A stretch of 64,000 nt of DNA from the IMG/VR virus record IMGVR_UViG_3300021364_001752, positions 1 to 64,000 of that record. The stretch is one strand, 5' to 3'. Made by a program: the position numbers and the translations under genes. The DNA comes from a virus. This document shows, piece after piece, positions 1-64,000 of this stretch. Below the pieces are notes generated by a model. The model made no database searches, had not been told where the DNA came from, and was given only the letters and a program-made list of their open reading frames with translations. The first letter of the stretch is position 1. Every line of letters starts with the position of its first letter.

Positions 1-63
1 GTTCTATTTATTATGTTACAAAACATTTACAAAGTTTTTGATAGACAAAGAGTAAATAGATCT

Positions 64-109
64 GTAGTATCTAAATTACTACATTTGTGAGCGACGGGGT
101 AAAGCCGTC
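64..109 (+). promoter_or_regulatory. Two small hairpins in the leader of the phosphate permease
   Basis: Two short inverted repeats precede the first gene: GTAGTA/TACTAC (64-69 with 77-82) and GACGG/CCGTC (93-97 with 105-109). The second ends just before the ribosome-binding site AAAGGAG (114-120). A TAAATA core lies at about 53-58. They could shape the leader RNA or be the end of an upstream unit; no known riboswitch is recognised. Confidence 0.3.
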
Positions 110-126
110 AAGCAAAGGAGAAAAAA

Positions 127-1092
127 ATGGAAGCACTCACTTTATGGAGCCTGGTTGGGTTCCTTTTCGCTGCATATGCAGTTATAGCCAATGATAGTGT
201 GCAAACTCTCGGCACATGGATGGCATCAAACAACGAGAGATTTAATTGGAAAGTCATGTGGGCCGCAGCAAGTGCGGTTTTATTATGGGCAATTTGGTAT
301 GGATGGTATGTCTATGGTGGAGATATTTCCTATGGAAGACTTAATAAAATTCCATTCCAAGAAGTGCAATGGTATCATGCAATGGCGCCGGCTGTGTTGC
401 TGGTGCTGACTAGAGTCGGAGTGCCAGTGAGCACAAGTTTTCTAGTGTTAAGCGCATTCGCATCTACATTTGTATTAGAAAAGATGTTGATTAAATCAAT
501 GATGGGTTATGTGGTAGCAGCTACCGCGGCCTATGGTATTTGGTTTGCTGTATCACGACTGTTAGATGAAACCAAGCCAGTTCCTGAAGGACAAAAACGT
601 TGGTGGCGTATTGCACAATGGGTATCCACAGGAGGACTTTGGTGGACATGGCTGAGCCATGATATGGCCAACATCGCAGTGTTCTTGCCAAGAGAACTAT
701 CAGTTGATTTAATGATTCTTATCAGTGTAATCTTTGTAGGCGGCCTTTGGTTTATGTTTAGAGAGCGTGGAGGAAAGATCCAGAACATCGTTCTAGAAAA
801 ACACAACACAAGATATGTGCGCAGTGCAACACTGATTGACTTGTTCTATTGGCTGGTGCTTTGGTTCTTCAAAGAACTGAACGATATTCCAATGAGCACT
901 ACATGGGTCTTTGTTGGGTTACTTGCCGGACGTGAGTTTGCCATTGCAAGTTTTACAAACAAAAGAAAGACCAAAAGTGTATTTCCACTAGTAGGTCGAG
1001 ACTTTATGAAAATGATGATAGGACTGAGTGCTTCATTAGCAATTGTCCTGCTTATCCATTATGTTATTGTTCCTAACAATATAGGATTATAA
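127..1092 (+). CDS. PiT-family-like inorganic phosphate (phosphate/sulfate) permease
   Basis: A 321-aa multi-spanning inner-membrane protein with about eight hydrophobic segments. It resembles the PiT/COG0306 permeases, which import inorganic phosphate with a cation. The family's duplicated signature is visible: first half IANDSVQTLGT (about residues 20-30) and VPVSTSF (about 98-104), second half SHDMANIAVF (about 177-186) and IPMSTTWVFVG (about 255-265). The start has a strong AAAGGAG seven bases upstream. The motifs diverge from E. coli PitA, so a sulfate or other anion is possible. Phage phosphate permeases are auxiliary genes thought to feed nucleotide synthesis. It is followed by a strong promoter for a different gene, so it may be the last gene of its unit. 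Confidence 0.72.
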   Translation: MEALTLWSLVGFLFAAYAVIANDSVQTLGTWMASNNERFNWKVMWAAASAVLLWAIWYGWYVYGGDISYGRLNKIPFQEVQWYHAMAPAVLLVLTRVGVPVSTSFLVLSAFASTFVLEKMLIKSMMGYVVAATAAYGIWFAVSRLLDETKPVPEGQKRWWRIAQWVSTGGLWWTWLSHDMANIAVFLPRELSVDLMILISVIFVGGLWFMFRERGGKIQNIVLEKHNTRYVRSATLIDLFYWLVLWFFKELNDIPMSTTWVFVGLLAGREFAIASFTNKRKTKSVFPLVGRDFMKMMIGLSASLAIVLLIHYVIVPNNIGL

Positions 1093-1098
1093 TATAGG

Positions 1099-1137
1099 TT
1101 GACAATGCAATCCTACGATGCTATAATCGTAGGATTG
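1099..1137 (+). promoter_or_regulatory. Perfect sigma-70 promoter with embedded 12-bp palindrome
   Basis: TTGACA (1099-1104), a 17-base spacer and TATAAT (1122-1127) match the sigma-70 consensus exactly. A perfect inverted repeat, CAATCCTACGAT (1108-1119) and ATCGTAGGATTG (1126-1137) with a 6-base loop, covers the spacer, the -10 box and the likely start point. It therefore looks like an operator for a dimeric repressor of the peroxiredoxin gene. It could also form a hairpin at the end of the upstream transcript, but no T-run follows. Confidence 0.8.
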
Positions 1138-1172
1138 TAGTCAACAGAACATTACAATGAGGAAATAAAACT

Positions 1173-1712
1173 ATGATTGAAGGATTTAGACCACCTTGCG
1201 TGGTTTTCCGCACACGGGTAAGAGATGAAAGTATCGAAGGACCTAATCCCTATCGTTGGCAAGATGTAACCAGCGATGAAATATTCAAAGGCAAACGTGT
1301 TGTGTTGTTTAGCCTGCCGGGTGCATTCACACCGACATGCTCAACATATCAACTACCCGGCTTTGAAGAAAACTACGATAGAATTCGTAACAATGACATA
1401 GATGAAGTGTATTGCATATCAGTCAATGATGCATTTGTTATGAACGCTTGGGCAAAGAACCAAGACATCCAGCACGTAAAAGTTATTCCAGATGGTTCTG
1501 GTAACTTTACTCGTTACATGGGTATGCTGATTGGAAAGAACCATTTGGGTTTTGGCATGCGCAGTTGGAGATACATGTGCATTATCAATGATGGTGTAGT
1601 TGAGAAGTGGTGGCAGGAGCCTGGCATCAACAACAACGGAGAGGACGATGATCCTTACGAACAAACTACGCCAGAAAATTGTTGTGCATATTTAGAAAAA
1701 GGGTTAACCTAA
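1173..1712 (+). CDS. Peroxiredoxin (Prx5-like, AhpC/TSA family)
   Basis: A 179-aa thiol peroxidase that reduces hydrogen peroxide and organic peroxides. The core motif LPGAFTPTCS contains the peroxidatic cysteine C56 with the expected upstream Pro and Thr. The ISVNDAFVMNAW segment and the RSWRYMCIINDGVV strand fit the Prx5 subgroup. No signal peptide is present, so it acts in the cytoplasm. The start follows AATGAGG and its own consensus promoter with a palindrome, so it is probably expressed early and separately regulated. A plausible role is protecting RNR radicals and Fe-S proteins during infection. Glutaredoxin, a common reductant of this group, is also encoded in the window. Confidence 0.9.
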   Translation: MIEGFRPPCVVFRTRVRDESIEGPNPYRWQDVTSDEIFKGKRVVLFSLPGAFTPTCSTYQLPGFEENYDRIRNNDIDEVYCISVNDAFVMNAWAKNQDIQHVKVIPDGSGNFTRYMGMLIGKNHLGFGMRSWRYMCIINDGVVEKWWQEPGINNNGEDDDPYEQTTPENCCAYLEKGLT

Positions 1713-1774
1713 GTCAACCCTTTCAATTAAAACAGTCAGGTCATAGACCTCGTGTTGCGGCGGAATACGCACGA

Positions 1775-1807
1775 GCAGGGCCAATGGTTAGCCCTGCATG
1801 TTTTTTT
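1775..1807 (+). terminator. Rho-independent terminator after the peroxiredoxin gene
   Basis: GCAGGGC (1775-1781) pairs with GCCCTGC (1791-1797), followed by ATG and seven T. It ends the + transcript and overlaps the 3' end of the convergent lipase gene. A weaker stem AAAGGGTT/AACCCTTT sits upstream at 1698-1723. Confidence 0.75.
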
Positions 1808-2549
1808 CAATATTAGAAATGTAATCGCCTATGTTATGGTCTGAAAAACTGTCAATGCTCTTGTTTTTTAAACCCATCAAATAACCTTGAAACTTGTCTT
1901 TGATGCGTTGCATTGGAGTCATTGTTCTTTCTATTCCGTTGCAATCCATATAGTGCTCATGTCCGTCGTGGACGTATCCCATTATTCTCAGTGGCACAGT
2001 GGTTACAATATCATTGTTGTTTACCCAACGGTGATGTTTACAACCTAGATTTTTTACAAATTTGCGCCAACCAACACGTGGTGAACCGTATGTGTAAACT
2101 TCTTCGATGTTAGGCATCTCATTATCTGCTTCACAACGGCTTGCCATAATGGTTGTCATGGCTGCACCAAGGCTATGCCCAGTGAACCATACTGTGACAT
2201 GTGAATTATCCTTGTCAAGCAGATCTTCTTTGACCATAGGCCACAGTTCGTCTACTTCCTTTTTGAAACCCATATGCACTCTACCCACAGTCTCTGCTAT
2301 GACAGGAGCAGCCTTTAGGTCTGCTGCAATATCATTGAATTGTGTGGGTTCTGTTCCACGACATGCGATTACCATGTCTGTATCGTTTTGAAATCTATAT
2401 GCTTGAGCTCCTCCGAGATCGTAAAACTCACACTCTTTGAATCCTAATGCTTTACCATCTTTGGCAGCAGCCTTTGGACCTTTATAAGCAATTTGTGAAA
2501 GTTTTGCGAACAGCAGACTACGCTCATAAAAAGTCATGTCTTTGATCAT
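1788..2549 (-). CDS. Class 3 (fungal-type) lipase
   Basis: A 253-aa alpha/beta hydrolase of the lipase class 3 family, which cleaves acyl esters in glycerolipids. The nucleophile elbow TGHSLGAA places Ser126. NNNDIVTTVP gives Asp180 and SDHNIGDY gives His238, so the triad is complete and the C-terminal DH...Y pattern is typical. There is no signal peptide, so a cytoplasmic or membrane-facing role is likely, perhaps attacking host membrane lipids at lysis. It is one of few minus-strand genes and has its own minus-strand TAAATA late promoter at 2574-2579, a GAAGGG ribosome site and ATG at 2549. A second, unrelated lipase-like gene lies at 50174. Confidence 0.88.
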   Translation of the reverse strand: MIKDMTFYERSLLFAKLSQIAYKGPKAAAKDGKALGFKECEFYDLGGAQAYRFQNDTDMVIACRGTEPTQFNDIAADLKAAPVIAETVGRVHMGFKKEVDELWPMVKEDLLDKDNSHVTVWFTGHSLGAAMTTIMASRCEADNEMPNIEEVYTYGSPRVGWRKFVKNLGCKHHRWVNNNDIVTTVPLRIMGYVHDGHEHYMDCNGIERTMTPMQRIKDKFQGYLMGLKNKSIDSFSDHNIGDYISNIEKNMQG

Positions 2550-2573
2550 ATATTTGCCCTTCAGTTGTAAAAC

Positions 2574-2599
2574 TATTTAGTCTTTTGAATTACTAAATA
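2574..2599. promoter_or_regulatory. Divergent late promoters (TAAATA on each strand)
   Basis: TAAATA reads on the minus strand at 2579-2574, toward the lipase, and on the plus strand at 2594-2599, toward the 2618 gene. The two cores are only 14 bases apart. Both match the core of the T4 gp55-type late promoter TATAAATA. Confidence 0.65.
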
Positions 2600-2617
2600 C
2601 AAACAAGGAAAGACATT

Positions 2618-2869
2618 ATGAGAAAACGCACAAGAAGTATATTAGAAGAACTCAACAATCTGCATAGTGCAGATCGTGGCGATGACTTTATTCAAACAAC
2701 AGGCACTAATATTATTGAAAGTGCTGTTAATCTTATAGAAAAAATTTATAAAACCTATGATACCGAACAGGCAATAGATCTAGAACGTAGACTGCTCAAT
2801 AGTATTCGAGCAGGCAGCAGTAAAAAATTCAAAGTGGGCGTTGAAAAAATCAAAGAGAGTAAACGTTAA
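2618..2869 (+). CDS. Hypothetical protein, 83 aa, late
   Basis: A small charged, mostly helical protein (starts MRKRTRSILEELNNLHSADR), not recognised. It follows a TAAATA late promoter and has an AAGGAAAG ribosome site. Its stop overlaps the next ATG by one base (TAATG), so the two genes are probably translated together. Its place at the head of a late operon suggests a virion or assembly role. Confidence 0.7.
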   Translation: MRKRTRSILEELNNLHSADRGDDFIQTTGTNIIESAVNLIEKIYKTYDTEQAIDLERRLLNSIRAGSSKKFKVGVEKIKESKR

Positions 2870-3738
2870 TGAACTTTATACAAGAGCTGCAAGAGGCTAG
2901 ATTAACACGCAACAGCAATAATCAACGTGAATTAACTTATACCGATTGCAAAGAGCGAGCATATCTGTTGATGCTGATGCTGCAAACCATGCGTCAATAT
3001 AGGCAATATCGTGGTGCAGCCGCAAGTTATGCCCAAAGAACAGTTATGTATCGCGATTATACAAGATTTAGAATCGACAGCACTGATCTATACAACTTCT
3101 TTTATTTTATAACTGGAGATAAAGACGCATTAAGCAAACTTAAAAATCCAGGTGCAGCTGAAAAAGAACGTAGAACAACTATTATCAGTCAAGGTAATTT
3201 AAACGGTTTGTTGAGAAGAATGGGCAGCAATGATTCGCCTTCCAAACAAGACACTGTTGATTTAAAACGATTAGAAGATGACTTGGGAATACGCAATGGA
3301 GATTATAAAACACTGCGTAGACGTCTTAGCACATTTTCAACTGATACACAAAGTGAACGCAAGACCACAGTCACCAGGCTGATATTTGCTGCAAGAGCAA
3401 AGCTCAGTGACAGTGACTTTATGCCTTTGTTTAGCAAGTTTGCATTGGATAAGAATTTAGAAGACTTTGATGCTACCAATCCAGAACCTACTATCAGCTC
3501 GCCTGATATCAAAAGCGACTTTGATGCAGTCAATTATAGATTCTTATTAAATCCTAGAGCTATACCATATGTGGCAAGGTTTTTAGAAATTGCTAGCAAG
3601 GGAGGAAGTATACCATCTACCTATGTAAGCACATACTTTCCTATTATAAAAATGGTGCATGACATTGTAAAAGCAGGTCCAGTGTATGTAGAACAGCTGA
3701 AAATGGTGCATTCTAGAGCAAAAAATAGCCGTAAGTAA
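2869..3738 (+). CDS. Hypothetical late protein, 289 aa
   Basis: A soluble basic/acidic mixed protein with no signal peptide or membrane segment. It begins MNFIQELQEARLTRN, a style of N-terminus (short amphipathic helix with an E-A-R pattern) common to small virion proteins of marine T4-like phages. No catalytic motif is visible. It is coupled to the preceding gene by TAATG. The following gap carries another late promoter, so this looks like a two-gene unit. Function unknown; a structural role is inferred from promoter class only. Confidence 0.72.
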   Translation: MNFIQELQEARLTRNSNNQRELTYTDCKERAYLLMLMLQTMRQYRQYRGAAASYAQRTVMYRDYTRFRIDSTDLYNFFYFITGDKDALSKLKNPGAAEKERRTTIISQGNLNGLLRRMGSNDSPSKQDTVDLKRLEDDLGIRNGDYKTLRRRLSTFSTDTQSERKTTVTRLIFAARAKLSDSDFMPLFSKFALDKNLEDFDATNPEPTISSPDIKSDFDAVNYRFLLNPRAIPYVARFLEIASKGGSIPSTYVSTYFPIIKMVHDIVKAGPVYVEQLKMVHSRAKNSRK

Positions 3739-3758
3739 CCGTTTTTTTCCTAAAAGAC

Positions 3759-3764
3759 TAAATA
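3759..3764 (+). promoter_or_regulatory. Late promoter core
   Basis: GACTAAATAC, about 60 bases upstream of the 3823 start. It matches the T4-type late core TAAATA. The leader runs from about 3770 to the AAGGAG ribosome site. Confidence 0.6.
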
Positions 3765-3822
3765 CAATATACAAAAGTCCACAGAGTGTGGGCAGTCATT
3801 TAGAGATATTAAGGAGAAAAAA

Positions 3823-4188
3823 ATGGCAGAGGTAACAAGAGTAAATCCAACAGCAGTAGCTCGCGGAACAATCCAAAAAACACGTGAACTTAATATGTTC
3901 AAAGTCGTTCTAGCAGGCGGCAACGGTCTAGGTGCAATGGGCACAGACGCAGCCGCAGCTAAAGTAACAGATGCTTGTGGTTCATTCGCAGGTCTATTCC
4001 AAGTGAAATCAGACGGTAGCGAACTATACATGGTAGCAGACAACCATGGTGTTGATGCTGATGCAATTGCAACAACTATTGCACAGGTGCTAGACACAGG
4101 CGCATTTACAGTAACAGGTGGTGAAGCAACACTATCAGATGGCGACACTGTAACAGTTACAGAAGTAACAGACTTCGAAACTATCTAA
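3823..4188 (+). CDS. Small Ala/Thr/Val-rich late protein, probable virion component
   Basis: A 121-aa protein rich in Ala, Gly, Thr and Val, lacking Trp, with no signal peptide and no known motif. Composition (beta-rich C-terminus with TVTGGEATLSDGDTVTVTEV) resembles small head-decoration or tail proteins. Expression should be high: it has its own late promoter, an AAGGAG site seven bases upstream, preferred codons, and its own terminator right after the stop. This single-gene, strongly expressed layout is typical of abundant virion proteins. Not recognised by sequence. Confidence 0.72.
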   Translation: MAEVTRVNPTAVARGTIQKTRELNMFKVVLAGGNGLGAMGTDAAAAKVTDACGSFAGLFQVKSDGSELYMVADNHGVDADAIATTIAQVLDTGAFTVTGGEATLSDGDTVTVTEVTDFETI

Positions 4189-4210
4189 GTTTAGATACTA
4201 TAAAAAATTA

Positions 4211-4240
4211 AAGCGTCACTTTTACAGTGGCGCTTTTTTT
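4211..4240 (+). terminator. Rho-independent terminator
   Basis: AAGCGTCAC (4211-4219) pairs with GTGGCGCTT (4227-4235, one G-T wobble), followed by a run of T to 4240. It ends the 3823 unit. Confidence 0.85.
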
Positions 4241-4247
4241 ATGGCTG

Positions 4248-4260
4248 TAAATAACATATG
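4248..4260 (+). promoter_or_regulatory. Late promoter abutting the start codon (leaderless arrangement)
   Basis: TAAATA at 4248-4253, then four bases, then ATG at 4258. A T4-type late core places transcription start about 5-6 bases after its last A, that is at the ATG itself. No Shine-Dalgarno sequence is present, so the mRNA should be leaderless. Confidence 0.7.
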
Positions 4261-4821
4261 CGTTACTTGCCTGAACACAGTGTTACTTTTATACACAATC
4301 CTAAAACAGCCGGAACCAGTATCAGTCAGTGGCTGGATGATAACTTCAAAACTGTTGCAGGACGCAAGCATGGAAATTATGAGGAAGTTCAAAACTATTT
4401 TCCAGACACAGTTTACACTTTTGGCGTTGTGCGTAATCCTTGGAGCAGACTGGTAAGCTGGTATAAATTTAGAGGACAAGGAGCAGGCACATTTGAAGAA
4501 TGGTTTTGGGACAGATATTCAGCTGCTCAACACAATGCACTAGGTTTCAACAGCAATTTAATCTGGGCAAGGAATTGGTATACACTGATAACTCCACAAT
4601 GCAATTGGTTTGATGACGAAACAGTGGTGTTAAAATTTGAAGAATTAGAAACTGATTTTGGAATCATACAAGAAAAATTACAGTGTAAACTAGATCTACC
4701 AAATACAAATAACACTCCTGTTGATGATTATACACAATATTATAATAGAGACCTGGCCGAAACTGTAAGAGATATATATTTAGATGATGTAATAAAGTTT
4801 GGATATGAGTTTGGAATTTGA
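4258..4821 (+). CDS. Sulfotransferase-family protein
   Basis: A 187-aa protein with sulfotransferase motifs for the donor PAPS: a 5'-phosphosulfate loop-like segment, FIHNPKTAGTSI (about residues 11-22), and a 3'-phosphate-binding segment, VVRNPWSRLVSWY (about 60-72). The family transfers sulfate from PAPS to sugars or other hydroxyls. Length is short but covers the core. It starts leaderless behind a late promoter, so activity would come late, perhaps modifying surface sugars or a virion component. The acceptor cannot be told. The first codons ATGCGTTAC are shared with two other leaderless genes. Confidence 0.75.
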   Translation: MRYLPEHSVTFIHNPKTAGTSISQWLDDNFKTVAGRKHGNYEEVQNYFPDTVYTFGVVRNPWSRLVSWYKFRGQGAGTFEEWFWDRYSAAQHNALGFNSNLIWARNWYTLITPQCNWFDDETVVLKFEELETDFGIIQEKLQCKLDLPNTNNTPVDDYTQYYNRDLAETVRDIYLDDVIKFGYEFGI

Positions 4822-5173
4822 ATTATATACCACAGTTGACATAACTAACACAAAAGCTCGTAAAGGAGCAGACCCTAAGGCATACAGGCAATACCAAAAC
4901 TATATGACTGTATTGCAAACAATAGGCATGCGCAGCAATCCTACGGTAACCAAAGACCCTGTTAAAACCACCCACAAAAACTTTCCTGATCAAAATGTAT
5001 GGTATTTAGGATTTAGCATTGAATACGAGCAAGGACACAGCCTTGATTTATTGAATAATGATTTTAATTTGGTTCCATTTATAAGTGGATTAGACGAAAC
5101 AGCTGAATTTAATGATACAGTGTTTATTACAAAAGGTGGTAAACAAAATATTCTTTTCATTGAAAAAGAATAA
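4805..5173 (+). CDS. Conserved late phage protein, 122 aa (unknown)
   Basis: It starts at the ATG inside the end of the sulfotransferase gene (17-base overlap); an upstream TTG at 4799 is less likely. The sequence FELYTTVDITNTKARKG...TIGMRSNPTV is of a type often seen next to structural genes of T4-like marine phages, but no function is known to me. There is no signal peptide, membrane segment or catalytic motif. The stop codon TAA forms part of the next TAAATA late promoter. Confidence 0.7.
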   Translation: MSLEFELYTTVDITNTKARKGADPKAYRQYQNYMTVLQTIGMRSNPTVTKDPVKTTHKNFPDQNVWYLGFSIEYEQGHSLDLLNNDFNLVPFISGLDETAEFNDTVFITKGGKQNILFIEKE

Positions 5174-5176
5174 ATA
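5171..5176 (+). promoter_or_regulatory. Late promoter core overlapping a stop codon
   Basis: GAATAAATAC: the stop TAA of the 4805 gene is the first half of TAAATA. It drives the 5255 gene after a leader of about 75 bases containing GGAGAAATAA. Confidence 0.65.
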
Positions 5177-5254
5177 CAAGCAGCTCTATGAGCTTAGGCA
5201 TTTATTTTAGGTAACGAAAAGGCTATTTCCTGTCGTAAACAATTGGAGAAATAA

Positions 5255-5488
5255 ATGTCGACATCTGCATTAGAAAAAGAAAGTTTAGAAGCACACGTTG
5301 ATTTGTGTGCGTTACGTTATGAACAATTTGATAAACGTTTAACTTCGGTCGAATCCAAGTTAGATGATATTGCAGATCAAATGTCACAAGGACAAAGCAG
5401 CCTAGTAAAAGTCATTATTGGTGCAGCAGGAACAATTGTTGCAGGACTACTTTCAACTATTGTCGTTATTTTATTACAGGTTAACTAA
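5255..5488 (+). CDS. Small membrane protein with N-terminal helix, holin-like
   Basis: A 77-aa protein with an acidic amphipathic/coiled helix (residues 1-45, including RLTSVESKLDDIADQM) and one strong membrane segment (about 51-75, VIIGAAGTIVAGLLSTIVVILL). This layout matches single-span phage hemolysin/holin-like (XhlA-type) proteins, but that class is defined loosely. It has a GGAG site and its own late promoter. It could equally be a virion-associated membrane protein. Confidence 0.6.
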   Translation: MSTSALEKESLEAHVDLCALRYEQFDKRLTSVESKLDDIADQMSQGQSSLVKVIIGAAGTIVAGLLSTIVVILLQVN

Positions 5489-5489
5489 C

Positions 5490-5774
5490 ATGAATTTAAG
5501 AGAGCTTTTTACTGATATCAATGATGATCTATACGAAAGACAAGTTTGGGGCAAAAGCGGCAACAAGGTTGTCCGTAAATTCCGCTGCACTAGCGGACCA
5601 AGAAAAGGCAGAGCAGTTGCACAAATGGCACAATGCTTTGCAGCACCTGATATTAAAAAACGTGTAAAATTAAAATTGACAAAAGCTCGCCTAGGTGCTA
5701 AAATGGCAAGAAAAGCCAAAAAGACCAAAAGAGTAAATCCAGCAAGCGTTAGAGTAAAGGCACTAAACAGATGA
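5490..5774 (+). CDS. Small, very basic late protein
   Basis: A 94-aa protein whose C-terminal two thirds is extremely Lys/Arg rich (KKRVKLKLTKARLGAKMARK), preceded by FRCTSGPRKGRAV. I chose MNLRELF at 5490, just after the previous stop, rather than an upstream in-frame ATG inside the membrane-protein gene. Basic proteins of this layout occur in marine T4-like phages beside structural genes. A DNA-packing or head role is possible but not shown. Confidence 0.7.
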   Translation: MNLRELFTDINDDLYERQVWGKSGNKVVRKFRCTSGPRKGRAVAQMAQCFAAPDIKKRVKLKLTKARLGAKMARKAKKTKRVNPASVRVKALNR

Positions 5775-6598
5775 GATTCGAGGAGATAATGGAAAGGGGG
5801 CAAGACCCTGACCAGCAACGTCCGCCACGCCGTGGAATGGATCCATCTACCTACAACGATAAAGACACGAAGCCTGGTAACACTAGATCTATAGATGACA
5901 TACTTAGAGATTTAGAAGCAGAGTATGGAACAGGAGATGAATTTTTGCCTCCTGAGGCAGGTGATATCGGAGCAGCCACAGTGCCTAGCGAACCGAGCAC
6001 TCAAGGATTTCCAGGCGTTCCTTTTCCTGATCCAGAACCAAAAGATCCAGACCCTGCGCCTGATCCTAGTCAAACACCTCCGCCACCTGACCCAGCAATG
6101 GAACCAGATGATGGCGATATTCCCCCGGAGCCAGAGCCAGAACCACAGCCGCCTGAAATGCCGGATCCAATGGATGACTTGCTAGGTCCAGACGAACCAG
6201 ACGTTCCACCAGCACCAGAGCCCGATCCTGAACCAGATCCTGAACCAGGCAGTGACGAAGGTCCTACACCTGATCCATTAACACCAGGGGACGATGTGCA
6301 AGCTGAGCCAGAAGTTGATCCTGGCACACCCCCAGAAGATGTTGCAGCAGATGCAGTAGCCAAAGGCACAGGCGAGCAAGGGCAATCAGAAGTCAAAGGC
6401 GGAGAAGAAGCACCACCTTACACAAAGAAAAGAACGTTAAGCAGCACAGGCACTACCACAAACGTGGGTGTTAGCCGGGCAGAAAAAGGTAATCAAACTT
6501 ATGTAATTGCAGACGTTACTGGCGATTCTGCTAAAATCTATGGCGACGAAGAGGCCCTGCGCCAGTATTACCCAGATGCGGAGATATATCGTGACTAA
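5771..6598 (+). CDS. Acidic proline-rich repeat protein
   Basis: A 275-aa protein with a long central stretch (about residues 75-195) of degenerate P-D-P/P-E-P repeats, forming a stiff, acidic, extended linker. Short folded-looking ends flank it: N-terminal RFEEIMERGQDP and C-terminal QTYVIADVTGDSAKIYGDEEALRQYYPD. It is coupled to the 5490 gene by a 4-base ATGA overlap. A similar Pro/Glu-rich linker recurs in the 957-aa protein at 6915, suggesting the two belong to one structure. Function unknown; likely virion or tail linker. Confidence 0.7.
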   Translation: MRFEEIMERGQDPDQQRPPRRGMDPSTYNDKDTKPGNTRSIDDILRDLEAEYGTGDEFLPPEAGDIGAATVPSEPSTQGFPGVPFPDPEPKDPDPAPDPSQTPPPPDPAMEPDDGDIPPEPEPEPQPPEMPDPMDDLLGPDEPDVPPAPEPDPEPDPEPGSDEGPTPDPLTPGDDVQAEPEVDPGTPPEDVAADAVAKGTGEQGQSEVKGGEEAPPYTKKRTLSSTGTTTNVGVSRAEKGNQTYVIADVTGDSAKIYGDEEALRQYYPDAEIYRD

Positions 6599-6905
6599 AT
6601 CAGCAACAGAACTTTTAAGAGCCTATTCAGACATACTAGCCGAACAGCCTACCATGCCAAATACTGGGCAACAAATGGGTGCCAAAGCAGATGCACAAAT
6701 TGCAGCTCAACAACAAGCAAATCCTAATCAACCTCAGTCACCTGAACAACAGCGTCAACAACAAATGCAACAACAGCAGGATGCTGAACAACAAAAAAGA
6801 GATCAGCAAACTAATTTAAGGATGCAAATCAAACAAGCACAGGATGCTGAAAGGCAAGCCCGTGAGCAAATAGCAGTATTACAAAAACAACTAGCAGAAT
6901 TGTAA
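6591..6905 (+). CDS. Gln-rich coiled-coil protein (GTG start)
   Basis: A 104-aa protein. The start chosen is GTG at 6591, with GGAG about eight bases upstream and an 8-base overlap with the previous stop; an upstream in-frame ATG at 6507 lies deep in the previous gene. The middle and C-terminus are Gln/Ala-rich helices (EQQRQQQMQQQQDAEQQKRD) ending in a coiled coil. Probably a structural or assembly partner of its neighbours; not recognised. Confidence 0.65.
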   Translation: MTKSATELLRAYSDILAEQPTMPNTGQQMGAKADAQIAAQQQANPNQPQSPEQQRQQQMQQQQDAEQQKRDQQTNLRMQIKQAQDAERQAREQIAVLQKQLAEL

Positions 6906-6914
6906 GGAGTTGTT

Positions 6915-9788
6915 GTGCGTCTTCGTCAATTATATACAGAACAAACATTAACACTAAAACAAGCTCTCAAAGCATACGCCAAAGAAGTGTATGGATCTGG
7001 CATGATGACAATATATCCAGAAGCTCTAGTCGGCGGTTTGCTCTACAGTCTGGATCCTGTAGATTTTACTAGTAAATGGCAAGAAGGTATAAATGCAATG
7101 ACCTCTCTAGAAGACGGCAGATATATTTCAGATAAATTAGATGTTGACCGTATAGTTAAAATTTTGCAAGATGCAGATAACAAGCCAGGTTCTGATTTTC
7201 ATAGGTGGGCCAGCAGGTGGTATGCATTGGATGACCCTAGCAAAAACAAAGCAGTTGATAACTGGAAAAAAGCCATTAAAGACAAGACTGAGTTTGACTT
7301 AGATGCCTATAGAAAAGCTGGAATACGATCATATGGAGGAACATCTGGATCTGATGACTCAGATGAACCATCATCATCTGCACCTGATTATATTCCAATA
7401 AATCCTGATGCAGCAAAGTTTACTAAACCGGCATCGGAATATTCCAACAAGCCGCTAACTCCTCAAGTGATTGCAAACGGGACATGGACCCCTGACGAAA
7501 TTCCACCTCCGCAGCCAATTATTCCTGAACAAAAAACTGGCGAATTTTACTTTGGAGATGAGTTTGCGGGAGATTGGAAATATTCACAGTTTGCCAAGCT
7601 GGCTGTAGGTGTTGCCCTCACAGGTGACACTAGATTATTTAATCGCCAGACAAAGCAGGATTGGTATTTCGAAGATTTTCTTGCTTCATATCCAGGTAAT
7701 ATAGATATCAATCATGGCATTAACCAATACAACAGGACATCAAGATATGACGGCGGCGGATCTAAATGGGAAAATGGATTATTATATTATTTAAATGACC
7801 TGACTGATATCCCTAGGTATATGAGAATACTTCCTGATATGATACAAACCGTGAAGGAAAATTACAAAGCAGCACAAGAGGCTGCTGCTAGAGGCGACAA
7901 GTCTAAGATACAAAAACCCAAAAGATATGCTGCACCATCTAGACCAGGGGAAGTTTCGAATTTTGGTAAAGATCATTGGGTAACATTCAACATGAGTGTT
8001 TTTAAAGACAGCCTGCAATTGATGGCAGATCGTGGAATTGCCAGTAAATTGAATACACTAAAAGATCCTATCCTTACACTTGGATTGTTAGGCGATCCAA
8101 GAATGAAAGAAGATATAGACAAAGTTAAGATGATGTATGGTCCTATTGAGGAAATTGACTTTGATGCTATGCCTTATGGGTTTTTAGGTATTTACAGTAT
8201 TAAAAAACCAACACCTAAAGATGATGGCACGATTCCTGATATTGCAATAGGCGGAACACAAATGGGTTTGACCTTGCTTGACAGAGCTTTTGGACTGGAA
8301 CAAACCAGTATATCAAAAACATTAGCACACGAACTTAGACATAGAGCTTTCAATATTATAATGGATATTGAAGAGCTACGCAATATGATGCCAGCAGATC
8401 TTCGTGAAGGTGGAGACTGGTGGGGAAGCTGGGGAGGCTATTACGAGGATAGCAAAACTGATGAAGGTGCCACAGCAGAACATGCAATGCTTTATGCTAT
8501 GGATTGGGGTTTAAACCCCCCTTTAAGGCGAATGGGTTTCTTTGATAATCGTGTGTTTACTACTGAAACCCATCCTATACAGTATTGGCATGACCTTTAT
8601 GAAGAATGCTCTAAAGCTGTTGGGGAATATTTGAAAAAAGTAGGAGCCGGGTTAGTAGATGTGGAAGCCGTCACAATCAATCGTCCTGACACATTTGGCG
8701 ATGATGTCATTACACCGCAGGATACAAGAAATCAAGCATTGTTGAATCTTACTCCGGGCTTGCCCGAATTGTTTAGACATATAGTGCAAACTGATCAATT
8801 GGATGCACTAGAAGCTGTAGAAGATGCAGCCGGTTTTCTTGATATGCTGATAATCGGTTTTGGTGATATTCTTTGGGGCGAAGATGTCAAAGAATATTTA
8901 ATGCCAACTCTTAACAGTCTTGTAGCTGCTACAAAGTATGCAGATTTCAAAGTAGCACTTGCTCAAACAAAAAAATTAAAAAGAATTTTGAATTATGTGC
9001 AAATGTTAAAAGATAGAAATCCTGACTACGGCGGAAAATATTTCAAGCAAAAAGATATAGAAAGGCAGATAGAATTTATAGACAAACACCTTGAAGCATT
9101 GGGTAAATTCAAAGACATAAACAAACTATCTCCATCTTACTTTGCTGCACTGTTAGCGGCTGGAAAAATTGAACCAGCAACACTTGCCGAAGTAAGAGCA
9201 GCAATGCCTTACACCATGTGGGACCTGGCAGATTACAGTGGTTATGATAGAGAACAATTCAAAGATCCAGGTGCTCAGCCACCAGAAAATGTTGGGCTAC
9301 CTAATCCGTTAACACCGCCCGAACCTGATCCAGCCAGCGAACCAGATGACGGCGACTTTGGGCCAGCAGAACCAGAAAAACCAGAAGACACACCAGAACC
9401 CGAGGACGAACCAGAAGATACACCAGAACCCGAGGAGCCACAACGAGGAGACGATCCTGAAGATCTTCCTTACATCTATGATGGAATACCGTTATTTCAT
9501 GTCGGAGGTAAACCTTTGACAGGCAATGAACTCCTCACATCTCAAGCTATTCAAGAAGTTTTAGATTATTTGATAAACTCAGATCTCACAGATGAGTTTG
9601 ACGATTGGGCAGGCACACCATGGCCTGGCAATTATGATATGCGTAAAACAATTGATTACTACAATAAAAACATAGGCGGTAATTCAGATGCAGCCTATAG
9701 AGGCAGCATTGGAGAATATATAGATGACGAACTTGCTGCTAAAATTATACGTAGATACGAAAAAGAAAAAGCAACAAGAGATGTATAA
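6915..9788 (+). CDS. Large late protein with HExxH zinc-protease motif
   Basis: A 957-aa soluble protein starting at GTG 6915 with GGAG nine bases upstream. Residues 468-480 read KTLAHELRHRAFN: H472, E473 and H476 form a zincin metallopeptidase motif. A nearby downstream Glu/His could be the third ligand. Residues about 800-860 form a Pro/Glu/Asp-rich linker followed by a C-terminal domain (FHVGGKPLTGNELLTS onward). It is the largest gene in the window and sits in a run of late structural-type genes, so it may be a virion protein carrying a protease, for maturation or for entry through the envelope. No close family is recognised. Confidence 0.72.
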   Translation: MRLRQLYTEQTLTLKQALKAYAKEVYGSGMMTIYPEALVGGLLYSLDPVDFTSKWQEGINAMTSLEDGRYISDKLDVDRIVKILQDADNKPGSDFHRWASRWYALDDPSKNKAVDNWKKAIKDKTEFDLDAYRKAGIRSYGGTSGSDDSDEPSSSAPDYIPINPDAAKFTKPASEYSNKPLTPQVIANGTWTPDEIPPPQPIIPEQKTGEFYFGDEFAGDWKYSQFAKLAVGVALTGDTRLFNRQTKQDWYFEDFLASYPGNIDINHGINQYNRTSRYDGGGSKWENGLLYYLNDLTDIPRYMRILPDMIQTVKENYKAAQEAAARGDKSKIQKPKRYAAPSRPGEVSNFGKDHWVTFNMSVFKDSLQLMADRGIASKLNTLKDPILTLGLLGDPRMKEDIDKVKMMYGPIEEIDFDAMPYGFLGIYSIKKPTPKDDGTIPDIAIGGTQMGLTLLDRAFGLEQTSISKTLAHELRHRAFNIIMDIEELRNMMPADLREGGDWWGSWGGYYEDSKTDEGATAEHAMLYAMDWGLNPPLRRMGFFDNRVFTTETHPIQYWHDLYEECSKAVGEYLKKVGAGLVDVEAVTINRPDTFGDDVITPQDTRNQALLNLTPGLPELFRHIVQTDQLDALEAVEDAAGFLDMLIIGFGDILWGEDVKEYLMPTLNSLVAATKYADFKVALAQTKKLKRILNYVQMLKDRNPDYGGKYFKQKDIERQIEFIDKHLEALGKFKDINKLSPSYFAALLAAGKIEPATLAEVRAAMPYTMWDLADYSGYDREQFKDPGAQPPENVGLPNPLTPPEPDPASEPDDGDFGPAEPEKPEDTPEPEDEPEDTPEPEEPQRGDDPEDLPYIYDGIPLFHVGGKPLTGNELLTSQAIQEVLDYLINSDLTDEFDDWAGTPWPGNYDMRKTIDYYNKNIGGNSDAAYRGSIGEYIDDELAAKIIRRYEKEKATRDV

Positions 9789-9799
9789 CCTGGTGATTT

Positions 9800-10210
9800 A
9801 TGAACAAACTAGCAACTGAATTACAAAATCTGATAGAATCAGGCAGTAAAAAGTATCCTTTGCCTTATAAAAAAGGTAACAGTATACGTTTAGGTCACGT
9901 AATCATACGTGCAAAGAAAGACGGATTTATACTTTTTGACTGCAAAGAAGGCGCACAAATTTGTATGACAGCCAGCAAGCACGGAGCATTGGCCGCAGCA
10001 AAAACCTATCTTGCAAATCAAGACATAAACAAAGTTTTACGATTGGATCATAGTTACAGTAAACATGATAATGATTGTGCTTTTTATTCTCATACAATCA
10101 AAAAAGCAAAAGATGACTTTAAAAAAGAAATTGCACAAACCAGATTAGATATCAGCGAAGCCGAGCGCAGTGGCTTGGTAAATGATTTAGAGGCTATCAT
10201 CTTTAATTAA
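9800..10210 (+). CDS. Hypothetical protein, 136 aa
   Basis: A basic, soluble protein with no signal peptide. The N-terminal half looks like a small alpha/beta domain (GHVIIRAKKDGFILFDCKEG), and the C-terminus is helical (KKAKDDFKKEIAQTRLDISEAERSG). It is the last gene of the unit that starts at 5255. No motif tells its function. Confidence 0.65.
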   Translation: MNKLATELQNLIESGSKKYPLPYKKGNSIRLGHVIIRAKKDGFILFDCKEGAQICMTASKHGALAAAKTYLANQDINKVLRLDHSYSKHDNDCAFYSHTIKKAKDDFKKEIAQTRLDISEAERSGLVNDLEAIIFN

Positions 10211-10214
10211 ATGA

Positions 10215-10220
10215 TAAATA
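10215..10220 (+). promoter_or_regulatory. Late promoter core
   Basis: GATAAATAAC, 25 bases upstream of the 10245 ATG. An AGGA ribosome site lies in the short leader. Confidence 0.6.
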
Positions 10221-10244
10221 ACTTAAACAACCAGGAACAGATCA

Positions 10245-11426
10245 ATGCACATATCAGAATTTGCTAAACCGGTAACATCAAAGAGCTTGAACGAAAGTCT
10301 AGCTCGCCGTTTCGGTAATAAAATTAAATTAGAAACTTATACATTGGAGCAGCTACAAGATGCTCGCAATAAACTACGCACAAAACTTAGTCAAGTTGAA
10401 ATGACTGAAAACTTTAATACAGTCGTAGAAAGCGATAGTTACCAAAAAAGTAAACTAATGTTAGACATTCTAAATGCTGCTATTACAGAGCGTGGGGATA
10501 TCGAAGAAGCTGAAGCAAAGCCAGACTTCCGTGATGTTGATGGCGACGGCGATCGCGAAGAATCATGGAAAGATGCTGAAAAGGACAAAGAAGAACAAAC
10601 AGACGAAGGTGCATACGGTAAAAAGAAAAAGAAGCGCAAAATGTCTGAAGGTGCTGAAGATCAGGCAGAGATTGTTATGGCAGCAAAAGAAATGGTTGAC
10701 CGTCTTACTGGTTGGATGGAAGACACAGCTGAAATGCAAACTGAATCTATGCTAGAACTTGCAGATGCTATTCGTGATGAAATGGGTTCACAACAAAGCC
10801 AAGCATATGTAGACAGCATCAAGCCTGCTCTACAAGATCTTTACAGTGCAATGGAGGTCACACGTGGTGCATTAAGTTCAGGTGTTGGCATGCTCACTGG
10901 TGAAGAACAACCAGCAGCACCAATGGGTGCAGAAGAACCAATGCCAGCAGGTGACGAAATGGCAATGGAACCAACAGTAGATATGGAAGCACCAGTTGAT
11001 GATGGCGAAGGCTTTGCTGTCGCTGGCGCAGCAGCTGGAGGAGATGAAGCAGCAGGTAGAGCACGTAGAGAGTCTATACAGTTTAACGAAGACAACGCTG
11101 GCGCTGATATTGAAGATGCCTGGAAAGGACATCTAAGCGCGGAATTGGTTGGCCCAGAAGCTCGTGAAGAAGTTAAAAAATTAATACTTGCATATCGTCA
11201 CCAAATGAAGATTGGTAACAAAGCCGGAGCAATGTTAATTCTTGATACTATTAAGAAAAAGCATGATTGGGCGATGTATATAATAAAAGGTGACAATTTG
11301 CTTGACATCGCACCACAATCGAACATACCGCCTAACCAGTCACGACCAATGTCGACTCCTAACCAAAGAGAAAGTGTTGATCCACGCAAGCTGGCCAACA
11401 AACTTGCTAGCTCAAAAAAAAAGTAA
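10245..11426 (+). CDS. Acidic late structural/scaffold-like protein
   Basis: A 393-aa protein. Residues 1-90 are helical (LEQLQDARNKLRTKLSQVEM, DSYQKSKLMLDILNAAI). The middle (about 95-130) is highly charged and resembles an EF-hand-like acidic stretch (DVDGDGDREE). Residues about 220-270 are Ala/Met/Pro/Glu rich. The C-terminus is basic and ends LASSKKK. Proteins of this build lie among head/core genes of marine T4-like phages, so a prohead-core or virion role is likely but unproven. The gene ends at an A AAA AAG slippery run, and an open -1 frame continues for 105 codons, so a longer fusion form is possible. Confidence 0.72.
   Translation: MHISEFAKPVTSKSLNESLARRFGNKIKLETYTLEQLQDARNKLRTKLSQVEMTENFNTVVESDSYQKSKLMLDILNAAITERGDIEEAEAKPDFRDVDGDGDREESWKDAEKDKEEQTDEGAYGKKKKKRKMSEGAEDQAEIVMAAKEMVDRLTGWMEDTAEMQTESMLELADAIRDEMGSQQSQAYVDSIKPALQDLYSAMEVTRGALSSGVGMLTGEEQPAAPMGAEEPMPAGDEMAMEPTVDMEAPVDDGEGFAVAGAAAGGDEAAGRARRESIQFNEDNAGADIEDAWKGHLSAELVGPEAREEVKKLILAYRHQMKIGNKAGAMLILDTIKKKHDWAMYIIKGDNLLDIAPQSNIPPNQSRPMSTPNQRESVDPRKLANKLASSKKK
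11414..11426 (+). promoter_or_regulatory. Candidate programmed -1 frameshift site (A AAA AAG)
   Basis: Nine A followed by G (11414-11423). In the reading frame this is TCA AAA AAA AAG TAA, so the last sense codons form the A AAA AAG heptamer used in E. coli dnaX, immediately before the stop. A -1 slip enters an open frame running to 11740. No strong downstream stem was found by eye. Confidence 0.6.
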
Positions 11427-11740
11427 TTGAAGCCATAGACACTGATACGCTGTTTGCAACCCTTAGACATCTTAAGAACAAAGGTGTAGAAAGCCTATCG
11501 TTCAAGCAGTTGGATAAGTTTATGGCTAACAGCGATAGACAACAGTTTGATTTTGAAACTTTCAAAGCAGCATTTGATACAGATCCACGTATAAAAAATG
11601 TTGTCACAAACTTTGACCAAGACAAAATAGATTTTAAACAAAGTGAAGTCGACGACTTAGGTGCAGCAAGTGCTCCTGGTGGTGATGCAGTTGGCAAGAT
11701 GGCATCTAAGGCAACTGATCTTGGTGCAAGTTTAACTTGA
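11423..11740 (+). CDS. -1 frame extension of the 10245 gene
   Basis: An open frame of 105 sense codons (KVIEAIDTDTLFATLRHLKN... to ...ATDLGASLT) that continues the 10245 protein after a -1 slip. Its codon use and charged/helical content look coding. The first in-frame ATG (11522) and TTG (11510) have no convincing ribosome site, which favours expression by frameshift. Alternatives are weak internal initiation at 11522, or a homopolymer length error that splits one real gene. Its TGA stop lies inside the -35 box of the next promoter. Confidence 0.6.
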   Translation, partial: VIEAIDTDTLFATLRHLKNKGVESLSFKQLDKFMANSDRQQFDFETFKAAFDTDPRIKNVVTNFDQDKIDFKQSEVDDLGAASAPGGDAVGKMASKATDLGASLT

Positions 11741-11765
11741 CAACAAAATTACAATAAGTTATAAT
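11737..11765 (+). promoter_or_regulatory. Perfect sigma-70 promoter
   Basis: TTGACA (11737-11742), 17-base spacer, TATAAT (11760-11765). It drives the NifU-like gene and the nuclease gene behind it. The -35 box overlaps the previous stop codon. Confidence 0.85.
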
Positions 11766-11787
11766 ACAAATATTAATAGGAGGTCTT

Positions 11788-12105
11788 ATGACTGAAAGAA
11801 CACAAGAGCAGATTGTGGAGCATATCCAGTTGGTGCTGGAGACATATGTTGCACCCGCAGTAGCAGGACACGGCGGAGAAGTAAATTTTGTAGAATACAA
11901 CAATGGCAAGGTATTGCTTGAACTTAGTGGTGCATGTAGTGGTTGCGCAGGCAGCACTATGACACTTAAATTTGGTGTTGAAAACATGCTACGAGATATG
12001 ATTCCTGAAGTAGAAGAAGTTGAAGGAATGGACGATCCATTTAGCACTGTAGATCCTTTCTACTCAAGTGCTCCTCATTGGATGTATGAAGACGAGACTC
12101 CTTAG
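11788..12105 (+). CDS. NifU/NfuA C-terminal-domain Fe-S scaffold protein
   Basis: A 105-aa protein made almost entirely of the Nfu domain: VAPAVAGHGGEVNFVE...LLELSGACSGCAGSTMTLKFGVENML. The C50-x-x-C53 pair binds a [4Fe-4S] cluster at a dimer interface, which the family passes to client enzymes. It has a very strong AGGAGG site and a consensus early-type promoter. The acidic tail (residues 80-105) is extra. Clients could include phage radical SAM or RNR-linked enzymes; this is inference. Such single-domain Nfu genes are known in T4-like marine phages. Confidence 0.9.
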   Translation: MTERTQEQIVEHIQLVLETYVAPAVAGHGGEVNFVEYNNGKVLLELSGACSGCAGSTMTLKFGVENMLRDMIPEVEEVEGMDDPFSTVDPFYSSAPHWMYEDETP

Positions 12106-12785
12106 TGTCCCTTATTGTAGAAAAGTATAGTTACGAAAAATTAAAGCGTGTAGAAGTTGACGGTAAGAGACGTTACGCTGCCCCCGGCGGTGCTCCTGTA
12201 GCAAGCGTTACAACTATCTTAGGCGAAACAAAAGATAAGACACATTTAATTGAATGGCGTAAACGTGTAGGTGAAAAGAAAGCACAAGAGATTACAACTG
12301 AAGCAGCAGGTGTAGGCACAAGGATGCACCACTATTTAGAGAAGTATGTTGAAACTGGGGAATGGCCTAGTGCAGGTAGTAATCCTTATGCACAGCAAGC
12401 ACACATGATGGCAACAAAGATTAAAGTCCATGCAATGGATGATGTAGATGAAATTTGGGGCAGCGAAGTTCCGCTTTATGTTCCTAATATCTACGCTGGC
12501 ACAACTGACCTTGTAGGTGTTTACAAAGGCAATCCTTGCATAATGGATTTTAAACAAACCAACAAGCCCAAGAAACTTGAATGGGTAGAAGATTATTTCT
12601 TACAACTTACAGCATACGCAATTGCGCACAATGAAGTTCATGGCACAGACATACGTGAAGGACATATCTTTATGTGCAGTCGTGCAGGCGAATACCAACA
12701 GTTTGATTTATGGCCAGATGAATTTGCAGAGTGGGAACAAGAATGGTGGAATAGGTGTAAGCAGTATTACGAGAAGTTCGGCTAA
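12105..12785 (+). CDS. PD-(D/E)XK exonuclease, RecB/Cas4-like
   Basis: A 226-aa nuclease starting at GTG 12105, overlapping the previous stop (TAGTG). The restriction-like core is visible: E121 region, D135 in GTTDLVG, then D148-F-K150 in CIMDFKQTNK, followed by LQLTAYAIAH (the motif with Q and Y seen in RecB nucleases). The family cuts DNA ends in recombination and repair. It shares the promoter of the NifU-like gene; some RecB/Cas4 nucleases hold an Fe-S cluster, but no cysteine cluster is seen here. Confidence 0.85.
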   Translation: MSLIVEKYSYEKLKRVEVDGKRRYAAPGGAPVASVTTILGETKDKTHLIEWRKRVGEKKAQEITTEAAGVGTRMHHYLEKYVETGEWPSAGSNPYAQQAHMMATKIKVHAMDDVDEIWGSEVPLYVPNIYAGTTDLVGVYKGNPCIMDFKQTNKPKKLEWVEDYFLQLTAYAIAHNEVHGTDIREGHIFMCSRAGEYQQFDLWPDEFAEWEQEWWNRCKQYYEKFG

Positions 12786-12807
12786 ATACTAGTAATAATA
12801 CTAGGAG
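12783..12807 (+). promoter_or_regulatory. Late promoter within an RBS-hiding hairpin
   Basis: TAAATA (12783-12788, overlapping the stop) is followed by CTAGTA (12789-12794), AATA-type loop, and TACTAG (12799-12804) running into the ribosome site AGGAG (12803-12807). Late transcripts should start near 12794 and lose the left arm. Read-through RNA keeps the hairpin next to and partly over the ribosome site. Confidence 0.6.
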
Positions 12808-12813
12808 CATAGA

Positions 12814-14565
12814 ATGGCAGTCGTTCAGATTTCGAGGATACAACTTAGAAGAGGTAGAGTAGGTGATAGCAGTCCTCCTATTCTTGCTTCTGGCGAAATG
12901 GGTTGGGCAATTGATACCCAGGAGTTGTTTATTGGTAATGGTGCTGTATCAGAAGGCGCACCCGAAGTTGGTAATACTAAAATCCTTACCGAACGAGATA
13001 ATCTATTTGACTTAATAGGCGAATACTCACTAGGTAAAAGCGGCGATACTTTTTCAGTTACCACAGGCATTTCCCCAGCACAACCTATACAACGTCCTTT
13101 ACAATCAAAGTTAGACGACTTTGTTACAGTAAGAGATTTTGGTGCAGATGGTGATGGAGACGACGGCGGCGGCATACAAAGAGCTATCTATGAATTGTTT
13201 CTAAATCAAAGAGCAGGTTTTGAAAATGTAGAACTACGCATACCTGCAGGAACCTATTTGTTATCTGCTCCTCTTTTTGTTCCTCCGGGAGCAAAGATCG
13301 TAGGCGATGGCAAAGGCGTTACAACTCTACAATTAGAAAATGGAATCAATACTCCTATTTTCCAAATGGTAAATTCCACATGGGATCCTAACACACAGCT
13401 ACAAGATACTACCACCGTAGATAACCAGTCAAAAAATGTTATAATCAAAGATATGTCTTTAGATAACACTACAAACTTTGGCGGTTGTATTTTGTTATCC
13501 AGCACTATAAACAGTGTGTTTGAAAATTTACATCTAACAACAGCACATGATTTTGCAATTGACGGATTATATACAGATGGTGTAACTGAATTGTCTATTA
13601 CCGATCAGGGCGGTATTAAATTTGATTACAATGCAGGCAACGCATACCCAAGTGAAAATAATAAGTTTATCAATATAGAATTTGAAAACATGGTTTATGG
13701 TGTTGATGCTCCAAAGAATGCTAACTATAATTTGTTTGAAGGATGTTCATTTAACAATGTAGGTTATGGGATAATGTTTGGTGAAGTAGACGGAGTATCT
13801 ACTAGAGTAATACCTACTGCGGATTATGCATTTGCACCAAAATACAACACAGTTACTAATAGTTATTTCAACGATGTAAGAAGAGAAGCATGGCGTATTT
13901 CCAAAGGACAATACAATAGAAGCAGCAGCAACACATTTTTACGTGTAGGAAATAATGGCGGTAGCAGCGCAGGAAATGCATGGCCAGTGCTTACTTTTGA
14001 TGATTTACATAACAAAAGTGATAATGACTATTTCCAAAGAACATTTGATCTAGCTCTTAATTATGATGTGTTTAATACTTCAGACGAAGATACCATTATT
14101 GATAACTTTGCTGACTATAATTATTATCCTGAGATATCAGGCAGTTTTGATTATGTTAATAGTTTTCCAATTGAAAAGGGCATCGGCAACAATGACTCTC
14201 CATTGCCCTCTGAAAGTAGTTTAGAAACATCATTTATGTATTTGCCAGCACCAGCATTCCAAGGTATTATACAGCTAGACTATACTTATAATGTTCAATT
14301 AGCATCAACACAATTAATACGCAACGGAAAAATTGAAATAATATATGACCAACGAGAAGGCAGTATTACACTAAGCGACGATTATGTTTTTGTAGGTGAC
14401 GAGTCAAGAGATGACTTGCTTACCTTTACTGCTAGTTATGCAAATGGCCGCAATGATGTTATCAGTATTAAGGTAGTAAACGAAACTTTGCTGGATGGCG
14501 AATCATATACAGATTTGTTTACTACAACCATTAGACAAAAATCAACTTATCTGCAGGCTCCGTAA
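12814..14565 (+). CDS. Tailspike / receptor-binding protein with pectate-lyase-3 fold
   Basis: A 583-aa protein. The N-terminus (VVQISRIQLRRGRVGDSSPP...GEMGWAIDTQELFIGNG) is the short phage-fibre attachment domain seen in many tail proteins. From about residue 103 the motif VRDFGADGDGDDGGGIQRAIYEL begins a right-handed beta-helix of the Pectate_lyase_3 type, with repeated N-x-F/I turns through about residue 420. Such spikes bind or cleave host surface polysaccharides at adsorption. The C-terminal 130 residues form a beta-rich cap. It has its own late promoter. Confidence 0.85.
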   Translation: MAVVQISRIQLRRGRVGDSSPPILASGEMGWAIDTQELFIGNGAVSEGAPEVGNTKILTERDNLFDLIGEYSLGKSGDTFSVTTGISPAQPIQRPLQSKLDDFVTVRDFGADGDGDDGGGIQRAIYELFLNQRAGFENVELRIPAGTYLLSAPLFVPPGAKIVGDGKGVTTLQLENGINTPIFQMVNSTWDPNTQLQDTTTVDNQSKNVIIKDMSLDNTTNFGGCILLSSTINSVFENLHLTTAHDFAIDGLYTDGVTELSITDQGGIKFDYNAGNAYPSENNKFINIEFENMVYGVDAPKNANYNLFEGCSFNNVGYGIMFGEVDGVSTRVIPTADYAFAPKYNTVTNSYFNDVRREAWRISKGQYNRSSSNTFLRVGNNGGSSAGNAWPVLTFDDLHNKSDNDYFQRTFDLALNYDVFNTSDEDTIIDNFADYNYYPEISGSFDYVNSFPIEKGIGNNDSPLPSESSLETSFMYLPAPAFQGIIQLDYTYNVQLASTQLIRNGKIEIIYDQREGSITLSDDYVFVGDESRDDLLTFTASYANGRNDVISIKVVNETLLDGESYTDLFTTTIRQKSTYLQAP

Positions 14566-14595
14566 ATTGTCCATAAATATTTCAACGGTATTTTA

Positions 14596-15018
14596 ATGTT
14601 TGACAAACCATTTTACGATAGATTAAAGTGCTGGAAAGAATTAAGATATGAAATTGAAACAGCCAAGGATCCTTTTTCCTTGGTGCTTGATTTTTGGCGT
14701 TCTGCTCCAGCAACCAAAATTGCCACTGATCCATACGACAGTGAGACATGGCCAGATCCCTGGGCAATGATAGAAGAAAATCAATACTGTGACTTTATGA
14801 AAATTCTAGCAATTTTCTATACTTTACAGTTAACAGAACGTTTTTCGGAGAGTGAATTTGAGATACATATATTTTTAGACCAGAAAGAATGTTCAACAAT
14901 TTACCTTCTTTCAGTTGACAAAAAATCAATAGGATATTACAATGAAAGTTATATTGCAAGAGTTACAACTACCTTTAAACCGCAAGCGCATTATAACTCT
15001 TTACCAACATATACATAA
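14596..15018 (+). CDS. Hypothetical late protein, 140 aa
   Basis: A Trp/Phe/Tyr-rich soluble protein (MFDKPFYDRLKCWKELRYEI...) with no signal or motif known to me. A TAAATA core at 14574-14579 lies 16 bases from the ATG, giving a leader of about ten bases without a clear Shine-Dalgarno, so it is nearly leaderless. It follows the tailspike gene and may be its chaperone or a small tail protein; this is position-based inference only. Confidence 0.65.
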   Translation: MFDKPFYDRLKCWKELRYEIETAKDPFSLVLDFWRSAPATKIATDPYDSETWPDPWAMIEENQYCDFMKILAIFYTLQLTERFSESEFEIHIFLDQKECSTIYLLSVDKKSIGYYNESYIARVTTTFKPQAHYNSLPTYT

Positions 15019-15037
15019 CAAATAATAAGGAGCAAAA

Positions 15038-17344
15038 ATGTCCAATGGAACTATGATAGTGAAACGTAGTGGCGCGAAGGAGCCTCTAAACATCGACAAA
15101 ATACATTTTGTTGTTGAAGAAGCATGTAAAAATTTGGCAGGCGTAAGCAGTAGCCAAATTGAGATGAACGCCAATCTACAGTTTTACGATGGCATGACCA
15201 CAAAGGATATACAGGAAATTCTAGTGCGCAGTGCTAATGATTTAATTTCCTTGGACAATCCAAACTATCAAACAGCAGCAGCACGGCTTCTCAGCTATGG
15301 TATCAATAAAGAAGTTTTTGGTCGCTATGAGCCAATAAGCCTGCGTGAAATGATTGACCTAAATATCAAGCGTGGTGTTTATGATGATGAAATACTAGAC
15401 TGGTATACAGACGAAGAAATTGAACGTATGGATAGTTATATTCATCACAAGCGTGATGAAAACTTTACCTATGCAGGATTACGTCAAGTGGTAGACAAAT
15501 ATCTATGTCAGGATAGATCTACTAACCAATTATTCGAAACTCCTCAGTTCATGTATATGATGATTGCTGCCACGTTGTTTGCAAATTATCCTAAAGAAAC
15601 ACGTATGCACTATGTAAGGAGATACTACGATGCGACCTCTCTTTTTAGAATCAATATCCCAACGCCAGTCATGGCAGGAGTCAGAACACCTATACGACAA
15701 TTTGCAAGCTGCGTTCTTGTTGACAGCGATGATACCCTTGATAGCATCTTTGCCAGCGATATGTCTATTGGACGCTATACTGCGCAAAGAGCAGGAATTG
15801 GAATCAACTCGGGACGCATCAGAGCAGTAAACTCAAAAATACGTGGAGGTGAGGTAGCACACACAGGGATCATTCCATTTCTTAAAAAGTTTGAATCAAC
15901 TGTAAGATGTTGCACACAAAATGGAGTGCGTGGTGGTAGTGCGACTGTGCATTTTCCTCTTTGGCATTATGAAATCGAAGACATCCTTGTGCTGAAGAAC
16001 AACAAGGGCACTGAGGATAATCGTGTGCGCAAGTTAGACTACAGTATACAGTTGAACAAACTCATGTATGAGCGTCTACTACAAGACGGTGAAATTACAC
16101 TGTTCTCACCGCAAGACGTTCCTGGACTTTATGATGCGTTCTACAGCGACCAAGACAAGTTCAAAGAACTTTACGAAATGTATGAACGTAAAACCAGCAT
16201 CCGTAAAAAGAAAATTAGTGCAATGGAACTGTTCAGCGATCTTATCAAAGAACGTGCAGAAACAGGACGCATTTATATTATGAATGTAGATCATGCTAAT
16301 ACACACAGTTCATTCAAAGACACTGTTTACATGAGTAACCTGTGCCAAGAAATCACATTGCCCACAAAGCCACTACAGCACATTGATGATCCAGATGGCG
16401 AGATTGCTCTGTGTATCCTAAGTGCAATCAATGTAGGTATTATCAAAGACTTGGACGATCTAGAAGAGCTTTGCGATTTAGCTGTAAGAGCATTAGAAGA
16501 AATTATTGATTATCAGCGTTACCCAATTGTTGCTGCTGAGAAATCAACCAAGGCTAGACGTTCGTTAGGCATAGGTTATATCGGACTTGCTCACTATTTG
16601 GCAAAGAACAAAGTTCAATATAACGACCCAGAAGCATGGAAGGTTGTGCATGATCTTACTGAAGCGTTCCAATACTATCTACTCAAAGCCAGCAACAAAT
16701 TAGCGCAGGAGCGTGGTGCATGTGATTACTTTGACCGCACTAAATACAGCGACGGCATTCTTCCAATTGACACATACAAGAAGGATGTAGACGCAATAGT
16801 GGAGAACAAGTTAAACTATGATTGGGATAGTTTACGCAATGATATCAGAGAGCACGGGCTACGACATTCAACGTTGTCCGCACAGATGCCATCGGAGAGT
16901 AGCTCTGTTGTGTCGAACGCTACCAATGGAATCGAACCACCCCGCGGTTACCTGTCCGTTAAGAAGTCAAAGAAAGGGCCTCTTAAGCAGATTGTTCCGC
17001 AATATCAAAGTCTAAAACAATACTACACATTGTTGTGGGACATGCCTAGCAACGAAGGTTATATCAATGTAGTTGCAGTAATGCAAAAGTTCTTTGATCA
17101 GGCTATCAGCGGTAACTGGAGTTACAATCCAACACACTATCCAGATAATGAAGTGCCTATGAGTCAGATGATCAACGATTTGTTAATGACTTACAAACTG
17201 GGTTGGAAAACAAGTTACTATCAGAACACATACGATTATAAAACTGATCCTAGCGAAATTGAAGAAGAAAAACCGCAGACAGAATTAGCACCATCAGAAC
17301 TTGATCTCAGTGAAGATGAAATGTGCGAAGCCTGCGCTATATAA
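15038..17344 (+). CDS. nrdA: Ribonucleoside-diphosphate reductase alpha subunit (class I)
   Basis: A 768-aa catalytic subunit that reduces ribonucleoside diphosphates to deoxy forms. The N-terminal ATP-cone-like segment (MIVKRSGAKEPLNIDKIHFVVEEA) holds the usual activity-site sequence. Catalytic-core motifs include ASCVLVDSDDTLDSIF (first redox Cys), NLCQEITLPT with the thiyl-radical Cys, and QMPSESSSVVSNATNGIEPPR. The C-terminal CEACAI is the redox-exchange CxxC tail. It has an AAGGAG site. With nrdB and glutaredoxin downstream it forms the dNTP supply operon. The stop overlaps a perfect TATAAATA sequence (17340-17347), which may be chance. Confidence 0.97.
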   Translation: MSNGTMIVKRSGAKEPLNIDKIHFVVEEACKNLAGVSSSQIEMNANLQFYDGMTTKDIQEILVRSANDLISLDNPNYQTAAARLLSYGINKEVFGRYEPISLREMIDLNIKRGVYDDEILDWYTDEEIERMDSYIHHKRDENFTYAGLRQVVDKYLCQDRSTNQLFETPQFMYMMIAATLFANYPKETRMHYVRRYYDATSLFRINIPTPVMAGVRTPIRQFASCVLVDSDDTLDSIFASDMSIGRYTAQRAGIGINSGRIRAVNSKIRGGEVAHTGIIPFLKKFESTVRCCTQNGVRGGSATVHFPLWHYEIEDILVLKNNKGTEDNRVRKLDYSIQLNKLMYERLLQDGEITLFSPQDVPGLYDAFYSDQDKFKELYEMYERKTSIRKKKISAMELFSDLIKERAETGRIYIMNVDHANTHSSFKDTVYMSNLCQEITLPTKPLQHIDDPDGEIALCILSAINVGIIKDLDDLEELCDLAVRALEEIIDYQRYPIVAAEKSTKARRSLGIGYIGLAHYLAKNKVQYNDPEAWKVVHDLTEAFQYYLLKASNKLAQERGACDYFDRTKYSDGILPIDTYKKDVDAIVENKLNYDWDSLRNDIREHGLRHSTLSAQMPSESSSVVSNATNGIEPPRGYLSVKKSKKGPLKQIVPQYQSLKQYYTLLWDMPSNEGYINVVAVMQKFFDQAISGNWSYNPTHYPDNEVPMSQMINDLLMTYKLGWKTSYYQNTYDYKTDPSEIEEEKPQTELAPSELDLSEDEMCEACAI

Positions 17345-17353
17345 ATATAACAC

Positions 17354-17383
17354 TTGACATACAGCCCTCATGGGCTGTATACT
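17354..17383 (+). promoter_or_regulatory. Sigma-70 promoter with embedded 9-bp palindrome
   Basis: TTGACA (17354-17359), 18-base spacer, TATACT (17378-17383). The inverted repeat ATACAGCCC (17359-17367) / GGGCTGTAT (17372-17380) fills the spacer and touches both boxes, like an operator. It allows nrdB to be expressed apart from nrdA. It is the second promoter in the window with this design; the first is at 1099. Confidence 0.75.
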
Positions 17384-17413
17384 CTATACAGACACAATTA
17401 AAAAGGAATAACA

Positions 17414-18517
17414 ATGTCGAAGACTGTTTTTAATCAAGAAAAAGTTGACTTTACAAAACAAAACATGTTCTTTGGCGAAGACCAAAACACACAGCGTTAT
17501 GATACATTTCGCTTTCCTGTCTTCGACAAGTTGAACCAAACCATGCTAGGTTACTTCTGGCGTCCGGAGGAAGTGAGTCTGCAAAAAGATCGTGCTGACT
17601 TTGCTAACTTCCGTCCAGAACAAAAACATATTTTTACAAGTAACCTAAAATATCAAACATTGCTAGACAGTGTGCAAGGACGTGGCCCGTGCCTAGCATT
17701 TTTGCCACACGTAAGTTTGCCTGAGCTCGAAGGTTGCATTGTCACTTGGGACTTCTTTGAAACTATCCACTCACGTTCATATACACACATTATGAAAAAC
17801 GTGTATGCAGATCCTGCAGAGGTTTTTGATACTATCCTCGACGATGAAAAGATTATTGCTCGTGCAACCAGTGTAACCAAACACTACGATGCATTCAATG
17901 AAGCAGCTGATGCATACTTCCATAGAGGTGAAGGCTCTTTGTATGATGTAAAGAAAAAACTATATCTTGCAATGATGACAGTTAACATCTTAGAAGGGTT
18001 GCGTTTCTATGTAAGTTTTGCTTGCACGTTCGGCTTTGGAGAACTCAAGCTAATGGAAGGTAGTGCAAAGATTATTAGTCTTATCGCACGTGATGAAGCA
18101 CAGCACCTGGCACTAAGCACACACGTTCTTAAACTTTGGGCACAGGGCAAAGACGATCCAGAGATGGCCAAGGTTGCTAAAGAGTGTGAAGAAGATGTTT
18201 ATGACCTGTGGCGTGAATGTGTTGCAGAAGAAAAAGATTGGGCAGAGTATCTATTCAAAGACGGCTCAATGATTGGACTTAACACAAACCTATTGAATCA
18301 ATATGTTGAATATATTGCAAACAGACGTCTAAAAGCCCTTGGCTTCAATGCTATTTTTGATGCACCAGTGAACACCAATCCACTACCGTGGACACAGCAC
18401 TGGCTTTCAAGTTCAGGCTTGCAAGTTGCTCCACAGGAAACAGAAGTAGAAAGTTATATTATTGGCGGCATCAAACAAGATGTTGATAAAGACAAATTAA
18501 AAGGATTTTCACTATGA
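17414..18517 (+). CDS. nrdB: Ribonucleoside-diphosphate reductase beta subunit (class I)
   Basis: A 367-aa ferritin-like subunit carrying the di-iron/tyrosyl-radical cofactor that starts catalysis in NrdA. Iron-ligand helices are visible: CIVTWDFFETIHSRSYTHI (Asp/Glu and Glu-x-x-His), then ILEGLRFYVSFACTFGF and RDEAQHLALSTH (Glu and Glu-x-x-His). The C-terminal tail needed for NrdA binding is present. It has a GGAATAACA leader and a private promoter, and its stop overlaps the glutaredoxin start (ATGA). Length is normal. Confidence 0.97.
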   Translation: MSKTVFNQEKVDFTKQNMFFGEDQNTQRYDTFRFPVFDKLNQTMLGYFWRPEEVSLQKDRADFANFRPEQKHIFTSNLKYQTLLDSVQGRGPCLAFLPHVSLPELEGCIVTWDFFETIHSRSYTHIMKNVYADPAEVFDTILDDEKIIARATSVTKHYDAFNEAADAYFHRGEGSLYDVKKKLYLAMMTVNILEGLRFYVSFACTFGFGELKLMEGSAKIISLIARDEAQHLALSTHVLKLWAQGKDDPEMAKVAKECEEDVYDLWRECVAEEKDWAEYLFKDGSMIGLNTNLLNQYVEYIANRRLKALGFNAIFDAPVNTNPLPWTQHWLSSSGLQVAPQETEVESYIIGGIKQDVDKDKLKGFSL

Positions 18518-18765
18518 TACACATTTGGGGTAAACCAGCATGTCCATCATGCACTAAAGCAAAAGCACTTTGCGAGTCAAATAGTTTTCAATACGAGTAT
18601 CTTGAATTAGGTAAAGATTTTGATAGAGAAGCAGTATTAGCAGAATTTCCAGAAGCAAGAACGTTTCCGCAGATTGTGATTAACGGACAAAAAATTGGCG
18701 GGTATGAACAGATGCTTAAATACATTGAAGACACAGGTTACACAGGAACAGGACACACTTTATGA
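18514..18765 (+). CDS. Glutaredoxin
   Basis: An 83-aa thioredoxin-fold protein with the dithiol active site C10-P-S-C13 and the cis-Pro segment RTFPQIVINGQKIGGYEQM, which binds glutathione. It supplies electrons to the phage RNR directly upstream; start and stop overlap its neighbours by four bases (ATGA). It may also recycle the phage peroxiredoxin. Confidence 0.95.
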   Translation: MIHIWGKPACPSCTKAKALCESNSFQYEYLELGKDFDREAVLAEFPEARTFPQIVINGQKIGGYEQMLKYIEDTGYTGTGHTL

Positions 18766-19055
18766 TTATTGAAACACCTTACAAACAAAACGACACAGTA
18801 TCAATAAAAACCAACGCTGGTGACGAAGTTGTTGCACGTTTTGTTGAAGAGGACAAAGATACAATTACAGTTCAGAAGCCTCTTGCATTGATGGCAACAC
18901 CTCAAGGCGGTGTAGGACTAGGCAACTTTGCGTTTACTATTCCACAAGATACAAAATTAAAGTTAAATAAAAGTGGTATATTATTTGTGCATAAAACAGA
19001 AGCTGAGATGGCTAAACAATATGTTAATAGCACAAGTTCTATACAAATGGTTTAG
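18762..19055 (+). CDS. Conserved phage protein, 97 aa, Sm-like barrel appearance
   Basis: A small beta-rich protein (QNDTVSIKTNAGDEVVARFVEEDKDTITVQKPLALMATPQGG), with the strand pattern of an Sm/SH3-like barrel. It sits directly behind the RNR-glutaredoxin genes, overlapping by ATGA, and just before the PAAR gene. I do not know its function; the N-terminal pattern suggests a small RNA- or protein-binding barrel. Confidence 0.65.
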   Translation: MIIETPYKQNDTVSIKTNAGDEVVARFVEEDKDTITVQKPLALMATPQGGVGLGNFAFTIPQDTKLKLNKSGILFVHKTEAEMAKQYVNSTSSIQMV

Positions 19056-19063
19056 GAGTTAAA

Positions 19064-19372
19064 ATGCCAGGGGTGGTTAGAGAAATAGTTGATACAAATA
19101 TTGGACATGCAAAGCCACCACCTGATCCAGAACCATTTCACCAGTTTCCTTTTGTAAGAAATCAAAGCACAGTTTTTGTAGACACCTATGCAGTTATTAC
19201 AGATGGCGGATCAACACAGTGCGGCGATGGTGTAAATGTCCCAAGTAGTAGAAATGTCTATGTAGAGAATCAACGGGTTGCTATTATAGGTGATCCAACA
19301 GGCGGCCATGGCGGGTTTGGAGGCAACAGTGTTGCCAGTGGAAGCGGAGATGTTTTTATAAATGGCCTTTAA
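19064..19372 (+). CDS. PAAR-like spike-tip protein
   Basis: A 102-aa Gly/Val-rich protein with the PAAR-type repeated beta-strand pattern (DGGSTQCGDGVNVPSSRNVYVENQRVAIIGD, GGHGGFGGNSVASGSGDVFING). In T4-like phages such proteins cap the gp5 needle as the sharp tip that first pierces the envelope. His/Cys residues may bind the structural metal. A strong TTAGGAGTTAAA ribosome site is present. It heads the baseplate/fibre gene run. Confidence 0.8.
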   Translation: MPGVVREIVDTNIGHAKPPPDPEPFHQFPFVRNQSTVFVDTYAVITDGGSTQCGDGVNVPSSRNVYVENQRVAIIGDPTGGHGGFGGNSVASGSGDVFINGL

Positions 19373-19631
19373 CGTAAGCTATGGTAGTTTTGATTTTCCT
19401 CCTAATCCTGATATTGCAGGGTTACTGGCTCAAGCAGCGGCAGAAACTGATCCTGTATTACAGGCACAACTTTATCAACAGGCTTATAGTTTTTCAGCAC
19501 CCTTGACAAACGAAGAAAAAACTTTGTTTTCTTATATGCAAGATGATTACATAGAAAACAATCCAGGACTGGTAGGCAATCGACAAACCAGTTATGTAGG
19601 AGCAAGAACGTTAGACGACCTTACAGAATAA
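19362..19631 (+). CDS. Hypothetical baseplate-region protein, 89 aa
   Basis: A small acidic protein overlapping the PAAR gene by 11 bases, so translation is probably coupled. Sequence MAFNVSYGSFDFPPNPDIAGLLAQAAAETDP... has no known motif. Its TAA stop is the first half of the next late promoter. A structural role is inferred from its neighbours. Confidence 0.65.
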   Translation: MAFNVSYGSFDFPPNPDIAGLLAQAAAETDPVLQAQLYQQAYSFSAPLTNEEKTLFSYMQDDYIENNPGLVGNRQTSYVGARTLDDLTE

Positions 19632-19641
19632 ATACTGTATG
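19629..19641 (+). promoter_or_regulatory. Late promoter abutting the start codon (leaderless arrangement)
   Basis: TAAATA (19629-19634), CTGT, ATG (19639). The 17-base string AGAATAAATACTGTATG occurs identically upstream of the 39812 gene. No ribosome-binding sequence precedes the ATG. Confidence 0.75.
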
Positions 19642-21117
19642 GCAATAACGAAAAGAGCAGACAAAGGTGCTGCATTATCATATGAAGAAATGGATGCAAA
19701 CTTTGACGCAGTTGCTCCTCGTGACAGCGCAACCGGTGCAATAGAAATACCTACAGGCACCACTGGAGAACAGCCTGCTTCTCCTGTAGTTGGACAACTT
19801 AGATTTAACACACAATTAAATTTGTTTGAAGGTTACTTTGATACATTAGGATGGAGTGCCTTAGCAGCTTCTGGTGTATCAGGCGAAGTAAACCAAAATG
19901 CTTGGGCTGAAATAGCAGTGGCAGGACAAACAAACGTTGCCGCAGATCAAAAGTCAGATGTGTTAACATTTGTTGCCGGCACTGATATTAGTATTACTAC
20001 CAACGCTACAGCTGATAGCATAACAATCAACAGCACATATACACCACCGAGTAACGTGAGCGCATTTACAAACGATTCGGGTTACTTGACTAGCGAAACT
20101 ACAACCACGCTTACCGCAGACAGTGTCAACACAAAACTTGTCTTTACAGACGAAACTGGCACAGCAAACGATATCGATCTCAGTTGGACCATTGATGACA
20201 CAAATCTAGCACGTATCACCAGCGGCACTGTAGATGGTGCAACAGGCATTGCAACATTCACAAGAGATGATGCTACAACTTTTACAACAGACTTTAGTGC
20301 TTTATTTGATGATACAAACCTTACAAGAATAACCAGTGGTAGTTTTAACAGCGGCACTGGTGACCTTACACTCACTCGCAGTGATGCAACTACAGCGGCG
20401 ACTATAAGTCTAGACGGAAGATACCTTACCAGTTACACAGTTACAGAATCAGATGTGACACAGCACCAAGCAGCATTAAGTATAACACAAAGTCAGATAA
20501 GTGATTTAGCACATTATTCTAATAGCGATGTTGATTCACATTTAAATACAGGAACTGCATTAGGAAGTCAAATTTTAAGTTGGACTGGCACTGATTATGA
20601 CTGGGTAGCACAGCCTAGTGGCGGACTTGCAAATGTTGTTGAAGACACAACTCCACAACTTGGCGGCAACTTGGATGTTAATAGCAACTCTATTACAGGC
20701 ACCACAGTGAATATTACAACTACAACAAATGGTGATGTTGTGATTCAGCCTTCTGGAACAGGTGGAATATCTTTACGCAAAAGCTACGATGAACACTTTG
20801 TATCACTTGGAACCTTGTTTGGCACAGAACAAATTGATGTAGGAACAGCAAGTCATTTTTATGGCTCAATACAAAGCAACGTTACATTTCAGTTTATAGG
20901 GGAGACTGCTACAACTAACCAAGTAGATAGTTTTACTTTGTATCTTTATAGAGCAACCAGTTTTAGTATTACACTAACATGGCCTGCTGAAGTTCAATGG
21001 AGTAACGGAACAGCACCGGCTCTACCTGGTGTAGGCGAAATGGATATCTATGTATTTACTACTATCAATAACGGAACATCGTGGTTTGGCTTCCAAGCCG
21101 GAGATGCTATGGCATGA
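19639..21117 (+). CDS. Tail fibre protein
   Basis: A 492-aa fibre subunit. The N-terminus MAITKRADKGAALSYEEMDANF is the conserved fibre start of many marine T4-like phages. Then come Thr/Ser/Asp-rich strand repeats (DDTNLARITSGT..., DDTNLTRITSGS...), two copies of a DDTNL-x-RITSG unit around residues 190-245 that suggest a triple beta fibre. The end (SFTLYLYRATSFSITLTWPAEVQWSNG) resembles a common C-terminal domain of fibre and collar proteins. It starts leaderless behind a late promoter and overlaps the next gene by ATGA. Confidence 0.85.
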   Translation: MAITKRADKGAALSYEEMDANFDAVAPRDSATGAIEIPTGTTGEQPASPVVGQLRFNTQLNLFEGYFDTLGWSALAASGVSGEVNQNAWAEIAVAGQTNVAADQKSDVLTFVAGTDISITTNATADSITINSTYTPPSNVSAFTNDSGYLTSETTTTLTADSVNTKLVFTDETGTANDIDLSWTIDDTNLARITSGTVDGATGIATFTRDDATTFTTDFSALFDDTNLTRITSGSFNSGTGDLTLTRSDATTAATISLDGRYLTSYTVTESDVTQHQAALSITQSQISDLAHYSNSDVDSHLNTGTALGSQILSWTGTDYDWVAQPSGGLANVVEDTTPQLGGNLDVNSNSITGTTVNITTTTNGDVVIQPSGTGGISLRKSYDEHFVSLGTLFGTEQIDVGTASHFYGSIQSNVTFQFIGETATTNQVDSFTLYLYRATSFSITLTWPAEVQWSNGTAPALPGVGEMDIYVFTTINNGTSWFGFQAGDAMA

Positions 21118-23000
21118 TACATAAAATGCTTATGGCTGCTGCCGGTGCAGGCGGCGCCCCTGACACTTCATATCATATAACCAATATAGCATACAGTGGG
21201 ACAGATACACCTAACGTTCAAACGATAGAAGCTCAGCGTGATACAAGGAAAGGAGGAAGTAAAATATTATACAATTTTGACTTCTTCAATAATGGGCAAG
21301 GTATAATCACATCCAGTGGTGCTAATAGTGATTTTTGTGCATACACAGTTGAGTTTGGCGGAGGCGCATATACAAAAGGCACAGAATTATTTGATTCTTC
21401 CACAAGTGTAAGCATGCCAACAAATGACAGATGTGATTTTTTAACTTTTATTGACAGCACAAATTTAGTTGGCGCATATGGTAATACATTAAAAAAATTC
21501 ACATGTTCAACACCCTGGGACATAAGCACTTTAAGCAATAACACCTACTTTACCAGTTCTTTTGCCAGTCCTCCGTTTTCGGGTCTTATAAAATATTTTA
21601 AGTTTAACTCTACTGGAACTGAAATAATAATAGTTACCCCAGGTCAGTCTCCTAATGGCTTGTTTAAATTTACTTTGTCAACGCCATATGATATAGCAAC
21701 TATATCGTCCAGTCCGACACAGTCCGATGCTACTCATCCTAGAGGCGTTGTTCATATAAACGATGCAGGCACAGTCATAACATACCAAAACGGTGGTGTG
21801 GATTGGAACTACAGGCAACAAACAATGAGCACACCATTTGACCTATCTACACTGAGCACAGAAACTGTTTACACATTTAACTTTTCGGACGGCTACGGAA
21901 CTCAATATAATGAAGGATTAGGTTTTGCCGAAGCACATGGATCTTTTGCAGCAGGAGAAGTATTCTTTTTTAACAAGGGTCCAAACGTTATCGGTAGAGG
22001 TGTTTGCTCTACAGCATACGACCTAAGCACTATCACATGGGATACAGATATTCCTAGCGGATCAAAAGCTACAACAATATTCCAAGCAAGCGGAAATGCA
22101 GATATAGCTTCTACCAACAGAATGTGGTATTTAGAAAATTATCCTGATAATTTTAATCGTAATGGCCAATTTTATGTAGGATTTGATAGGTATCCAGGGC
22201 AAGGCGATAAATGGGTTTGGCAACTTAGTTTTCCATATACAATAGAAAATTTAAGTGTTTATGGGGACGGAAGTGCAATAAATCTTACCAATACCTCAAA
22301 ACAAAGAAGGACATTCTGTAGAACTAGAACCAACTATTATGCATTTATCAGCACTGAGTATGTTAATAATGCTTATGCATTTTATCTTGACTATGTGCCT
22401 CAAGTTTTCGGCGGCGGTATAGATTCTACCAATGCAGTCGACTATGGGTCCGAGATTACAGTAGATATTACTAGTTGGATATCAGATGGTGGGTTAAATT
22501 TGAACACAATTTATCCAAAAAGAATACAAATGAGACAAGAGCATGAGTATACCAGCGGTTTGAACGAATATCGTTGTTGGGTATTGTTAGCAACACAATC
22601 AACCAGTGCGACACCACAGGTAGATATAATTAGACAAATGACAGCAACAACTAGCCCTCAGAGTGATCCTACAGTATGGTCTCTTGACACAGGAGCCAAT
22701 GCAACATGGCAAATACCAAGAGGAGGAACTTATGAACCTGCTACAGATGAACTCATATCTGATTTCCAAGTTAGTCATGATGGAAGATATATTTTAATTT
22801 GCACTTGGCGAGGTAAACTTTACCTTTTTGAAAATGACGATCCTTGGAACTTGAGTGGTAATATCACAGCAATTCAGGAAGCTACTATACCATTAGAGGG
22901 AAATAAAAGACCAGAACAAATACATTTTAACAGCGACGGAACCAAACTTTTTGTGCATGATACGAGTGCAATTATATATGAATACGATATTGGCACTTAA
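21114..23000 (+). CDS. Fibre/adhesin with propeller-like repeats
   Basis: A 628-aa protein. The start chosen is ATG 21114, overlapping the previous stop, instead of the upstream in-frame 21081. It contains at least four spaced repeats of ST-P/A-W/Y/F-D-L/I-S-T (about residues 129, 194, 240 and 300) followed by serine-rich strands. This spacing suggests a beta-propeller of the kind found in phage tail proteins. The last 100 residues (DFQVSHDGRYILICTWRGKLYLFENDDPWNLS) repeat the same theme. It probably displays the host-binding end of the fibre encoded upstream. Confidence 0.78.
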   Translation: MIHKMLMAAAGAGGAPDTSYHITNIAYSGTDTPNVQTIEAQRDTRKGGSKILYNFDFFNNGQGIITSSGANSDFCAYTVEFGGGAYTKGTELFDSSTSVSMPTNDRCDFLTFIDSTNLVGAYGNTLKKFTCSTPWDISTLSNNTYFTSSFASPPFSGLIKYFKFNSTGTEIIIVTPGQSPNGLFKFTLSTPYDIATISSSPTQSDATHPRGVVHINDAGTVITYQNGGVDWNYRQQTMSTPFDLSTLSTETVYTFNFSDGYGTQYNEGLGFAEAHGSFAAGEVFFFNKGPNVIGRGVCSTAYDLSTITWDTDIPSGSKATTIFQASGNADIASTNRMWYLENYPDNFNRNGQFYVGFDRYPGQGDKWVWQLSFPYTIENLSVYGDGSAINLTNTSKQRRTFCRTRTNYYAFISTEYVNNAYAFYLDYVPQVFGGGIDSTNAVDYGSEITVDITSWISDGGLNLNTIYPKRIQMRQEHEYTSGLNEYRCWVLLATQSTSATPQVDIIRQMTATTSPQSDPTVWSLDTGANATWQIPRGGTYEPATDELISDFQVSHDGRYILICTWRGKLYLFENDDPWNLSGNITAIQEATIPLEGNKRPEQIHFNSDGTKLFVHDTSAIIYEYDIGT

Positions 23001-23003
23001 TGG

Positions 23004-23032
23004 TTGACAGAGGTTGTAGGTAAAGTTATTAT
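23004..23032 (+). promoter_or_regulatory. Sigma-70 promoter
   Basis: TTGACA (23004-23009), 17-base spacer, TATTAT (23027-23032). It drives the lipoprotein gene at 23070. Confidence 0.75.
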
Positions 23033-23069
23033 TAATCATAGGCGATGTTGCCTATTGAACGGAGATCTT

Positions 23070-23588
23070 ATGTTTAAAATTATCGCGGGTGTCGCAGTAG
23101 CAGGCGCCCTCACTGGTTGTGCTATTGGTGCAGAACCACAGGCGTTTGGTGTTGTCCGCAGCATTGAACCACATTACGAAACAGTTAGTTTCTTTCCTCC
23201 TGATGCAAACTGCACAGTGTATCCTCATTACCAGCAAGAACTTAGCCCTAGTGGTGCTCTAGTTGGTGCTGCTGCCGGATACGTTCTATCTGGTGGATTG
23301 TTGGTTCCGACTCTTGCAGTCGGCGGCGCAGGTGCAGTAGCATTTGGTAATGTTGAAAACTACTCAAATGTTGTATGCGAAAATGATTATTTGCCACCTG
23401 TAGAGCAAGAGGTAATTTCACACTTCAATGTCACTTACGAATACAAGGGTTATGAAGGCCGTGGCACTACCCAAACACAATACCAGGTTGGAGATAGTAT
23501 TCCGCTATCCCATACACAAACTTATGCTCGTGAACTTACAGAATTTTTCACTGATGCACCTTATATCAATCCTGTATTAGAAAAGTAG
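23070..23588 (+). CDS. Glycine-zipper lipoprotein (17-kDa-antigen/SlyB-like)
   Basis: A 172-aa protein. The start is ATG 23070 with GGAGATCTT upstream; an in-frame upstream start would destroy the signal peptide. The signal sequence MFKIIAGVAVAGALTGC ends in a lipobox with Cys17, so it is probably lipidated and anchored in the outer membrane. A Gly/Ala-rich hydrophobic hairpin follows (residues 69-100, ALVGAAAGYVLSGG...), as in Rick_17kDa_Anti/SlyB proteins. The motif EPHYETV is shared with the 60443 protein (EPRYETI), so the two are probably distant paralogues. Role in infection unknown; a surface-exclusion or envelope-stability role is possible. Confidence 0.75.
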   Translation: MFKIIAGVAVAGALTGCAIGAEPQAFGVVRSIEPHYETVSFFPPDANCTVYPHYQQELSPSGALVGAAAGYVLSGGLLVPTLAVGGAGAVAFGNVENYSNVVCENDYLPPVEQEVISHFNVTYEYKGYEGRGTTQTQYQVGDSIPLSHTQTYARELTEFFTDAPYINPVLEK

Positions 23589-23589
23589 G

Positions 23590-23618
23590 TTGACAAATAC
23601 TTGCAAATCTACTAAAAT
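23590..23618 (+). promoter_or_regulatory. Sigma-70 promoter
   Basis: TTGACA (23590-23595), 17-base spacer, TAAAAT (23613-23618), upstream of the HAD-family gene. Confidence 0.75.
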
Positions 23619-23646
23619 ATGATATAGGCAAAACAGAAAGGCAAAC

Positions 23647-24246
23647 ATGAACAAGATTATACTTACAGACTGTGACGGAGTGCTACTTAATTGGGAGTAT
23701 GCTTTTTGTGTATGGATGGAACAACATGGCCATGCACAGATAGAAAATGGCAACGAAGAATATAACATCGCAAAACGATTTAATATTACTGAAGATGCAG
23801 GCAAAAAACTGGTAAAACAGTTTAATGAAAGTGCTGCAATGGGCTTTCTACCTGCACTGCGTGATGCACGTTATTATGTAAAACGGCTACACGAAGAACA
23901 TGGATACGAGTTTCATTGTATTACTAGCATGAGCTTGGATCCTAATGCTAAAAAACTACGTCAAATGAATCTTGATAAGATGTTTGGTCCAACAGCATTT
24001 CCGGTTTTGCACTGTTTAGATACTGGTGCAGATAAAGATGAATTCTTAGATGAACACTATAGCGATAGTGGTCTATATTGGATTGAAGACAAAATGTCTA
24101 ATGCTATTGCTGGACTTAACGTAGGATTGAATCCTATATTGATTGAGCATGGTTGGAACATGAACGATAGCGTTCCAGTAGGTATGCGTAAATGTGTCAA
24201 CTGGAAAGAAGTATATGAGCTTATCGTAAATGACAGAGTTACATGA
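23647..24246 (+). CDS. HAD-superfamily phosphatase, 5'-nucleotidase-like
   Basis: A 199-aa HAD-fold hydrolase. Motif I is LTDCDGVLLNW with nucleophile D8 and acid D10. Motif II is the Thr/Ser in HCITSMS, and motif IV is in YWIEDKMSNA. The spacing and the helical cap after motif I fit 5'(3')-deoxyribonucleotidase-like members, which dephosphorylate nucleotides. The substrate is not certain. It heads a run of small overlapping genes driven by its own early-type promoter. Confidence 0.75.
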   Translation: MNKIILTDCDGVLLNWEYAFCVWMEQHGHAQIENGNEEYNIAKRFNITEDAGKKLVKQFNESAAMGFLPALRDARYYVKRLHEEHGYEFHCITSMSLDPNAKKLRQMNLDKMFGPTAFPVLHCLDTGADKDEFLDEHYSDSGLYWIEDKMSNAIAGLNVGLNPILIEHGWNMNDSVPVGMRKCVNWKEVYELIVNDRVT

Positions 24247-24409
24247 ACAATTAAAACTGGCTTTCGCAGTTTACGTTAGAGAAAGCGAAAAATTTGAAAA
24301 TGAAGGTGTCAAGGTGAGTGCAGTAAGAGCTCGCCAGGCACTTTCTGATATCAACAAATTGATTGCTGCTCGTAGAAAAGAAATTCAAACATTAAAAGAT
24401 AATACATGA
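24230..24409 (+). CDS. Small basic histone-H1-like protein, 59 aa
   Basis: Found by reading the gap: ATG 24230 to TGA 24409, overlapping the genes on both sides by 17 and 4 bases. The sequence (LHEQLKLAFAVYVRESEKFENEGVKVSAVRARQALSDI, split across residues 4-41) resembles short Hc1/histone-H1-like helical proteins of marine T4-like phages. A DNA-binding role follows only from that resemblance and its basic C-terminus (AARRKEIQTLK). Confidence 0.6.
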   Translation: MTELHEQLKLAFAVYVRESEKFENEGVKVSAVRARQALSDINKLIAARRKEIQTLKDNT

Positions 24410-24720
24410 TTAGTAATTACTTGGATAACATAGCACATCGTGTGCAACGATTAAATGATGCAAAAGAAACCACAGTCAAGTATCTGATTAAAGAAGAAGT
24501 AAAAGACAAAGACAAAATTGAAAATTGTGTGGTGATGAGTCAAATTTGGGCTGCGCATCAATTGGGTGAGCGCATGACAATGACAGACTTGAATATTGCT
24601 TTAGGTGGTCATGAAGATGTGATTGACCATCGAGAGCTATCACTTGATCCCGAATATGAAGATTATACCCTAATCGAAATGCTAGACGAGCTTTTACACA
24701 ATGATGACAATAAGAATTAA
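24406..24720 (+). CDS. Hypothetical protein, 104 aa
   Basis: An acidic helical protein overlapping its neighbours (ATGA at the start). Sequence MISNYLDNIAHRVQRLNDAKETTVKYLIKEEVKDKDKI... shows no known motif. Part of the small-gene run behind the HAD phosphatase. Confidence 0.65.
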   Translation: MISNYLDNIAHRVQRLNDAKETTVKYLIKEEVKDKDKIENCVVMSQIWAAHQLGERMTMTDLNIALGGHEDVIDHRELSLDPEYEDYTLIEMLDELLHNDDNKN

Positions 24721-24946
24721 TAAATCAGAATTAAAAGTTTGCGAGAGCACTGCTAAAGTAGCAGTTTTAAATGCTACAGAAACTGATGTTAATGATATAG
24801 CAGAGTTGATCACCAGCAGGAACTATACTTGTGCTGTGATATATACCAAAGATCAAACAGCAGCACAAAAGTTATTTGAACAGGTAGGTGGCGAAACTAC
24901 AAATTCTTACGACCGTCTGTATGCTTATGTAAGCAGTTTCACTTGA
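24701..24946 (+). CDS. Hypothetical protein, 81 aa
   Basis: A small alpha/beta protein (KSELKVCESTAKVAVLNATETDVNDIAELI) overlapping the previous gene by 20 bases. The start could be ATG 24701 or the adjacent ATG 24704. No function is recognised. A short weak hairpin followed by five T's lies at its end (about 24944-24965). Confidence 0.6.
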   Translation: MMTIRINKSELKVCESTAKVAVLNATETDVNDIAELITSRNYTCAVIYTKDQTAAQKLFEQVGGETTNSYDRLYAYVSSFT

Positions 24947-24973
24947 TGTTAGCGCCAGCATTTTTAAAAAATG

Positions 24974-24986
24974 TAAATACAGTATG
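24974..24986 (+). promoter_or_regulatory. Late promoter abutting the start codon (leaderless arrangement)
   Basis: TAAATA (24974-24979), CAGT, ATG (24984). Same four-base spacing as at 4248, 19629, 39802 and 40588; no ribosome-binding sequence upstream. Confidence 0.7.
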
Positions 24987-25205
24987 TTGAGAAACGACCT
25001 TAAAGAATACTACAAAGTTTTCTACATGGTGAAAGGTCACCTCGACGCATCACCTCAGACAGTTATAGATAGTTACAACGGATACTTTCGTCGACTATGG
25101 ATCGATGGAAGTAACGGCGCTCCTCTGTATGACTATGAAGAACAGTTCGAACAAGCATGGGAAGACATACAAAATGGTTTCAAAGAAAATACAAGAACTC
25201 AGTAA
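24984..25205 (+). CDS. Hypothetical late protein, 73 aa, leaderless
   Basis: A small soluble protein (MLRNDLKEYYKVFYMVKGHLDASPQT...), not recognised. Its ATG coincides with the predicted late transcription start. It overlaps the next gene by 32 bases. Confidence 0.65.
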   Translation: MLRNDLKEYYKVFYMVKGHLDASPQTVIDSYNGYFRRLWIDGSNGAPLYDYEEQFEQAWEDIQNGFKENTRTQ

Positions 25206-25392
25206 CGACGACTTGTCGTATTTAGAAAAACTATTAGGCGAGCAATTTGCCAAAGAACTTGAAAGAGACAAAACCTGGGTCCAAAAAAATAACTATCATC
25301 GCCCAGGTGAAAAGAAAAGCAGAATACTTCGCCTTATGAATGCCATCCGTGCTCAACAAGATATCAAAAAACGCACAGCAGAAAAGTGGTAA
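25174..25392 (+). CDS. Hypothetical basic protein, 72 aa
   Basis: The start chosen is ATG 25174 (MVSKKIQELSNDDLSYLEKLLGEQ), which has a GGAAG about nine bases upstream, rather than the in-frame ATG at 25105. It is helical, basic at the C-terminus (EKKSRILRLMNAIRAQQDIKKR), of unknown function. Confidence 0.6.
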   Translation: MVSKKIQELSNDDLSYLEKLLGEQFAKELERDKTWVQKNNYHRPGEKKSRILRLMNAIRAQQDIKKRTAEKW

Positions 25393-25418
25393 TGCATATC
25401 TGATATGCACCAAAAAGG

Positions 25419-25449
25419 TTGACCTCATTTACATAACATGTTATAAATA
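25419..25449 (+). promoter_or_regulatory. Dual promoter for the tmRNA locus
   Basis: TTGACC (25419-25424), 17-base spacer and TATAAA (25442-25447) form a sigma-70 promoter. The same -10 reads TATAAATA (25442-25449), the full T4 late consensus, so the tmRNA could be made early and late. A palindrome GCATATC-T-GATATGC lies just upstream (25394-25408). Confidence 0.7.
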
Positions 25450-25454
25450 GCTTT

Positions 25455-25516
25455 GTTAGCGTTGAAGCAACGTGGACACATACTGGACCCGGGTGCGATT
25501 CCCGGCAGCTCCACCA
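25455..25516 (+). ncRNA. ssrA: tmRNA acceptor piece (two-piece, permuted tmRNA)
   Basis: The 3' (tRNA-like) half of a circularly permuted tmRNA, placed upstream of the coding half as in alphaproteobacteria. It contains the T arm CCGGG-TGCGATT-CCCGG and ends CAGCTCCACCA at 25516. CAGCTCC pairs with the GGGGCTG that starts the coding piece at 25671, giving a 7-bp acceptor stem with a G-U wobble at pair 3, the alanine identity element. The CCA is encoded. The 5' end is estimated from the promoter. Confidence 0.88.
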
Positions 25517-25529
25517 TAAGGACACTATA

Positions 25530-25658
25530 ATGGCATTGATTTGGACAGGAATACAATACACAAGTTTAGCCGCACTACTGGGAATGTGTGTGACGAAATG
25601 GGTTATTGATTTCCGTGCTTGGAGAGCAGGCAGACAAAAGCCAAAATGCTGCGGATAG
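25530..25658 (+). CDS. 42-aa membrane peptide inside the tmRNA intervening segment
   Basis: ATG 25530 (AAGGA site seven bases upstream) to TAG 25658 lies wholly between the tmRNA acceptor and coding pieces. It encodes one hydrophobic segment (IQYTSLAALLGMCVTKWVI) followed by a basic tail ending KPKCCG. In permuted tmRNA precursors this segment is normally a short processed-out loop. An ORF with a proper ribosome site there is unusual. It may be chance, but length, ribosome site and membrane character argue for a real gene. Confidence 0.5.
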   Translation: MALIWTGIQYTSLAALLGMCVTKWVIDFRAWRAGRQKPKCCG

Positions 25659-25670
25659 TGTTTTTATGAT

Positions 25671-25865
25671 GGGGCTGATCAGGATCGACAGGTGTGAAAG
25701 TGAAGTGGAGTTAACCGGATGACTGCGTAATAAGTCAATCAAACTAGATGCAAACGATAATTTTGCACCATCTGAGTTCGCTCTAGCAGCGTAACCACAG
25801 GGGGTATGGGCTCCACCTAGCAACAGAACGGGCCTCCAAGATGAAACATAGGTTATAGCACATCT
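25671..25865 (+). ncRNA. ssrA: tmRNA coding piece (tag ANDNFAPSEFALAA)
   Basis: It starts GGGGCTGATC at 25671, which pairs with the acceptor piece upstream. The resume codon is GCA 25750 and the tag reads ANDNFAPSEFALAA, ending at TAA 25792. The AND start and ALAA end are typical for alphaproteobacterial tags recognised by Clp proteases. tmRNA rescues stalled ribosomes and marks the broken protein for degradation. The 3' end (about 25865) is estimated. The phage also encodes ClpS and ClpP. Confidence 0.9.
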
Positions 25866-25880
25866 GAAAGGAAACCCAAA

Positions 25881-27008
25881 ATGTTTAAAACAATCGCCGC
25901 ATCGATGATGCGGTTTTCAGCGTTAGCAGCGTTGGCATTGACTATTCTCACTCCATCACAAGCAGCAGCAGAAACCAAAGTAGGTTTTGTTTACGTAGGT
26001 CCAGTTGGCGACCTTGGTTGGACATACCGCCATGACATTGGACGTCAAGCTGTAGAACAAGCATACGGTGATGAAGTTTCTACTACCTACCTAGAAAACG
26101 TGCCAGAAGGTCCTGAAGCAGTTGAAGCAATTACTCAACTTGCAGAAGCTGGACACGATATTATCTTTACGACCTCTTTTGGATTCATGGATGCAACCAA
26201 CGAAGTTGCTTCTAGATATCCAGACATTGCATTTGAACATGCAACTGGTTATATTCGCGAAACTGAAAACATGGCTACCTTTGGAGCACGTTTTTATGAA
26301 GGGCGTGTTGTAGAAGGCATGCTTGCAGCGGAAATGACCAAAACCAACAAGATTGGTTACATCGCATCATTCCCTATTCCAGAAGTGGTGCGCGGTATCA
26401 ACGCATTTATGTTGGAAGCACAAAAGCACAATCCAGATGTTGAAGTTGACATTGTTTGGGTTTACACCTGGTTCAACCCAGCAGTTGAAGCATCAGCAGC
26501 ACAGGCATTGATTGATGAAGGTGCTGATATCATTGTGCAGCATACAGACTCGCCAGCGCCATTAAGTATTGCAGAAAAAGCTGGTGTATACGGATTCGGA
26601 CAAGCGTCAAACATGAGCCGCTTTGGTCCTAGTGCGCATCTTGTGAGTATTGTAGATGATTGGGATAGTTACTATGTTGACCGTGTAGGTGAAGTTATCA
26701 ACGGCACCTGGGAAGGCGGAGACACCTGGTGGGGTCTTACCAAAGACGGTCAAGGTGGCGAAAAGGGTATGGTAGCCCTTGAGAGCTACAATGTCGAAGT
26801 GCTTGGACAGGATCTAGTCGATCGTGCCATTGCACTTGAAGAGTCACTTGCTAATGGTGAGCGTCACGCATTTCCATGTGAAGGATTGTTTATGCAAGAC
26901 GGTTCGGTTCCAGAGGACTGTGCAAATGGCGAAGAGCATCTTACAGATGGAACTTTGCTTGGTATGAATTGGTATGTAAAAGGAATTGACGCATCCCTTC
27001 CAAACTAA
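25881..27008 (+). CDS. BMP-family periplasmic substrate-binding protein (nucleoside/purine-type)
   Basis: A 375-aa secreted protein with a signal peptide (about residues 1-30, ending PSQAAAE) and the BMP/Bmp-PnrA domain (VGFVYVGPVGDLGWTYRHDIG, FTTSFGFMDATNEVA, GFGQASNMSRFGPSAHLVSIVDDW). In alphaproteobacteria this family feeds ABC importers of purine nucleosides and related solutes. No permease or ATPase is encoded nearby, so it would have to work with host ABC components, raising or redirecting nucleoside uptake. It sits immediately after the tmRNA with a GAAAGGA site. Its GC-richer coding and close bacterial character suggest transfer from the host. GMP reductase at 34883 could use imported guanine compounds. 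Confidence 0.9.
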   Translation: MFKTIAASMMRFSALAALALTILTPSQAAAETKVGFVYVGPVGDLGWTYRHDIGRQAVEQAYGDEVSTTYLENVPEGPEAVEAITQLAEAGHDIIFTTSFGFMDATNEVASRYPDIAFEHATGYIRETENMATFGARFYEGRVVEGMLAAEMTKTNKIGYIASFPIPEVVRGINAFMLEAQKHNPDVEVDIVWVYTWFNPAVEASAAQALIDEGADIIVQHTDSPAPLSIAEKAGVYGFGQASNMSRFGPSAHLVSIVDDWDSYYVDRVGEVINGTWEGGDTWWGLTKDGQGGEKGMVALESYNVEVLGQDLVDRAIALEESLANGERHAFPCEGLFMQDGSVPEDCANGEEHLTDGTLLGMNWYVKGIDASLPN

Positions 27009-27190
27009 CCAATTTATATGTTGTCATCCATTATGATGATAGAGACTGGTGGGCACCGCCTAAAACGGTGTCTGCTAGACTGCCCTACGAAAATGCAATG
27101 GATGAGCTCGCTAGGTTAAATGCAATGGCTGGTCCACCGGACAAATATCAAGTTATGATGATTGAATGCCATCGGCCTGGTAAGAAATAA
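26990..27190 (+). other. Small open frame without a standard start codon
   Basis: An open frame in the -1 phase relative to the BMP gene continues past its stop to TAA 27190. It reads LYVVIHYDDRDWWAPPKT and then a helical stretch ending CHRPGKK, which looks coding. No ATG, GTG or TTG precedes it in frame except ATG 27098, which gives only 30 residues. It could use ATC 26993 with AGGAA upstream, be a frameshift extension, or be a gene broken by insertion of the BMP gene. Confidence 0.4.
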
Positions 27191-27191
27191 A

Positions 27192-27222
27192 AAAGGGGGA
27201 GTGTAAAAACTCCCCTTTAGTT
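27192..27222 (+). terminator. Hairpin terminator between convergent units
   Basis: AAAGGGGGAGT (27192-27202) pairs with ACTCCCCTTT (27209-27218, one G bulged), followed by T-rich sequence to 27235. It separates the BMP unit from the convergent gene ending at 27234. Confidence 0.7.
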
Positions 27223-27233
27223 TTGCGCTTTTT

Positions 27234-28241
27234 TTAAAAAGTTTTACCTATTTTTTCTTCGTCGTGGTCAGCGCCGAAAAACTCTTTGTAGGTATCAGGA
27301 TTTATAATGACCTTAAGTTTATCTTCAAGGTTTAATGATTTATACCATTCTTTGAAATTGTTGCCAAATGTGTCTACGTCATCACCAATTTCAACAGTTG
27401 CATTTACCCAGCCAGTGTTTCTTTTCCTGTCCGGATCTACGTAATATTTTACTTCAGGCCAACGGCTTGCCATATCGTCAAGAAAGTCTTTTTTGTTGAT
27501 AAGTGCATAAAGTTTTTTTAGCTTTTCAACATCATCGTTTTGATGGAACGCTATAAGTATACCCTGTAACACTATATCATCTTGTGGATTTTTAATGTAT
27601 TTAGAAAGTTTTTCTACTCTGTAGTGTGCCAATCTACGTAGTTCAATAGCTGATTCAATAGATAACTTGCTACGTAGAGCAAAGGTGGTTGCTACAGCGT
27701 CAAGTTTATCTTGATCGTCCATTTGCGCTAAAGTCATATCCCAATCTCTGTTGGCTCGAACTTCCTTATACATCGGAATATTGTAAGCATCGTATCGTTG
27801 ACTGCCTTGCGATCTTCGGCGTGGAGGAGTTGTAGTAGATCTGCCTTGATCAAAACCTGATGCATCTCTATCGCCTCTAGCTCTACGTCTTCCTTTACCA
27901 GGATTCATCCATTGATAATGTTGACCAGCAATTGCAACCATACCAGTGACTAGATTGCCTAATTTATCTAATAGTTGCTTAGTTTTAGATGAAGGACCAG
28001 CTGCCCGTCTTGAACCTCTAGGCGAATCAAATTCATCTCCATATGCTCTTGGTGGTGCATCAAATTCGTCGCCGTAGTTTGCACCTGGTGGTGCATCAAA
28101 TTCATCTCCATATGTTGCACCTGGACCTGCTGAAAATTCATCACCGTATGTAGCAGGTGTTCTTGCTGACATCATACGGTCAAATGCATCTCTCGAGGAT
28201 GGCATGCGTGGATCTTCACTAAGGATATCAATAATTTTCAT
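27234..28241 (-). CDS. Late protein with YGDEFDAPPGA repeats
   Basis: A 335-aa protein. The start is ATG 28241 (GGAG site seven bases upstream), not the longer frame to 28352, which crosses the late promoter. After MKIIDILSEDPRMPSSRDAF comes a tandem repeat of about 11 residues, YGDEF-D/S-A/S-P-P-G-A, four times (about residues 29-75). A Gly-rich hydrophobic segment (LGNLVTGMVAIAGQHYQW) and a charged region follow, then a helical domain. The N-terminal pattern recalls small virion proteins. It is alone on the minus strand with its own late promoter. Function unknown. Confidence 0.68.
   Translation of the reverse strand: MKIIDILSEDPRMPSSRDAFDRMMSARTPATYGDEFSAGPGATYGDEFDAPPGANYGDEFDAPPRAYGDEFDSPRGSRRAAGPSSKTKQLLDKLGNLVTGMVAIAGQHYQWMNPGKGRRRARGDRDASGFDQGRSTTTPPRRRSQGSQRYDAYNIPMYKEVRANRDWDMTLAQMDDQDKLDAVATTFALRSKLSIESAIELRRLAHYRVEKLSKYIKNPQDDIVLQGILIAFHQNDDVEKLKKLYALINKKDFLDDMASRWPEVKYYVDPDRKRNTGWVNATVEIGDDVDTFGNNFKEWYKSLNLEDKLKVIINPDTYKEFFGADHDEEKIGKTF
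28025..28150 (-). repeat. Tandem coding repeat (YGDEF units)
   Basis: Four imperfect copies of a roughly 33-39-base unit within the minus-strand gene; each encodes TYGDEF/NYGDEF/AYGDEF plus an acidic Pro/Gly linker. Copy number probably varies by slippage between related phages. Confidence 0.7.
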
Positions 28242-28260
28242 TGTGTTCTCCGTGTTACAG

Positions 28261-28266
28261 TATTTA
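28261..28266 (-). promoter_or_regulatory. Late promoter core (minus strand)
   Basis: On the minus strand GGTAAATACTG, about 20 bases upstream of the 28241 ATG, with CGGAG in the short leader. Confidence 0.65.
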
Positions 28267-28392
28267 CCTTGCCTATCAAAACCATGCATGCCTTTAAATG
28301 GGTAATATTTGCAAGAAAACCTATTGCTCCAAGCGAAGGTATATAAACGCATTGTTTACCATGCCTGCTACACTTTAGCGCAGTTCTACAAC

Positions 28393-28421
28393 TTGACATT
28401 GTAAAATTTGTATGCTATATA
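28393..28421 (+). promoter_or_regulatory. Sigma-70 promoter
   Basis: TTGACA (28393-28398), 17-base spacer, TATATA (28416-28421; TATATT two bases on is an alternative -10). It drives the unit from 28449 to the pseudoazurin gene. Confidence 0.72.
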
Positions 28422-28448
28422 TTAATACTTAGACACACGGAGATTAAT

Positions 28449-28652
28449 ATGAGTGATACTGTAAGAGCAGCAGCACAAAAGCAAGCCGAAGAAGCAATGG
28501 ATGGATTTATCCTATGGAGCAAACGAGTCACACTGTGGAGCGCATTCTTTTTATGTGTTGTTGTATTTGCTTGTAACTCAGGCGTAGACGGCAGTGGCAG
28601 TGGTTATAACGGAGAACAATATTCTCCTAGCAACTTGAATGTTAAAAAATGA
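28449..28652 (+). CDS. Small single-span membrane protein, 67 aa
   Basis: An N-terminal amphipathic helix, one membrane segment (about residues 27-45, VTLWSAFFLCVVVFACN) and a Gly/Ser-rich tail. It might be a lipoprotein-like anchor, but the Cys context is not a clear lipobox. It overlaps the next gene by ATGA. Unknown function. Confidence 0.6.
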   Translation: MSDTVRAAAQKQAEEAMDGFILWSKRVTLWSAFFLCVVVFACNSGVDGSGSGYNGEQYSPSNLNVKK

Positions 28653-28885
28653 AGTGGTTAATCGTATTTGCAATGTTGGAAGCAGATCCATTTGCAATAA
28701 AAAGTTTACAATTTGACACACAAAACGAATGCAAAGCATATATCAATGATCCTGCTAACAGCAGCAGACTTGCAATAGAAGTGATTGATGTGGCAGGATT
28801 TAACGATACAATATTAAATGTGGCTTGTATGCCCGCAAACAAAATTACGAGGGAGATGTTGAATGAAACCGAACAAGAAGTTTGA
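28649..28885 (+). CDS. Small protein with hydrophobic N-terminus, 78 aa
   Basis: MKWLIVFAMLEADPFAIKSLQFDTQNECKAYINDP...: a short hydrophobic lead that could be a weak signal or anchor. C28 and C59 could form a disulfide if exported. Similar small proteins occur in marine T4-like phages; function unknown. Overlaps the next gene by 23 bases. Confidence 0.6.
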   Translation: MKWLIVFAMLEADPFAIKSLQFDTQNECKAYINDPANSSRLAIEVIDVAGFNDTILNVACMPANKITREMLNETEQEV

Positions 28886-29027
28886 GTTATCAGTAAAAGA
28901 TTTAGAACTTATCGAGAATGCACTGCACAGACTAGAACCAACTCGAGAAGTTCAGGAACTTTTAGGACGACTACACAATCAAAAGAATTGGTATCGTCCA
29001 AAAGACGCAATCTATGTAGGAGGATAA
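28863..29027 (+). CDS. Small conserved phage peptide, 54 aa
   Basis: ATG 28863 to TAA 29027, overlapping the previous gene. It encodes KFELSVKDLELIENALHRL...GRLHNQKNWYRPKD, a compact helical peptide with the look of a small phage regulator, of unknown function. The ribosome site of the next gene (AGGAGG) lies at its end. Confidence 0.6.
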   Translation: MKPNKKFELSVKDLELIENALHRLEPTREVQELLGRLHNQKNWYRPKDAIYVGG

Positions 29028-29029
29028 AG

Positions 29030-29464
29030 ATGCGGATTTTAACTACACTAGGACTACTGTTAGTAATGGCAACAAGTGCCTTTGCTGAATCAAGGACAGT
29101 TGAAATGTGGAACAAGGACCCAGAAGACAAAAAGCGTAAGATGGTGTTCTCAGAAGAAATCGTCGTTATTGAACCAGGCGAATCAGTTACTTGGTTAGCA
29201 ACAGACAAAGGTCACAATGTGCAATTTATTGACGGTCCAGATGGCTACGAACTGCCAAAGAAATCAAAGATTTCAAAAGACGTTACAATTACATTTGATA
29301 CTCCAGGTGTTTATGTTTATGTTTGCACACCACACGCAACAATGGGCATGATTGGAATGATCATAGTAGGAGATTTAACTCAAGAAGGAGTTGATGCAAT
29401 ACGTGACGCAAAGTTACGTGGAAAAAGCAAAAAGAAGTTTAAACAACTTTTGAGCGAACTGTAA
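29030..29464 (+). CDS. Pseudoazurin (type 1 blue copper protein)
   Basis: A 144-aa exported electron carrier. The start is ATG 29030 behind AGGAGG; residues 1-19 are a clean signal peptide (ILTTLGLLLVMATSAFA). The cupredoxin copper ligands are visible: His in DKGHNVQFI, then Cys, His and Met in VCTPHATMGMIG. In alphaproteobacteria pseudoazurin passes electrons in the periplasm, for example from the bc1 complex to nitrite or nitrous-oxide reductase, or to oxidases. The C-terminal AIRDAKLRGKSKKKFKQLL helix is typical. No partner reductase is near. A phage copy would alter periplasmic electron flow, which is striking. Confidence 0.9.
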   Translation: MRILTTLGLLLVMATSAFAESRTVEMWNKDPEDKKRKMVFSEEIVVIEPGESVTWLATDKGHNVQFIDGPDGYELPKKSKISKDVTITFDTPGVYVYVCTPHATMGMIGMIIVGDLTQEGVDAIRDAKLRGKSKKKFKQLLSEL

Positions 29465-29480
29465 ACACATTTTGCTTTAA

Positions 29481-29502
29481 AGTGTTGTTTTTAAGCAACA
29501 CT
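29481..29502 (+). terminator. Weak hairpin after the pseudoazurin gene
   Basis: AGTGTTG (29481-29487) pairs with CAACACT (29496-29502); the T-run lies in the loop rather than after the stem. A possible transcript end of modest strength. Confidence 0.4.
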
Positions 29503-29569
29503 CACTGGTTTTATAATACTATCCACAGGGTAATATGCTCATAAAACTTACAAAGCAAAATTAGTGTGT

Positions 29570-29613
29570 TATAAATAAAGAGTAATTTGAAAGGGCACCT
29601 TTTGCGCCCTTTC
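29570..29613 (+). promoter_or_regulatory. Full-consensus late promoter with 5'-end hairpin
   Basis: TATAAATA (29570-29577) is a complete T4 late octamer. The transcript, starting near 29583, would open with the stem GAAAGGGC (29589-29596) / GCCCTTTC (29606-29613). A hairpin this close to the 5' end is known to stabilise mRNAs such as ompA, which would suit a highly expressed porin-like gene. Confidence 0.65.
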
Positions 29614-29647
29614 ATTTTGCCTCATAATAAAAAGAAGGAAAAATATT

Positions 29648-30499
29648 ATGCGCAAGGTATTTACCATTTTAGCGGCTACCATGGTAGCTGGTGTAGCTTC
29701 AGCACAAGAAGCACCAGCACCGACAGTCGTAATGCCAGTTGTAAGTGGCGAAGTTTCACTAGATTTTGCTGAAACTGCAGGCGGTTCAATTGGCGGCACT
29801 ATGGGTCTTGATTTAGGTATTGATGCAGGCGATATTGCTTACATCGATCTTGGTCTAAGTGCAACCGACGGAAATGCAGTTACACTAGATAACTGGGAAG
29901 TCGGAACCGAACTAGGCGGTGTAGGCGTTGCATTAGGTGACGACATTAACCTATTCTCAGAAGCAGAAGATGGTTCAACACTTTCTGCACCAGGCGGCGC
30001 CGAGTCAGTTAAAGTTACTGTAGGCGGTGCAGCAGTTGCAGTTGGTCTAACTGACTGGACAACCGACGTTACTGATTTTAGCAATGTTCAGGGTTCATAC
30101 ACCATCGGTGATGTATCAGAACTATCAGCTATAACAGTAGCAGGTGAAATGGATCTAGCAGACGATACACTATTGCTAGGTGCAAGTGCTGGTTATGGCT
30201 TCAATGACATTGGCCTTACTGGACATCTTACTTGGGAAGAAGCAGGTTATGTATCAGACACAGTAGCTGGAACTTCAAGTGACCTAATTGGTTACGAAGT
30301 TGTTGCTAGCCTTGGTTCACTAACTGCTTATGCCAACGGCAACAACCAGTCAATTGACGAGGCTGACGTTGAGTGGATCCAAAACATTGGTGCTTCATAT
30401 GAGTATGGACTAGGTGGTGCAACATTCACTGCCGGTGCAAACTACGATATGGTTGCACAAGAACTTGCTCCAACAGCAGGTATCAGCTTCAGCTTCTAA
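29648..30499 (+). CDS. Porin-like outer-membrane beta-barrel protein
   Basis: A 283-aa exported protein with a signal peptide (residues 1-19, ending GVASA). The mature part is made of short alternating strands rich in Gly, Ala, Asp and Ser, ending in SFSF with a C-terminal Phe, the outer-membrane assembly signal. Overall it resembles small general porins of marine alphaproteobacteria, with very low Lys/Arg. Full late promoter, a 5' hairpin, an AAGAAGG site and a strong terminator suggest abundant late synthesis. It might change host permeability, block superinfecting phages, or be carried in the virion; which one is unknown. Confidence 0.75.
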   Translation: MRKVFTILAATMVAGVASAQEAPAPTVVMPVVSGEVSLDFAETAGGSIGGTMGLDLGIDAGDIAYIDLGLSATDGNAVTLDNWEVGTELGGVGVALGDDINLFSEAEDGSTLSAPGGAESVKVTVGGAAVAVGLTDWTTDVTDFSNVQGSYTIGDVSELSAITVAGEMDLADDTLLLGASAGYGFNDIGLTGHLTWEEAGYVSDTVAGTSSDLIGYEVVASLGSLTAYANGNNQSIDEADVEWIQNIGASYEYGLGGATFTAGANYDMVAQELAPTAGISFSF

Positions 30500-30522
30500 G
30501 CAATAGAAGAAAAACAAGTATC

Positions 30523-30549
30523 AAGGGGCGTTTCGGCGCCCCTTTATTT
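30523..30549 (+). terminator. Rho-independent terminator after the porin-like gene
   Basis: AAGGGGCG (30523-30530) pairs with CGCCCCTT (30537-30544) around TTTCGG, followed by a short T-rich tail. A strong GC stem. Confidence 0.8.
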
Positions 30550-30554
30550 GTGAC

Positions 30555-30560
30555 TAAATA
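30555..30560 (+). promoter_or_regulatory. Late promoter core
   Basis: GACTAAATAA directly after the terminator, 30 bases before the nuclease start; GGAGGG ribosome site in the leader. Confidence 0.6.
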
Positions 30561-30590
30561 ATACGGGCATATTACTTTAGGAGGGCAGAA

Positions 30591-31073
30591 ATGCAACAAA
30601 ACGAATATGATGTAGTGCTACTCAAATGTGTAGATGGAGATACAGTTGATGTAGATATTGACCTAGGCTTTGGCGTATGGTTAAAAGATGAACGTGTTAG
30701 AATAATGGGTATTGATACACCAGAATCACGCACAAGAGACAAAGTAGAAAAACTTTTTGGCACAGCAGCAAAAGAAAGACTCAAAGAATTATTAGCAGAA
30801 GGCGGCAAACTAATCACTACAGAAAACAAAGACGGTGAAGATATGAAAGGCAAGTTCGGACGTATCCTAGGCGACTTTTATGTAGAGCGTTACGAAGGAC
30901 AGCGTGAAAAAGTAACAGACATTATGATCGAAGAAGGACATTGTGTTGCTTACTTCGGCGGTAGCAAAGAAGAAATTGCAATGAAGCACATGGCCAATAG
31001 AGAGAAGTTATTACGTGAAGGTGTGGTAAGTAGAGAAGCATATGAAGAAGCTCAAAACCTAATGGAGGACTGA
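30591..31073 (+). CDS. Staphylococcal-nuclease-like (SNase) protein
   Basis: A 160-aa OB-fold nuclease. Family motifs: VDGDTVDVDIDLGFG (calcium and substrate Asp), ERVRIMGIDTPESR (catalytic Arg and Asp) and GRILGDFYVE (second Arg), followed by EEGHCVAYFGG. SNases cut DNA and RNA to 3'-phosphates using calcium. There is no signal peptide, so it acts in the cytoplasm or inside the virion. Late expression fits host nucleic-acid breakdown or release. Confidence 0.88.
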   Translation: MQQNEYDVVLLKCVDGDTVDVDIDLGFGVWLKDERVRIMGIDTPESRTRDKVEKLFGTAAKERLKELLAEGGKLITTENKDGEDMKGKFGRILGDFYVERYEGQREKVTDIMIEEGHCVAYFGGSKEEIAMKHMANREKLLREGVVSREAYEEAQNLMED

Positions 31074-31074
31074 A

Positions 31075-31329
31075 TTGTTCAATACCAGACCGTCAACTAT
31101 ACGAGAAATACAAAGTTGGATTCACGGAAGAAAAAGTGCTGCAAGAGCAGAGCTTAAAAACACAGAGCCAGGCACCGAAAAGTATGATTACCTACTAGGT
31201 CGCTTGGCTTACTACGATGAATGGTCACAAAAATATGGATCTTTAATAGGAAAAAAGATGCCACCTAAGCGTGATCGTAGTAATGAAAAAAACCTGCCAG
31301 AACATTTGAAAACCAAAAAAAGAACTTGA
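31075..31329 (+). CDS. Hypothetical protein, 84 aa (TTG start)
   Basis: TTG 31075 has AATGGAGG six bases upstream and follows the nuclease stop by one base. A basic soluble protein (FNTRPSTIREIQSWIHGRKSAARAEL...) with a Lys-rich tail. Unknown; probably co-expressed with the nuclease. Its stop lies in the -35 box of the next promoter. Confidence 0.62.
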   Translation: MFNTRPSTIREIQSWIHGRKSAARAELKNTEPGTEKYDYLLGRLAYYDEWSQKYGSLIGKKMPPKRDRSNEKNLPEHLKTKKRT

Positions 31330-31353
31330 CAAACACTGACTATCTGCTATAAT
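31326..31353 (+). promoter_or_regulatory. Perfect sigma-70 promoter boxes
   Basis: TTGACA (31326-31331), 16-base spacer, TATAAT (31348-31353). It drives the 31384 gene. Confidence 0.82.
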
Positions 31354-31383
31354 GAAAGAACAGTAACAACGCAGGAGTCTAAT

Positions 31384-31746
31384 ATGAGTATGCATCTTGT
31401 AGGTCCACATATGACCACAACCAATTACAAGAAACGCAAACAGAAAGGTCTTACAAAAAGAGATCGTCAAGCTCAAGTTGAACACGAAGCATGGCTTAAG
31501 AAGATGGGTGTGCATCCAACACAGATCAAACCCAAGAGTCAGCCGTTGCAAACAAAAAACAATTACCAGCGTAATCCTGACATTCCTAGTTGCAGCGATA
31601 AGATTGATGGCTATGCACCTAAGAAAGAGTCACAACAGTATACAGGCACGTATATCACTGGTATTGCAACCATGCATAAATCTAACATGGTTCCTATTAG
31701 CAATAAGAAAGATGCTATTGAAGTTGCTAGAATGCGCAGAGGTTAA
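31384..31746 (+). CDS. Basic protein of unknown function, 120 aa
   Basis: Lys/Arg/Gln-rich and low in hydrophobic residues (TTNYKKRKQKGLTKRDRQAQ), so probably nucleic-acid binding or disordered. It has its own consensus early-type promoter and a CAGGAG ribosome site. Not recognised. Confidence 0.65.
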   Translation: MSMHLVGPHMTTTNYKKRKQKGLTKRDRQAQVEHEAWLKKMGVHPTQIKPKSQPLQTKNNYQRNPDIPSCSDKIDGYAPKKESQQYTGTYITGIATMHKSNMVPISNKKDAIEVARMRRG

Positions 31747-31777
31747 ACTGCGCATTTATAACCATATTACTTAACCG

Positions 31778-31783
31778 TAAATA
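31778..31783 (+). promoter_or_regulatory. Late promoter core
   Basis: CGTAAATAAT, 18 bases before the SleB-type gene. The ribosome site is GAGGT. An out-of-frame ATG at 31788 has the four-base spacing but opens only a short frame. Confidence 0.55.
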
Positions 31784-31800
31784 ATATATGAGGTATAATA

Positions 31801-32292
31801 ATGAAAACTCTAATCTTAGTGTTGGCAGGTGTTTTGATGGCTAGCCAAGTTGTAGCAGAAAGTTTGTTTGACAAAGATGCACATCCAGATGCCTTTTGTC
31901 TTGCACAAAATATATACTACGAAGCACGTGGTAGTAATCTAGCTGACCGAGCAGCAGTTGCAGATGTAGTTATTAACCGTGTAGAAGATACACGTTATCC
32001 TAATACAGTGTGCGAAGTAGTAAAACAAGGACGTAAAGATTCAAACGGAAATATGATTAGAAACCAATGCCAATTCAGTTGGTATTGTGATGGAAAAAGT
32101 GATAACCCTCAGGATGCCGATCTATGGGCGGATGCACAAATGTTGGCATGGAATGTGTTTTATTTCGATAAGTATAATGGACTGACCGAAGGTGCAACAC
32201 ACTATCATGCAACTTATGTTTCGCCGAGTTGGGCAAAAGAATTACAATTGGTAGGAAGAATCGGAGGACATATCTTCTACCGTTGGGAATAG
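31801..32292 (+). CDS. Cell-wall hydrolase, SleB/CwlJ family, exported
   Basis: A 163-aa enzyme with a signal peptide (residues 1-19, ending QVVAES) and the Hydrolase_2/SleB domain: DAFCLAQNIYYEARGSNLADRAAVADVVINRVED (with the catalytic Glu in YYEARG) and QCQFSWYCDGKSDNP. The family cleaves peptidoglycan glycan strands. Export by the host Sec system plus a late promoter fits an endolysin that gathers in the periplasm, so lysis would need only membrane depolarisation by a holin or pinholin. No separate spanin pair is evident next to it. Confidence 0.88.
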   Translation: MKTLILVLAGVLMASQVVAESLFDKDAHPDAFCLAQNIYYEARGSNLADRAAVADVVINRVEDTRYPNTVCEVVKQGRKDSNGNMIRNQCQFSWYCDGKSDNPQDADLWADAQMLAWNVFYFDKYNGLTEGATHYHATYVSPSWAKELQLVGRIGGHIFYRWE

Positions 32293-32304
32293 GAATTTCA
32301 ATAA

Positions 32305-34230
32305 ATGTTTTTAGGTTTACTAGTTTTAATCACGGCCCTATCTATCTCTGCCGTTGCAATTTATTACAGTGTTAGCGGTCTGGTAGCAATCTTTGCTGCC
32401 GCCGCTATACCAATTCTAATCATGGGAGGAGTATTAGAAATAGGAAAACTTGTGACTGCTGTTTGGTTGCATAGGTATTGGCGTGAAGCCAAGTGGTGGC
32501 TTAAAACTTATCTCAGTATCAGTGTCCTTGTGCTCATGTTTATTACAAGTATGGGTATTTTTGGTTTCCTATCAAAAGCACACATTGAGCAAACGGCTGC
32601 CGCAGAGGAAGGTATTGCTCAATTACAGATTATTGACACAGAAATTGCAAGATCACAAGCAATCATTGAAAGAGCAGAAATAAAGATAGAAGAAGCTCTT
32701 GCCAGTGTAGGACAAGGCAACGATGCAATACAAGCTCAAATTGACAAAGAGCAAGAGCGAATTGATACAGCATACGATCGCATTCAGCCTGCTATTGATG
32801 AACAAAATGCCATTATAGCCAATGCAAGACAAGACGATGCAAAAAGAACCGAACCTTATGAGCAACAGCTGGCGTCTTTAGATGTTGAGCTACGCAGTCT
32901 AGCAGAGCAAGCCAATCAATATGAAGAACGTATAAGTGCCTTGGTTGTGGATAACAGTGCAAGTAATCCGCTATTAGATAATATTGCTCTTATACGTGAA
33001 AGTATAACTAGAGTAAACGCACAACTTGCCAGTAGAGAACGTGAGCAAATACGACAGGCACAAAGAACTATTGGTGCTAATCCTGATGGATGGGCAGGAC
33101 AAAATACAAGAAACGCAGCCGATGCATGGATCAATCAACAAAATCTAGTAATTGAAGATTTACAAGAACAAGTTAGTATTCTAAGAGAAGAAGCACAAAC
33201 TGAAGTTAACAATGAACGAACAAGGTTGAGCAATCTTGTTGCATCATTGCGAGGGCAAAAGACAGACGAAATTAAAAGTAGACAACTTGAAATTCTTGCT
33301 ACCATAGATCAAGTTAGGGGAACAGAATCTCCTATAATTGTTTCAGCAAGAAAAGAAATATCTAGGCTACGAGAAAGTGCAGATACACAAATTACACAAT
33401 CAAATGATCTTATACAAAGACTACGTGATAGTCTTACAGTAGGCGTTGATGAAGAAGTAGAAGCAGAAGTAGAACAGCAACAACAAAAAATTATAGAAGC
33501 AAACAATTCTATTGACACACTTACAGAACAAAAGTATACTCTTCAAGCAGAGTATAGAAAACTAGAAGCAGAAGTAGGACCAGTAAAATATCTTGCAGAG
33601 TTTGTTTACGGAGAAACCGCTAACCAAGATTTACTAGAAGAGGCAGTAAGATGGGTCATTATTATGATTATTTTTGTATTTGATCCCCTGGCAGTCCTTC
33701 TGTTGATAGCAAGCCAGACAACATTCGAAATGCGCCGAGCCAATAAGATGGCTAATAAGGAGTATCTTCGGCAAAAAGAGTGGAAAAACTATGAGCAAGC
33801 AAGGGCACAAGCTATAGTCAATAATCCTGGCTTCACAGTAGGAGATAAAGATGACAATGAAAGCATTGATAATAAGCATGATGAACATGCACAATCCAGA
33901 AGTGTCGACAGAGGATCTAGTGACACCAACGGAGCCACCCATGAAGACGGAGCCGGACCAGGAGAAGATATCCTCGCCTATGCCGAAATGTATCACGATA
34001 CTGGAACCAACGATAATGGAGGAAGCACTACCGTCGGACTTTCTGACTCCCAAAAACAAGAACGAATAAGTGAATTAGAAGAAAAAGAACAGGATCTAAA
34101 TTATACAGAGCTGAAAAGAAAATGGAAATTGAAATATCCAGATCAGACCGCAAAGTTTTGGAAAGAGCAATATATACTTGGTAAAATTAACAGTCTTCCT
34201 TGGGAAGATTTTGAAAACACATCTGATTAA
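32305..34230 (+). CDS. Large membrane-anchored coiled-coil protein
   Basis: A 641-aa protein. Three or so N-terminal membrane segments (residues 1-25, 27-48, 72-95) are followed by a coiled coil of about 320 residues (QTAAAEEGIAQLQIIDTEIA onward). Another membrane segment lies near 448-468 (WVIIMIIFVFDPLAVLLLIA), then a hydrophilic tail with WKLKYPDQTAKFWKEQ. Similar proteins are common in marine T4-like phages, but their role is not known to me. The position after the endolysin allows a role in membrane remodelling or superinfection control. Start spacing from the previous gene is 12 bases. Confidence 0.7.
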   Translation: MFLGLLVLITALSISAVAIYYSVSGLVAIFAAAAIPILIMGGVLEIGKLVTAVWLHRYWREAKWWLKTYLSISVLVLMFITSMGIFGFLSKAHIEQTAAAEEGIAQLQIIDTEIARSQAIIERAEIKIEEALASVGQGNDAIQAQIDKEQERIDTAYDRIQPAIDEQNAIIANARQDDAKRTEPYEQQLASLDVELRSLAEQANQYEERISALVVDNSASNPLLDNIALIRESITRVNAQLASREREQIRQAQRTIGANPDGWAGQNTRNAADAWINQQNLVIEDLQEQVSILREEAQTEVNNERTRLSNLVASLRGQKTDEIKSRQLEILATIDQVRGTESPIIVSARKEISRLRESADTQITQSNDLIQRLRDSLTVGVDEEVEAEVEQQQQKIIEANNSIDTLTEQKYTLQAEYRKLEAEVGPVKYLAEFVYGETANQDLLEEAVRWVIIMIIFVFDPLAVLLLIASQTTFEMRRANKMANKEYLRQKEWKNYEQARAQAIVNNPGFTVGDKDDNESIDNKHDEHAQSRSVDRGSSDTNGATHEDGAGPGEDILAYAEMYHDTGTNDNGGSTTVGLSDSQKQERISELEEKEQDLNYTELKRKWKLKYPDQTAKFWKEQYILGKINSLPWEDFENTSD

Positions 34231-34235
34231 AACAT

Positions 34236-34628
34236 ATGGCTCACATAAACGTTATTACTCCTCCTGACATGTTGCACAATGCTGCATTGACATTTTGTTT
34301 GATACAACCTAGCGACAGTATCAAAGAACAGACGCAAAAACTTATAGAAAATTTTGATGATCCTGTGAACATTTATATCTACGACCCAGAAGCCGAGCAA
34401 GACAGAGATTGGGACTGGCTTATCAACACAGCTAGGTTAGCTGATTATACCATATTAGATATTGATAATTTAGATGTAATCACACGTAATTTTGCAAGCT
34501 ATTTCGTCAGCTTGCCAAATGTTTTTTACTTGACAAATGACGAAAACACCCCTTATAATAAATTAAGTTTGAACAGAGTTTACAACTTAGATTGGCTTTA
34601 CGATAAAATCTTAGAGAGGAAAACATGA
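34236..34628 (+). CDS. Hypothetical protein, 130 aa
   Basis: A compact alpha/beta protein, starting MAHINVITPPDMLHNAALTF, with a Rossmann-like strand pattern (NIYIYDPE, YTILDID, VFYLTNDE). It overlaps the bS21 gene by four bases. No catalytic motif is firm enough to name. Confidence 0.65.
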   Translation: MAHINVITPPDMLHNAALTFCLIQPSDSIKEQTQKLIENFDDPVNIYIYDPEAEQDRDWDWLINTARLADYTILDIDNLDVITRNFASYFVSLPNVFYLTNDENTPYNKLSLNRVYNLDWLYDKILERKT

Positions 34629-34873
34629 GCAGATACAATCGCAAACAAAAAAACTTTGAAGAAGGCATCAAAGGCCTTGCTGTAGAAGTTTACAACAACG
34701 ACATCAACAAAGCACTTCGCAAGTTCAAAAAGAAAGTGCAAGAGGATGGAATTTTACAAGAGCTTCGTAAGCGTGAATATTACGAAAGCAAAGGCACAAA
34801 GAAACGTAAAGCCAAAGAAGCTGCAATCCGTCGTCATCGCAAGCAGCGTCTCAAAGAAGCAGCTAACTGGTAA
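34625..34873 (+). CDS. rpsU: Ribosomal protein bS21 homologue
   Basis: An 82-aa basic protein. The bS21 core is clear: VEVYNNDINKALRKFKKKVQEDGI, then ELRKREYYESKGTKKRKAKEAAIRRHRKQRL, as in E. coli S21 ([21 protein letters not shown]...). bS21 sits on the 30S platform beside the anti-Shine-Dalgarno end of 16S rRNA and affects which mRNAs are initiated. Phage bS21 genes are known and are thought to replace the host protein on ribosomes. This phage also encodes IF-1 and seems to make leaderless late mRNAs, which gives the gene special interest. Confidence 0.92.
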   Translation: MSRYNRKQKNFEEGIKGLAVEVYNNDINKALRKFKKKVQEDGILQELRKREYYESKGTKKRKAKEAAIRRHRKQRLKEAANW

Positions 34874-34882
34874 GAGGTAATT

Positions 34883-36019
34883 ATGCGTCTCGAAGAAGAC
34901 CTTAAACTAGACTACAAGGACGTCCTAATTCGTCCCAAGCGTAGCACTCTCAAAAGTCGTTCTGAAGTTAGTCTCGAACGTAAAACAAACTTTCGTAACT
35001 ATGAACCAGACTTTGATATTGGAGACTACCATTACCGTGGTATTCCAATTATGGCAAGTAATATGGATGGTGTTGGCACATTTGAAATGGCTGACAAACT
35101 TGCCGAAGGCGATATATTCACCTGTCTAGTAAAGACCTATAGCGTAGAGGAACTAGTTGAATATTTCAATGGTCCTATTGAACGCACTGAATGTGTTGCA
35201 ATGAGTATTGGCACAGGTGATAGTGATTATAATAAACTTATCCAAGTTAAGAAAGAATGTGATAACAAATTAAAATATGTTTGTATGGACATTGCAAATG
35301 GATACAGTGAACATTTTGCTGACCATGTAAGAAAGGTCCGCGAAGATTTTCCTGATCTTGTGATTATTGCTGGTAATGTTGTCACTAGAGAAATGACGGA
35401 GGAATTGATTCTTGCTGGAGCCGACATTGTTAAAGTGGGCATTGGCCCTGGTAGTGTTTGCACTACTCGTATTCAAACTGGTGTGGGTTATCCACAACTT
35501 TCGGCTGTTATTGAGTGTGCTGATGCTGCTCATGGTCTCGGCGGTCACATTATTGCTGATGGCGGGTGTTCGACGCCTGGAGATGTCGCAAAAGCCTTTG
35601 CCGCAGGAGCCGACTTCGTCATGCTTGGAGGAATGCTTGCAGGACACGATGAAGGCGGAGGAGAATCCATTTTCAAATATGAAGGAACTGGTGAGTTCTA
35701 TTTTATGAAAGAGGACGAAATTTACAAGCCGGTTATCAACAGAAAAGAATATCGTAAGTTTTACGGTATGAGTAGCGAAACAGCTAATGAAAAACATTTT
35801 GGCGGACTTAAAGACTATCGTTCGTCGGAAGGTCGCACAGTGCTTGTGCCATACAGAGGACCTGTAGCTAAAACAGTGCAGGAAATCATGGGTGGTGTGC
35901 GTAGCACCTGCACCTATACGGGTGCAAAGAAAATCAAGCAGTTGCCCAAGTGTGCAACTTTTATACGTTGTTCACAAACACATAATTCAGTGTATGAAGG
36001 AAGCACAATTGGTAAATAA
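34883..36019 (+). CDS. guaC: GMP reductase
   Basis: A 378-aa TIM-barrel enzyme that converts GMP to IMP with NADPH, releasing ammonia. It aligns with E. coli GuaC from residue 1 ([53 protein letters not shown]). The catalytic Cys is C193 in GPGSVCTTR. There are no CBS domains, which separates it from IMP dehydrogenase. The C-terminal part ([29 protein letters not shown]) is intact. It would turn host or imported guanine nucleotides into IMP and then adenine nucleotides, useful for an AT-rich phage. Confidence 0.94.
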
Positions 36020-36070
36020 ACATGAGCGCCGAAAGGGCTCAACATATCTTGCTTAAAAAGGAGAAATGAC

Positions 36071-36517
36071 ATGACAAGATTAACAACTCTAGACTTACCT
36101 ACATTCGCTCGTGCCACAATTGGCTTTGATAGAATGTTTGAGCAACTCGATAGAGAGTTTTCAAATTCAAAAAGCTCAGGATATCCTCCATACAATGTTG
36201 TCCAAGAAAACGACGATGAGTATACTATCTCATTGGCTATTGCTGGATTTTCTATGAACGACCTTGACATCACTTTGGAGAAAAATGTCCTAACAATCGA
36301 AGGCACATCGCCCGAAGTTCCAGAAGGTAAAAATTACCTACATAAAGGCATTGGCAACAGAAACTTCCGTAGACAGTTTACACTAGCTGAACACATTGAA
36401 GTTGAAGATGCTGAACTAGAAAACGGTATGCTACATATCAATTTGGTGCGTAATGTGCCAGAAGCACAGAAGCCAAAGAAGATTAATATCCGTGAAGTTG
36501 GAATGATCGAAGGCTAA
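36071..36517 (+). CDS. Small heat-shock protein, Hsp20/IbpA-like
   Basis: A 148-aa ATP-independent chaperone. The alpha-crystallin domain spans about residues 37-130 (YNVVQENDDEYTISLAIAGFSMNDLDITLEKNVLTIEG, split here only to locate it, and NRNFRRQFTLAEHIEVEDAE). The A-x-L-x-N-G-x-L motif reads AELENGMLHINL, and a C-terminal I-N-I provides the oligomer contact. It holds unfolding proteins during infection or assembly. Hsp20 genes are common in T4-like marine phages. An AAGGAG site precedes it. Confidence 0.93.
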   Translation: MTRLTTLDLPTFARATIGFDRMFEQLDREFSNSKSSGYPPYNVVQENDDEYTISLAIAGFSMNDLDITLEKNVLTIEGTSPEVPEGKNYLHKGIGNRNFRRQFTLAEHIEVEDAELENGMLHINLVRNVPEAQKPKKINIREVGMIEG

Positions 36518-36525
36518 AAAGTCTA

Positions 36526-36547
36526 GGGGGAGTGAAATACCTCCCCC
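36526..36547 (+). terminator. GC-rich hairpin between hsp20 and clpS
   Basis: GGGGGAG (36526-36532) pairs with CTCCCCC (36541-36547), loop of eight. No T-run follows, so it may be an attenuator or an RNA-processing/stability element rather than a full terminator. Confidence 0.5.
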
Positions 36548-36566
36548 AATTATAGGAGATGAATGA

Positions 36567-36872
36567 ATGAGTGTTGATACAGAAGTTGTATTAGACGAAA
36601 AAATTAAAATCAAACAGAAACAGCCAAAAAAATATAAAGTTGTTTTCCTAAACGATGATACTACGCCTATGGAGTTTGTTGTAGGTGTGTTAATGGAAAT
36701 ATTCAAACACTCTGCCGCTACAGCAGAAAAAATTACAATGACTATACACAACGAAGGCAGTGGTGTCGTTGGTGTTTACAGTTACGAAATTGCAGAACAA
36801 AAAAGTATCGAAACTACACAAGCTGCAAGAAACAATGGTTTTCATTTACAGGTTAGATTAGAAGAAGAATGA
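36567..36872 (+). CDS. clpS: ClpS, adaptor of the ClpAP protease
   Basis: A 101-aa adaptor. The ClpS domain covers residues about 20-101: YKVVFLNDDTTPMEFVVGVL with the N-degron pocket residues N-D-D and Met, then TMTIHNEGSGVVGVYSYEIAEQK with the His that contacts the N-terminal residue. ClpS delivers proteins with destabilising N-terminal residues to ClpAP and blocks ClpA from SsrA-tagged substrates. Here it would shift host Clp specificity while the phage also provides tmRNA and ClpP. It overlaps the heme oxygenase start by ATGA. Confidence 0.93.
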   Translation: MSVDTEVVLDEKIKIKQKQPKKYKVVFLNDDTTPMEFVVGVLMEIFKHSAATAEKITMTIHNEGSGVVGVYSYEIAEQKSIETTQAARNNGFHLQVRLEEE

Positions 36873-37405
36873 GCAAACTCAAAGAACTTACTTGGGCAAA
36901 TCATCAAAAAGCAGAACGCACAGAACATGCCCGTAAACTGCTAAAAGGAATGACTCCTGAAGAGTATCACAGATACATTTATAATCAATATGTGCAATAC
37001 GCAGTTTTAGAAAGTAGAGCAAAAGATGTTTCTGCTCTTGCTGGTATAGAAACTATATGTAGAGCAAAAAATATATTAGAAGACTTGGAAGAATTAGAAT
37101 CAGAATTTGATATTCAACGCAATGTCGACTTGCTTTGTCCGGTGGTTGCTCAATATACAGGACATGTAATGAGTCTAACTGAAATTGATGACTTGCTTGC
37201 ACACATTTACGTAAGACATTTTGGTGATATGTATGGCGGACAAATGATCAACAAACGCAACCCCGGCTCGGGTAAAATGTATGAGTTTGAAGATGTAGAA
37301 GGTTTGAAACTTACGGTAAGAGCAAGGCTAAAAGACTCAATGGCAGACGAAGCCAATCGCTGCTTCGAGTTTGCAATGCAATTATTCGAAGAACTTGATG
37401 GTTAA
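36869..37405 (+). CDS. Heme oxygenase (biliverdin-forming)
   Basis: A 178-aa all-helical enzyme that opens heme to biliverdin, releasing iron and CO, with electrons from ferredoxin. The proximal ligand is H12 in WANHQKAERTEH. The distal helix YVRHFGDMYGGQMI (residues 114-127) holds the Gly pair over the heme. It is shorter than plant/cyanobacterial HO1 and fits the phage/alphaproteobacterial HemO group. The bilin reductase at 38093 would use its product. Stop overlaps the next start. Confidence 0.9.
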   Translation: MSKLKELTWANHQKAERTEHARKLLKGMTPEEYHRYIYNQYVQYAVLESRAKDVSALAGIETICRAKNILEDLEELESEFDIQRNVDLLCPVVAQYTGHVMSLTEIDDLLAHIYVRHFGDMYGGQMINKRNPGSGKMYEFEDVEGLKLTVRARLKDSMADEANRCFEFAMQLFEELDG

Positions 37406-38096
37406 AACTGTATATTCAATAGGGTGCAGTCATACTAATGGCTGCATGATTGACGGTATAAACGGAACAAGTAAAGTTAATAAACAAAATAGCTTTGCAG
37501 GACAAATTGCAAAAAGGCTTAAAGCAACACATTATAATCTGTCTTTAAACGGCGCAAGTAACCAGTATATATTTCGCATAGCTAACCAAGTTGTAGCGCA
37601 GGTCACTGACTCTGATGACACATTGTTTATAATAGGGTGGACTAGTCCTACTAGATTAGAGTTAAGAGAAGATAATAAAATTTTTCCAGGCCATCCTGAG
37701 GGATATGACAATAACTATATTCCTTTTAGTGTTGGGGCTAATAAAGACAACTTTTCTAAAGAGTATAAAAGGCTATTAAATGATGCACCTGCATTGTGTA
37801 ATATAACAATGTTAATTGATCACTGGACTTGCTACATCATTGCACTTCAAAATTTATTTGCACAGCATAAAATAAGATATATAATGTGTAATACAATGCA
37901 GCCCATTGAGCAAACAAGCAATAATAGTGACATGATTAAAATGATAGATACATCAAATTATTATAAACCTTTTGATGTTGATGAAAGTTTTTATAATTGG
38001 GCAAACCTTAATTATGAAAGAACACCATGTCATCACTTCCCCTTAAAAGCACATAAAGATTTTGCTGTAAAAATTATGAAAGAGATGAAATTATGA
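37398..38096 (+). CDS. SGNH-like hydrolase domain protein
   Basis: A 232-aa protein. The chosen start is ATG 37398, overlapping the heme oxygenase stop; the upstream in-frame start would extend further into that gene. VYSIGCSHTNGCMI resembles block I of SGNH esterases/lipases with Ser or Cys as nucleophile position. Block II-like SLNGASNQYIFR and a terminal DESFYNWA...CHHFPLKAH, with a possible Asp...His pair, also fit. Substrate unknown. It lies between the two bilin-pathway genes and may be a later insertion. Confidence 0.65.
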   Translation: MVKTVYSIGCSHTNGCMIDGINGTSKVNKQNSFAGQIAKRLKATHYNLSLNGASNQYIFRIANQVVAQVTDSDDTLFIIGWTSPTRLELREDNKIFPGHPEGYDNNYIPFSVGANKDNFSKEYKRLLNDAPALCNITMLIDHWTCYIIALQNLFAQHKIRYIMCNTMQPIEQTSNNSDMIKMIDTSNYYKPFDVDESFYNWANLNYERTPCHHFPLKAHKDFAVKIMKEMKL

Positions 38097-38779
38097 GTGA
38101 AGTTTGGAATACACTGATTAAAATTCAAGATAGACTAATTGAACGTTTTGATGATACTGGCAAAGAAATAGAAGAACCAGGAATGAATAGATTCAATCAA
38201 CCAGGCTGGATTAATAGAGTTTGGAGCAGTGAAGCCTATCGTCGAGCTCACGTAGATGTTGTCGATGCAAGAGACACTAAAGGTCTATGGATGATGCATT
38301 GTTGTGTGTTTCCACACTTGCACAACGATGGTCCTATCTTTGGATTAGATGTTATTGCAGGTAAAAATAAAATTACAGGTTACTTTCATGATTACTCACC
38401 GACTAGCAATCCTGCAAATGAAATGATTGAGGCGTTTGGAGATGAAGTTGCAAAACTAGAATGGCGCAAACCTCGCGAGCTACCAGATTGGGCCAAAGCA
38501 ATATTTACAGAACATATGGTAGCAGCAGGAAATGTTAACAGCGAAGAAGAATTACAGCAGTTGCTTGATCTTAGTTTTGAAAGCATAGATAACTATCTAG
38601 AATACATTAGTGCATACAATAACGTAGCCAACGAGCAAGCAGGTAAAGATGCACAAAATCGCTATGCTCATTATCAAAAACAAAATCCGCATACGCCACG
38701 CACAATGACCAGTTTAGGACTTGATGAAGAAGATGTGCAAGTATTTGTGCAGGAGTGTCTTTTTCCCGACATTGAATAA
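38093..38779 (+). CDS. pcyX: Ferredoxin-dependent bilin reductase, PcyX/PebS-like
   Basis: A 228-aa protein with the FDBR fold signature: CCVFPHLHNDGPIFGLDVI (about residues 69-87), where PebS has LPCFGMDL, then YFHDYSPTSNP, and a C-terminal QVFVQECLFPDI like the PebS ending VNDFLFCYK. These enzymes reduce biliverdin to open-chain pigments. From memory, phage PcyX enzymes found beside hemO in marine metagenomes make phycoerythrobilin and form a clade near PcyA. The catalytic Asp/Asn near QNPHTPRTM appears to be Asn. The neighbouring heme oxygenase supports the call. Exact product is uncertain. Confidence 0.78.
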   Translation: MSEVWNTLIKIQDRLIERFDDTGKEIEEPGMNRFNQPGWINRVWSSEAYRRAHVDVVDARDTKGLWMMHCCVFPHLHNDGPIFGLDVIAGKNKITGYFHDYSPTSNPANEMIEAFGDEVAKLEWRKPRELPDWAKAIFTEHMVAAGNVNSEEELQQLLDLSFESIDNYLEYISAYNNVANEQAGKDAQNRYAHYQKQNPHTPRTMTSLGLDEEDVQVFVQECLFPDIE

Positions 38780-39804
38780 TGCCACAATGCAAAGCTCTAA
38801 CAAACCAACTTCATATTAATGTAGACGGGGAATATAAGCCCTGTTGTGCCTATAGTGGTGATACAGGTTACAAGGTAGCTAACACCGATCATAAAGATTT
38901 TTTGTCCAGCCCGTTGATGCAAACCATTAAGCAAGAAATGGAACAAGGATGGCATGACGGGTGTCTTGGGTGCAAACACGCAGAAGAAAGTGGACAAATG
39001 AGTGCTCGCAATGCATTTAATATGTGGTGCAAACAGCAACCTGGTGTGTTAGAATATCTTGATATAAGTTTAAGCAATCAATGCAATCTAGCCTGTAGAA
39101 TGTGCAATGAGATAAGCAGTAGTCGTTGGGAAAAATTATTAGACTGTAAAACTGCTCCTAAAAATAATTTAGATAGCATAATAAAAGACCTAGATTTAAA
39201 TCTATTAAATCACATAAAGTATCAAGGCGGCGAGCCTTTTATAACTCCTGAAATAATAGATGTGTTAAAATTAGTTGCTTCGCAAAAAACTTTCTTTACA
39301 TTCAGCACCAACTTGACGCTGTATCCTAAAAAGTATGAAAGCCTACTAATGCAAGCCAAAGGAATATATGCAAACTTTAGTTTGGACGGATACAAGCATG
39401 TAAACAATTATATAAGAAGTTGTGCTTGGGATACTATAGATTCTAATCTAGATCGTTGGCTTAAATTTTTTAAAAAATACAATATCAAAGGTATGCAAAA
39501 TGTTAGCACAGTGGTTCAAGCTCTAAATTTTCACGACCTTCAAAATATAAAAAATTATGTAAACGGAAAAAATATAATTTGGATAGCACAAGAAATAGTA
39601 GATCCTGATTATATGAGTATAAATGCTTTACCTGAATCTTATATAGAGCAAGTTATAGACGATGTAAATTCAAAATTTTTACACTCATACAAATTTGATC
39701 AACAACTTTTTAAAGATTTTAAACAAAACATTTTGGCACAAGATAAGTTGTTAGGCACAACATTGCAAACAGTAAATCCGTTGCTGTATTCTTATTTAGA
39801 ATAA
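38779..39804 (+). CDS. Radical SAM protein with N-terminal cysteine cluster
   Basis: A 341-aa enzyme. The SAM [4Fe-4S] motif C102-NLA-C106-RM-C109 and the GGEP box (YQGGEPFI, about residue 155) define a radical SAM core. Upstream, C4, C22, C23, C62 and C65 (C-L-G-C) look like a second cluster site placed before the core instead of after it, as in twitch/SPASM proteins. That arrangement suggests modification of a peptide or protein. No precursor peptide is obvious next to it. Similar twitch-domain proteins are known in T4-like marine phages. Its stop is part of a late promoter. Confidence 0.85.
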   Translation: MPQCKALTNQLHINVDGEYKPCCAYSGDTGYKVANTDHKDFLSSPLMQTIKQEMEQGWHDGCLGCKHAEESGQMSARNAFNMWCKQQPGVLEYLDISLSNQCNLACRMCNEISSSRWEKLLDCKTAPKNNLDSIIKDLDLNLLNHIKYQGGEPFITPEIIDVLKLVASQKTFFTFSTNLTLYPKKYESLLMQAKGIYANFSLDGYKHVNNYIRSCAWDTIDSNLDRWLKFFKKYNIKGMQNVSTVVQALNFHDLQNIKNYVNGKNIIWIAQEIVDPDYMSINALPESYIEQVIDDVNSKFLHSYKFDQQLFKDFKQNILAQDKLLGTTLQTVNPLLYSYLE

Positions 39805-39814
39805 ATACTGTATG
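39802..39814 (+). promoter_or_regulatory. Late promoter abutting the start codon (leaderless arrangement)
   Basis: TAAATA (39802-39807, including the previous stop), CTGT, ATG (39812). Identical over 17 bases to the 19629 promoter. No ribosome-binding site. Confidence 0.75.
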
Positions 39815-40594
39815 CGTTATAAAGAAGTTATACCAGAACAAGATAGAATCGTGTCTGTCGGCGGCGACAAATTGCTATATCATTCAACCAGCTATGCGCA
39901 TGCCGCTGCCATACTAAGCGATGATGGATTCAAGCCCGGAGTATCAGATGGCGGGCAACCTGTAAAAAAGGACAGTTTTATCAGTTTTAGTAGAACACCC
40001 GGAAACACATATGCAGGGTCATCTATGACTGTTACATTTGAAATTGATGAAGAAAAATTACAAAGACATTTGAATAGCCAGGCAAGAAAATTTGACATGG
40101 AGCCGCATAGATTTGCAAGATTTTATCACGGAGAGCGTGAAACAAGATTGAACCTAGGCGGTGCTGACAAAATTACAAACTTAAAAAAATTTGTAAGAGC
40201 AATTCATGTATGGCCTGTCAAAGATATACAAGATGTAGCATCATGGGAAATTGAAGCAGACAAAATGCCTGCTATGGTAGGAGGTTTAGACAGTGATCCT
40301 AATCGTGTTGATCCAGCTGATCCTAATGCTAGAACACCCAAAGGCGAAGCACAATATAGAAAAATAGTTACAGGCCATGCAAAAACAGAAGCAGAACCGT
40401 TGGATGTGATGCTTAAACTTGCAAAACAAAAAGGCATACGCACTCATATCTATTTAGACAGAACAGACTTTTTGTCTAAGCGCATAGACCGTAGTGCAAG
40501 GGTAACAAATAGGCCTGCAATTTTTCCAATTGTTAAGGCATTACTACAGCGCAAATTTGTAAAAGCAGCAAGGTTAATAGGCGGAGATAAATAG
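39812..40594 (+). CDS. Late protein, possible ADP-ribosyltransferase-like domain
   Basis: A 260-aa soluble protein. Residues 21-70 (LLYHSTSYAHAAAILSDDGF ... SFISFSRTPG) resemble the opening of ADP-ribosyltransferase/RES-type folds, where Y-H-S/T-T binds NAD and a later S-F-S strand lines the site. A catalytic Glu cannot be assigned with confidence. T4 packages ART enzymes (Alt) in its head, so a late, leaderless ART-like protein could be injected. The alternative is a plain structural protein. The start shares ATGCGTTA with two other leaderless genes. Confidence 0.5.
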   Translation: MRYKEVIPEQDRIVSVGGDKLLYHSTSYAHAAAILSDDGFKPGVSDGGQPVKKDSFISFSRTPGNTYAGSSMTVTFEIDEEKLQRHLNSQARKFDMEPHRFARFYHGERETRLNLGGADKITNLKKFVRAIHVWPVKDIQDVASWEIEADKMPAMVGGLDSDPNRVDPADPNARTPKGEAQYRKIVTGHAKTEAEPLDVMLKLAKQKGIRTHIYLDRTDFLSKRIDRSARVTNRPAIFPIVKALLQRKFVKAARLIGGDK

Positions 40595-40600
40595 TATATG
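40588..40600 (+). promoter_or_regulatory. Late promoter abutting the start codon (leaderless arrangement)
   Basis: TAAATA (40588-40593), GTAT, ATG (40598). A GGAG lies upstream of the core (40583-40586), 11 bases from the ATG, so read-through RNA might still be translated normally, while late RNA would be leaderless. Confidence 0.68.
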
Positions 40601-41695
40601 CGTTACAATGATTTTAAATTAGTTGAATATGTAGATCCAGAAGAAGCCAAGCGTGAAATCTTGACAAAAGTTCAACAACTAGATGTAAATACAGAAGAAA
40701 ACCAAGCTCTGCTTGACAGAGTTTACAGCATTGTGCATCAGACAGGTGTTACTGATAGACTTATGCCCAGCCTAGAAGGTGCTCTTAAAGACGAGTATAA
40801 CGATGCTGCAATCAAAATGATAGCAGAAAAAATTGTAATAGCAAATAGTTTAAATTTAGCGCAAAAGAAAAAATTCTTACAAAACTTAGAAAATAACAAG
40901 TGTGTAAATCACAAGTTATTTCTTCAAAATGGCCATTTCAATTTAGACGAATTGTTCTACAACGACCCTATTAACAAACAGATGTTTTTAGAATTTATAA
41001 ACTTTGGTGCTGGCCAAAAACGTGCAGGTAAAGGTGAACATGCATTTGCTATTCTAAGTCAGAATATTACACAAAAAGGCTTAGGCGATCTTGATGTTGA
41101 TGGTGCACCAGTTGAGTTAAAAGTTGCAACTACAAAAGGTAGCGGTAGACTAGGCGAAGGCGGAGTTAACCCAGAAAAAGCAAGACAAATAATTGCACAA
41201 TTTGAAGAACTAACGGATGCACTAAATGGATACTCCAAAGGTGGACACCAAGGTGATAGTGAATTTATTAAAAGTCGCGGCACTCCAGACAAACCACAAA
41301 AAAGTGTAAACCTAGTAGACTTTACTCGTATATGTAATGCATTGAGATTAGACGAGCAGCGCAGACAAGCCATAGGCAAAGCAGTATTCAATGATAGGTT
41401 TGGAAAGTTTGGCGATACTATTACAGCAGTATTCCAAAAACCTGGTGCAGCACCAACAGCAGTGCTTGATGCTTATATTGAAGCAAACTTTGAATTCTAC
41501 AAAGCAAGTGAAGGTGGCGGCGCATGGCAAACATTAACTAGTATTGCATTAGGATCAAACAGTGGTGTGACAGCTGATACTGGCAAAGCATTAGCTCAAC
41601 TTTTTGCAGATGGCGCTCTTGCTAGCAGTATTCCTGCTGTAATTCCTACACAAGATCCTGAAGTTTTCTATCAAGTTAACCCAGCCGTAAAGTAA
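40598..41695 (+). CDS. Late protein with restriction-endonuclease-like (PD-(D/E)XK) motif
   Basis: A 365-aa soluble protein. Around residues 148-178, GKGEHAFAILSQ is followed by GLGDLDVDGAPVELKVATTKG: Glu, then Asp, then E-L-K, the order of a PD-(D/E)XK nuclease core. The N-terminal 140 residues are helical. Late and virion-linked nucleases of this type are found in T4-like marine phages, but target and role are unknown. It directly precedes the curli-type operon but has its own promoter. Confidence 0.65.
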   Translation: MRYNDFKLVEYVDPEEAKREILTKVQQLDVNTEENQALLDRVYSIVHQTGVTDRLMPSLEGALKDEYNDAAIKMIAEKIVIANSLNLAQKKKFLQNLENNKCVNHKLFLQNGHFNLDELFYNDPINKQMFLEFINFGAGQKRAGKGEHAFAILSQNITQKGLGDLDVDGAPVELKVATTKGSGRLGEGGVNPEKARQIIAQFEELTDALNGYSKGGHQGDSEFIKSRGTPDKPQKSVNLVDFTRICNALRLDEQRRQAIGKAVFNDRFGKFGDTITAVFQKPGAAPTAVLDAYIEANFEFYKASEGGGAWQTLTSIALGSNSGVTADTGKALAQLFADGALASSIPAVIPTQDPEVFYQVNPAVK

Positions 41696-41719
41696 GCAGT
41701 TATAAAAGAACTGTTTCGA

Positions 41720-41743
41720 TAAATATACATGGAGGGCCATGTA
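41720..41743 (+). promoter_or_regulatory. Late promoter within an RBS-hiding hairpin, upstream of csgF
   Basis: TAAATA (41720-41725) is followed by TACATGG (41726-41732), loop AGGG, and CCATGTA (41737-41743), whose last base is the A of the start codon. The Shine-Dalgarno GGAGGG is therefore in the stem-loop. Late transcripts should start near 41730 and cut off most of the left arm, freeing the site. Confidence 0.65.
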
Positions 41744-42225
41744 TGAAAAGAATAGCGAACATCGCCATGTTGCTGCCTATGTTTGTGTCACTGTCAGTGT
41801 CACATGCAGGAGCAGATCTAGTTCATCAGTTTAAAAATCCCAGTTTTAGTGGTATTGGGTATAGCACCCATGTTTTGAGTTTAGAACAATTACAATTTAA
41901 CAGAACAGAGGACATTGCAAAGGCAGCTGAAGCAGAAGAGCGTAGGCTAGAGCGCGAGCTAGAAAATTCAACATTAAACAAATTTATTAAAAATGTAGAG
42001 TCTCGCATATATGCAACATTGAGCAAGCAAATGGTAGACGCTATGTTTGAATCATGCACTGATGACACTGGGCTTACCTGTCCTACAAGCGGAACTACTG
42101 AAATTGAGGATAGCACCATTACTTGGAGCAAAGATACAACCACAGGAGAAATTACAATTGTTGTTGATGGTCCTGACGGTTATACTGAAATCAGCATACC
42201 GGGATCAGGGGAGTTTGCCTTTTGA
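41743..42225 (+). CDS. csgF: CsgF-like curli assembly protein
   Basis: A 160-aa exported protein with a signal peptide (residues 1-23, ending SVSHAG). The mature N-terminus ADLVHQFKNPSFSGIGYSTHVL matches the CsgF start (TFQFRNPNFGG) that plugs into the CsgG pore and forms its second constriction. A helical middle (about 55-105) and a beta-rich end (ITWSKDTTTGEITIVVDG) also fit CsgF, which links the pore to the fibre nucleator outside the cell. Two Cys (SCTDDTGLTC) may form a disulfide. It overlaps csgG by four bases, as an operon partner. Confidence 0.88.
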   Translation: MKRIANIAMLLPMFVSLSVSHAGADLVHQFKNPSFSGIGYSTHVLSLEQLQFNRTEDIAKAAEAEERRLERELENSTLNKFIKNVESRIYATLSKQMVDAMFESCTDDTGLTCPTSGTTEIEDSTITWSKDTTTGEITIVVDGPDGYTEISIPGSGEFAF

Positions 42226-43001
42226 AGTATTTAATGATACTTGGAATTTTATTTTTAACAGGTTGCACGGTGCCACAAAGCGTTCAAGAAGCAATGGATA
42301 GCGAACCTGAAGTCCAAGTAAATCCTATGCAAGCTGAGTTGAGAGCACTACCTGGACCAGATGGCGATCCAGTGCCAATAGGTGTTTACAGTTTTTCAGA
42401 CAAAACTGGACAGCGTAAGCCTGCTGACAGTGTAGCAAATCTAAGTTCAGCTGTTACACAAGGCGCAGAAGTATGGCTTATTGATGCACTACTGGAGGCA
42501 GGCGAAGGCGAATGGTTTAATGTTGTCGAGCGTGTTAGTTTAGACAACATTATAAGAGAAAGACAACTTATACGAAGCACAAGGGAAAATTATGATGATC
42601 CAAGTCCTTTAGAGCCAATGCTCTTCGCAGGAGTGGTTTTAGAAGGCGGAATTATAGGATATGACAGCAACCAGACCACAGGAGGGTATGGTGCAAGATA
42701 TTTTGGAATAGGCGCTGCTACTGAATACAGAGTAGATACTGTGACAGTTGGCATGCGTTTAGTGAGCGTTGGCACTGGAAGAGTGTTAATGAGCGTGGCA
42801 GCAGAGAAGACTATAGCTAGCCATAGGAGTGGGGCAGATGTTTTTAAGTTCTTAGACATGAGCACCAAGGCACTGGAAATAGAGAGCGGATACAGTGTCA
42901 ATGAGCCTACCAATTATGCTGTGAGGGCAGCAATAGAGGCAGGAGTAATAGAACTAATTTATGAAGGAAATCGAAAAGGTTTTTGGACATTTAAACAATG
43001 A
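42222..43001 (+). CDS. csgG: CsgG-like outer-membrane curli secretion pore
   Basis: A 259-aa lipoprotein: signal MKYLMILGILFLTGC with lipid Cys15. It aligns with E. coli CsgG along its length: VGSIIGYESN is VLEGGIIGYDSN here, GARYFGIGA is identical, and YSVNEPTNYAVRAAIEAGVIELI matches the C-terminus. CsgG forms a nonameric outer-membrane barrel that secretes curli subunits. In the constriction loop (KPADSVANLSSAV) the Asn is kept, but the position of Phe56 is Leu and Tyr51 has no clear match, so the channel may be wider or choose other cargo. It lies between csgF and two curlin-repeat genes. Confidence 0.93.
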   Translation: MKYLMILGILFLTGCTVPQSVQEAMDSEPEVQVNPMQAELRALPGPDGDPVPIGVYSFSDKTGQRKPADSVANLSSAVTQGAEVWLIDALLEAGEGEWFNVVERVSLDNIIRERQLIRSTRENYDDPSPLEPMLFAGVVLEGGIIGYDSNQTTGGYGARYFGIGAATEYRVDTVTVGMRLVSVGTGRVLMSVAAEKTIASHRSGADVFKFLDMSTKALEIESGYSVNEPTNYAVRAAIEAGVIELIYEGNRKGFWTFKQ

Positions 43002-43013
43002 GGGCAACGATAA

Positions 43014-43721
43014 ATGAAAAAAATAATATATGCCGCCTTATTTGGTCTTATTAGTTCGGTTGCATTAGCAAATGAAATTTATATCAGTCAAATAGGTGAC
43101 ACATTAGACTTAGACATTACCCAAAGCGGTGATAACAACAAAATAGGAACCAGTTTAGCCGATATGGTTATTCAAGGTGACGACATGACATTCAGTATTA
43201 CACAAACTGGAGATAGCAATACGATTGATGCAACTATAAAAGGAGCCAATTATACAGGCACATGGGATTTTACAGGAAGCAATAACGATGTTGATCTTTT
43301 ATGTAGTTCAACTACCGCAGGCAATTGTGATACTGTAACCCTTAACATAGATACCACTGGCGGATACAACAATTTCACATTTGCTATTGGCGAAACCGCT
43401 TCGGCTGACAGCAGTATTATTAACTTTACTGTGACAGGGGATAGTCAAGTATTTGATGTTACTGTAGATGGCGAAGCAATTGATGTAACAGTTGTAATTG
43501 ATGATGGCACAAGCGGTCTTACAAACACAGCGGGCAACACTAACAATTTAACAATTGATACAAGTGGCAATGGCGGAACCAACGGTAACACAGTTGACTT
43601 GAACATTACAGGTTCGGGTGGGACATACAACGTTACACAAACAGGAACGCTAATTGATCAGACCATTGATGCAACATTCAGTGGCGATGACGCAACAGTT
43701 GATATCACACAGAGCGACTGA
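43014..43721 (+). CDS. Curlin-repeat protein 1 (CsgA/CsgB-like)
   Basis: A 235-aa exported protein with a signal peptide (residues 1-20, ending VALANE). The mature part carries curlin-type repeats with Q-x-G-D-x-N spacing: ISQIGDTLDLDITQSGDNNK, FSITQTGDSNTIDATI, NVTQTGTLIDQTI, ending VDITQSD. Each predicts a strand-turn-strand unit of an amyloid beta-solenoid. It is longer than CsgA, with a Thr/Asp/Gly-rich middle. As the first gene after csgG it is the obvious cargo. Whether it forms amyloid cannot be told from sequence alone. Confidence 0.82.
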   Translation: MKKIIYAALFGLISSVALANEIYISQIGDTLDLDITQSGDNNKIGTSLADMVIQGDDMTFSITQTGDSNTIDATIKGANYTGTWDFTGSNNDVDLLCSSTTAGNCDTVTLNIDTTGGYNNFTFAIGETASADSSIINFTVTGDSQVFDVTVDGEAIDVTVVIDDGTSGLTNTAGNTNNLTIDTSGNGGTNGNTVDLNITGSGGTYNVTQTGTLIDQTIDATFSGDDATVDITQSD

Positions 43722-44812
43722 TGTGGAGATTGTTATTTGTGCTGCTGTTTTTTGCCAGCAGTGCTATAGCTCAAATAGGCGAAATCGCTGACATAGAAGG
43801 CAGCGGCATTGTTAAGCGTGACAGTGAAAAGATAAAAGGTGAACTGGGCATTGGTGTTCAAATGGCCGACAAAATTATTACGGCCAAAGGACGTATGCAA
43901 TTACACTTCTCTGACGAAACTCGTGTAGACGTAACTGAGCATAGTGCAATGGTGATCGATGAGTTTATATATGATCCTGCACAAGGCACAGGTGCATTAA
44001 AAATGCGAGCTACATTGGGTGCAGTAAGATATGCCAGCGGACAGATAGCCAAAACCAGCAGACAAAGAGTTAGTATCAGAACACCTAGTGCAACTATCGG
44101 TGTTCGCGGCACAGACTTTATAATGATTGTTGATGAAATAGGCGGCAGCATGGTTACCCTCTTACCTAGCTGTGATGACAGAGGCTTTTGTATGGTTGGT
44201 GAAATTACTGTAGAGAGCGATGCAGGTATTGTAATAATGAATCAAGCCTATCAAACAACAATAGTTAAACACAGTGCTGCTCCTCCTGCGCCACCTAAGA
44301 TATTAGACTTACCAGACGATCTTTTACGTGCAATGTTGATAGTAAGAAAGACTTCTCCTTACGATGAAATTAATGAAGAGGCTGTAGCTGCAACAGATAT
44401 TTTAAAATTTGATTTTCTAGCATTTGATGGTTTAGATGAGGATTTACTTAATGCAGATGAGCTATGGGTAACTGATTTAGACAATGAATCTTATTTAAAC
44501 CAAATGTTTGTAGATCAGTTAACCCAGGCACTGAAAGAATTGTTCGCATTACTTACAAGTCTATTGGATTTACAAGCAGAAGAATTTATGCGTATACAAG
44601 TATTTGGATACGATCCCGAAACTGGTATAACCTTAGAAGACCAGCCACCAAATTATGTATTCACACGAACAGAAAATACACACCATGTGAGATTAACATT
44701 GAATGAAAATTATGGTTATAATATTGATTTAATTCAAAACGATTTTTCAATATTTGATTACAGTATAGGAGTAGGAGCAAATGACATTTACATCAATCAG
44801 CAAGAAAATTAA
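43721..44812 (+). CDS. FecR-domain protein in the curli-type operon
   Basis: A 363-aa exported protein with a signal peptide (residues 1-17, ending SSAIA). A FecR domain spans about residues 45-160: DKIITAKGRMQLHFSDETRVDV, then VSIRTPSATIGVRGTDFIMIVDE, the hallmark TP-T/S-A-x-x-G-V-R-G-T. In bacteria such domains sit in the periplasm or at the surface as sensors or peptidoglycan/sugar-binding scaffolds. The remaining 200 residues are acidic and helical, then beta. It lies between the two curlin genes, overlapping the second by 32 bases, so a role as fibre anchor or assembly factor is likely. Confidence 0.8.
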   Translation: MWRLLFVLLFFASSAIAQIGEIADIEGSGIVKRDSEKIKGELGIGVQMADKIITAKGRMQLHFSDETRVDVTEHSAMVIDEFIYDPAQGTGALKMRATLGAVRYASGQIAKTSRQRVSIRTPSATIGVRGTDFIMIVDEIGGSMVTLLPSCDDRGFCMVGEITVESDAGIVIMNQAYQTTIVKHSAAPPAPPKILDLPDDLLRAMLIVRKTSPYDEINEEAVAATDILKFDFLAFDGLDEDLLNADELWVTDLDNESYLNQMFVDQLTQALKELFALLTSLLDLQAEEFMRIQVFGYDPETGITLEDQPPNYVFTRTENTHHVRLTLNENYGYNIDLIQNDFSIFDYSIGVGANDIYINQQEN

Positions 44813-45473
44813 ATTGCTGGTATTATTTGCAGCATTTCCTGCCCATGCTAACGAAATTTATATTACGCAAACCGGTGATAGCCTTGCCTTGCGTGTTGAG
44901 CAGCGAAGTGCAGACAATTATGTCAATCTAAGCAGCACTGGTAATACAAACGACATAAGCATTACACAAGGCATGCATTACGATGGCTCTACATATTGGG
45001 TAGACACAGACGAGACTGGTGGACACGAAGCATACTGGACCATTACTGGTGCAAACAATACCGTGTGGAGTAGTCAAACAGATGTCAACAGAGGTGGTGG
45101 TGGAGGATCTCCGCACCATTTGGCAAACATAGTAAATGGAGATTACAATACAATTGCACATACACAAATGGGAAAAGCAGGACACGATGGCTTTGTAGAA
45201 ATACAAGGTGACAACAATGATGTTACACTTTATCAGAGAGGTAATGGTGGTGCAAAGTGGGCAGATGTTGTGCTCAACGGTGATGGACATAGTGTAGACG
45301 TTAACCAAAGAGGAAGCCAAAGTGCTAATGCTACTGTAGATTTAACCAATAGTGGCGGTGCATATGATTTTATACTCACACAGAATGTTACTACTAGTGC
45401 TGATACATATAGTATAACTGGCATTTGCACAAACAGTGCAGGTTGCGCATTGTCTGTTGATCGCAACAACTAA
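44781..45473 (+). CDS. Curlin-repeat protein 2
   Basis: A 230-aa exported protein with a signal peptide (residues 1-23, ending FPAHAN). The mature start EIYITQTGDSLALRVEQRS parallels curlin protein 1 (EIYISQIGDTLDLDITQS), so the two arose by duplication or form a major/minor pair like CsgA/CsgB. Repeats continue (DISITQGMHYDG, VEIQGDNNDVTLYQRGNGG, VDVNQRGSQSANATV, FILTQNV). It is richer in aromatic and His residues than protein 1. The AGGAG site lies in the end of the FecR gene. Confidence 0.82.
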   Translation: MTFTSISKKIKLLVLFAAFPAHANEIYITQTGDSLALRVEQRSADNYVNLSSTGNTNDISITQGMHYDGSTYWVDTDETGGHEAYWTITGANNTVWSSQTDVNRGGGGGSPHHLANIVNGDYNTIAHTQMGKAGHDGFVEIQGDNNDVTLYQRGNGGAKWADVVLNGDGHSVDVNQRGSQSANATVDLTNSGGAYDFILTQNVTTSADTYSITGICTNSAGCALSVDRNN

Positions 45474-45476
45474 ATA
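45471..45476 (+). promoter_or_regulatory. Late promoter core
   Basis: AACTAAATATATG overlapping the stop of curlin protein 2; a GAGGGCATACA ribosome site follows before the 45493 ATG. Confidence 0.6.
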
Positions 45477-45492
45477 TATGTGAGGGCATACA

Positions 45493-45633
45493 ATGGGCGA
45501 AAGTATCATAGCATTCTTTGTAGCAGGATTTTTCACCGCATTTGGCTGGTGGGCTGCCGGCAAGGTTACCACACAGATTGACTCTCACATAGAGGAGCAG
45601 CACAATGGATCTAATTTGGGCACTGGCGATTAG
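45493..45633 (+). CDS. Small membrane peptide, 46 aa
   Basis: ATG 45493 with GAGGG seven bases upstream, to TAG 45633. One membrane segment (IIAFFVAGFFTAFGWWAAGKV) and an acidic tail. It overlaps the next gene by 29 bases and carries that gene's ribosome site (GAGGAG). Its build resembles a pinholin or small holin, as well as small accessory peptides. Confidence 0.62.
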   Translation: MGESIIAFFVAGFFTAFGWWAAGKVTTQIDSHIEEQHNGSNLGTGD

Positions 45634-45952
45634 CACACATCTAGGAATGGAAGGCGATTACAACAGCATTCATCCACACGTAAGGATAGAAGATGGAGGA
45701 GCAATAGCAGGAGCCTATTACAACAGCATGGACCGCATAAGTTTATATGCGGGGCACAGATTAGAATCGGGTAACGCAGGCTTAGAGTTTGCGTTGGTCA
45801 CAGGATACGATGAATGGATGCCCGTAGCACCATACATTAGAGGCACATATGACTTAGGCAATGTTAGAGCGTTTGCATCACCAACAGGGGAAGTATGGAA
45901 CGGCGAAACCAATATAGGCGTGGTTTTTGGAATTGAATACACGTTTAAATAG
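45605..45952 (+). CDS. Small beta-barrel-like protein, 115 aa
   Basis: Alternating strands with aromatic ends (AIAGAYYNSMDRISLYAGHRL, AGLEFALVTGYDEW, TNIGVVFGIEYTFK) and a C-terminal strand ending T-F-K, like a very small outer-membrane barrel or half-barrel. A weak N-terminal hydrophobic start (LIWALAISTHLG) is not a full signal peptide. Similar proteins occur in marine T4-like phages. Function unknown. Confidence 0.62.
   Translation: MDLIWALAISTHLGMEGDYNSIHPHVRIEDGGAIAGAYYNSMDRISLYAGHRLESGNAGLEFALVTGYDEWMPVAPYIRGTYDLGNVRAFASPTGEVWNGETNIGVVFGIEYTFK
45946..45951 (+). promoter_or_regulatory. Late promoter core
   Basis: TTTAAATAGT at the end of the 45605 gene, followed by a leader of about 60 bases containing GC-rich repeats and the AAGGAG site of the 46019 gene. 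Confidence 0.55.
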
Positions 45953-46018
45953 TATGTGGACCGCGGCGTGAGGGCGCAACCGGCATAACAAGAAGTCTTC
46001 AATCAAGGAGAACATTAA

Positions 46019-47518
46019 ATGAGGGCAATCAAAAATACGTTAGGCGGAGCCATTGTCGCCTCTTTATTATCAACAACAGCAATGGCACACACAAATTCAG
46101 TTGGTTATGTTGGTGACGGTAACGGAAACATTACTGTATGGTATGGTTCATGGCACGACGGCACAACATTTAACGAAGCAGAACTAAAAGTATTAGATTC
46201 TAATGATGCTAAAATTACACAAACACAGTTTAACTTACTGTCGCAGGATTCACCAGCAGGACTTATCTCAGGTGTAAACTACTTTGGTAGTGATGGTATA
46301 CAGTTGATTGATTATGATGTAAACACGGGTGGTGGCGAGTCATACACTTGGCAAGGTGCAACATTTACACTGGCACCAGGTGACTACACATTTGTATACA
46401 TTCCATTACAGGATGCAGAAAGCACACTATGTCCGGCTGGCACATCAGGATGCGGTCCAACACAAGACTGGGTTCCAATGGACGAAATTATTCGCAGTTT
46501 AAGTATTACACTTACACAAAATGATATCGATGGTGATGCTAACGCAAACGGAATCCTTGATACAACTGAAGTTGCTGTAGGTGATGCGGCGGCCGCGGCA
46601 AGTGGTCCAACAGTAGTAAGCCAGGGTTCAAGCACAGTAATTGGATATGTTGCGGCAAGCGGCGGCGTTATACAGATTGTTCAAAGAACAAGCACAACAA
46701 CTATGTGGAATAATATGAGTGACGGATCTATAGATGGACTACACACAATGGCTCCTGTTACACTCGATCCGTTCGAAGGACGCATTGATCAGGTGGATCA
46801 AATGTTAAATTTAAATTTACATAGAAGCACACCTATTGCAGATGGTATTCAAAGCGGACGTATCAGTCACGAAATGGGCGACGGATATGACGCAGATACA
46901 AGAACCTATAGTTTAGGACACACTGTATTCACAGAAGAAGGTATGAGTATACAAGGTGGAATAACAAAAGGATCAACTACCTTTACAGGAAGCGATAGCA
47001 CAGGATCAATGGAATCTATGATGTTGCAAGGAAGAGTAGGTAAAGCCTTAGATGATAGAGATATTACAATAGGCGTAGGTGCGCATGTGCATAACAGCGA
47101 TATTGAATATTCTAGAACAATAGGAGATTTCAGTGCTGCTGGTTCAACCAGTGCAAGTGACATCGGAGCTAACATTACTTTTGAAAAATCAACTGGTAAC
47201 GTTCGTCCTTTTGTAGGATATACAATTGGAAAGCAGTCAACAGATGCTTATGATGAGACAGGAGATGCACAAGTAGCTCTATCACGTGATGCAGCAGAAG
47301 AGACTTACAACTTTGCAACAATTGGTATCAACATTGATGCAGGAATGTTTACAGCAAATTTTGCTAGAGATTTCGACGATGTAGGAACTACCAGAATAGG
47401 GCTGGGCATTGATAAGCACATAAATGATAGAATATCTATAGGTGCAAGTGCTAATCGTTCTATGAGTGGTGACAACACAAGCACATACCTAAGTGCAGGA
47501 TTTAAAATTAAATTTTAA
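46019..47518 (+). CDS. Outer-membrane protein with autotransporter-like barrel
   Basis: A 499-aa exported protein with a signal peptide (residues 1-23, ending TTAMAH). The N-terminal 190 residues are a beta-sandwich-like domain (SVGYVGDGNGNITVWYGSWHDG). The middle holds an Ala-rich stretch, and the last 250 residues are barrel-like strands (SIQGGITKGSTTFTG, ARDFDDVGTTRIGLGIDKHI), ending SAGFKIKF with C-terminal Phe. An acidic DIDGDANANGILDTTE segment (about 174-189) looks like a calcium-binding dockerin/EF-type loop. It may work with the curli genes upstream as surface anchor, or replace a host porin. Confidence 0.75.
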   Translation: MRAIKNTLGGAIVASLLSTTAMAHTNSVGYVGDGNGNITVWYGSWHDGTTFNEAELKVLDSNDAKITQTQFNLLSQDSPAGLISGVNYFGSDGIQLIDYDVNTGGGESYTWQGATFTLAPGDYTFVYIPLQDAESTLCPAGTSGCGPTQDWVPMDEIIRSLSITLTQNDIDGDANANGILDTTEVAVGDAAAAASGPTVVSQGSSTVIGYVAASGGVIQIVQRTSTTTMWNNMSDGSIDGLHTMAPVTLDPFEGRIDQVDQMLNLNLHRSTPIADGIQSGRISHEMGDGYDADTRTYSLGHTVFTEEGMSIQGGITKGSTTFTGSDSTGSMESMMLQGRVGKALDDRDITIGVGAHVHNSDIEYSRTIGDFSAAGSTSASDIGANITFEKSTGNVRPFVGYTIGKQSTDAYDETGDAQVALSRDAAEETYNFATIGINIDAGMFTANFARDFDDVGTTRIGLGIDKHINDRISIGASANRSMSGDNTSTYLSAGFKIKF

Positions 47519-47529
47519 GTGATAGTTTT

Positions 47530-47564
47530 ATTGCCCTCATTGGATAAATACCTTTGAGGGCAAT
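47530..47564 (+). promoter_or_regulatory. Late promoter within an RBS-hiding hairpin
   Basis: A perfect 10-bp inverted repeat, ATTGCCCTCA (47530-47539) and TGAGGGCAAT (47555-47564), encloses the late core TAAATA (47545-47550). The right arm holds the ribosome site GAGGGC directly before ATG 47565. Read-through RNA would sequester the site; late RNA, starting near 47556, would not. This matches the design known for T4 genes such as e and soc. Confidence 0.75.
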
Positions 47565-47960
47565 ATGAGAATAATAATTTTATTATGTATACTGGCGGGA
47601 CCAGTATGGGCTGACTCCAATCACGATAGCAAACTCTGCTTGGAGCGGTATGGGTATTCTGTAGAAAATTTTGATAGGTTTGACTGGAACAAAGCAGCAG
47701 CATGTGCAAGTAAACTAAGACAAAAACAAAATGCAGAAGAATTAGCAGAACTAAGAGACTTTCTCAAACATAATCCAAGATACAGAGTGCCAGGACAGAG
47801 TTTAAATCGTTGCTGGGGCAAGCCACGTGAAATGCCGTTTGAAAGTGTAACAGCAAGTGCCAGTGCAGATGGCAGTTGGCATGTGGGTGTAAATTATAAA
47901 GATAAACTGCCAGCAGGATGCTATGAAAATGCTCCGTGGGATAATAGGGACTCAAAATAA
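47565..47960 (+). CDS. Exported Cys-containing protein, 131 aa
   Basis: A signal peptide (residues 1-16, ending GPVWAD) and a mature domain with four Cys (SKLCLERY, AAACASKL, LNRCWGK, AGCYEN) likely forming disulfides in the periplasm. Not recognised. It is controlled by a hairpin/late-promoter switch, which argues that early expression is harmful, as for lysis or envelope proteins. Confidence 0.65.
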   Translation: MRIIILLCILAGPVWADSNHDSKLCLERYGYSVENFDRFDWNKAAACASKLRQKQNAEELAELRDFLKHNPRYRVPGQSLNRCWGKPREMPFESVTASASADGSWHVGVNYKDKLPAGCYENAPWDNRDSK

Positions 47961-48118
47961 TGTGGAAAACATCATTAGCAATACTTTTAATCATACTAGG
48001 CGTAACTTGGTGGAGGTATGGAGAGCAAAGTCAAACATATTGGCAGAACGTAGGACCTTCTTGGGACAAGATGTTAAACCCGAATAAATACACGGAGCAA
48101 CACAATGAAGGACAATAA
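47960..48118 (+). CDS. Small membrane peptide, 52 aa
   Basis: ATG 47960 overlaps the previous stop (TAATG). One membrane segment (SLAILLIILGVTWWRYG) and a polar tail. It might be an Rz/spanin-like or pinholin-type peptide, but no clear feature proves it. Another late promoter lies inside its end (48085-48090). Confidence 0.6.
   Translation: MWKTSLAILLIILGVTWWRYGEQSQTYWQNVGPSWDKMLNPNKYTEQHNEGQ
48085..48090 (+). promoter_or_regulatory. Late promoter core
   Basis: GAATAAATACACGGAG inside the end of the 52-aa gene, upstream of the adenylate cyclase gene. Confidence 0.55.
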
Positions 48119-48120
48119 TA

Positions 48121-50169
48121 ATGACCAAAAAAATTCTTCTGTCACCACTGTGGAGCGTTCTGCTTTTAGGCCTCTTAGCCTACGTGATATCGCTGTCGCC
48201 CAGCTTCCTGCAGAGCATCCAACTAAGATACTTCGACCAACTTATAATCAATCAACCAAAAGTTGAAAACAATATCTACACTGTAGACATTGACGAAGAT
48301 ACAATCAACGCATATGGACAATGGCCATTTCCAAGGGGCGATTATGCAATGCTTATTGATGATCTTTATGCTAGGGGTGCAGGTTTGGTTGTGTTCAATG
48401 TTTTAATGAGTGAGCCTGATAGGTCTGGTCAGGACGATATACTTGCAGATACAATGGAACAGTTTCCTGTTATTTTAACCATGCTAGGAGCAGCAGAAGG
48501 TAAAAATGAACCTATCAATCCAGGTGCAACCATTGTTAACAGTGACTTCTTACACACAATTCCCAGTGTTCCAGGCATAATTGCCAATGTGCCTGAAATT
48601 GAAAATGTAGCAGTTGGAAGTGGAATAATCAACTCATGGGCAGAAATAGACGGCGTTACTAGACGCATACCACTGGTTGTTATGGCTGATGGCACATTGT
48701 ATCCTAATGTAACAATGGAAGTGTTACGTGTGTTAGCAGGTGATCCCTCGTTCCAAATCAAACTAAATGCACTAGGTGTAGACAAACTACGCATACCACA
48801 GTTTGGCTTTTTACAAACAAATCCAGATGGTGAAGTATGGATTGACTGGAGTCAAGGATATAAACGTTATAGTGCAGTAGACTTGCCAGACGACTTTGCG
48901 GGTGGTATTGTATTTGTAGGTCCAACAGCAGCTGGTGTAACACAACCTATAGCTACTGCAATGGGCAGTGTATTTCCGCATCAAATACAAGCAGCATTGC
49001 TTGGCACAGTTTTTAACGAATCAAACATAAGCAGACATCCTGACGCAGAAGCATGGGGCGAATTAGCCGCCTTTGTTGTTGCAGGCTTGCTGTTAATCGC
49101 ACTCGCCCGATGGACATATGTTGGCATAGCCTTTTACATTATGTCAGTAGGCGGCTTTATTGGAGTTAGTATATATGTATTTAATACGCAAAACATTCTT
49201 ATTGATGGCGCTACTATCAGTGCTTTCCTCTTGCTCGTGGGCCTTCAACGATACGTGCTCAAGTTCATCGACGAGTTCTTGCAAAAGCAAGCCATTAAAA
49301 AACAATTCGAAGGATACGCCAGCCCAGCAGTTGTTAAATTACTACAACAATCTCCAGAGCTTGTTAAGCAGGGTATAAAGAAAGATGTAAGCATCGTGTT
49401 CTCAGACTTACGTGGCTTTACACCATTAGGTGAAAGTTTTGGTGATGATGTGCAAGGACTTACAAGAATAATGAATGGCTATATGGATGCCATTACACAA
49501 CCTGTGCTAGACGCAGACGGGATGATTATAAAATATATTGGTGATGCAAGTATGCATATACACAACGCACCTATAGACGATGCTAACCACGCTAGAACAG
49601 CAGTGCAGTGTGGCTTAGACATGTTAAGAGCAGTGGAGAAATTCAATGACGAAGTTATTATTCCAGAAGGTCGCCCTCCTGTTGGGATGGGTGCTGGGAT
49701 TAATACTGGCCTTGGCTACATTGGCGAAATGGGCAGTAGTAAGCGGCATAGTTACGATGTGCTTGGAGACGCCGTCTCAACGGCTGCTAGGGTTGAATCT
49801 AAATGTAAAGAATACGGTTGTTTGTTATTGGTGGGAGAAGCCACCTATGAAGCAACTAAGGATGATTTCTTCTATTTAAAAATTGACGACTTGCAAGTTA
49901 AAGGCAAAAGTGTAGGATTAGGCATTTATACAGTTTTAGACGACACAAAGGCACACTTTACAGTTAGCAAAAAGTATCACGATCAAATGCACAAACAATA
50001 TAGAGATCAAGACTTTGACGGTGCTATAGAAACAATAAAGAAAATATACAGTGGATTTGATGGCAGGATGCAAGGGTATTATGATATGTGGATAGAACGT
50101 TGTGAGTATATGAAGAAGCAAGAATTGCCTTCAAATTGGAATGGCACATTTATAGCAACGTCTAAATAG
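48121..50169 (+). CDS. CHASE2-domain class III adenylate cyclase
   Basis: A 682-aa membrane enzyme. An N-terminal membrane helix (about 8-28) leads to a CHASE2 sensor domain outside the inner membrane (about 30-300; VDIDEDTINAYGQWPFPRG is typical). Three membrane helices follow (about 305-385), then a cytoplasmic cyclase domain (about 420-600): metal Asp in FSDLRGFT, K-Y-I-G-D for adenine recognition, and YDVLGDAVSTAARVE for the transition state (Ser where Asn is usual). The K/D pair predicts ATP as substrate, giving cAMP. The late promoter and the neighbouring envelope genes suggest signalling tied to the envelope state. A phage-borne receptor cyclase is very unusual. Confidence 0.9.
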   Translation: MTKKILLSPLWSVLLLGLLAYVISLSPSFLQSIQLRYFDQLIINQPKVENNIYTVDIDEDTINAYGQWPFPRGDYAMLIDDLYARGAGLVVFNVLMSEPDRSGQDDILADTMEQFPVILTMLGAAEGKNEPINPGATIVNSDFLHTIPSVPGIIANVPEIENVAVGSGIINSWAEIDGVTRRIPLVVMADGTLYPNVTMEVLRVLAGDPSFQIKLNALGVDKLRIPQFGFLQTNPDGEVWIDWSQGYKRYSAVDLPDDFAGGIVFVGPTAAGVTQPIATAMGSVFPHQIQAALLGTVFNESNISRHPDAEAWGELAAFVVAGLLLIALARWTYVGIAFYIMSVGGFIGVSIYVFNTQNILIDGATISAFLLLVGLQRYVLKFIDEFLQKQAIKKQFEGYASPAVVKLLQQSPELVKQGIKKDVSIVFSDLRGFTPLGESFGDDVQGLTRIMNGYMDAITQPVLDADGMIIKYIGDASMHIHNAPIDDANHARTAVQCGLDMLRAVEKFNDEVIIPEGRPPVGMGAGINTGLGYIGEMGSSKRHSYDVLGDAVSTAARVESKCKEYGCLLLVGEATYEATKDDFFYLKIDDLQVKGKSVGLGIYTVLDDTKAHFTVSKKYHDQMHKQYRDQDFDGAIETIKKIYSGFDGRMQGYYDMWIERCEYMKKQELPSNWNGTFIATSK

Positions 50170-50176
50170 TATTATG
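50163..50176 (+). promoter_or_regulatory. Late promoter five bases from the start codon
   Basis: TAAATA (50163-50168), GTATT, ATG (50174). No ribosome-binding sequence; nearly the same leaderless geometry as the four-base group. Confidence 0.65.
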
Positions 50177-50818
50177 CTGAACTACATAAGAAATTTATTC
50201 GGTAATCATACCGAAGAAAAACGCACTACAGATGATATAAATGTTATATGGCTACATGGCGCAAATCAGTCAAGTCTAAGTTTCAAATATCTACAAACCA
50301 AAACACAATTTTCAAATGAAATATTGCCTAACTATAGCAGTATGAATCGCTTCTATGATAATCTTGAAATGATTGCAGATTCATGCCAAGGCAAAGGTCC
50401 TCATTTTGTTATAGGTCATTCTATGGGCGGTCTATATGCACTGCATTTAACTAGATATGTTAGGGTAATTGGAGGAGTAAGCATAGGAACTCCCTTTGCA
50501 GGCAGTAGCACAGCAGATTGGGCAAAATATATAGTGCCAAACTATCAATTGTTTAGAGACATAGGACGTAAAAGCGACCCTGTAAAAGAATCACAACAAA
50601 TAGAATTAGAAATACCTTGGACTCAGATAGTAAGCACTCACGGAAGCGTTCCTTATCACGGTGGACCAAATGATGGTGTAGTGACAATTGCTAGCATGAA
50701 GTATAGAAAAGATATGAAAATTATTGAAGTTCCACATACACACCATGAAGTTATGGTTAGTGATAAAGTAGGCGAAATAATTTTAGATTCTTACAACGCT
50801 ATTGTAAATCCTTCTTGA
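50174..50818 (+). CDS. Alpha/beta hydrolase (lipase/esterase-like)
   Basis: A 214-aa protein with the nucleophile elbow GHSMGGLY (Ser about residue 77) preceded by a strand (GPHFVIGHS). A possible Asp lies in HGGPNDGVV and a His in PHTHHEVM, so the triad seems complete. No signal peptide. Distinct in family from the class 3 lipase at 1788. Likely an esterase acting on lipids or acylated sugars late in infection. It ends in 20 bases of overlap with the convergent minus-strand gene. Confidence 0.75.
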   Translation: MLNYIRNLFGNHTEEKRTTDDINVIWLHGANQSSLSFKYLQTKTQFSNEILPNYSSMNRFYDNLEMIADSCQGKGPHFVIGHSMGGLYALHLTRYVRVIGGVSIGTPFAGSSTADWAKYIVPNYQLFRDIGRKSDPVKESQQIELEIPWTQIVSTHGSVPYHGGPNDGVVTIASMKYRKDMKIIEVPHTHHEVMVSDKVGEIILDSYNAIVNPS

Positions 50819-51197
50819 TTTCTTTTAGATCGTCTTTGCTAAAACTTTCTTTATTTAAATCTGGCTTAGGCTTTGGTGCTTCCTCTATGCCTGTGCTGTT
50901 GAAAACTTCGCTAGTGCTTTGGTAACGAGCAACAATATCATTTAGTTCGTCCTGTCTTTCTTTGTCTAACATGGCACGATGTTCTAGAACCATACTTAGT
51001 TTACTATTAAGTCTAATCATATCATTGTCAAGCATACGAATACGATCAACAAGTTTTATTAATGTTCCCATTGTTTCACCTAGCACAGGATCAATGGTTT
51101 CAGTTACCCATTTCCATATAAAGAATATAAAATACCCCATACCCATTGCGGCAATAATAGGAAATCCGTATTCTGCTACTGCTGCTCCGATATCCAT
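50799..51197 (-). CDS. Single-span coiled-coil membrane protein (holin-like), second of pair
   Basis: A 132-aa protein with an N-terminal membrane segment (about 10-33, YGFPIIAAMGMGYFIFFIWKW) and a long helical cytoplasmic part (LIKLVDRIRMLDNDMIRLNSKLSMVL). It shares the layout x-x-GFPI/A-A...-D-N-x-x-x-x-M-x-N-D with the gene just before it on the minus strand, so they are paralogues. Such pairs in marine phages are often called holin-like, but evidence is structural only. Start follows the first gene's stop with no gap. Confidence 0.62.
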   Translation of the reverse strand: MDIGAAVAEYGFPIIAAMGMGYFIFFIWKWVTETIDPVLGETMGTLIKLVDRIRMLDNDMIRLNSKLSMVLEHRAMLDKERQDELNDIVARYQSTSEVFNSTGIEEAPKPKPDLNKESFSKDDLKEIKKDLQ

Positions 51198-51476
51198 TTA
51201 GTCTCTCCTAGCATCATTTTTGCCTTCGTTGGCTGCAATACGGTCTATATTTGGTTTTACATTGAGTGCGTAACTAAGTAGTGCATCTATCTTAACAAGG
51301 TCATTGTTCATCGTTTGAACACGGTTGTCCAATTGACCAATGATGTTCTTAAGAGTCGTTACACTACCTGTTACACCAGCTAATATGAATTTTAGTGTGA
51401 GAAATACAAAGCCACCTGCGGCTAATGCTCCAGCTATTGGAAACCCTACATCGCCCACTAAACTTAAAAAATCCAT
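51198..51476 (-). CDS. Single-span coiled-coil membrane protein (holin-like), first of pair
   Basis: A 92-aa protein with a membrane segment (about 11-35, GFPIAGALAAGGFVFLTLKFILAG) and a helical tail (IGQLDNRVQTMNNDLVKIDALL). It has an AGGAGGG ribosome site and a minus-strand late promoter. A paralogue of the gene following it. Late time, membrane location and pairing suit a holin/antiholin pair partnering the exported SleB hydrolase at 31801; this is inference. Confidence 0.62.
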   Translation of the reverse strand: MDFLSLVGDVGFPIAGALAAGGFVFLTLKFILAGVTGSVTTLKNIIGQLDNRVQTMNNDLVKIDALLSYALNVKPNIDRIAANEGKNDARRD

Positions 51477-51514
51477 TTGCCCTCCTGGTAGAACGCCCTC
51501 ACGCTCTGCACTTG

Positions 51515-51552
51515 TATTTAGTAGTTGACAACCGTAAATGATATGTTATACT
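51515..51552. promoter_or_regulatory. Back-to-back late (minus) and sigma-70 (plus) promoters
   Basis: Minus strand: TAAATA at 51520-51515, toward the holin-like pair. Plus strand: TTGACA (51525-51530), 16-base spacer, TATACT (51547-51552), toward the 51571 gene. The two promoter classes abut, marking the switch from the late block to an early-type block. Confidence 0.75.
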
Positions 51553-51570
51553 ACAACAAAGGAGTAAAAA

Positions 51571-52296
51571 ATGGCTACTAAAGAAGAAAAGCAAGAAACG
51601 GTTGATGTTCTAAAAGGTCCGCGATACTATCGTATCTATTTGAATGGATATGGTGGCGAAGCAGCATACATCAACATTTCAAAAGAAGCATATGAATTTT
51701 GGAAAGATGTTACTGAAGAAAATGGCGACAGCGATCTTGTAAATTATATGGTAGAAGCAGAGAACGGCGATTTAGATGATCTAGAAGTTATCGTTCCGCC
51801 TGAAGCAATGTTTATGCAGGAAGAAGACGATGGGGAAGTATATGCTTATCCTTGGTATGAATCACCACATGAATTTGTGCATCAATACGGTGTAGAATAT
51901 GGTAGTGCTAGGCTTGTAGTTGAGGAAGTTGATTCAGATGACTATATGAGCAAAACAATTGCAGATGTAATTGATGGCGAAGATCTACAAGAGTATATGG
52001 ACAATGTAATGGAGAAAAACAATTACGAATTTGATCTAGTTGAAGCAGATGAGGACTTTGGCGAAGAAGGCGATTATGTTGTTCAATTCTACAGTAGTGA
52101 AAAAGGCTGCTTTTTTGATGGCATCATCGACACTCACGGCGAGTTTGATCCTACAAAATTAAAAGTCATTTATACAGAATATCCTAATGGCGAAGATGTT
52201 GTAACCAGTATTGAATACGACGGTGTTGAGATTGATAATCAAGGTGGCGATACAAACGGCAAAGGATATTCAGCTCACCTTTGGAAAAATGTATAA
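51571..52296 (+). CDS. Acidic protein of unknown function, 241 aa
   Basis: A strongly acidic soluble protein (Glu/Asp about a quarter of residues) with aromatic patches (GPRYYRIYLNGYGGEAAYINIS, AYPWYESPHEFVHQYGVEYGSA). An acidic early protein of this kind could mimic DNA or bind a basic host protein, but nothing specific is recognised. It has its own sigma-70 promoter and an AAGGAG site. Confidence 0.68.
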   Translation: MATKEEKQETVDVLKGPRYYRIYLNGYGGEAAYINISKEAYEFWKDVTEENGDSDLVNYMVEAENGDLDDLEVIVPPEAMFMQEEDDGEVYAYPWYESPHEFVHQYGVEYGSARLVVEEVDSDDYMSKTIADVIDGEDLQEYMDNVMEKNNYEFDLVEADEDFGEEGDYVVQFYSSEKGCFFDGIIDTHGEFDPTKLKVIYTEYPNGEDVVTSIEYDGVEIDNQGGDTNGKGYSAHLWKNV

Positions 52297-52333
52297 AATA
52301 TTTTGCTAAATTATATATAACCAGGAGTTGTAT

Positions 52334-52564
52334 ATGATTTGGGTAGATTATATTGTAGAAAGTGCTGGAGGTAAAGGCCAAGCATTTCGTGTAAAAGGTG
52401 ATTGGGAAGGTGAAGTTATGGGTGTCGGTAAAGATGGCACTCCTAAAGATAGCTGGTTATACAAACCAGGAGATGTGTTTATTGTGAATGAACACGGATG
52501 GCTGGTAAAAACAGACGAAGTAAATATGCTGTTAACAAAGTATGAACAAGGAAAGAAAAAATGA
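52334..52564 (+). CDS. Hypothetical protein, 76 aa
   Basis: The start chosen is ATG 52334, six bases after AGGAG; an upstream TTG is out of place. A small beta-rich protein (IWVDYIVESAGGKGQAFRVKGDWEGE). Overlaps the next gene by ATGA. Unknown. Confidence 0.62.
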   Translation: MIWVDYIVESAGGKGQAFRVKGDWEGEVMGVGKDGTPKDSWLYKPGDVFIVNEHGWLVKTDEVNMLLTKYEQGKKK

Positions 52565-52752
52565 TTGTGGTAGGATACAGATCAACTGCAAATTTTATAG
52601 AAGCAACCAATGTGATTAGAAAGCACACAGAATTTAGTCTAAATGATACGAAAACTATCATTGAAAACATTAAATCAGGTAAGGGTGTAAAGCTGCCCGA
52701 TGACTTTGTGCTTAGAGCAGACTTAGAAGACCTTGATTTTTTGGTGCAGTAG
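52561..52752 (+). CDS. Small protein resembling the L7/L12 C-terminal fold
   Basis: A 63-aa protein (MIVVGYRSTANFIEATNVIRKHTEFSLNDTKTIIENI, located here by its ends, with KSGKGVKLPDDF) with the beta-alpha-alpha-beta pattern and the L-x-x-x-K-x-x-I-E segment of the ribosomal L7/L12 C-terminal domain. That domain recruits translation factors. The match is weak. Its place two genes before IF-1 makes it worth noting. Confidence 0.45.
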   Translation: MIVVGYRSTANFIEATNVIRKHTEFSLNDTKTIIENIKSGKGVKLPDDFVLRADLEDLDFLVQ

Positions 52753-52753
52753 C

Positions 52754-52945
52754 ATGGTAAATAATACTTACACATACAAAGTTGAAGAAATATTTGAAGA
52801 TATCCCTGGAGATCCAGATAATGTTAATATGAACATTCCTAATGAGATTATGGAATCTCAAGGCTGGAAAGAAGGGGATATTTTAAAAATTAAAATAGAA
52901 GAAGGATTAATAACAATAGTGAAAGCAAATAATGGCGAAGAGTGA
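52754..52945 (+). CDS. AbrB/SpoVT-like small protein
   Basis: A 63-aa protein; start ATG 52754, right after the previous stop. [34 protein letters not shown] fits the swapped-hairpin AbrB/MazE DNA-binding fold (the I-P-x-E-I...G-x-G/D-x-L pattern). It may be a small transcription regulator. Overlaps the IF-1 gene by 14 bases. Confidence 0.6.
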
Positions 52946-53150
52946 AGACCTGCTCGAGTTTGAAGGCGATATAATAGAAGTGTTGCCTAATCAAATGTTT
53001 AAGGTCAAACTGGATAACGAACATGTAGTCACATGTTATACCGGCGGAAAGATGCGCCAGTTTAAGATAAGACTAGTAGCAGGCGACAGGGTGCGCATAG
53101 AAATGACGCCTTATGATTTAGAAAAAGGCCGTATAGTTCGTAGATTATAG
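52932..53150 (+). CDS. infA: Translation initiation factor IF-1 homologue
   Basis: A 72-aa OB-fold protein, the same length as E. coli IF-1. Matching positions are numerous: [26 protein letters not shown] against [26 protein letters not shown], and [34 protein letters not shown] against the IF-1 C-terminus. IF-1 binds the 30S A site and tunes start-codon selection with IF-2 and IF-3. A phage copy is rare. Together with phage bS21 and leaderless late mRNAs it suggests control of initiation. It is in an early-type operon. Confidence 0.93.
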
Positions 53151-53179
53151 TTGACAGCCATTTTGCCTTGTGCTATAAA
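53151..53179 (+). promoter_or_regulatory. Sigma-70 promoter
   Basis: TTGACA (53151-53156), 17-base spacer, TATAAA (53174-53179), directly after the IF-1 stop. Drives the unit from 53201. Confidence 0.78.
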
Positions 53180-53200
53180 ATAGTATACACGGAGGGTAAC

Positions 53201-53503
53201 ATGGCGTTATTAGAATTAGCAAGTTTTGAAATGATTGAAGAGCATGACATACTGGGTAAACAACAGTGTGTGCTTGCGTTTGGCGATGAATATGAACTCA
53301 GCATTATTTCTGGCGAAGGAGCATACAGCACCAAAGATGCTCCATATGAAATTGGTGTTTTCAAAAACGGTGACTTTGTGCATATGCCTGGTATTACAGA
53401 TGATGGTGATACTGTAAAAGGTTACCTTACCGAAACTGAAGTCAACGGTATAATCAAAAAAATGTTTTTGGTTAGCGGCTTCAAAAATCCGGTGCAAGTA
53501 TGA
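53201..53503 (+). CDS. Hypothetical protein, 100 aa
   Basis: Start ATG 53201 behind GGAGGG; the longer in-frame start would include the promoter. A small alpha/beta protein (LASFEMIEEHDILGKQQCVLAFGDEYELSII, by its ends). Overlaps the GIY-YIG gene by ATGA. Unknown. Confidence 0.65.
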   Translation: MALLELASFEMIEEHDILGKQQCVLAFGDEYELSIISGEGAYSTKDAPYEIGVFKNGDFVHMPGITDDGDTVKGYLTETEVNGIIKKMFLVSGFKNPVQV

Positions 53504-53892
53504 AAGACAAAATAAAAGAAAGCATTAATAAGATTGTTACCCTATATGATATATGGGGCAATATACAATTTGATCAATGGAGTTCTAAACCCAACATTGA
53601 AAATAAAAGAGCACGTGGTGTCTACGTTATCTATGATAATGAACGTGTTTATTATGTCGGAAAGGGATTTATACGAGATCGTCAAGACAAACACAAAGAA
53701 AAGTTTTTAGGCGAATTCCGTAATGCAAGAGACACTAGAGGTTTTAAAGCCTTTAGAGACAAATTTGGCATTTTAGACTTGACACAGCTGGATTTCTGCT
53801 ATATAACTTTAGATGAGGAAACAGCAATAGGTGCTGTTGAAACAGGGCTAATTCACTTACTTCAGCCTTTAGCAAATGATGAGACACAATGA
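53500..53892 (+). CDS. GIY-YIG nuclease-domain protein
   Basis: A 130-aa protein. The GIY-YIG core is GVYVIYDNERVYYVGKG (G40-V-Y, Y51-Y-V-G), followed by IRDRQDKH with catalytic Arg59 and a His, and E114 in AVETGLIHLL as metal ligand, with P and N near the end. It is a stand-alone domain with no DNA-binding extension seen in homing endonucleases. Probable roles are DNA repair or degradation of foreign DNA. Coupled to both neighbours. Confidence 0.82.
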   Translation: MKDKIKESINKIVTLYDIWGNIQFDQWSSKPNIENKRARGVYVIYDNERVYYVGKGFIRDRQDKHKEKFLGEFRNARDTRGFKAFRDKFGILDLTQLDFCYITLDEETAIGAVETGLIHLLQPLANDETQ

Positions 53893-54287
53893 TTTATGTA
53901 GAGGGCGGCACAAAGTCACAAAAGACATATGCATACAGCATGGCAGACTTTGTATGCAATAAATTTAATATCGATGCAGATATAGAAATCTACTTTCGCA
54001 GCATGACTAATGATAGGAGTTTAGGTGGGTGTGTTCAAGTAGATCAGCATGAATATGAGATTGATATTAAGCGTGGTATGAAACTGCGTGATATGCTTAC
54101 AACACTTGCGCATGAACTGGTTCATGTTAAACAATATGAAGCAGGCGAACTTGATCACGATGCAGAACGTGATATTGAATACTGGGACAAGCCCAGTGAA
54201 ATCGAAGCACATGGACGTGAAGTTGGACTGTTTGTTCGGTGGGCAGAACAGCACAATCACGCACACAAAAAATGGACTCAGGTATAA
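53889..54287 (+). CDS. SprT-like zinc metallopeptidase
   Basis: A 132-aa protein with TLAHELVHVKQ: H75, E76 and H79 form the HExxH site. The downstream PSEIEAHGREVG gives a likely third ligand. Layout (strands, then HExxH helix) is like small SprT/DUF zincins. There is no signal peptide. It could clear proteins from DNA or process a phage protein. Overlaps the next gene by TAATG. Confidence 0.75.
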   Translation: MIYVEGGTKSQKTYAYSMADFVCNKFNIDADIEIYFRSMTNDRSLGGCVQVDQHEYEIDIKRGMKLRDMLTTLAHELVHVKQYEAGELDHDAERDIEYWDKPSEIEAHGREVGLFVRWAEQHNHAHKKWTQV

Positions 54288-54895
54288 TGTGGACACAGGA
54301 TAACGTTGACTTCTTACGAGGATTAGGAAAAAGAAGTATCACACTCAATGACTATGTAAAGGCATATTATGATGTAGAAATTTTGCCTTACGATACAGCT
54401 CTCAATAATACACTACAAAAAGTTATAGATCGTGTATATGAGATTACAAAAGAAGCATATGACAATCCTAGTCATGAATATTACTATGCTCCTAACAGAC
54501 GCATTAATGAATACGGAAACCACGTGGAAGATGTATTGTGTCAGGCAATTGAAGATGTAGATGGCACAGAAGCAAAAAACCTTGGTGTTGGTTATCCGGA
54601 TGTGCGGACAAAACTAGGCGGCACGTTTTTATATCCAGAATGTAAAATCAGCAGCAACATAGACGAAGTGGGTTCTATGCGCAGTTTTTATACCAGTGTT
54701 CCTGCTGAACGCACAAAGAAGATTAAAAACCTGCAAGATGGTATGCATATCCTATTCAAGTTTCAACACAATGGACCAGGTGTGCTTACGGGGCGCCACA
54801 AGGTGTTTGATCTAAACGGAATGGAGTATGTAAGCGAAGCATTGCAGCAGGGCAATGACAAAAATGTTTATGCTTGTAAAATGCTTTTCGGTTGA
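54287..54895 (+). CDS. Restriction-endonuclease-like protein
   Basis: A 202-aa protein; start ATG 54287 overlapping the previous stop. GVGYPDVRTKLGGTFLYPECKI carries Asp and then E-C-K, a PD-(D/E)XK-type metal site with an Asp, a spaced strand and E-x-K. The helical N-terminus (NVDFLRGLGKRSITLNDYV) may bind DNA. Substrate unknown. Its end overlaps the next promoter. Confidence 0.65.
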   Translation: MWTQDNVDFLRGLGKRSITLNDYVKAYYDVEILPYDTALNNTLQKVIDRVYEITKEAYDNPSHEYYYAPNRRINEYGNHVEDVLCQAIEDVDGTEAKNLGVGYPDVRTKLGGTFLYPECKISSNIDEVGSMRSFYTSVPAERTKKIKNLQDGMHILFKFQHNGPGVLTGRHKVFDLNGMEYVSEALQQGNDKNVYACKMLFG

Positions 54896-54920
54896 CATTG
54901 GGCAAAAGACTCGTTATATT
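54892..54920 (+). promoter_or_regulatory. Sigma-70 promoter
   Basis: TTGACA (54892-54897), 17-base spacer, TATATT (54915-54920), upstream of ATG 54955. Confidence 0.78.
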
Positions 54921-54954
54921 ACACTTACACAAAGGCAAAACAAAGGCACAACAA

Positions 54955-55635
54955 ATGGAATATCCTACTCAACAACTCCTCGAAATGTCATATGCTGCTT
55001 ATCGTATTAACAAGGGCTATGTAAAACAAACACGCCGTTACAGCGAAGGCCAGCCCACAACATTCAGCAACAAAGAAATGATTACATACACCGCACATGG
55101 TGAATGGAAGCCAGAAGACTTTGTCCCAATTGAGATTACTGACGAAGATCGTGAAGCAAAGGTTAAAGGCGACAAGCATATGCGCCGTTATACTCTTTTG
55201 GCAATGGGCGATTTGCCGCAGTTTGAATCAGATCTTTTTGCTGCTTACAGCAGTGATAAAATGCCAATTGGTCGTGTTGGCTTAATTGCATATTTACCTG
55301 CATTTGTTGACCGTGAACTACAGGATAAAATCTATAAGCAGCGTCTTAAGACTGAATTTAGTGATAGTCAATATCTCAATGACAATATCACCGAGGCAAC
55401 CGATGTTGAAATATTGAAAGTCATTCCACTTAACAATGACTGGATGTCGGAACCTGCTTACATGCACTTTGGTGCAATTGGCAAAGATTTGGTTTGCTTT
55501 ACAAAGAAAGAAATGTTTGCAGTTGGAGAGACATATGACCTTATTGGTCGTATCAAAGGGGTGGACACAGAACGTGACAGCGGATTGCCGCTAACACGTC
55601 TTAACTATGTTAAAATTCGTAAACAAGAGGTATGA
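54955..55635 (+). CDS. Hypothetical protein, 226 aa
   Basis: The start is ATG 54955, downstream of the promoter; the longer frame from 54892 would cross it. A soluble protein (MEYPTQQLLEMSYAAYRINKG...) with a beta-rich second half (VGETYDLIGRIKGVDTERDSGLPLTRLNYVKIRK). No motif recognised. It heads a chain of overlapping small genes that runs to TilS and beyond. Confidence 0.65.
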   Translation: MEYPTQQLLEMSYAAYRINKGYVKQTRRYSEGQPTTFSNKEMITYTAHGEWKPEDFVPIEITDEDREAKVKGDKHMRRYTLLAMGDLPQFESDLFAAYSSDKMPIGRVGLIAYLPAFVDRELQDKIYKQRLKTEFSDSQYLNDNITEATDVEILKVIPLNNDWMSEPAYMHFGAIGKDLVCFTKKEMFAVGETYDLIGRIKGVDTERDSGLPLTRLNYVKIRKQEV

Positions 55636-55636
55636 T

Positions 55637-55879
55637 ATGAATCGAGTTACAAAAAAGTTTCTAAACAAAATATGGCCGCCGTTTGCAGTAATGGCGTATG
55701 TGTTTGTAGTTTTCTATGTCGCAACAATGGCAAAGGATCCGCTAACCATGGCATTGATCATAGGAAGTTGTTTGGCTGTTCCTATATTGTATGTTTTCTT
55801 TAGAGATTCATACAAAGATGCTAAATGGGAAGTAGAACAAGAAAACCAAATAATGTTGAGTAAAATTAAAGGTGAATAA
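55637..55879 (+). CDS. Two-span membrane protein, 80 aa
   Basis: Start ATG 55637 with AGAGG upstream. Two hydrophobic helices (about 13-31 PPFAVMAYVFVVFYVATMA, 38-57 MALIIGSCLAVPILYVFF) and a charged tail. Stop overlaps the next ATG (TAATG). Unknown. Confidence 0.62.
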   Translation: MNRVTKKFLNKIWPPFAVMAYVFVVFYVATMAKDPLTMALIIGSCLAVPILYVFFRDSYKDAKWEVEQENQIMLSKIKGE

Positions 55880-56055
55880 TGTTCAACTACTATAATGTAT
55901 GGTTAGTTGATGCAAATGGCAAAAAAATCAAACACATTGATACTGTCAAATGTATTAGCAAAAGCACAGCAGAACAACGCTGTTTCATGGCATATGGTTC
56001 AGCAAGTAAATACACTGGCTGGGGCCGAGATAATTTTGTAGCGGAGGTAGCATGA
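55879..56055 (+). CDS. Hypothetical protein, 58 aa
   Basis: ATG 55879 to TGA 56055, overlapping both neighbours (TAATG and ATGA). A small soluble protein (NYYNVWLVDANGKKIKHIDT, SASKYTGWGRDNFVAEVA). Tight coupling on both sides supports that it is a real gene. Unknown function. Confidence 0.62.
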   Translation: MFNYYNVWLVDANGKKIKHIDTVKCISKSTAEQRCFMAYGSASKYTGWGRDNFVAEVA

Positions 56056-56273
56056 TTACAGATATTATTACAGATCCATTAACCTATTGGTTTTTGCTAA
56101 CAGCAGTTATTTTTACTCTGCTCGGACGTTGGATGGCATACCATGACATTATCCATAATGCCGTAGAAGCAACACTTGACAGTCTTATCAAACAAGGTTA
56201 TATTAAAACCAAAGGTGTTGGTGAAGATATGGAAATTCTTAAAGTTTCGGAGTGGTGCAGCAAAGATGATTAA
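56052..56273 (+). CDS. Single-span membrane protein, 73 aa
   Basis: One membrane helix (about 10-28, TYWFLLTAVIFTLLGRWMA) and a helical acidic tail (NAVEATLDSLIKQGYIKTKG). Overlaps the TilS gene by eight bases. Unknown. Confidence 0.6.
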   Translation: MITDIITDPLTYWFLLTAVIFTLLGRWMAYHDIIHNAVEATLDSLIKQGYIKTKGVGEDMEILKVSEWCSKDD

Positions 56274-56886
56274 ACTACAGGGCAAACTGCCTAGACGGGT
56301 TTATCTTGCATGTAGCGGTGGAGTAGATTCAATGGCAGCATTGGATTTTCTTCGCCGTAATCATGACATCCATGTGTTACATTTTAATCATGGAACAGCA
56401 CACGGTGAAAAAGCACAAGCGTTTATGGAACGCTATTGCACCGAAAAGCAAATTCCTCTTACCATCGGAGAAGTCAGTGGCACTATTCCTCCTGGCCCAA
56501 TCAGTAGAGAAGCATGGTGGCGTGAACAGCGTTATGCTTTTCTTGACAAGTTTTTTACTGTTCCTGTTATTACCTGTCATCATTTAGACGATTGTGTTGA
56601 AACTTGGGTAATGAGCAGTATGCACGGAACAGGTAAATGGATTCCGTATCGTAGACGTCATGTAATTCGTCCCTTCCGTCTTACTCGTAAGAGAGATCTT
56701 ACTTTATGGTGTGAACTAAATAATGTGCCATGGATTGAAGACGGAACAAACGAAGATATTCATTATACCCGTAATTATGTGCGGCATGAGATGATGCCAC
56801 ATGTATTGCAAGTAAATCCAGGCATCCATAAAACGATTGCAAAAAAGGTTAAAAAAGATGTCGAAGGCATCGAAAGAACAGAGTAA
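56266..56886 (+). CDS. tilS: Short TilS-like tRNA(Ile)-lysidine synthase
   Basis: A 206-aa PP-loop ATPase; start ATG 56266. The ATP loop is CSGGVDSMA (residues 16-24). TilS landmarks follow: HFNHG, REAWWREQRYAFLDK (R-x-x-R-Y), THCxDD-like TCHHLDDCVETW, and PWIEDGTNEDIHYTRNYVRHEMMP. TilS changes C34 of a CAU-anticodon tRNA to lysidine, so it reads AUA. The usual C-terminal domains are missing, making it about half length, like a minimal catalytic form. No tRNA gene is present in this window; a tRNA-Ile(CAU) elsewhere in the phage would explain it. Confidence 0.85.
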   Translation: MIKLQGKLPRRVYLACSGGVDSMAALDFLRRNHDIHVLHFNHGTAHGEKAQAFMERYCTEKQIPLTIGEVSGTIPPGPISREAWWREQRYAFLDKFFTVPVITCHHLDDCVETWVMSSMHGTGKWIPYRRRHVIRPFRLTRKRDLTLWCELNNVPWIEDGTNEDIHYTRNYVRHEMMPHVLQVNPGIHKTIAKKVKKDVEGIERTE

Positions 56887-57001
56887 AAAGTTGTTGAAGG
56901 AATGGAAGCAGCATCTAGCACAAACAAGGCTCACACCTCAACAACAAAATAAAAGGGCACGTGAGTTTACAAGGAAAGGAATGCGACCTAATGAGTCATG
57001 A
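56858..57001 (+). CDS. Small basic protein, 47 aa
   Basis: ATG 56858 to TGA 57001, overlapping the TilS end by 29 bases and the next gene by 11. Very basic and Gln-rich (SKASKEQSKKLLKEWKQHLA, then NKRAREFTRKGMRPNES). An AAGG lies upstream. Possibly nucleic-acid binding. Confidence 0.55.
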   Translation: MSKASKEQSKKLLKEWKQHLAQTRLTPQQQNKRAREFTRKGMRPNES

Positions 57002-57194
57002 TTATCTAGGGTTAGAAGATAGTTTAGAAGAAGATGATTACGGATTCATCTTGGATAAAGAAGGCAATCTCAAAGGCATGTGGATACCACAAAGCCAAGA
57101 AGATGAACCTGTGCCAGAAGCCATAGTTGCCTTGTTAAAAGCTCACTGGGGAGTTGACTTAACAGATCCTACGGAATATGGAACAATCCATTGA
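56991..57194 (+). CDS. Acidic protein, 67 aa
   Basis: Start ATG 56991, within the end of the basic small gene. Sequence MSHDYLGLEDSLEEDDYGF... is acidic and soluble. The pairing of a basic and an acidic tiny protein is notable but function is unknown. Confidence 0.6.
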   Translation: MSHDYLGLEDSLEEDDYGFILDKEGNLKGMWIPQSQEDEPVPEAIVALLKAHWGVDLTDPTEYGTIH

Positions 57195-57307
57195 AACTGT
57201 ATTGGGTGTTCCTTTTCTGTATTTCTGTAGCATTTGGAGTTGCTGTTTATTTTTGGTTATGGCAATTCCTACTTTTAGCCTATCTTAATATTGGATTAAA
57301 ATCATGA
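57191..57307 (+). CDS. Membrane peptide, 38 aa (TTG start)
   Basis: TTG 57191 overlaps the previous stop (TTGA) and the TGA 57307 overlaps the next start (ATGA). It encodes one long hydrophobic segment (VFLFCISVAFGVAVYFWLWQ). The exact fit between neighbours supports it, although the TTG start lowers certainty. Confidence 0.5.
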   Translation: MKLYWVFLFCISVAFGVAVYFWLWQFLLLAYLNIGLKS

Positions 57308-57534
57308 CACCACAAGAGATATTTGAATACAAACAACGTTGGAAACCAGGTCATACTGTAAGACTTCACAGCGATGTAGTTGACTTGGGCAAGACATGGT
57401 GTAAACGGCAATGTGAAAAACACGAATGGAGTTGCACCACATGGACTGGCCCTTACGAACATACATTCCATTTTGAAAATATTTTAGCAGCACAAAATTT
57501 TGCAATGGAAATGGGAAGGTATGCAAATCAATGA
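57304..57534 (+). CDS. Hypothetical protein, 76 aa
   Basis: A small soluble protein with several His, Trp and Cys (TWCKRQCEKHEWSCTTWTGPYEHTFHFEN, by its ends), which could bind a metal. Overlaps its neighbours by four bases on each side. Unknown. Confidence 0.62.
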   Translation: MTPQEIFEYKQRWKPGHTVRLHSDVVDLGKTWCKRQCEKHEWSCTTWTGPYEHTFHFENILAAQNFAMEMGRYANQ

Positions 57535-58001
57535 AAATACATATTCCAAGTTACGACGAAAGAGATGATATAGGCACAGAAATTATAATCCATTCTTGGG
57601 ATACCTGGAATATGGATCATACCTTAGCTTTGATTATTCTGCCTATGCTGAAGCAACTGAAAAAAACAAAGCATGGGTCGCCAAATGTGAAGGACGAAGA
57701 TGTGCCTAAAGAATTACAGTCAACCAATGCTGCGCCTAAAGAGAACACTTGGGATATTGACGAGTTATGGCACCAAAGGTGGGACTATGTTCTTGATGAA
57801 ATGATTTGGACTTTTGAACAAATGCACATAGAACAAGGTTGGGAAGACCAATATTATGGACCATATATCAAGGGGCCAGAAGGCGGCGTCAAAGATGGAC
57901 ATTTTGAATGGATAGATGACAAAGGTTTGAAAGCACACCAAAAACGTATGGATAATGGATTTCTGTTGTTTGGAAAATATTATCAAAACCTTTGGGATTA
58001 A
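57531..58001 (+). CDS. Conserved phage protein, 156 aa
   Basis: A Trp-rich soluble protein (IHSWDTWNMDHTLALIILPMLKQL, WDYVLDEMIWTFEQM, NGFLLFGKYYQNLW). Proteins with this pattern are common in T4-like marine phages, without a known role. Last gene of the chain starting at 54955. Confidence 0.68.
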   Translation: MKIHIPSYDERDDIGTEIIIHSWDTWNMDHTLALIILPMLKQLKKTKHGSPNVKDEDVPKELQSTNAAPKENTWDIDELWHQRWDYVLDEMIWTFEQMHIEQGWEDQYYGPYIKGPEGGVKDGHFEWIDDKGLKAHQKRMDNGFLLFGKYYQNLWD

Positions 58002-58005
58002 CTTA

Positions 58006-58034
58006 TTGACATTAATAGTATTTTATATTATAAT
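58006..58034 (+). promoter_or_regulatory. Perfect sigma-70 promoter
   Basis: TTGACA (58006-58011), 17-base AT-rich spacer, TATAAT (58029-58034). It drives the 58057 gene, clpP and the genes behind. Confidence 0.85.
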
Positions 58035-58056
58035 GAACAAATAGTTTGGAGATAAA

Positions 58057-58335
58057 ATGACTGAATTACTAACTAGAACTGAAGCAGTTGGAAGGCTTAT
58101 AGAGCTTGCCAGAGAAATGGAAATAAAAACCTTTGATGTAGTTCCAAGCGAAATCAATATTGATCATGCATATGAAATGTGTGCAAATAACGTGCTTACA
58201 CAACTATATGCAGTTCCTGAAGACCATAAAGAAACTGTTTCGCTGGCAACTATTACTAAACTGCTGGTAGAAAACATGATGTTACATATTAAATTAAACG
58301 AGGTAAAAAATGTATCTAATTCCAACAGTGATTGA
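58057..58335 (+). CDS. Hypothetical protein, 92 aa, upstream of clpP
   Basis: A helical soluble protein ([36 protein letters not shown]). Overlaps clpP by 26 bases, so the two are probably translated together; it could be a small partner of the protease. Not recognised. Confidence 0.62.
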
Positions 58336-58927
58336 AAAAACAAGTAAAGGCGAACGTGCTTACGATATCTACAGTCGCTTGCTTAAAGATCGTATTGTAA
58401 TGCTGAATGGTCCTGTAGAGGACGGAATGGCAAACAGTATTGTATCGCAATTGCTTTTCTTAGAAGCAGAAAATCCTGACAAAGAAATTAATTTGTATAT
58501 TAACTCTCCAGGTGGCGCTGTAACTGCTGGACTTAGTATCTATGACACCATGCAATTTATCAAGTGTGATGTTAGAACAATTGTTTTAGGTCAAGCAGCA
58601 AGCATGGGTAGCTTCTTAGCACAAGCAGGCACAAAAGGTAAACGAGTAGTGCTACCAGAAAGCCGCACAATGATTCATAGAGTATCAAGTGGAACACGAG
58701 GCACCAGTGGTAGTGTCCATGTTCAAGAACTTGAGTTTGAAGATGCTCGTAGACACTTTGAAGAAAGTAAACGCCTTAATCAACGTTTGACTGAACTTTA
58801 TGTAAAACACAATTCAGTAGGCAAATCTTATGAAGAACTTTTTGAAACTATGAAGTTTGACACATTCTTGAGTGCTGAGGAGGCAGTGGAAAATGGATTC
58901 GCAGACAGAGTCATCGAAAGTCGCTGA
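58310..58927 (+). CDS. clpP: ClpP protease subunit
   Basis: A 205-aa serine protease that forms a double-heptamer chamber and degrades substrates fed by ClpA or ClpX. The triad is complete: S98 in [12 protein letters not shown]123 in [10 protein letters not shown] and D184 in [12 protein letters not shown]. The N-terminus ([22 protein letters not shown]) matches bacterial ClpP. No ClpA/X gene is in the window, so it would use host unfoldases. It may cleave head proteins or, with the phage tmRNA and ClpS, reshape host proteolysis. A GAGGT site precedes ATG 58310. Confidence 0.95.
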
Positions 58928-59252
58928 AACAGTAGCAGCTCTTAAAGGCATACCCACAAGAGAAGAGCTGCTAAAGTTACTCAGTGAAGAAATTTGTTAT
59001 GTAACATTTAAAAAACTAAGTGGCGATGAACGTAAGATGCGCTGCACTTTGATTCCGAGTATGTTGCCGCCGGCTCAGCGTGATGACAAATTAAGTCAAA
59101 CAAAAATACGCAACCTGGAAGACAAAGTTTTTGTTGTATGGGCAATTGACATTGATCCTAGTGCATGGCGCAGTTTCAGATATGATAGAGTTACTGATGT
59201 AGAGGTTGATAAGTATTATGGTAATGGACATGAAGATGGAGCAAACTATTGA
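58893..59252 (+). CDS. DUF2693/WYL-like small regulatory domain protein
   Basis: A 119-aa protein; start ATG 58893 with GAGGAGG about ten bases upstream, inside the clpP end. [28 protein letters not shown] and [25 protein letters not shown] match an SH3-like barrel often labelled DUF2693 in T4-like phages; WRSFRYDRV resembles WYL-type ligand-binding strands. Role unknown, possibly a regulator. Overlaps the next gene by TTGA. Confidence 0.68.
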
Positions 59253-59788
59253 TACTTGAAACAAAACTTAACTATGATTTATCTGTATTTCTATCAGCTG
59301 ATTACGAGCAACACAAAGGTAGCTGTATCAGCTATCAGGTTCGTGAGCAGGAAGACATTCATAAAACATTTGGAGGTTTTCCGCCTAGTTACAGTGAAGA
59401 AAATACAAAGATACAGCAGTTATGGTTTGATGACGGTGATATAGATTATGCTGCTCTAGGCAAAGAGCTTGACATTGAAATTGTAACAGTGAGCAGCATA
59501 TTACAGCCCCCTGGTAATACTATAACCATGCACAGGGATACATTTTTTAAGATTAACAATATGTATCCAGATGACCAACGTAAAAAAGTTCGTGCAAACA
59601 TTTATTTGGAAGATTGGGCACCAGGTCATTTTATAAACTATCAAGATTCTAACAAACAATGGCAAACCAGCACACACTGGCATGCAGGTGATGGATTTAT
59701 TTGGGATAGTGACCATTTGCATTTGAGTGCAAATGCAGGACTCACTCCAAAATATACATTACAAATTTCAGGTTTTTGGCAAAAATAG
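59249..59788 (+). CDS. 2OG-Fe(II) dioxygenase-like protein
   Basis: A 179-aa double-stranded beta-helix protein starting at TTG 59249 (TTGA overlap). Metal-ligand candidates are H-x-D in ITMHRDTFF (about residues 92-96) and a distal His in DSDHLHLSANAGL, followed by KYTLQISGFW, where the Lys may hold 2-oxoglutarate. Family members hydroxylate proteins, nucleic acids or small molecules. Substrate unknown. It is one of three such enzymes in the last 5 kb. Confidence 0.72.
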   Translation: MILETKLNYDLSVFLSADYEQHKGSCISYQVREQEDIHKTFGGFPPSYSEENTKIQQLWFDDGDIDYAALGKELDIEIVTVSSILQPPGNTITMHRDTFFKINNMYPDDQRKKVRANIYLEDWAPGHFINYQDSNKQWQTSTHWHAGDGFIWDSDHLHLSANAGLTPKYTLQISGFWQK

Positions 59789-59789
59789 G

Positions 59790-59818
59790 TTGACCTTGCT
59801 GCATAAGTCGTATATGTT
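59790..59818 (+). promoter_or_regulatory. Sigma-70-like promoter
   Basis: TTGACC (59790-59795), 17-base spacer, TATGTT (59813-59818), upstream of the 59851 gene. Confidence 0.65.
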
Positions 59819-59850
59819 ATTTGCATAGGCAATAACAAAAGGCTAAAGGA

Positions 59851-60438
59851 ATGGCAACTGTATTAACCGAGAACTGTCAAAAAGGTGATAACCTTATTTT
59901 TGACCAAATTATCAATTATGCTTACCAAGGCATTACAAAAGACACTTATAATGTTTTGAGACGTATGGTAGACGACGGTGTTTTGCAAATAGAAACACTG
60001 GTAGAACAAGCAATCAGCAAGGCAGGCCAATTAGAACGTGAAAGTATTGAAGGCCGTGACTTTGTAGACGGCTCAGATGCCAAAAAGGCTATCACAACCG
60101 AATGTGTAGAACCTAGTAAAAACACTTATAGACGTGTTGCACATATCAGTAATATCAAAGGCAAACAAGGTATTTTGCGTATTGTTGTCAGCGAAACTGT
60201 AAACAATAAGCTTCATTATTTTGCTATTCCAAAATATGCATACGAAGGACTACAAAGTATCCGTATCTATTTTAATTGGGATGGAACCCCTAAGCTAGGT
60301 GGTAAATGGTTTGTTTACCGCTGCAAATCTTTTGAACAGATGGCAAATATAAAAGATGAAGATATCAATCAATTAATGGTTGACAATAACCCTATGTTGC
60401 GCTATATTATAAATACAGGCACAAACTTGGAAGGCTAA
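59851..60438 (+). CDS. Hypothetical protein, 195 aa
   Basis: A soluble alpha/beta protein. The N-terminal half is helical (FDQIINYAYQGITKDTYNVL), the second half strand-rich (TYRRVAHISNIKGKQGILRIVVSETVNN, and SIRIYFNWDGTPKLGGKWFVYRC). No motif recognised. First gene of a new early-type unit. Confidence 0.66.
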   Translation: MATVLTENCQKGDNLIFDQIINYAYQGITKDTYNVLRRMVDDGVLQIETLVEQAISKAGQLERESIEGRDFVDGSDAKKAITTECVEPSKNTYRRVAHISNIKGKQGILRIVVSETVNNKLHYFAIPKYAYEGLQSIRIYFNWDGTPKLGGKWFVYRCKSFEQMANIKDEDINQLMVDNNPMLRYIINTGTNLEG

Positions 60439-60442
60439 AACT

Positions 60443-60952
60443 ATGAAAAACATTATTGCAGGTGCAATCATCTCATCATCTGTCTTTGCAACCACTGCAA
60501 TGGCAGAAACCGTTACGGCTACTGTAACATACGTAGAACCTCGTTATGAAACTATCTATCAAAATGTTCCATCAACGCACTGTCAAAATGTGCAAGTTCC
60601 GATTTATGGAACTGTGCAAGGCGGCGGAGCAACCGGTGGCGATGTATTAGGTGGAATGATTATCGGCGGTTTGCTTGGTAAAGGTGTAACTGGCAAAGAC
60701 AACGGTGCAGCAGCTGGTGCTGTTATTGGCGGTATCATTGCTGCTGATCAAGGTAACCGTAGTCAGCAAGTTATTACAGGCTACAGAAATGAACGTCAGT
60801 GCAGCGAAGTTATTAATCGTGAACAAGTGCGTCAGCTAAAAAACTATTACATTGAGTTTGATTGGAACGGTGTTGAAGGAAGTGCATACACTTACAATAA
60901 TTACCGTATCGGCGATCAACTTTATGCAACAGTTTCTATTGTGGCACAATGA
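60443..60952 (+). CDS. Glycine-zipper outer-membrane protein (17-kDa-antigen-like)
   Basis: A 169-aa exported protein with a signal peptide (residues 1-21, ending TAMAE), no lipobox, and a Gly-zipper hairpin (GGDVLGGMIIGGLLGKGVTG, then GAAAGAVIGGIIAADQG). The motif VTYVEPRYETIYQN parallels the 23070 lipoprotein, so they are distant paralogues. Such proteins stabilise or span the outer membrane. Overlaps the next gene by ATGA. Confidence 0.75.
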   Translation: MKNIIAGAIISSSVFATTAMAETVTATVTYVEPRYETIYQNVPSTHCQNVQVPIYGTVQGGGATGGDVLGGMIIGGLLGKGVTGKDNGAAAGAVIGGIIAADQGNRSQQVITGYRNERQCSEVINREQVRQLKNYYIEFDWNGVEGSAYTYNNYRIGDQLYATVSIVAQ

Positions 60953-61095
60953 ACGATAACCGTGAAATTCTAGCCTTCCTACAAGAAATTTTAGCAAGGC
61001 TAGAAAAGATTGAACAGCAGTTGAAATCCCCTAAAGCTGCCAATGTAAATCGTTTGGCTCCAAAATTACGATTGATTACAGACGAAGACGAATAA
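60949..61095 (+). CDS. Small coiled-coil peptide, 48 aa
   Basis: ATG 60949 to TAA 61095, overlapping the previous stop (ATGA). Residues 5-27 form a heptad coiled coil (REILAFLQEILARLEKIEQQ). Possibly an oligomerising partner of its neighbour. Unknown. Confidence 0.58.
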   Translation: MNDNREILAFLQEILARLEKIEQQLKSPKAANVNRLAPKLRLITDEDE

Positions 61096-61102
61096 CTATA
61101 AT

Positions 61103-61363
61103 ATGGACATCAAAGATATTATACCTGGCAACAGTTATGGTTGCAAATTTAGAATAACAACAATGCTCAATGAGCTAGGTCATCCTGTAGCAGAAGATGA
61201 GAAACTTGCTATCAAAGGACCAGGACGTTATGAAGCGTTTGGTATTTTAGTAAGACGTGATTCAACAAATCAACTTGTAGAAGTCTATGACGATGATATA
61301 AAACGTAATTTTGTTGTGCATTGGGATGACATTTGGGACGTAGATGATATAGAATGGATATAG
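61103..61363 (+). CDS. Hypothetical protein, 86 aa
   Basis: A small beta-rich acidic protein (MDIKDIIPGNSYGCKFRITTML, GRYEAFGILVRRDSTNQLVE) with an SH3/OB-like strand pattern and acidic end. Overlaps the following oxygenase gene by ten bases. Unknown. Confidence 0.62.
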   Translation: MDIKDIIPGNSYGCKFRITTMLNELGHPVAEDEKLAIKGPGRYEAFGILVRRDSTNQLVEVYDDDIKRNFVVHWDDIWDVDDIEWI

Positions 61364-62031
61364 AAAAATTACTGTATCTACCAATTGAAATTGAAAAACC
61401 GCCTACAGATTTTCTGGATCATCTGAATAATTTAAAATTAGAAAAGTTATACGACGATGAATACAGGCAATGTTATCATGTGCCTATCATGTATGACTTT
61501 AAGCCTGGCAACTTTACTTGGACACCTTATGCCTTGCCTTATCCTTCATTGAGAGAATGGGCAGAAGATGTTTTACTACCTGCATTTGGAAAAAGTCGTA
61601 TTATGATTATAACAACTCCGGCAGGTATAACAAATCCTCCACACATTGATTGTGATAGGAAAAAATTTCACACTACATTACAACACAAGTTTAGATATGT
61701 GTTGCAAGGCAATATAGATGATTTGTATTTTATGTCCGACAAAGGCGATGTTAGAGCACCTCACGGTCCAGACAAGCCATTTATTATGAGTGGCAAATGG
61801 CCTCACTATATGACCAATACCAGCAGCGATACAAAATTCACATTGGCGCTTGGAGCACCTTGGGATGGTAGTATAGACGATAAAGCATATGTTGATTTGC
61901 TAACAAACAGTCATAAGGTGAATAAAAAATATTACCTAGAAGCAGATTTTGATTTACCAAATGACTATGATAACCTGTTTGAAGAATCTTATGATTTTAG
62001 AGAACGTGCAAAAAAGTTTATCAAACACTGA
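61354..62031 (+). CDS. 2OG-Fe(II)/aspartyl hydroxylase-like protein
   Basis: A 225-aa protein. The metal triad is likely H-x-D in NPPHIDCDRK (about residues 89-95) and a distal His in SGKWPHYMTNTSSDTKFTLAL (about 152). The stretch between (HTTLQHKFRYVLQGN) fits the beta-helix core of aspartyl/asparaginyl hydroxylase-type enzymes. Substrate unknown; protein hydroxylation is possible. It ends in a short overlap (11 bases) with the convergent aminotransferase gene. Confidence 0.72.
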   Translation: MDIEKLLYLPIEIEKPPTDFLDHLNNLKLEKLYDDEYRQCYHVPIMYDFKPGNFTWTPYALPYPSLREWAEDVLLPAFGKSRIMIITTPAGITNPPHIDCDRKKFHTTLQHKFRYVLQGNIDDLYFMSDKGDVRAPHGPDKPFIMSGKWPHYMTNTSSDTKFTLALGAPWDGSIDDKAYVDLLTNSHKVNKKYYLEADFDLPNDYDNLFEESYDFRERAKKFIKH

Positions 62032-62842
62032 GAAGGTTAGATAAGCACATACGATTGATAATCGTTCTTTCAAATTTATCCCATTTAGCGTCATTACTGG
62101 TTCCAAATATCACAGTATTGGTAGTATCAATGTTGTGTTCATTGCAAATTTCTACACTGCGTGATTTGTATTTGTCAACGATGTAATTAGAACTAAATTC
62201 TCTCATTAGATATTGATGTATCAAAGAACCTAATTGATTATTGTATGCCCAAAGATTTTGATGTAACAAAGGTGTGTTGTATTTTTCTCTAGTATATAAA
62301 AAGCCAGTCCTATAGGAGCCTGTATTAAATGCTTTGCTAAAACTAAAAGCGCAGTGAGTTACACATTTAGGAATACTCAATTCTAAATCGTATGCAACAC
62401 CAAATAGGCACAAGTCAAGAAACACACTTATGTTCAAGGACTCGCATACATTGATTATGTTTTGCCAGTCTGGATGCACTGTGCCTGTTGCGCTGAATGG
62501 AAAGCTGATAATCAATGCACTGTTTGGCTCTATCTCTCCAATGCGACTTATTTGTTTTATGCCTATGTCTCTATGATAATTGTATTCTCCTTCGAGAACA
62601 AATATATTTTTATGCAAGAAATAAAAATCGTTAAAAGCATCTGTGACGCCGTGCGTAACATTACAATATTCAAAATCCAAGTCTATTTTAAAATTTTTAG
62701 ATTTTGCTATCCATTGCCTGTGTTGTTTTACAATGGTATCTGGTAACACAAGTTTGTTATAGTTTCTAGCAAAATCAAAATTTAGTATTGCATCATCTAC
62801 ATCATTGTCTTTGATAGCAAATGCTTTACGAACTAGAGCCAT
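62021..62842 (-). CDS. PLP-dependent aminotransferase-like enzyme (fold type I)
   Basis: A 273-aa protein. ALIISFPFSATGTVHPDWQNI and VFLDLCLFGVAYDL hold the PLP-ring Asp. FSFSKAFNTGSYRTGFLYTR has the Schiff-base Lys (S-x-S-K) and a phosphate-binding Arg. It is shorter than standard class I aminotransferases (about 380-400 aa), lacking part of the N- and C-terminal small domain, so it may be a trimmed or specialised enzyme. It lies in a three-gene minus-strand set with a 2OG oxygenase and an amidinotransferase-like gene, overlapping the oxygenase by 17 bases. Confidence 0.78.
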   Translation of the reverse strand: MALVRKAFAIKDNDVDDAILNFDFARNYNKLVLPDTIVKQHRQWIAKSKNFKIDLDFEYCNVTHGVTDAFNDFYFLHKNIFVLEGEYNYHRDIGIKQISRIGEIEPNSALIISFPFSATGTVHPDWQNIINVCESLNISVFLDLCLFGVAYDLELSIPKCVTHCAFSFSKAFNTGSYRTGFLYTREKYNTPLLHQNLWAYNNQLGSLIHQYLMREFSSNYIVDKYKSRSVEICNEHNIDTTNTVIFGTSNDAKWDKFERTIINRMCLSNLLSV

Positions 62843-63551
62843 TGTTCTTTACCACGTTTTGTGAAAACACATTGTAAAATCCTGTAAGTGTCACTCTCAT
62901 ATTTTGTCCTGCGTCTGGATCTACTCTAGTGATACCATGCACAGTGCCGCCATTTATAAGCACAAGTCTATTTGGTTTAGGACTTACAAATGTTCCTAAC
63001 CCATGTTGTATTAAATTTTTATTCTTTTCTTTTTGTTCAAATAATTCTAAACTGACTAAATCTTTATAAGAATCATATTGCACAGTCCCAGGTAGCAATG
63101 GCATTTTTTGTTTAAAATTGACACTGCCTTTTGGTAATACCAATAGTGTGCTATCCCAGTTGATTTCCCATTCCTTATGAAGATAGTAGGTATATGTTGT
63201 AGCACCTAAATCCATATGCCACGGGTTCTTAGAACCTACAGGATAGGCATGGCACCGCATGGCTATGTCTGTGTATTTTTTTACATATGGCTGTGCTGCT
63301 TCACACTTGCTGCTAAATTCGTGTATCGCTTGAAACCAAAGATCAAAATTATCATTGTATGGTGCCTGTTTAAGAAAACGTTTGATACCTTTGTAATTAG
63401 GACCATCTGTGATGTGCCAATATCTATCATCTGTTTCGGTTTGTGTCCATGCATCTACCTGAGCTTGGTTGAGTATTTTATCCCATGTGGTTTCGTCAAG
63501 AAAGTCATCAACAACCAACAGCTCTGGTGTTTGCATTACAATATTATACAT
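62826..63551 (-). CDS. 2OG-Fe(II) dioxygenase-like protein
   Basis: A 241-aa protein starting MYNIVMQTPELLVVDDFLDETT, the common start of prolyl-4-hydroxylase-like 2OG enzymes. Metal ligands: H-x-D in NPWHMDLGATT (about residues 111-115) and distal His in GGTVHGITRVDPDAGQNMRVTLTGF, with an Arg for 2-oxoglutarate. It sits between the amidinotransferase-like and aminotransferase genes and overlaps both, pointing to a shared pathway, perhaps hydroxylating a guanidino or amino-acid product. Confidence 0.8.
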   Translation of the reverse strand: MYNIVMQTPELLVVDDFLDETTWDKILNQAQVDAWTQTETDDRYWHITDGPNYKGIKRFLKQAPYNDNFDLWFQAIHEFSSKCEAAQPYVKKYTDIAMRCHAYPVGSKNPWHMDLGATTYTYYLHKEWEINWDSTLLVLPKGSVNFKQKMPLLPGTVQYDSYKDLVSLELFEQKEKNKNLIQHGLGTFVSPKPNRLVLINGGTVHGITRVDPDAGQNMRVTLTGFYNVFSQNVVKNNGSSS

Positions 63552-64000
63552 AACTCTCGCAAGTTCCTTCTCTTGTCAAATCAAGTGTTACACAGTGCAA
63601 GCCTCCGTCCCAGAAAAATTTATGTCTAAAATCAAAAGGCACCATTTCTACACCATAGCGTTTTAATTGTGCAGCAATGTCTTTGTCGTATCCATTGGTG
63701 ACAACAAGTTCTGGTGAAACACTGACTATATTTACATCAAATATTGTTTCGTCTACATGCCCTATCCAACTGTCTAACCAACGTGCTACATTTTTTGCTT
63801 TGATAGGTTGTATTTTACTTTGCCAAAATTGCTCTGGCACAGGTTGCTTGGGCACCTGTATGTAATCCCATGACTTTAATTCTTCTGGAATCATGTCAGG
63901 TGTCCAACACATCAACAAGCCCGGTTTGATTAGTGCTAACTTTCCATCTGCATGTCCGCTTTCGTGCAAACCAATCCATTTAGCATCTATGGTGTCTTGC
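63544..64000 (-). CDS. Amidinotransferase/arginine-deiminase-family protein (partial, runs off the window)
   Basis: The frame is open to the window edge, so the N-terminus is missing; 151 residues are visible. Family landmarks: WIGHVDETIFDVNIVSVSPELVV with the catalytic His-x-Asp, and FFWDGGLHCVTLDLTREG, where the Cys is the nucleophile. The pattern fits glycine amidinotransferase-like enzymes, which move an amidino group from arginine to an amine. The residues upstream of TTG 63969 (DTIDAKWIGLHESGHAD) also match the family, so that TTG is not the start. It overlaps the oxygenase gene by eight bases. Confidence 0.8.
   Translation of the reverse strand, partial: QDTIDAKWIGLHESGHADGKLALIKPGLLMCWTPDMIPEELKSWDYIQVPKQPVPEQFWQSKIQPIKAKNVARWLDSWIGHVDETIFDVNIVSVSPELVVTNGYDKDIAAQLKRYGVEMVPFDFRHKFFWDGGLHCVTLDLTREGTCESYV

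What the first reader, a model, noticed from the sequence alone, without database searches (positions are those of the whole stretch)
36869..38779. Heme oxygenase and PcyX-like bilin reductase in a presumed non-photosynthetic host
Two steps from heme to a reduced bilin are encoded together, separated by an SGNH-like gene. From memory, hemO-pcyX pairs were described from uncultured oceanic phages. Here the pair lies in a context that points to an alphaproteobacterial host without phycobilisomes, so the use of the pigment (phytochrome ligand, antioxidant, iron release) is open. Ferredoxin must come from the host or another phage locus.
Basis: partly seen in the sequence, partly recalled or inferred. 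Interest (0 to 1): 0.75.

Follow-up and report, generated by a model that had tools for sequence, protein, structure and literature searches.

The report
Phage pigment genes and tail biliproteins
A virus fragment, probably from a phage of alphaproteobacteria, carries the two enzymes that turn heme into a bilin pigment (a gene pair already known in such phages), and several related phages also encode tail-fibre proteins built from repeats that look like pigment-binding phycobiliproteins, which suggests what the pigment may be for.

Summary
HemO lies at 36869-37405 and a PcyX-type bilin reductase at 38093-38779 (PDB 5owg PcyX, E 4.8e-67; predicted fold best matches 5owg; D55/H69/D86 in 82 of 82 sequences). 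The host is probably an alphaproteobacterium (alpha tmRNA). The pair itself is known: pelagiphage Mosig has it and PMC11480375 calls its purpose enigmatic. New here: looking for a bilin acceptor, I found giant tail-fibre proteins with repeated ~130-aa domains in PcyX-carrying relatives. The modelled domain (pLDDT 92) matches phycobiliproteins (VIA-align Z 16.2, 1.9 A over 116 residues) and keeps the CxRD bilin-attachment motif (Cys 33 of 38 in PcyX phages). The domain occurs in 18 of 43 PcyX records and 0 of 6 controls. Among 50,697 phage records, tblastn hits fell only on cyanophages and 'Marine' viruses; in five cyanophages a CpeT-like lyase gene, once with pcyA, sits beside the fibre gene. 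The window record ends about 5.3 kb before the expected fibre gene, so the link is by relatives. Against: Mosig and P-SSM2 have bilin reductases but no detected domain. Bilin binding is untested.

The parts
36869..37405 (+). HemO, heme oxygenase, 178 aa
   Evidence: PF01126 64.8 bits; phmmer 3.4e-12 to PDB 5uc8 heme oxygenase 2, with the His of the H..AE segment aligned; start overlaps the stop of clpS by 4 bases
37398..38096 (+). inserted ORF of unknown function (DUF6071-like, sub-threshold; the 'SGNH-like' gene)
   Evidence: absent between hemO and pcyX in most relatives
38093..38779 (+). PcyX-type ferredoxin-dependent bilin reductase, 228 aa; D55, H69, D86 present
36567..36872 (+). ClpS adaptor, directly upstream of hemO
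   Evidence: PF02617 102.6 bits; conserved neighbour
36071..36517 (+). Hsp20 small heat-shock protein
   Evidence: PF00011 70.9 bits; conserved neighbour
34625..34873 (+). bS21 (rpsU), anchor of the conserved backbone block
   Evidence: PF01165 62.9 bits
25415..25885 (+). permuted alphaproteobacterial-type tmRNA (host indicator)
   Evidence: RF01849 97.9 bits at 25415-25837 and RF04321 108.4 bits; ARAGORN 25423-25885
127..1092 (+). first complete ORF of the record; 78% identical to the gene that in relative G029 starts about 5.4 kb downstream of the end of the giant tail-fibre gene with phycobiliprotein-like domains
   Evidence: the fibre gene itself would lie outside the record

Best explanation
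The phage makes a reduced bilin, most likely phycoerythrobilin: HemO opens host heme to biliverdin IXalpha and PcyX reduces biliverdin by four electrons from a host ferredoxin. The pigment is most likely made for the virion and not for the host: it is attached to the CxRD cysteine of phycobiliprotein-fold domains repeated in the giant tail-fibre proteins of this phage group, giving a pigmented tail fibre that could sense light, absorb or quench it, or stabilise the fibre. Shown by computation: enzyme identity and active-site residues, domain fold, motif conservation, co-occurrence in relatives. Inferred: that the window phage has the fibre (its record stops short), that the domains bind bilin, and what the bound pigment does.
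For: Enzymes. Domain: the only Pfam match of the two giant fibre stretches first examined is PF00502 Phycobilisome, 31.3 and 31.8 bits, cut-off 22.2; a profile of 46 repeats against all PDB sequences gives 33 hits at E up to 10, 30 of them phycocyanin alpha chains, best E 0.0097, with the motif Cys on residue 84 of 1f99; AlphaFold pLDDT 92.3, pTM 0.87; Foldseek top rows smURFP-biliverdin, allophycocyanin and the ApcE bilin domain, TMq up to 0.78; VIA-align Z 16.2, 1.9 A, 116 residues. Site: Cys in 33 of 38 repeats of 8 fibres of PcyX records, 47 of 48 of 11 cyanophage proteins, 197 of 220 of 25 proteins found by the domain, against 0.36-0.50% Cys elsewhere in the same proteins. PMC10151467 passages name CXRD as the bilin-binding motif and report globins of this clade binding bilins without a lyase. 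Co-occurrence: domain in 18 of 43 PcyX records, 0 of 6 controls; among records of 90 kb or more 12 of 14 against 0 of 4 (Fisher p 0.005; cut chosen after seeing the data, records not independent). All tblastn hits among 50,697 phage records are cyanophages or 'Marine' viruses: 195, 321 and 129 records. In Sf-CH3 the order is cpeT, 2OG oxygenase, pcyA, domain-bearing virion gene; cpeT also sits next to such a gene in S-CAM4, S-WAM2, S-PM2 and S-H9-1 (with 100). Of 9 cyanophages sampled by the domain, both Prochlorococcus phages have HO and FDBR, the 7 Synechococcus phages have neither, as expected if the latter use host bilins. Synteny puts the fibre gene just off the window's end.
Against: The window record has no domain match. 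Three bilin-reductase phages have no detected domain: Mosig, P-SSM2 and AG-345-F15, though Mosig is reported 76% complete. In the two closest relatives only 1 of 2 repeats keeps the Cys and Pfam does not call PF00502. The PDB sequence match is marginal (E 0.0097) and no Foldseek PDB match reaches E 0.001. No CpeT in 23 alphaproteobacterial-type records. hemO-pcyX and the fibre gene are far apart in these phages (36 kb and 180 kb in G011), so there is no operon link. FDBR was not searched in the whole control records (HemO was: 0 of 6). Of 26 records sampled by the domain only 1 has an FDBR; the other 25 are fragments of 7-81 kb. A shared fold and motif do not prove bilin binding.
Confidence: 0.5

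Rival explanations
1. Iron release: HemO strips iron from host heme for the infection (2OG-Fe(II) oxygenases, ribonucleotide reductase, virion iron), and PcyX merely removes biliverdin. The phycobiliprotein-like fibre domains are a structural module unrelated to the pair.
For: PMC11480375 mentions an iron role (section 14). In pelagiphage Mosig hemO-pcyX follows genes annotated as 2OG-Fe(II) oxygenases and a ferrochelatase. The window encodes ribonucleotide reductase.
Against: PcyX costs four more electrons and keeps its catalytic residues in 82 of 82 sequences, which disposal alone explains poorly. AlaS in 10 of 50 records points to heme supply rather than breakdown. It does not explain the CxRD cysteine in the fibres.
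Confidence: 0.2
2. Stress protection: the pair belongs to a chaperone/proteolysis block (DnaK, Hsp20, ClpS) and makes an antioxidant bilin from heme freed by decaying host proteins.
For: hsp20-clpS-hemO-pcyX gene order in most window-type loci; 4-base overlap of clpS and hemO.
Against: Loci sampled by rpsU keep hsp20 (72 of 80) and clpS (62 of 80) but hemO in only 42 and pcyX in 39, some loci being cut short. The block is phage backbone and the pair an optional insert; in Mosig-type phages the pair sits elsewhere.
Confidence: 0.1
3. The bilin is a ligand for a host photoreceptor (bacteriophytochrome) and changes host light signalling.
For: CB_2 phage PcyA makes PCB that assembles with Cph1 (PMC11480375 passages).
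Against: No phytochrome association was noticed in the loci I clustered, but PHY and GAF families were not searched. SAR11 hosts of PcyX phages are not known to me to have phytochromes (recalled).
Confidence: 0.08
4. The bilin supports phycobilisomes because the host is a cyanobacterium.
For: Cyanophages carry related reductases.
Against: alpha_tmRNA in the window and in 32 of 50 related records over cut-off, with the SAR11 phage Mosig among them as a positive control.
Confidence: 0.03

Closest known systems
hemO-pcyX cassette of marine phages (PcyX_EBK42635, PDB 5owg; pelagiphage Mosig EXVC030M)
   Same: Adjacent hemO and pcyX; D55/H69/D86; alphaproteobacterial-type phages
   Different: About 48% identity to Mosig PcyX; different phage backbone (rpsU-hsp20-clpS-hemO-pcyX and csgF/csgG against 2OG oxygenases and neck genes); an extra ORF between the two genes
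vAlaS-hemO-pcyA/X three-gene cassette, CB_2 phage (PMC11480375)
   Same: Heme-to-bilin genes in phages proposed to infect alphaproteobacteria; AlaS in 10 of 50 related records
   Different: CB_2 lacks Asp55 and makes PCB (passages); the window enzyme has D55 and no AlaS is in its record
Phycobiliproteins and bilin biosynthesis-associated globins (BBAGs, PMC10151467)
   Same: Fold and CxRD motif of the tail-fibre repeats; BBAGs also co-occur with HO and FDBR genes (passages)
   Different: The repeats are shorter (about 130 aa), occur 1 to 44 times per positive record and lie inside tail-fibre proteins
Cyanophage bilin genes ho1, pcyA, pebS and cpeT
   Same: Phage-made bilin of unresolved purpose (PMC3037559, PMC2984593 passages); the same tail domain
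   Different: Cyanobacterial hosts; CpeT lyase present in many, not found in the window's group

Membership tests
PcyX (phage phycoerythrobilin synthase) | FDBR sequence family and fold | tested here: met
   PF05996 over cut-off; best PDB match 5owg by sequence and by fold
PcyX (phage phycoerythrobilin synthase) | Asp55 in place of PcyA Glu76, with His69 and Asp86 | tested here: met
   D55, H69, D86 in 82 of 82 sequences, window included, and 83 of 83 rows of a second set with rows of 200 aa or less dropped; roles from passages of PMC11480375 and PMC10151467
PcyX (phage phycoerythrobilin synthase) | Paired with hemO in a phage genome | tested here: met
PcyX (phage phycoerythrobilin synthase) | Product is phycoerythrobilin | not testable with these tools
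   needs an enzyme assay
Heme oxygenase (HemO/HO-1) | PF01126 domain | tested here: met
   64.8 bits, cut-off 23
Heme oxygenase (HemO/HO-1) | Heme-ligand His (role recalled) | tested here: met
   His of ANHQKAE aligned with AHDRAE of 5uc8
Phycobiliprotein (tail-fibre repeats of relatives, not in the window) | PF00502 sequence family | tested here: met
   31.3 and 31.8 bits, cut-off 22.2, for two PcyX records and 29.8 for Sf-CH3; but only 9 of 46 single repeats match at E 0.1, and not the fibres of G001 and G029
Phycobiliprotein (tail-fibre repeats of relatives, not in the window) | Phycobiliprotein globin fold | tested here: met
   Z 16.2, 1.9 A over 116 of 128 residues; one repeat modelled
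Phycobiliprotein (tail-fibre repeats of relatives, not in the window) | CxRD chromophore site | tested here: met
   C 207 of 231, R 222 of 231, D 222 of 232 among 243 repeats, gaps set aside
Phycobiliprotein (tail-fibre repeats of relatives, not in the window) | Covalently bound bilin | not testable with these tools
   needs protein
Phycobiliprotein (tail-fibre repeats of relatives, not in the window) | Domain present in the window phage | tested here: inconclusive
   0 matches in the 80,455-base record, which ends about 5.3 kb short of the syntenic place

The most novel reading that the evidence does not exclude
Phage-encoded bilin synthesis in general (hemO-pcyX in alphaproteobacterial phages; ho1, pcyA, pebS and cpeT in cyanophages) exists to chromophorylate phycobiliprotein-like domains in the phage's own tail fibres and baseplate: virions carry pigments, perhaps for light-dependent adsorption or fibre switching. 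Phages of hosts that make bilins (Synechococcus) use host pigment; phages of hosts without phycobilisomes bring the genes.
Probability: 0.4. Interest if true: 0.97.

Novelty: new variant of a known kind. Interest (0 to 1): 0.82.

Why it matters
Why phages of hosts without phycobilisomes make phycobilins is in print as unsolved: 'remains a mystery' (PMC3037559 passages), 'unclear' for Prochlorococcus phages (PMC2984593 passages), 'still enigmatic' (PMC11480375 section 14). A bilin acceptor inside the phage's own tail fibre would answer it and can be tested with cyanophages already in culture. I found no report of it in searches (open-access library only, titles and abstract starts).

Tried and rejected
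Chaperone/ClpS operon as the functional partner: rejected as backbone synteny. Phage ferredoxin: none in 49 of 50 records; Mosig alone has a Fer2 match. Bacterial PcyX: the genome scan gave 6 MAG contigs out of 57 pattern matches, at least four with phage-type gene order; not taken as bacterial genes. CpeT lyase in the window's group: 0 of 23 records. Phytochrome, CpcS-type and HEAT-repeat lyases: not searched. The cyanophage sample for FDBR and HO is small and mostly chosen by domain or by FDBR. One search was a throw-away pattern search. One search failed on an import and was repeated. Signal in P-SSM4 and P-SSM3 is weak (one match each, E 1.9e-5 and 1.4e-7). Fisher p for all record sizes is 0.07. 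The single-repeat phmmer search against PDB found nothing at E up to 10. Foldseek against viral models found the same domain in cyanophage tail proteins.

Full report
Observation. The window is the first 64,000 bases of an 80,455-base virus record. HemO (36869-37405), an ORF of unknown function and a bilin reductase (38093-38779) lie in that order. Pfam gives heme oxygenase and Fe_bilin_red, both over cut-off. The reductase matches the solved phage enzyme PcyX_EBK42635 far better (E 4.8e-67) than PcyA (4.3e-14). Its AlphaFold model (pLDDT 93.5) best matches the same structure. Asp55, His69 and Asp86 are present in 82 of 82 sequences: the window, 80 IMG/VR loci and Mosig. By PMC11480375 (passages) Asp55 is the PcyX-specific residue, so phycoerythrobilin is the expected product; this is inference.

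Host. A permuted tmRNA of the alphaproteobacterial type lies at 25415-25837. The same family is over cut-off in 32 of 50 related records, among them the SAR11 phage Mosig as a positive control. The record holds no plausible ferredoxin by motif and no Fer2 profile match.

What was known. Phage Mosig, isolated on Pelagibacter, has hemO and pcyX side by side (text of PMC7892664 read, first of two parts). PMC11480375 (passages; section 14) describes the cassette, its link to AlaS, and calls its purpose enigmatic. So the finding as first written is a new member of a known cassette. It belongs to a second lineage, about 48% identical to Mosig PcyX, with its own gene order rpsU - (IMPDH or DnaK) - hsp20 - clpS - hemO - pcyX - csgF - csgG. 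Sampling by rpsU shows hemO in 42 and pcyX in 39 of 80 loci, clpS in 62 and hsp20 in 72, so the pair is an optional insert in a stable block (some loci are cut short).

Looking for the acceptor. I searched 50 whole records (43 with the window-type pcyX, 6 rpsU records without the pair in the locus, and Mosig) for ferredoxin, AlaS and phycobiliprotein families. AlaS passed its cut-off in 10 of 50. PF00502 Phycobilisome matched inside ORFs of 4122 and 3225 codons in two pcyX records. For each of the two stretches it was the only Pfam match, 31.3 and 31.8 bits against a cut-off of 22.2. PHROGs calls both proteins tail fibres. They carry repeats with the pattern Y...C.RD.GY..DA..YD...G.N.

The domain. 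Among 243 repeats found by an iterated profile, Cys is kept in 207 of 231, Arg in 222 of 231 and Asp in 222 of 232, gaps set aside. A profile of 46 repeats against all PDB sequences returned 33 entries at E up to 10, 30 of them phycocyanin alpha chains, the best at 0.0097, with the motif Cys on residue 84 of 1f99. AlphaFold predicts a confident all-helical domain (pLDDT 92.3, pTM 0.87). Foldseek's top PDB rows are smURFP with biliverdin, allophycocyanins and the bilin domain of ApcE (no E under 0.001). VIA-align gives Z 16.2 and 1.9 A over 116 of 128 residues to allophycocyanin; all but two of the 50 rows shown carry phycobiliprotein or phycobilisome titles, the two others being fluorescent proteins. 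PMC10151467 (passages) states that CXRD is the bilin-binding motif, Cys being the covalent site, and that globins of this clade from heterotrophs bind bilins without a lyase. In the giant proteins Cys makes up 0.36-0.50% of other residues but 87-98% at this site.

Distribution. The domain profile matches 18 of 43 pcyX records, 0 of 6 controls and not Mosig. For records of at least 90 kb it is 12 of 14 against 0 of 4 (Fisher p 0.005; for all sizes p 0.07). The size cut was chosen afterwards, the records are related, and the controls were searched whole for HemO (0 of 6) but not for FDBR. In 50,697 phage records three different domain queries hit 195, 321 and 129 records, all named Synechococcus, Cyanophage, Prochlorococcus or Marine. 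Among the isolates and the single-cell record with a bilin reductase the domain is found in 8 of 11: P-SSM4, P-SSM3, S-SSM4, P-RSM4, P-SSM7, Sf-CH3, P-RSM6 and P-HM1, not AG-345-F15, P-SSM2 or Mosig. Of the 9 cyanophages that I took because they had the domain, the two Prochlorococcus phages have both HO and FDBR and the seven Synechococcus phages have neither.

Gene neighbours in cyanophages. In Sf-CH3 a CpeT-like gene (19578-20123), a 2OG oxygenase, pcyA (21146-21853) and the domain-bearing virion gene (21891-34862) follow one another, with tRNAs and a small ORF between the first two. A full-length CpeT gene also lies close to such a gene in S-CAM4, S-WAM2, S-PM2 and S-H9-1 (CpeT place). Weaker CpeT matches in P-RSM6, P-HM1, S-RIM8 and P-SSM4 are not adjacent, and B23 and DSL-LC03 have none. 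The window's group has no CpeT (0 of 23).

The window phage. It has no domain match in its 80 kb. Its first complete ORF (127-1092) is 78% identical to a gene of relative G029 that starts about 5.4 kb after the end of G029's fibre gene; relative G001 has the same fibre-gene surroundings, and its match to the window start rests on two other genes. The fibre gene of the window phage is therefore expected just outside the record. In G001 and G029 each fibre has two repeats, one with C.RD and one without Cys, and Pfam does not call PF00502 there.

Judgement. Enzyme identity is close to certain. That the tail fibres of this phage group and of cyanophages contain phycobiliprotein-fold repeats with an intact attachment motif is well supported by computation. 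That phage-made bilin ends up there is the best available account of an open problem, but unproven, and Mosig, P-SSM2 and AG-345-F15 show that a bilin reductase can occur without a detectable domain. Literature searches listed no paper that by title or abstract start reports this; passages of PMC10665884, PMC2984593, PMC3037559 and PMC10452541 treat phage bilin genes only as host light-harvesting aids or as unresolved. Light-dependent adsorption of cyanophages was seen only in search listings.

Noticed in passing
window 48121-50169: Phage-encoded CHASE2 sensor fused to an adenylate/guanylate cyclase domain (PF05226 and PF00211), in a PHROG of unknown function.
   Followed up: no
window 38779-39804 and L082 8256-15346 (record about 70256-77346): One radical SAM/SPASM gene next to pcyX, and a run of consecutive ORFs at record 70-77 kb with a CxxxCxxC motif in the sense frame (five hits).
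   Followed up: no
window 41743-43001: CsgF and CsgG curli secretion genes, conserved downstream of pcyX in many relatives.
   Followed up: partly
G027, ORF of 6682 codons at about 104-123 kb: A single phage ORF holding most of the 44 phycobiliprotein-like matches of that record.
   Followed up: no
L164-L169 (genome contigs): PcyX genes on contigs binned into GTDB MAGs of unrelated phyla; at least L165-L168 show the phage gene order, and the genome behind L167 (Neomarinimicrobiota MAG) also has 12 domain matches: probably phage contigs in MAGs.
   Followed up: partly
window 25881-27008: PnrA/Bmp-type ABC transporter substrate-binding protein directly after the tmRNA.
   Followed up: no
L295 8843-15643 (-) and L296 2272-9063 (+): Sub-threshold plastocyanin/azurin-like stretch inside the same tail fibres (19.0 and 16.9 bits, cut-off 21.2).
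   Followed up: no
window 34883-36019: IMPDH/GMP reductase-type gene in the block upstream of hsp20, replaced by DnaK or an exonuclease-like gene in relatives (names from sequence inspection).
   Followed up: no

Follow-up and report, generated by a model that had tools for sequence, protein, structure and literature searches.

A phage-coded curli-type secretion operon with its own cargo and an exported FecR-domain protein that probably ends in a curlin-like tail

In this study, a DNA stretch of 64,000 nucleotides from a marine phage (the window), covering positions 1 to 64,000 of the 80,455-base virus record IMGVR_UViG_3300021364_001752, was investigated. The phage codes for a curli-type secretion system and also for the cargo of that system, an assignment that the gene sequences support well. 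We consider it reasonably probable that these genes form a complete curli-type (type VIII) secretion operon in which the FecR-domain protein would act as an accessory of the fibre. The curli module is already described as a system, and this phage adds a member with several unreported details. An earlier note on this DNA had taken the operon to be more than the isolated csgG and csgF genes of marine phages; that claim to novelty falls, as cargo, FecR and cyclase had been reported from phages in 2022 (PMC9599517).

The core run (41743-45473) holds csgF and csgG, followed by the genes of two curlin-repeat proteins with that of a FecR-domain protein between them; neighbouring genes overlap by 4, 1 or 32 nt or are separated by at most 12 nt. 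The csgG gene begins with TTG and overlaps csgF by 4 nt, and the start of the second curlin gene overlaps the FecR gene by 32 nt. In the Pfam profile search all five products matched their own families (CsgF, CsgG, curlin-repeat and FecR) above the curated cut-offs, which are 20.7 bits for PF07012 and 24 bits for the FecR profile. The tight run of csgF, csgG and two curlin-repeat proteins flanking FecR, as the earlier note had read it, is therefore confirmed by Pfam or PDB matches to each family. Every exported product of the module carries a signal peptide, and CsgG carries a lipobox. The features are as follows.

41719-41725, plus strand: ATAAATA, a T4-type late promoter-like motif just 5' of csgF (consensus match)
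41743-42225, plus strand: csgF, exported (PF10614, E 1.4e-12)
42222-43001, plus strand: csgG, outer-membrane lipoprotein pore, TTG start (PF03783, E 2.3e-51)
43014-43721, plus strand: curlin-repeat protein 1, a degenerate curlin with signal peptide (PF07012, 22.9 bits)
43721-44812, plus strand: exported FecR-domain protein (PF04773, 36.6 bits)
44781-45473, plus strand: curlin-repeat protein 2 (PF07012, E 1.8e-7, 31.5 bits)
45605-45952, plus strand: PagP-like small protein, a variable passenger (phrog_3600, E 2.6e-10, C-terminal part)
46019-47518, plus strand: exported probable outer-membrane barrel, a variable passenger (C-terminal ...FKIKF)
47565-47960, plus strand: small exported protein of unknown family, a variable passenger
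48121-50169, plus strand: CHASE2-domain class III adenylate cyclase, the last core gene (CHASE2, E 2e-36; cyclase, E 1.5e-17)
50174-50818, plus strand: alpha/beta hydrolase-like protein (Abhydrolase_6, E 1.6e-5, just below the cut-off)

The module had been drawn as ending at 47518, which is too early, since the CHASE2-adenylate cyclase (48121-50169) also belongs to it. Which genes lie between curlin 2 and the cyclase differs from locus to locus. Two of them had been called surface-barrel proteins; the open reading frames at 45605-45952 and 46019-47518 do exist, but a family match was obtained for the first only, and both are variable neighbours rather than core genes. Relatives of the PagP-like protein were found in 24 of 84 loci and those of the barrel protein, which gave no Pfam, NCBIfam or PDB match, in 16 of 84. 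The hydrolase-like gene follows the cyclase in some relatives as well (9 of 84 loci).

With reference to expression, the motif ATAAATA was observed 13 times on the coding strand and once on the opposite strand, and of the 13 copies on the plus strand 11 fall in the 80 bp preceding a gene start, where about one would be expected. The ATAAATAC form of the late promoter showed no enrichment by itself, unlike the shorter ATAAATA near gene starts. The view that all these genes stand under late promoters holds as far as the motif is strand-biased and close to starts, but within the module only single copies are present, which precede csgF, the gene at 47565 and the cyclase. The curli operon is probably expressed late in infection, as judged from these motifs.

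The distribution of the module was examined in 80 IMG/VR loci together with cultured phages, reduced to 54 distinct loci, which were gathered by CsgG similarity to the window, so that more distant phages are under-sampled. The gene order is kept across these loci, and where the contig is long enough csgF was present in 54/54, curlin in 47/47, FecR in 40/40, the second curlin in 33/34 and the cyclase in 25/26. None of the 54 loci with sufficient contig harbors the csgG pore without cargo, and the survey of related phages that the earlier note had proposed thus found curlin beside csgGF throughout. That the module is conserved in dozens of phages supports a function.

Among annotated phage genomes, tblastn with FecR, cyclase and curlin 2 recovered HTVC008M and four Melnitz isolates, and CsgG additionally recovered a record of 1.5 kb that bears the name of a Salmonella phage. 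In the pelagimyophage HTVC008M and in Melnitz all six genes recur, and their order is unchanged. Zaragoza-Solas 2020 reported csgF/csgG with unidentified partners (PMC7029224), and Wittmers 2022 recognised curlins as the cargo, together with FecR and adenylate cyclase, in podophages as well as myophages, discussing aggregation ('sibling capture'), superinfection defence or import (PMC9599517). Comparatively, the module of the window shares the order csgF-csgG-curlin-FecR-curlin-cyclase with that of HTVC008M, other pelagimyophages and HTVC023P-type podophages, at about 32-57% protein identity to the cultured phages. It differs from them in its three variable genes between curlin 2 and the cyclase, and no histidine kinase was recognised upstream, the next upstream gene (40598) having no family match. 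The Methylophilales phage Melnitz likewise has the six genes in GenBank, and also a phage tmRNA.

In the FecR-domain protein, the FecR domain lies at residues about 51-144 and is present in all 38 aligned members. The only hydrophobic segment is N-terminal and equals the signal peptide, so the protein is without the anti-sigma part and the anchor of a real FecR. The AlphaFold model (mean pLDDT 74, against 60-64 for the other four models) displays the FecR domain, a middle part of low confidence and, at 296-360, a C-terminal domain with six to seven strands that is modelled confidently, and Foldseek matched the N-terminal part to FecR/PupR-type signalling domains. The nearest NCBIfam names, which are weak, were leptospiral surface FecR-domain proteins, one of them an adhesin.

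The end of this protein is the curlin kernel NDIYINQ. The curlin kernel is N-x-Psi-x-Psi-x-Q with a repeat length of 23 residues (PMC10192328). We observed in 42/42 distinct phage FecR proteins an x-Psi-x-Psi-x-Q segment, mostly preceded by Tyr, followed after 14-16 residues by [N/S]-x-Psi-x-Psi-x-Q near the end, and these two kernels stand about 21-23 residues apart, against the curlin period of 23. In the last 25 residues the strict kernel was found in 37/42 phage FecR proteins (42/42 when S is allowed for N), 0/844 other phage open reading frames and 3/80 csg-unlinked bacterial FecR proteins; the 42 share ancestry, so their counts are not independent, and the kernel was noticed before it was counted. 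The tail gave no significant Pfam or PDB match, and PF07012 touched one of 38 members (E 0.039). A comparison of tail and curlin profiles by hhalign gives weak support (E about 1e-3) and was not taken as proof, a segment from the N-terminal part (alignment columns 40-100) having reached 0.006. The FecR C-terminus is probably a curlin-like tail. No earlier report of an exported FecR protein with a curlin-kernel C-terminus was found.

A fibre-associated part fits this protein better than that of an iron regulator, and is favoured because of the signal peptide, the missing anti-sigma part, the lack of a sigma partner in the record, and the C-terminal curlin kernel. It has been suggested (Wittmers 2022) that FecR senses iron or the state of export and that it governs the transcription of the module together with the cyclase. 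The FecR-fold domain, which has the same periplasmic fold as the anti-sigma regulators FecR and PupR, agrees with such a role, as do the constant place in the operon and the pairing of FecR with CHASE2 kinases in bacterial biofilm operons (PMC5192318), FecR adjoining a CHASE2 kinase in that of Burkholderia. However, unlike FecR and PupR, the phage protein has no cytoplasmic anti-sigma domain and no transmembrane helix as anchor, no region-4 (PF08281) sigma factor partner was found in the 80,455-base record, and it bears the extra curlin-like C-terminal domain, a conserved end which regulation leaves unexplained. The promoter-like motif is, again, of the T4 late type. We regard regulation as unlikely, and FecR as a ligand of CHASE2 is compatible with the fibre-accessory view.

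It is similarly doubtful that the tail kernel arises from the start of the following gene, which overlaps it, or from a general beta-strand bias, and is unrelated to curlins. In the window the conserved Asn codon of the FecR tail does contain the ATG of the next gene, and the weak hhalign score would agree with a by-product. Nevertheless, the kernel is kept in eight distinct loci where the FecR end does not overlap the next gene, is absent from shuffles and background open reading frames, and keeps a fixed spacing of one period to the second kernel.

CsgG matched PDB CsgG with E 8e-51, has the lipobox LTGC, and among the phages can be aligned to E. coli CsgG over nearly its whole length. The constriction residue F56 is replaced by Leu in 56/58 phage CsgG sequences, and Y51 mostly by Ser, Ala or Asn, the latter position being less sure as the loop length varies. 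The phage eyelet should be less aromatic and is perhaps wider, as far as these substitutions indicate; no earlier report of an altered CsgG constriction in these phages was found. CsgF matched PF10614 over its full length (48.3 bits), with no real match in a PDB sequence search, and its N-terminal segment is kept with the conserved F..P.F.G.GYS. In E. coli CsgF, the N-terminal segment binds inside CsgG. The CsgE gate or adaptor belongs to enteric curli systems and is not found in all systems; in the 80,455-base record, which is possibly incomplete, no PF10627 match to CsgE was detected. In comparison with the enterobacterial curli genes (csgBAC-csgDEFG), the phage shares the CsgG pore, CsgF and curlin-repeat cargo, but CsgC and CsgD were not seen in addition to CsgE, FecR and the cyclase are added, and F56 has become Leu.

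The changed eyelet residues in nearly all phages and the missing CsgE in the record would also suit a pore repurposed as an uptake channel or a pinholin-like lysis timer, with the curlin and FecR genes as remnants. Such a pore was proposed for Melnitz by Buchholz 2022 ('pinholin'), where the phage was said to be without csgA/B and infected cells did not clump in culture (PMC9004378). In its GenBank record, two curlin-repeat proteins and a FecR protein are annotated for Melnitz; in contrast to the lysis pore without csgA and csgB of that paper, the pore of the window is here read with its cargo. Curlin (47/47) and FecR (40/40) stand intact and conserved beside the pore, the CsgF segment that in E. 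coli binds CsgG is conserved, and a pore in the outer membrane leaves the inner membrane polarised. The pore alone is accordingly a rather improbable account, and the constant cargo speaks against a role in release or as a pore only.

Both cargo proteins have signal peptides and exceed the PF07012 cut-off, at 22.9 bits for curlin 1 and 31.5 bits for curlin 2. Curlin 2 displays three copies of the published kernel, against a shuffle mean of 0.07. Curlin 1 is a degenerate curlin that ends in ...VDITQSD; it is identified by its Pfam match and by its conservation across 41 aligned sequences, and its AF2 model is nearly all-beta (pLDDT 85). In some relatives (HTVC008M, L049 and L064) a PA14 domain is fused to the second curlin, and these PA14-bearing curlins point to adhesion, which would suit a fibre that carries an adhesive head. 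That the two proteins belong to the virion, as fibre or decoration, and merely resemble curlins is very improbable: beta-solenoids are common in phage tail spikes (weak matches), but the signal peptides, the strict linkage to csgG/csgF and the homologues in a cellular curli operon oppose it.

The catalytic residues of the cyclase are largely intact. Both metal Asp residues, the Lys and the Arg were conserved in 37/37 phage sequences, while the second base-specifying position is Asp in 32/37 and the transition-state Asn is replaced by Ser in 32/37. Two divergent cyclase lineages occupy the same slot, HTVC008M and a few others carrying the clearly different one. No cAMP-binding protein was found in the 80,455-base record, so that cAMP, if it has an effect, would have to work through proteins of the host.

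Again, the same parts were disclosed in cells. Most of the alphaproteobacterial curli loci that were read (24/27) are without FecR and cyclase, but three from the order Caulobacterales (L177, L178 and L222) have csgF, csgG, curlin cargo, fecR and CHASE2-cyclase together. It has been published that bacterial curli operons contain neither FecR nor cyclase; this is contradicted by these three loci and holds for the 24 others sampled. Genome matches L084-L087 and L094 were left out, as their closeness to phage genes suggested phage contigs binned with bacteria. In a CsgG tree rooted on E. coli and including 24 ordinary alphaproteobacterial CsgG, the phages form one clade (99/93), and a split (99/90) separates ordinary bacterial operons and E. 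coli from the phages and the three Caulobacterales. Since phage CsgG groups with three full cellular operons, the full gene set is probably older than its capture by phages. In contrast to the phage order, both curlins precede fecR in L177 and L178. The FecR tail kernel is partly kept, two of the three cellular FecR proteins ending in VINVTQD/IINVTQD and the third being without a terminal kernel. No earlier report was found of this rare Caulobacterales six-gene operon grouping with phage pores.

Following this reading, infection would equip the cell with CsgG as outer-membrane pore and CsgF as its partner, with two exported curlins and an exported FecR-domain protein, and with a cyclase in the inner membrane whose CHASE2 sensor lies in the periplasm. 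The curlins would be exported by CsgG/CsgF and may form an amyloid-type beta-solenoid fibre on the surface. The FecR protein would be a periplasmic or exported accessory of this fibre instead of an iron-responsive anti-sigma factor, and its curlin-like C-terminal strands may dock on a curlin end as nucleator, cap or tether. With less support, the FecR domain might also be read by the CHASE2 sensor, so that cAMP would report on secretion in the infected cell. Several observations count against the fibre reading: the altered CsgG constriction, which may no longer gate CsgA-like cargo, the lack of a CsgE match in the record, the Melnitz infection without clumping in culture, the weak profile similarity of the FecR tail to curlins, the one cellular FecR without a terminal kernel, and the lack of a cAMP-binding protein in the record. 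The widest form of the proposal, in which a FecR adaptor caps or nucleates the fibre and signals to CHASE2 in a fibre-to-cAMP circuit taken whole from a rare cellular curli lineage, is offered tentatively, as less likely than not. The likeliest benefit to the phage would be a changed cell surface late in infection, for aggregation or shielding; release, clumping and exclusion of other phages, as the earlier note had imagined, are speculation.

The FecR tail gives a testable physical role to the least understood gene of the module, and the cellular six-gene operon provides a non-viral setting in which the same parts can be studied. If the proposal is true, abundant ocean bacteria would display an amyloid fibre late in infection by their phages, a rare virus-built extracellular structure on a bacterium, with consequences for aggregation and superinfection and for how carbon moves through the sea.

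Outside the curli operon, these features of the window were recorded:

12814-14565, tail protein with Mtd_N and pectate-lyase-like parts
25423-25885, permuted two-piece tmRNA of the alphaproteobacterial type, tag ANDNFAPSEFALAA
25881-27008, PnrA-like nucleoside-binding ABC transporter substrate protein (PF02608, E 4e-52)
38093-38779, ferredoxin-dependent bilin reductase (PF05996, E 9e-18)

The tail protein is probably a receptor-binding or depolymerase fibre. The tmRNA, which is shared with the Methylophilales phage Melnitz, is directly followed by the PnrA-like gene, and no glutamine riboswitch was detected at or above the Rfam threshold. A radical SAM gene and the curli genes follow closely on the bilin reductase gene.

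Among the compared loci, the second curlin proteins of L049 (12854-14143), L064 (5265-6548) and L082 (10638-11960) carry a PA14 domain at the N-terminus; those of L034, L053 and L062 display an N-terminal domain of another kind. In the window, a 46-aa ORF (45494-45634; begins MGESIIAFFVAGFF) that possibly encodes a membrane peptide lies between the genes for curlin 2 and the PagP-like protein and overlaps the start of the latter gene.

The SAR11 genomes (Pelagibacteraceae, L115-L138) harbor their own FecR-domain gene with no csg linkage, and in many of them a cyclase-like gene lies approximately 3.4 kb upstream of it. In the phage curli module, the cyclase slot is occupied by two divergent CHASE2-cyclase lineages (window 48121-50169; L061, L064, L069, L078 and L082), and this sharing of one slot suggests that the cyclase has been replaced within the module.

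Follow-up and report, generated by a model that had tools for sequence, protein, structure and literature searches.

The csgF gene analysed here probably carries a late-translation gate of the T4 type, in which the Shine-Dalgarno sequence (SD) and the AUG would be freed by late initiation. On RNA that reads in from upstream, a 9-bp hairpin would take up the csgF SD and AUG and repress translation; late RNA polymerase would initiate at a GATAAATA core, so that the mRNA would start at about position 41731 (GGAGGGCCAUGUAUG...), and this late mRNA, deprived of the left arm of the hairpin, would expose the SD at its 5' end and allow csgF translation. In this model the activity of the core as a late promoter, the existence of read-through RNA and a real difference in translation are presumed, and the predicted gating of csgF by the hairpin is well supported by the analyses described below.

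The gene belongs to a curli-type cluster (Table 1) in the window, that is, the whole 64-kb stretch of DNA that was analysed, which is part of an 80-kb fragment from an uncultured marine phage lineage. An adenylate-cyclase-like gene farther downstream is common to the cassettes of the window, HTVC008M and Melnitz, and a virion protein is common to the window and nine of the records G001-G011. A close relationship with HTVC008M was considered and rejected: HTVC008M core proteins do not match the window, and the lineage is therefore described only as uncultured and sharing the curli cassette. A permuted tmRNA gene of alphaproteobacterial type (25415-25837; Rfam RF01849 and RF04321) hints at an alphaproteobacterial host. 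Small cellular-looking genes were also observed at 30591, 31801, 36071, 36567 and 36869, with nuclease-like, cell-wall hydrolase-like, Hsp20-like, ClpS-like and heme-oxygenase-like features as judged by eye.

Table 1. Positions of the features discussed, in window coordinates.
Feature	Position	Strand	Remarks
Gene 40598 leader	40586-40600	+	GATAAATA ends 4 nt before ATG; no usable SD; candidate leaderless-late type
Weak stem AAGCAGTT/AACTGTTT	41694-41716	+	-5.3 kcal/mol; just 5' of late core
Late-promoter-like core GATAAATA	41718-41725	+	-13 to -6 in T4 numbering; presumed active
Left arm TATACATGG	41724-41732	+	only the last two G would survive late initiation
Predicted late +1	41731	+	first G of csgF SD; predicted from T4 register and peak of core-to-SD gap
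Shine-Dalgarno GGAGGG	41731-41736	+	GG in stem, AGGG forms the loop; 6 nt from ATG 41743
Right arm CCATGTATG	41737-41745	+	contains csgF start codon 41743-41745
csgF	41743-42225	+	160 aa; Pfam PF10614 (CsgF), E 1.4e-12
csgG	42222-43001	+	259 aa; PF03783, E 2.3e-51
Remaining curli-type cluster	43014-45473	+	two curlin-repeat proteins and one FecR-domain protein
Second hairpin ATTGCCCTCA/TGAGGGCAAT, 10 bp	47530-47564	+	predicted to occlude SD of gene 47565-47960

A sequence-only reading of this DNA had described a TACATGG-AGGG-CCATGTA hairpin that would hold the csgF SD directly after the late core. The motif is present as described, at 41726-41743, and is unique in the window (0.01 matches expected from shuffles at up to 3 mismatches); the SD does lie in a stem-loop adjoining the core, and the AUG is enclosed too. 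The stem is longer than first noted, with 9 bp at 41724-41745 (TATACATGG-AGGG-CCATGTATG): 8 Watson-Crick pairs and one T-G (G-U in RNA), the extension consisting of A-T and T-G. The leader reads ...TTTCGATAAATATACATGGAGGGCCATGTATGAAAAG... in context. The RNAfold energy of the hairpin was -9.7 kcal/mol (z -4.2), none of 200 dinucleotide shuffles being equally stable, and Rfam gave no match at this site. A five-codon ORF, AUG GAG GGC CAU GUA UGA, was observed inside the hairpin (41729-41746); its stop overlaps the csgF start codon, it would be present on long transcripts only, and no SD of its own was seen.

Same-strand genes reach csgF, and the terminator scan called none on the + strand between 34515 and csgF. 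The stem at 41694-41716 is a possible weak terminator, though it was not called by the scan. The upstream neighbour of csgF stops at 41695, 28 nt 5' of the csgF stem; because of this distance, a terminating upstream ribosome should leave the stem unmelted.

Since late TATA boxes in T4 extend from -13 to -6 (PMC2988020), +1 was placed 6 nt past the last A of the core. Late initiation would then remove the left arm, as the earlier reading had proposed. The predicted cost of opening the csgF SD-to-AUG region falls from about 10.3 kcal/mol with the full stem to 1.3 kcal/mol for RNA starting at 41731 (10.0 and 2.9 kcal/mol in the long-versus-late comparison used for the shuffle test below), and with 5' ends from 41729 onwards it does not exceed 2.6 kcal/mol. 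Among the related loci, core and SD are most often separated by 5 nt (24 sites), which would set the SD at +1, and the core-to-ATG gap peaks at 5 (34 sites) and 4 (15 sites), whereas T4 is without such a peak; in HTVC008M taken separately, gap 5 accounts for 12 of 45. This phasing is independent evidence and supports both the core and the T4 register. ATAAATA is found 14 times in the window, 13 of them on the gene-bearing + strand, a total below shuffle expectation.

The 64-kb window contains 39 perfect 8-bp stems (loop 3-16 nt); such stems are not rare, so that a test more specific than fold energy was needed. We used ddG, the SD-to-AUG opening cost on the long transcript minus the cost on the predicted late transcript, compared with shuffles. 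For csgF, P was 0.025 with shuffles keeping core and SD, and 0.035 when the shuffles were made in another way that kept the core; this SD-to-AUG measure was adopted after the result with SD-only opening cost had been seen, a measure that understates compact hairpins (window P 0.11). Taken alone, the csgF hairpin is moderately unusual (P about 0.03). The window contains 11 genes with a late core and an SD, and the top two by ddG are csgF and gene 47565. The hairpin of the latter holds a late core GATAAATA in its loop (47543-47550), its predicted +1 is 47556, the first G of the GAGGG SD, and its opening cost is 17.3 kcal/mol (long) versus 1.9 kcal/mol (late), P 0.005, which is stronger than at csgF.

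These site-level P values and the abundance of 8-bp stems count in favour of the csgF stem having arisen by chance, from a G-rich SD lying beside CCATGT, with no regulatory role. We consider this unlikely, given that a second, stronger hairpin follows the same gene cluster in the window, and that an excess of removable structures and partner-specific arms are found across the family; the several core-bearing orthologues without structure remain in its favour.

Relatives of csgF were collected from IMG/VR and phage records and near-duplicates removed, which left 79 upstream regions, start-codon choice being uncertain in distant members. A core lies 10-30 nt upstream in 33 of them and 4-8 nt upstream (leaderless type) in 11, while 35 have no core within 30 nt. 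The 33 core-bearing leaders had a mean ddG of 5.76 kcal/mol, compared with 3.19 +- 0.34 kcal/mol when shuffled, a level reached by 0/200. Strong removable structure (ddG of at least 5 kcal) was present in 14 of these 33 leaders (7.1 expected), and in several others with a core no structure was found. The expectation that the stem would be conserved wherever csgF is conserved did not hold, strong removable structure being limited to 14 of the 79 orthologues.

Compensatory changes had been suggested as a check: whole arms match their own partners, but no clean pair changes were traced within a single alignable stem. In the partner-swap test, which compares whole arms and is not a per-base-pair covariation test, csgF left arms fitted their own right arm better than those of others (20/2000 permutations). 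Unrelated arms serve the same design, for instance CCTCCAAT/ATTGGAGG (L019), ACTCTCCT/AGGAGAGT (L093) and TCCTTAT/ATAAGGA (L043). The arms directly follow the core in L013, as in the window, and surround it in L019, L093, L086 and L043. Terminator-like stems lie directly 5' of the core instead in L015 and L089, and HTVC008M csgF has no hairpin and carries a leaderless-type late core instead. Across these phages, the recurring trait of csgF leaders appears to be a design with unrelated arms and not one stem; as the stem is not kept with csgF, re-invented late-only translation would be a better description.

The same variation bears on a different role for the hairpin, in which a phage translational repressor would bind it or RNA processing would act on it, independent of the choice of 5' end. 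T4 does encode repressors that bind RNA, among them RegA as well as gp43, which has a hairpin operator, and its RegB cuts GGAG (PMC3014915). However, arms and loops differ from phage to phage and only the removable geometry recurs, so that a sequence-specific protein is ill-suited, and we regard this explanation as improbable. An action on DNA or transcription, as promoter part or terminator, is more improbable still: the hairpin abuts the promoter core, and the L015 and L089 stems are terminator-like, but the csgF stem is without a following T run, the scan does not call a terminator there, and enclosure of SD and AUG would be needless for either function.

The family-wide P values are descriptive, because most statistics count clustered yet related sequences as independent and use mononucleotide shuffles of short segments, several analyses share overlapping data, and thresholds were picked along the way. 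With this reading, the late-core genes with an SD in the loci (n=111) had a mean ddG of 3.52, compared with 1.92 +- 0.18 when shuffled, and 29 of the 111 exceeded 6 kcal (7.5 expected); non-late genes of the same loci gave no excess (1.13 versus 1.39). A genome survey covered pieces of four related viral records together with the remainder of the record from which the window is taken. Its 64 late genes had a mean of 3.11 versus 1.86 +- 0.23, with 13 above 6 kcal versus 3.1 expected, and many of the strong late-gene sites lie around the curli cassette. The non-late controls of the survey had a mean of 2.02 versus 2.00, with 7/144 at P < 0.01, slightly above expectation. Partner-swapping gave 0/2000 for all late genes with an SD, and no effect for the non-late control. 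HTVC008M as a whole showed no hairpin excess (9 genes). An IMG/VR pattern scan for core-N5-GGAGGG-ATG matched unrelated phages and was discarded.

The ddG method was also applied blind to the first 100 kb of T4, where e, 49, I-TevII and segB, all hairpin-regulated genes (PMC3014915, PMC2988022), were the top four of 14 late genes with an SD; T4 soc was not recovered by this method in the same 100 kb.

At 39812, 40598, 19639, 24984 and 50174 in the window, a late core ends 4-5 nt ahead of an ATG that lacks a usable SD, and the same layout is found in L161 csgF and in HTVC008M (L219-L221); these are candidate leaderless late mRNAs. Homologues of gene 40598 in L050, L134 and L055 have SD hairpin-type leaders. 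It is about an even bet that late initiation in these marine phages is phased to the start of translation, with the core 5 nt from the SD or the AUG and the mRNA beginning exactly there. Where the SD is phased, late mRNA would begin at the SD and the occluding arm upstream would be disposable; where the AUG is phased, a leaderless late mRNA would begin at the AUG and read-through RNA would be without an SD. That csgF orthologues switch between the two solutions suggests selection for late-only translation and not for one structure.

A conserved element, (AGA)GCGTGAGGG(C), was also observed 8-23 nt downstream of TAAATA at 15 of 17 distinct sites (chance about 1.3%). It is present in L026, L042, L054, L066, L089, L114, L154, L179, L185, L346 and L361, and in the window at 45966 (+) and 51496-51506 (-). 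In L066, L089 and L185 it is followed by a terminator-like stem with no obvious ORF, which makes small late RNAs possible.

The hairpin had further been proposed to keep the curli-type operon off until late time, even with read-through from upstream. The gate at csgF itself is supported, but later cluster genes have their own start regions, so that silencing of the whole operon is conjectural. csgG could follow csgF translation by stop-start overlap, its TTG start at 42222 overlapping the csgF stop TGA (42223-42225).

As for the late-transcription machinery, searches of the 80-kb fragment and of its nearest relatives, themselves fragments, found neither gp55 nor gp45. A gp55-like sigma is encoded by G011, a 300-kb record that shares a virion protein and csgF with the window, and both gp55 and gp45 are present in G012 and G015. 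The gp55 PHROGs used, 234 and 12791, were identified from T4 and HTVC008M gp55 and replaced PHROG 274, which was wrong.

If csgF is kept untranslated until late, a late role, for example in release or lysis timing, would be favoured over an early one; such a role has been proposed for Melnitz (PMC9004378). One published attempt at late-promoter prediction in pelagimyophages failed (PMC7029224), and the core spacing of 5 nt to SD or AUG offers a usable rule for it. The curli cassettes of pelagimyophages and of the Melnitz methylophages share csgF/csgG, curlin-repeat, FecR-domain and adenylate-cyclase genes with that of the window, and the available parts of PMC7029224 and PMC9004378 do not describe a hairpin gate for them.

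The timing trick itself is known from T4; new here are the curli genes and the uncultured phage lineage, so that a textbook device would now cover a curli-pore cassette and marine phages that are difficult to culture. In T4 e (lysozyme), 49, soc and I-TevI, SD or AUG is sequestered on early read-through RNA and late promoters remove the left arm; the inhibitory structure of gene e cuts lysozyme synthesis about 100-fold (PMC3014915). csgF resembles these genes in having the core between or beside the arms, SD and AUG in the helix and a predicted late start in or after the left arm, and the predicted opening costs show the same kind of effect (16.1 to 1.6 kcal/mol for T4 e, 10.0 to 2.9 kcal/mol for csgF). 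It differs from them in being a curli pore gene, not one for lysis, capsid or nuclease, and in its uncultured marine lineage. Further relatives in kind are the hairpins of T4 I-TevII, I-TevIII and segB and of Aeh1 mobE (PMC2988022), which, unlike that of csgF, belong to introns or mobile endonucleases. T4 I-TevII (CCTCGTAT-AAATATGA-ATACGAGG) has the layout of L019 and L093 csgF, with the core inside the hairpin and the SD in the right arm; compared with both groups of T4-type hairpins, the csgF hairpin of the window is more compact, and most of the core lies outside its stem.
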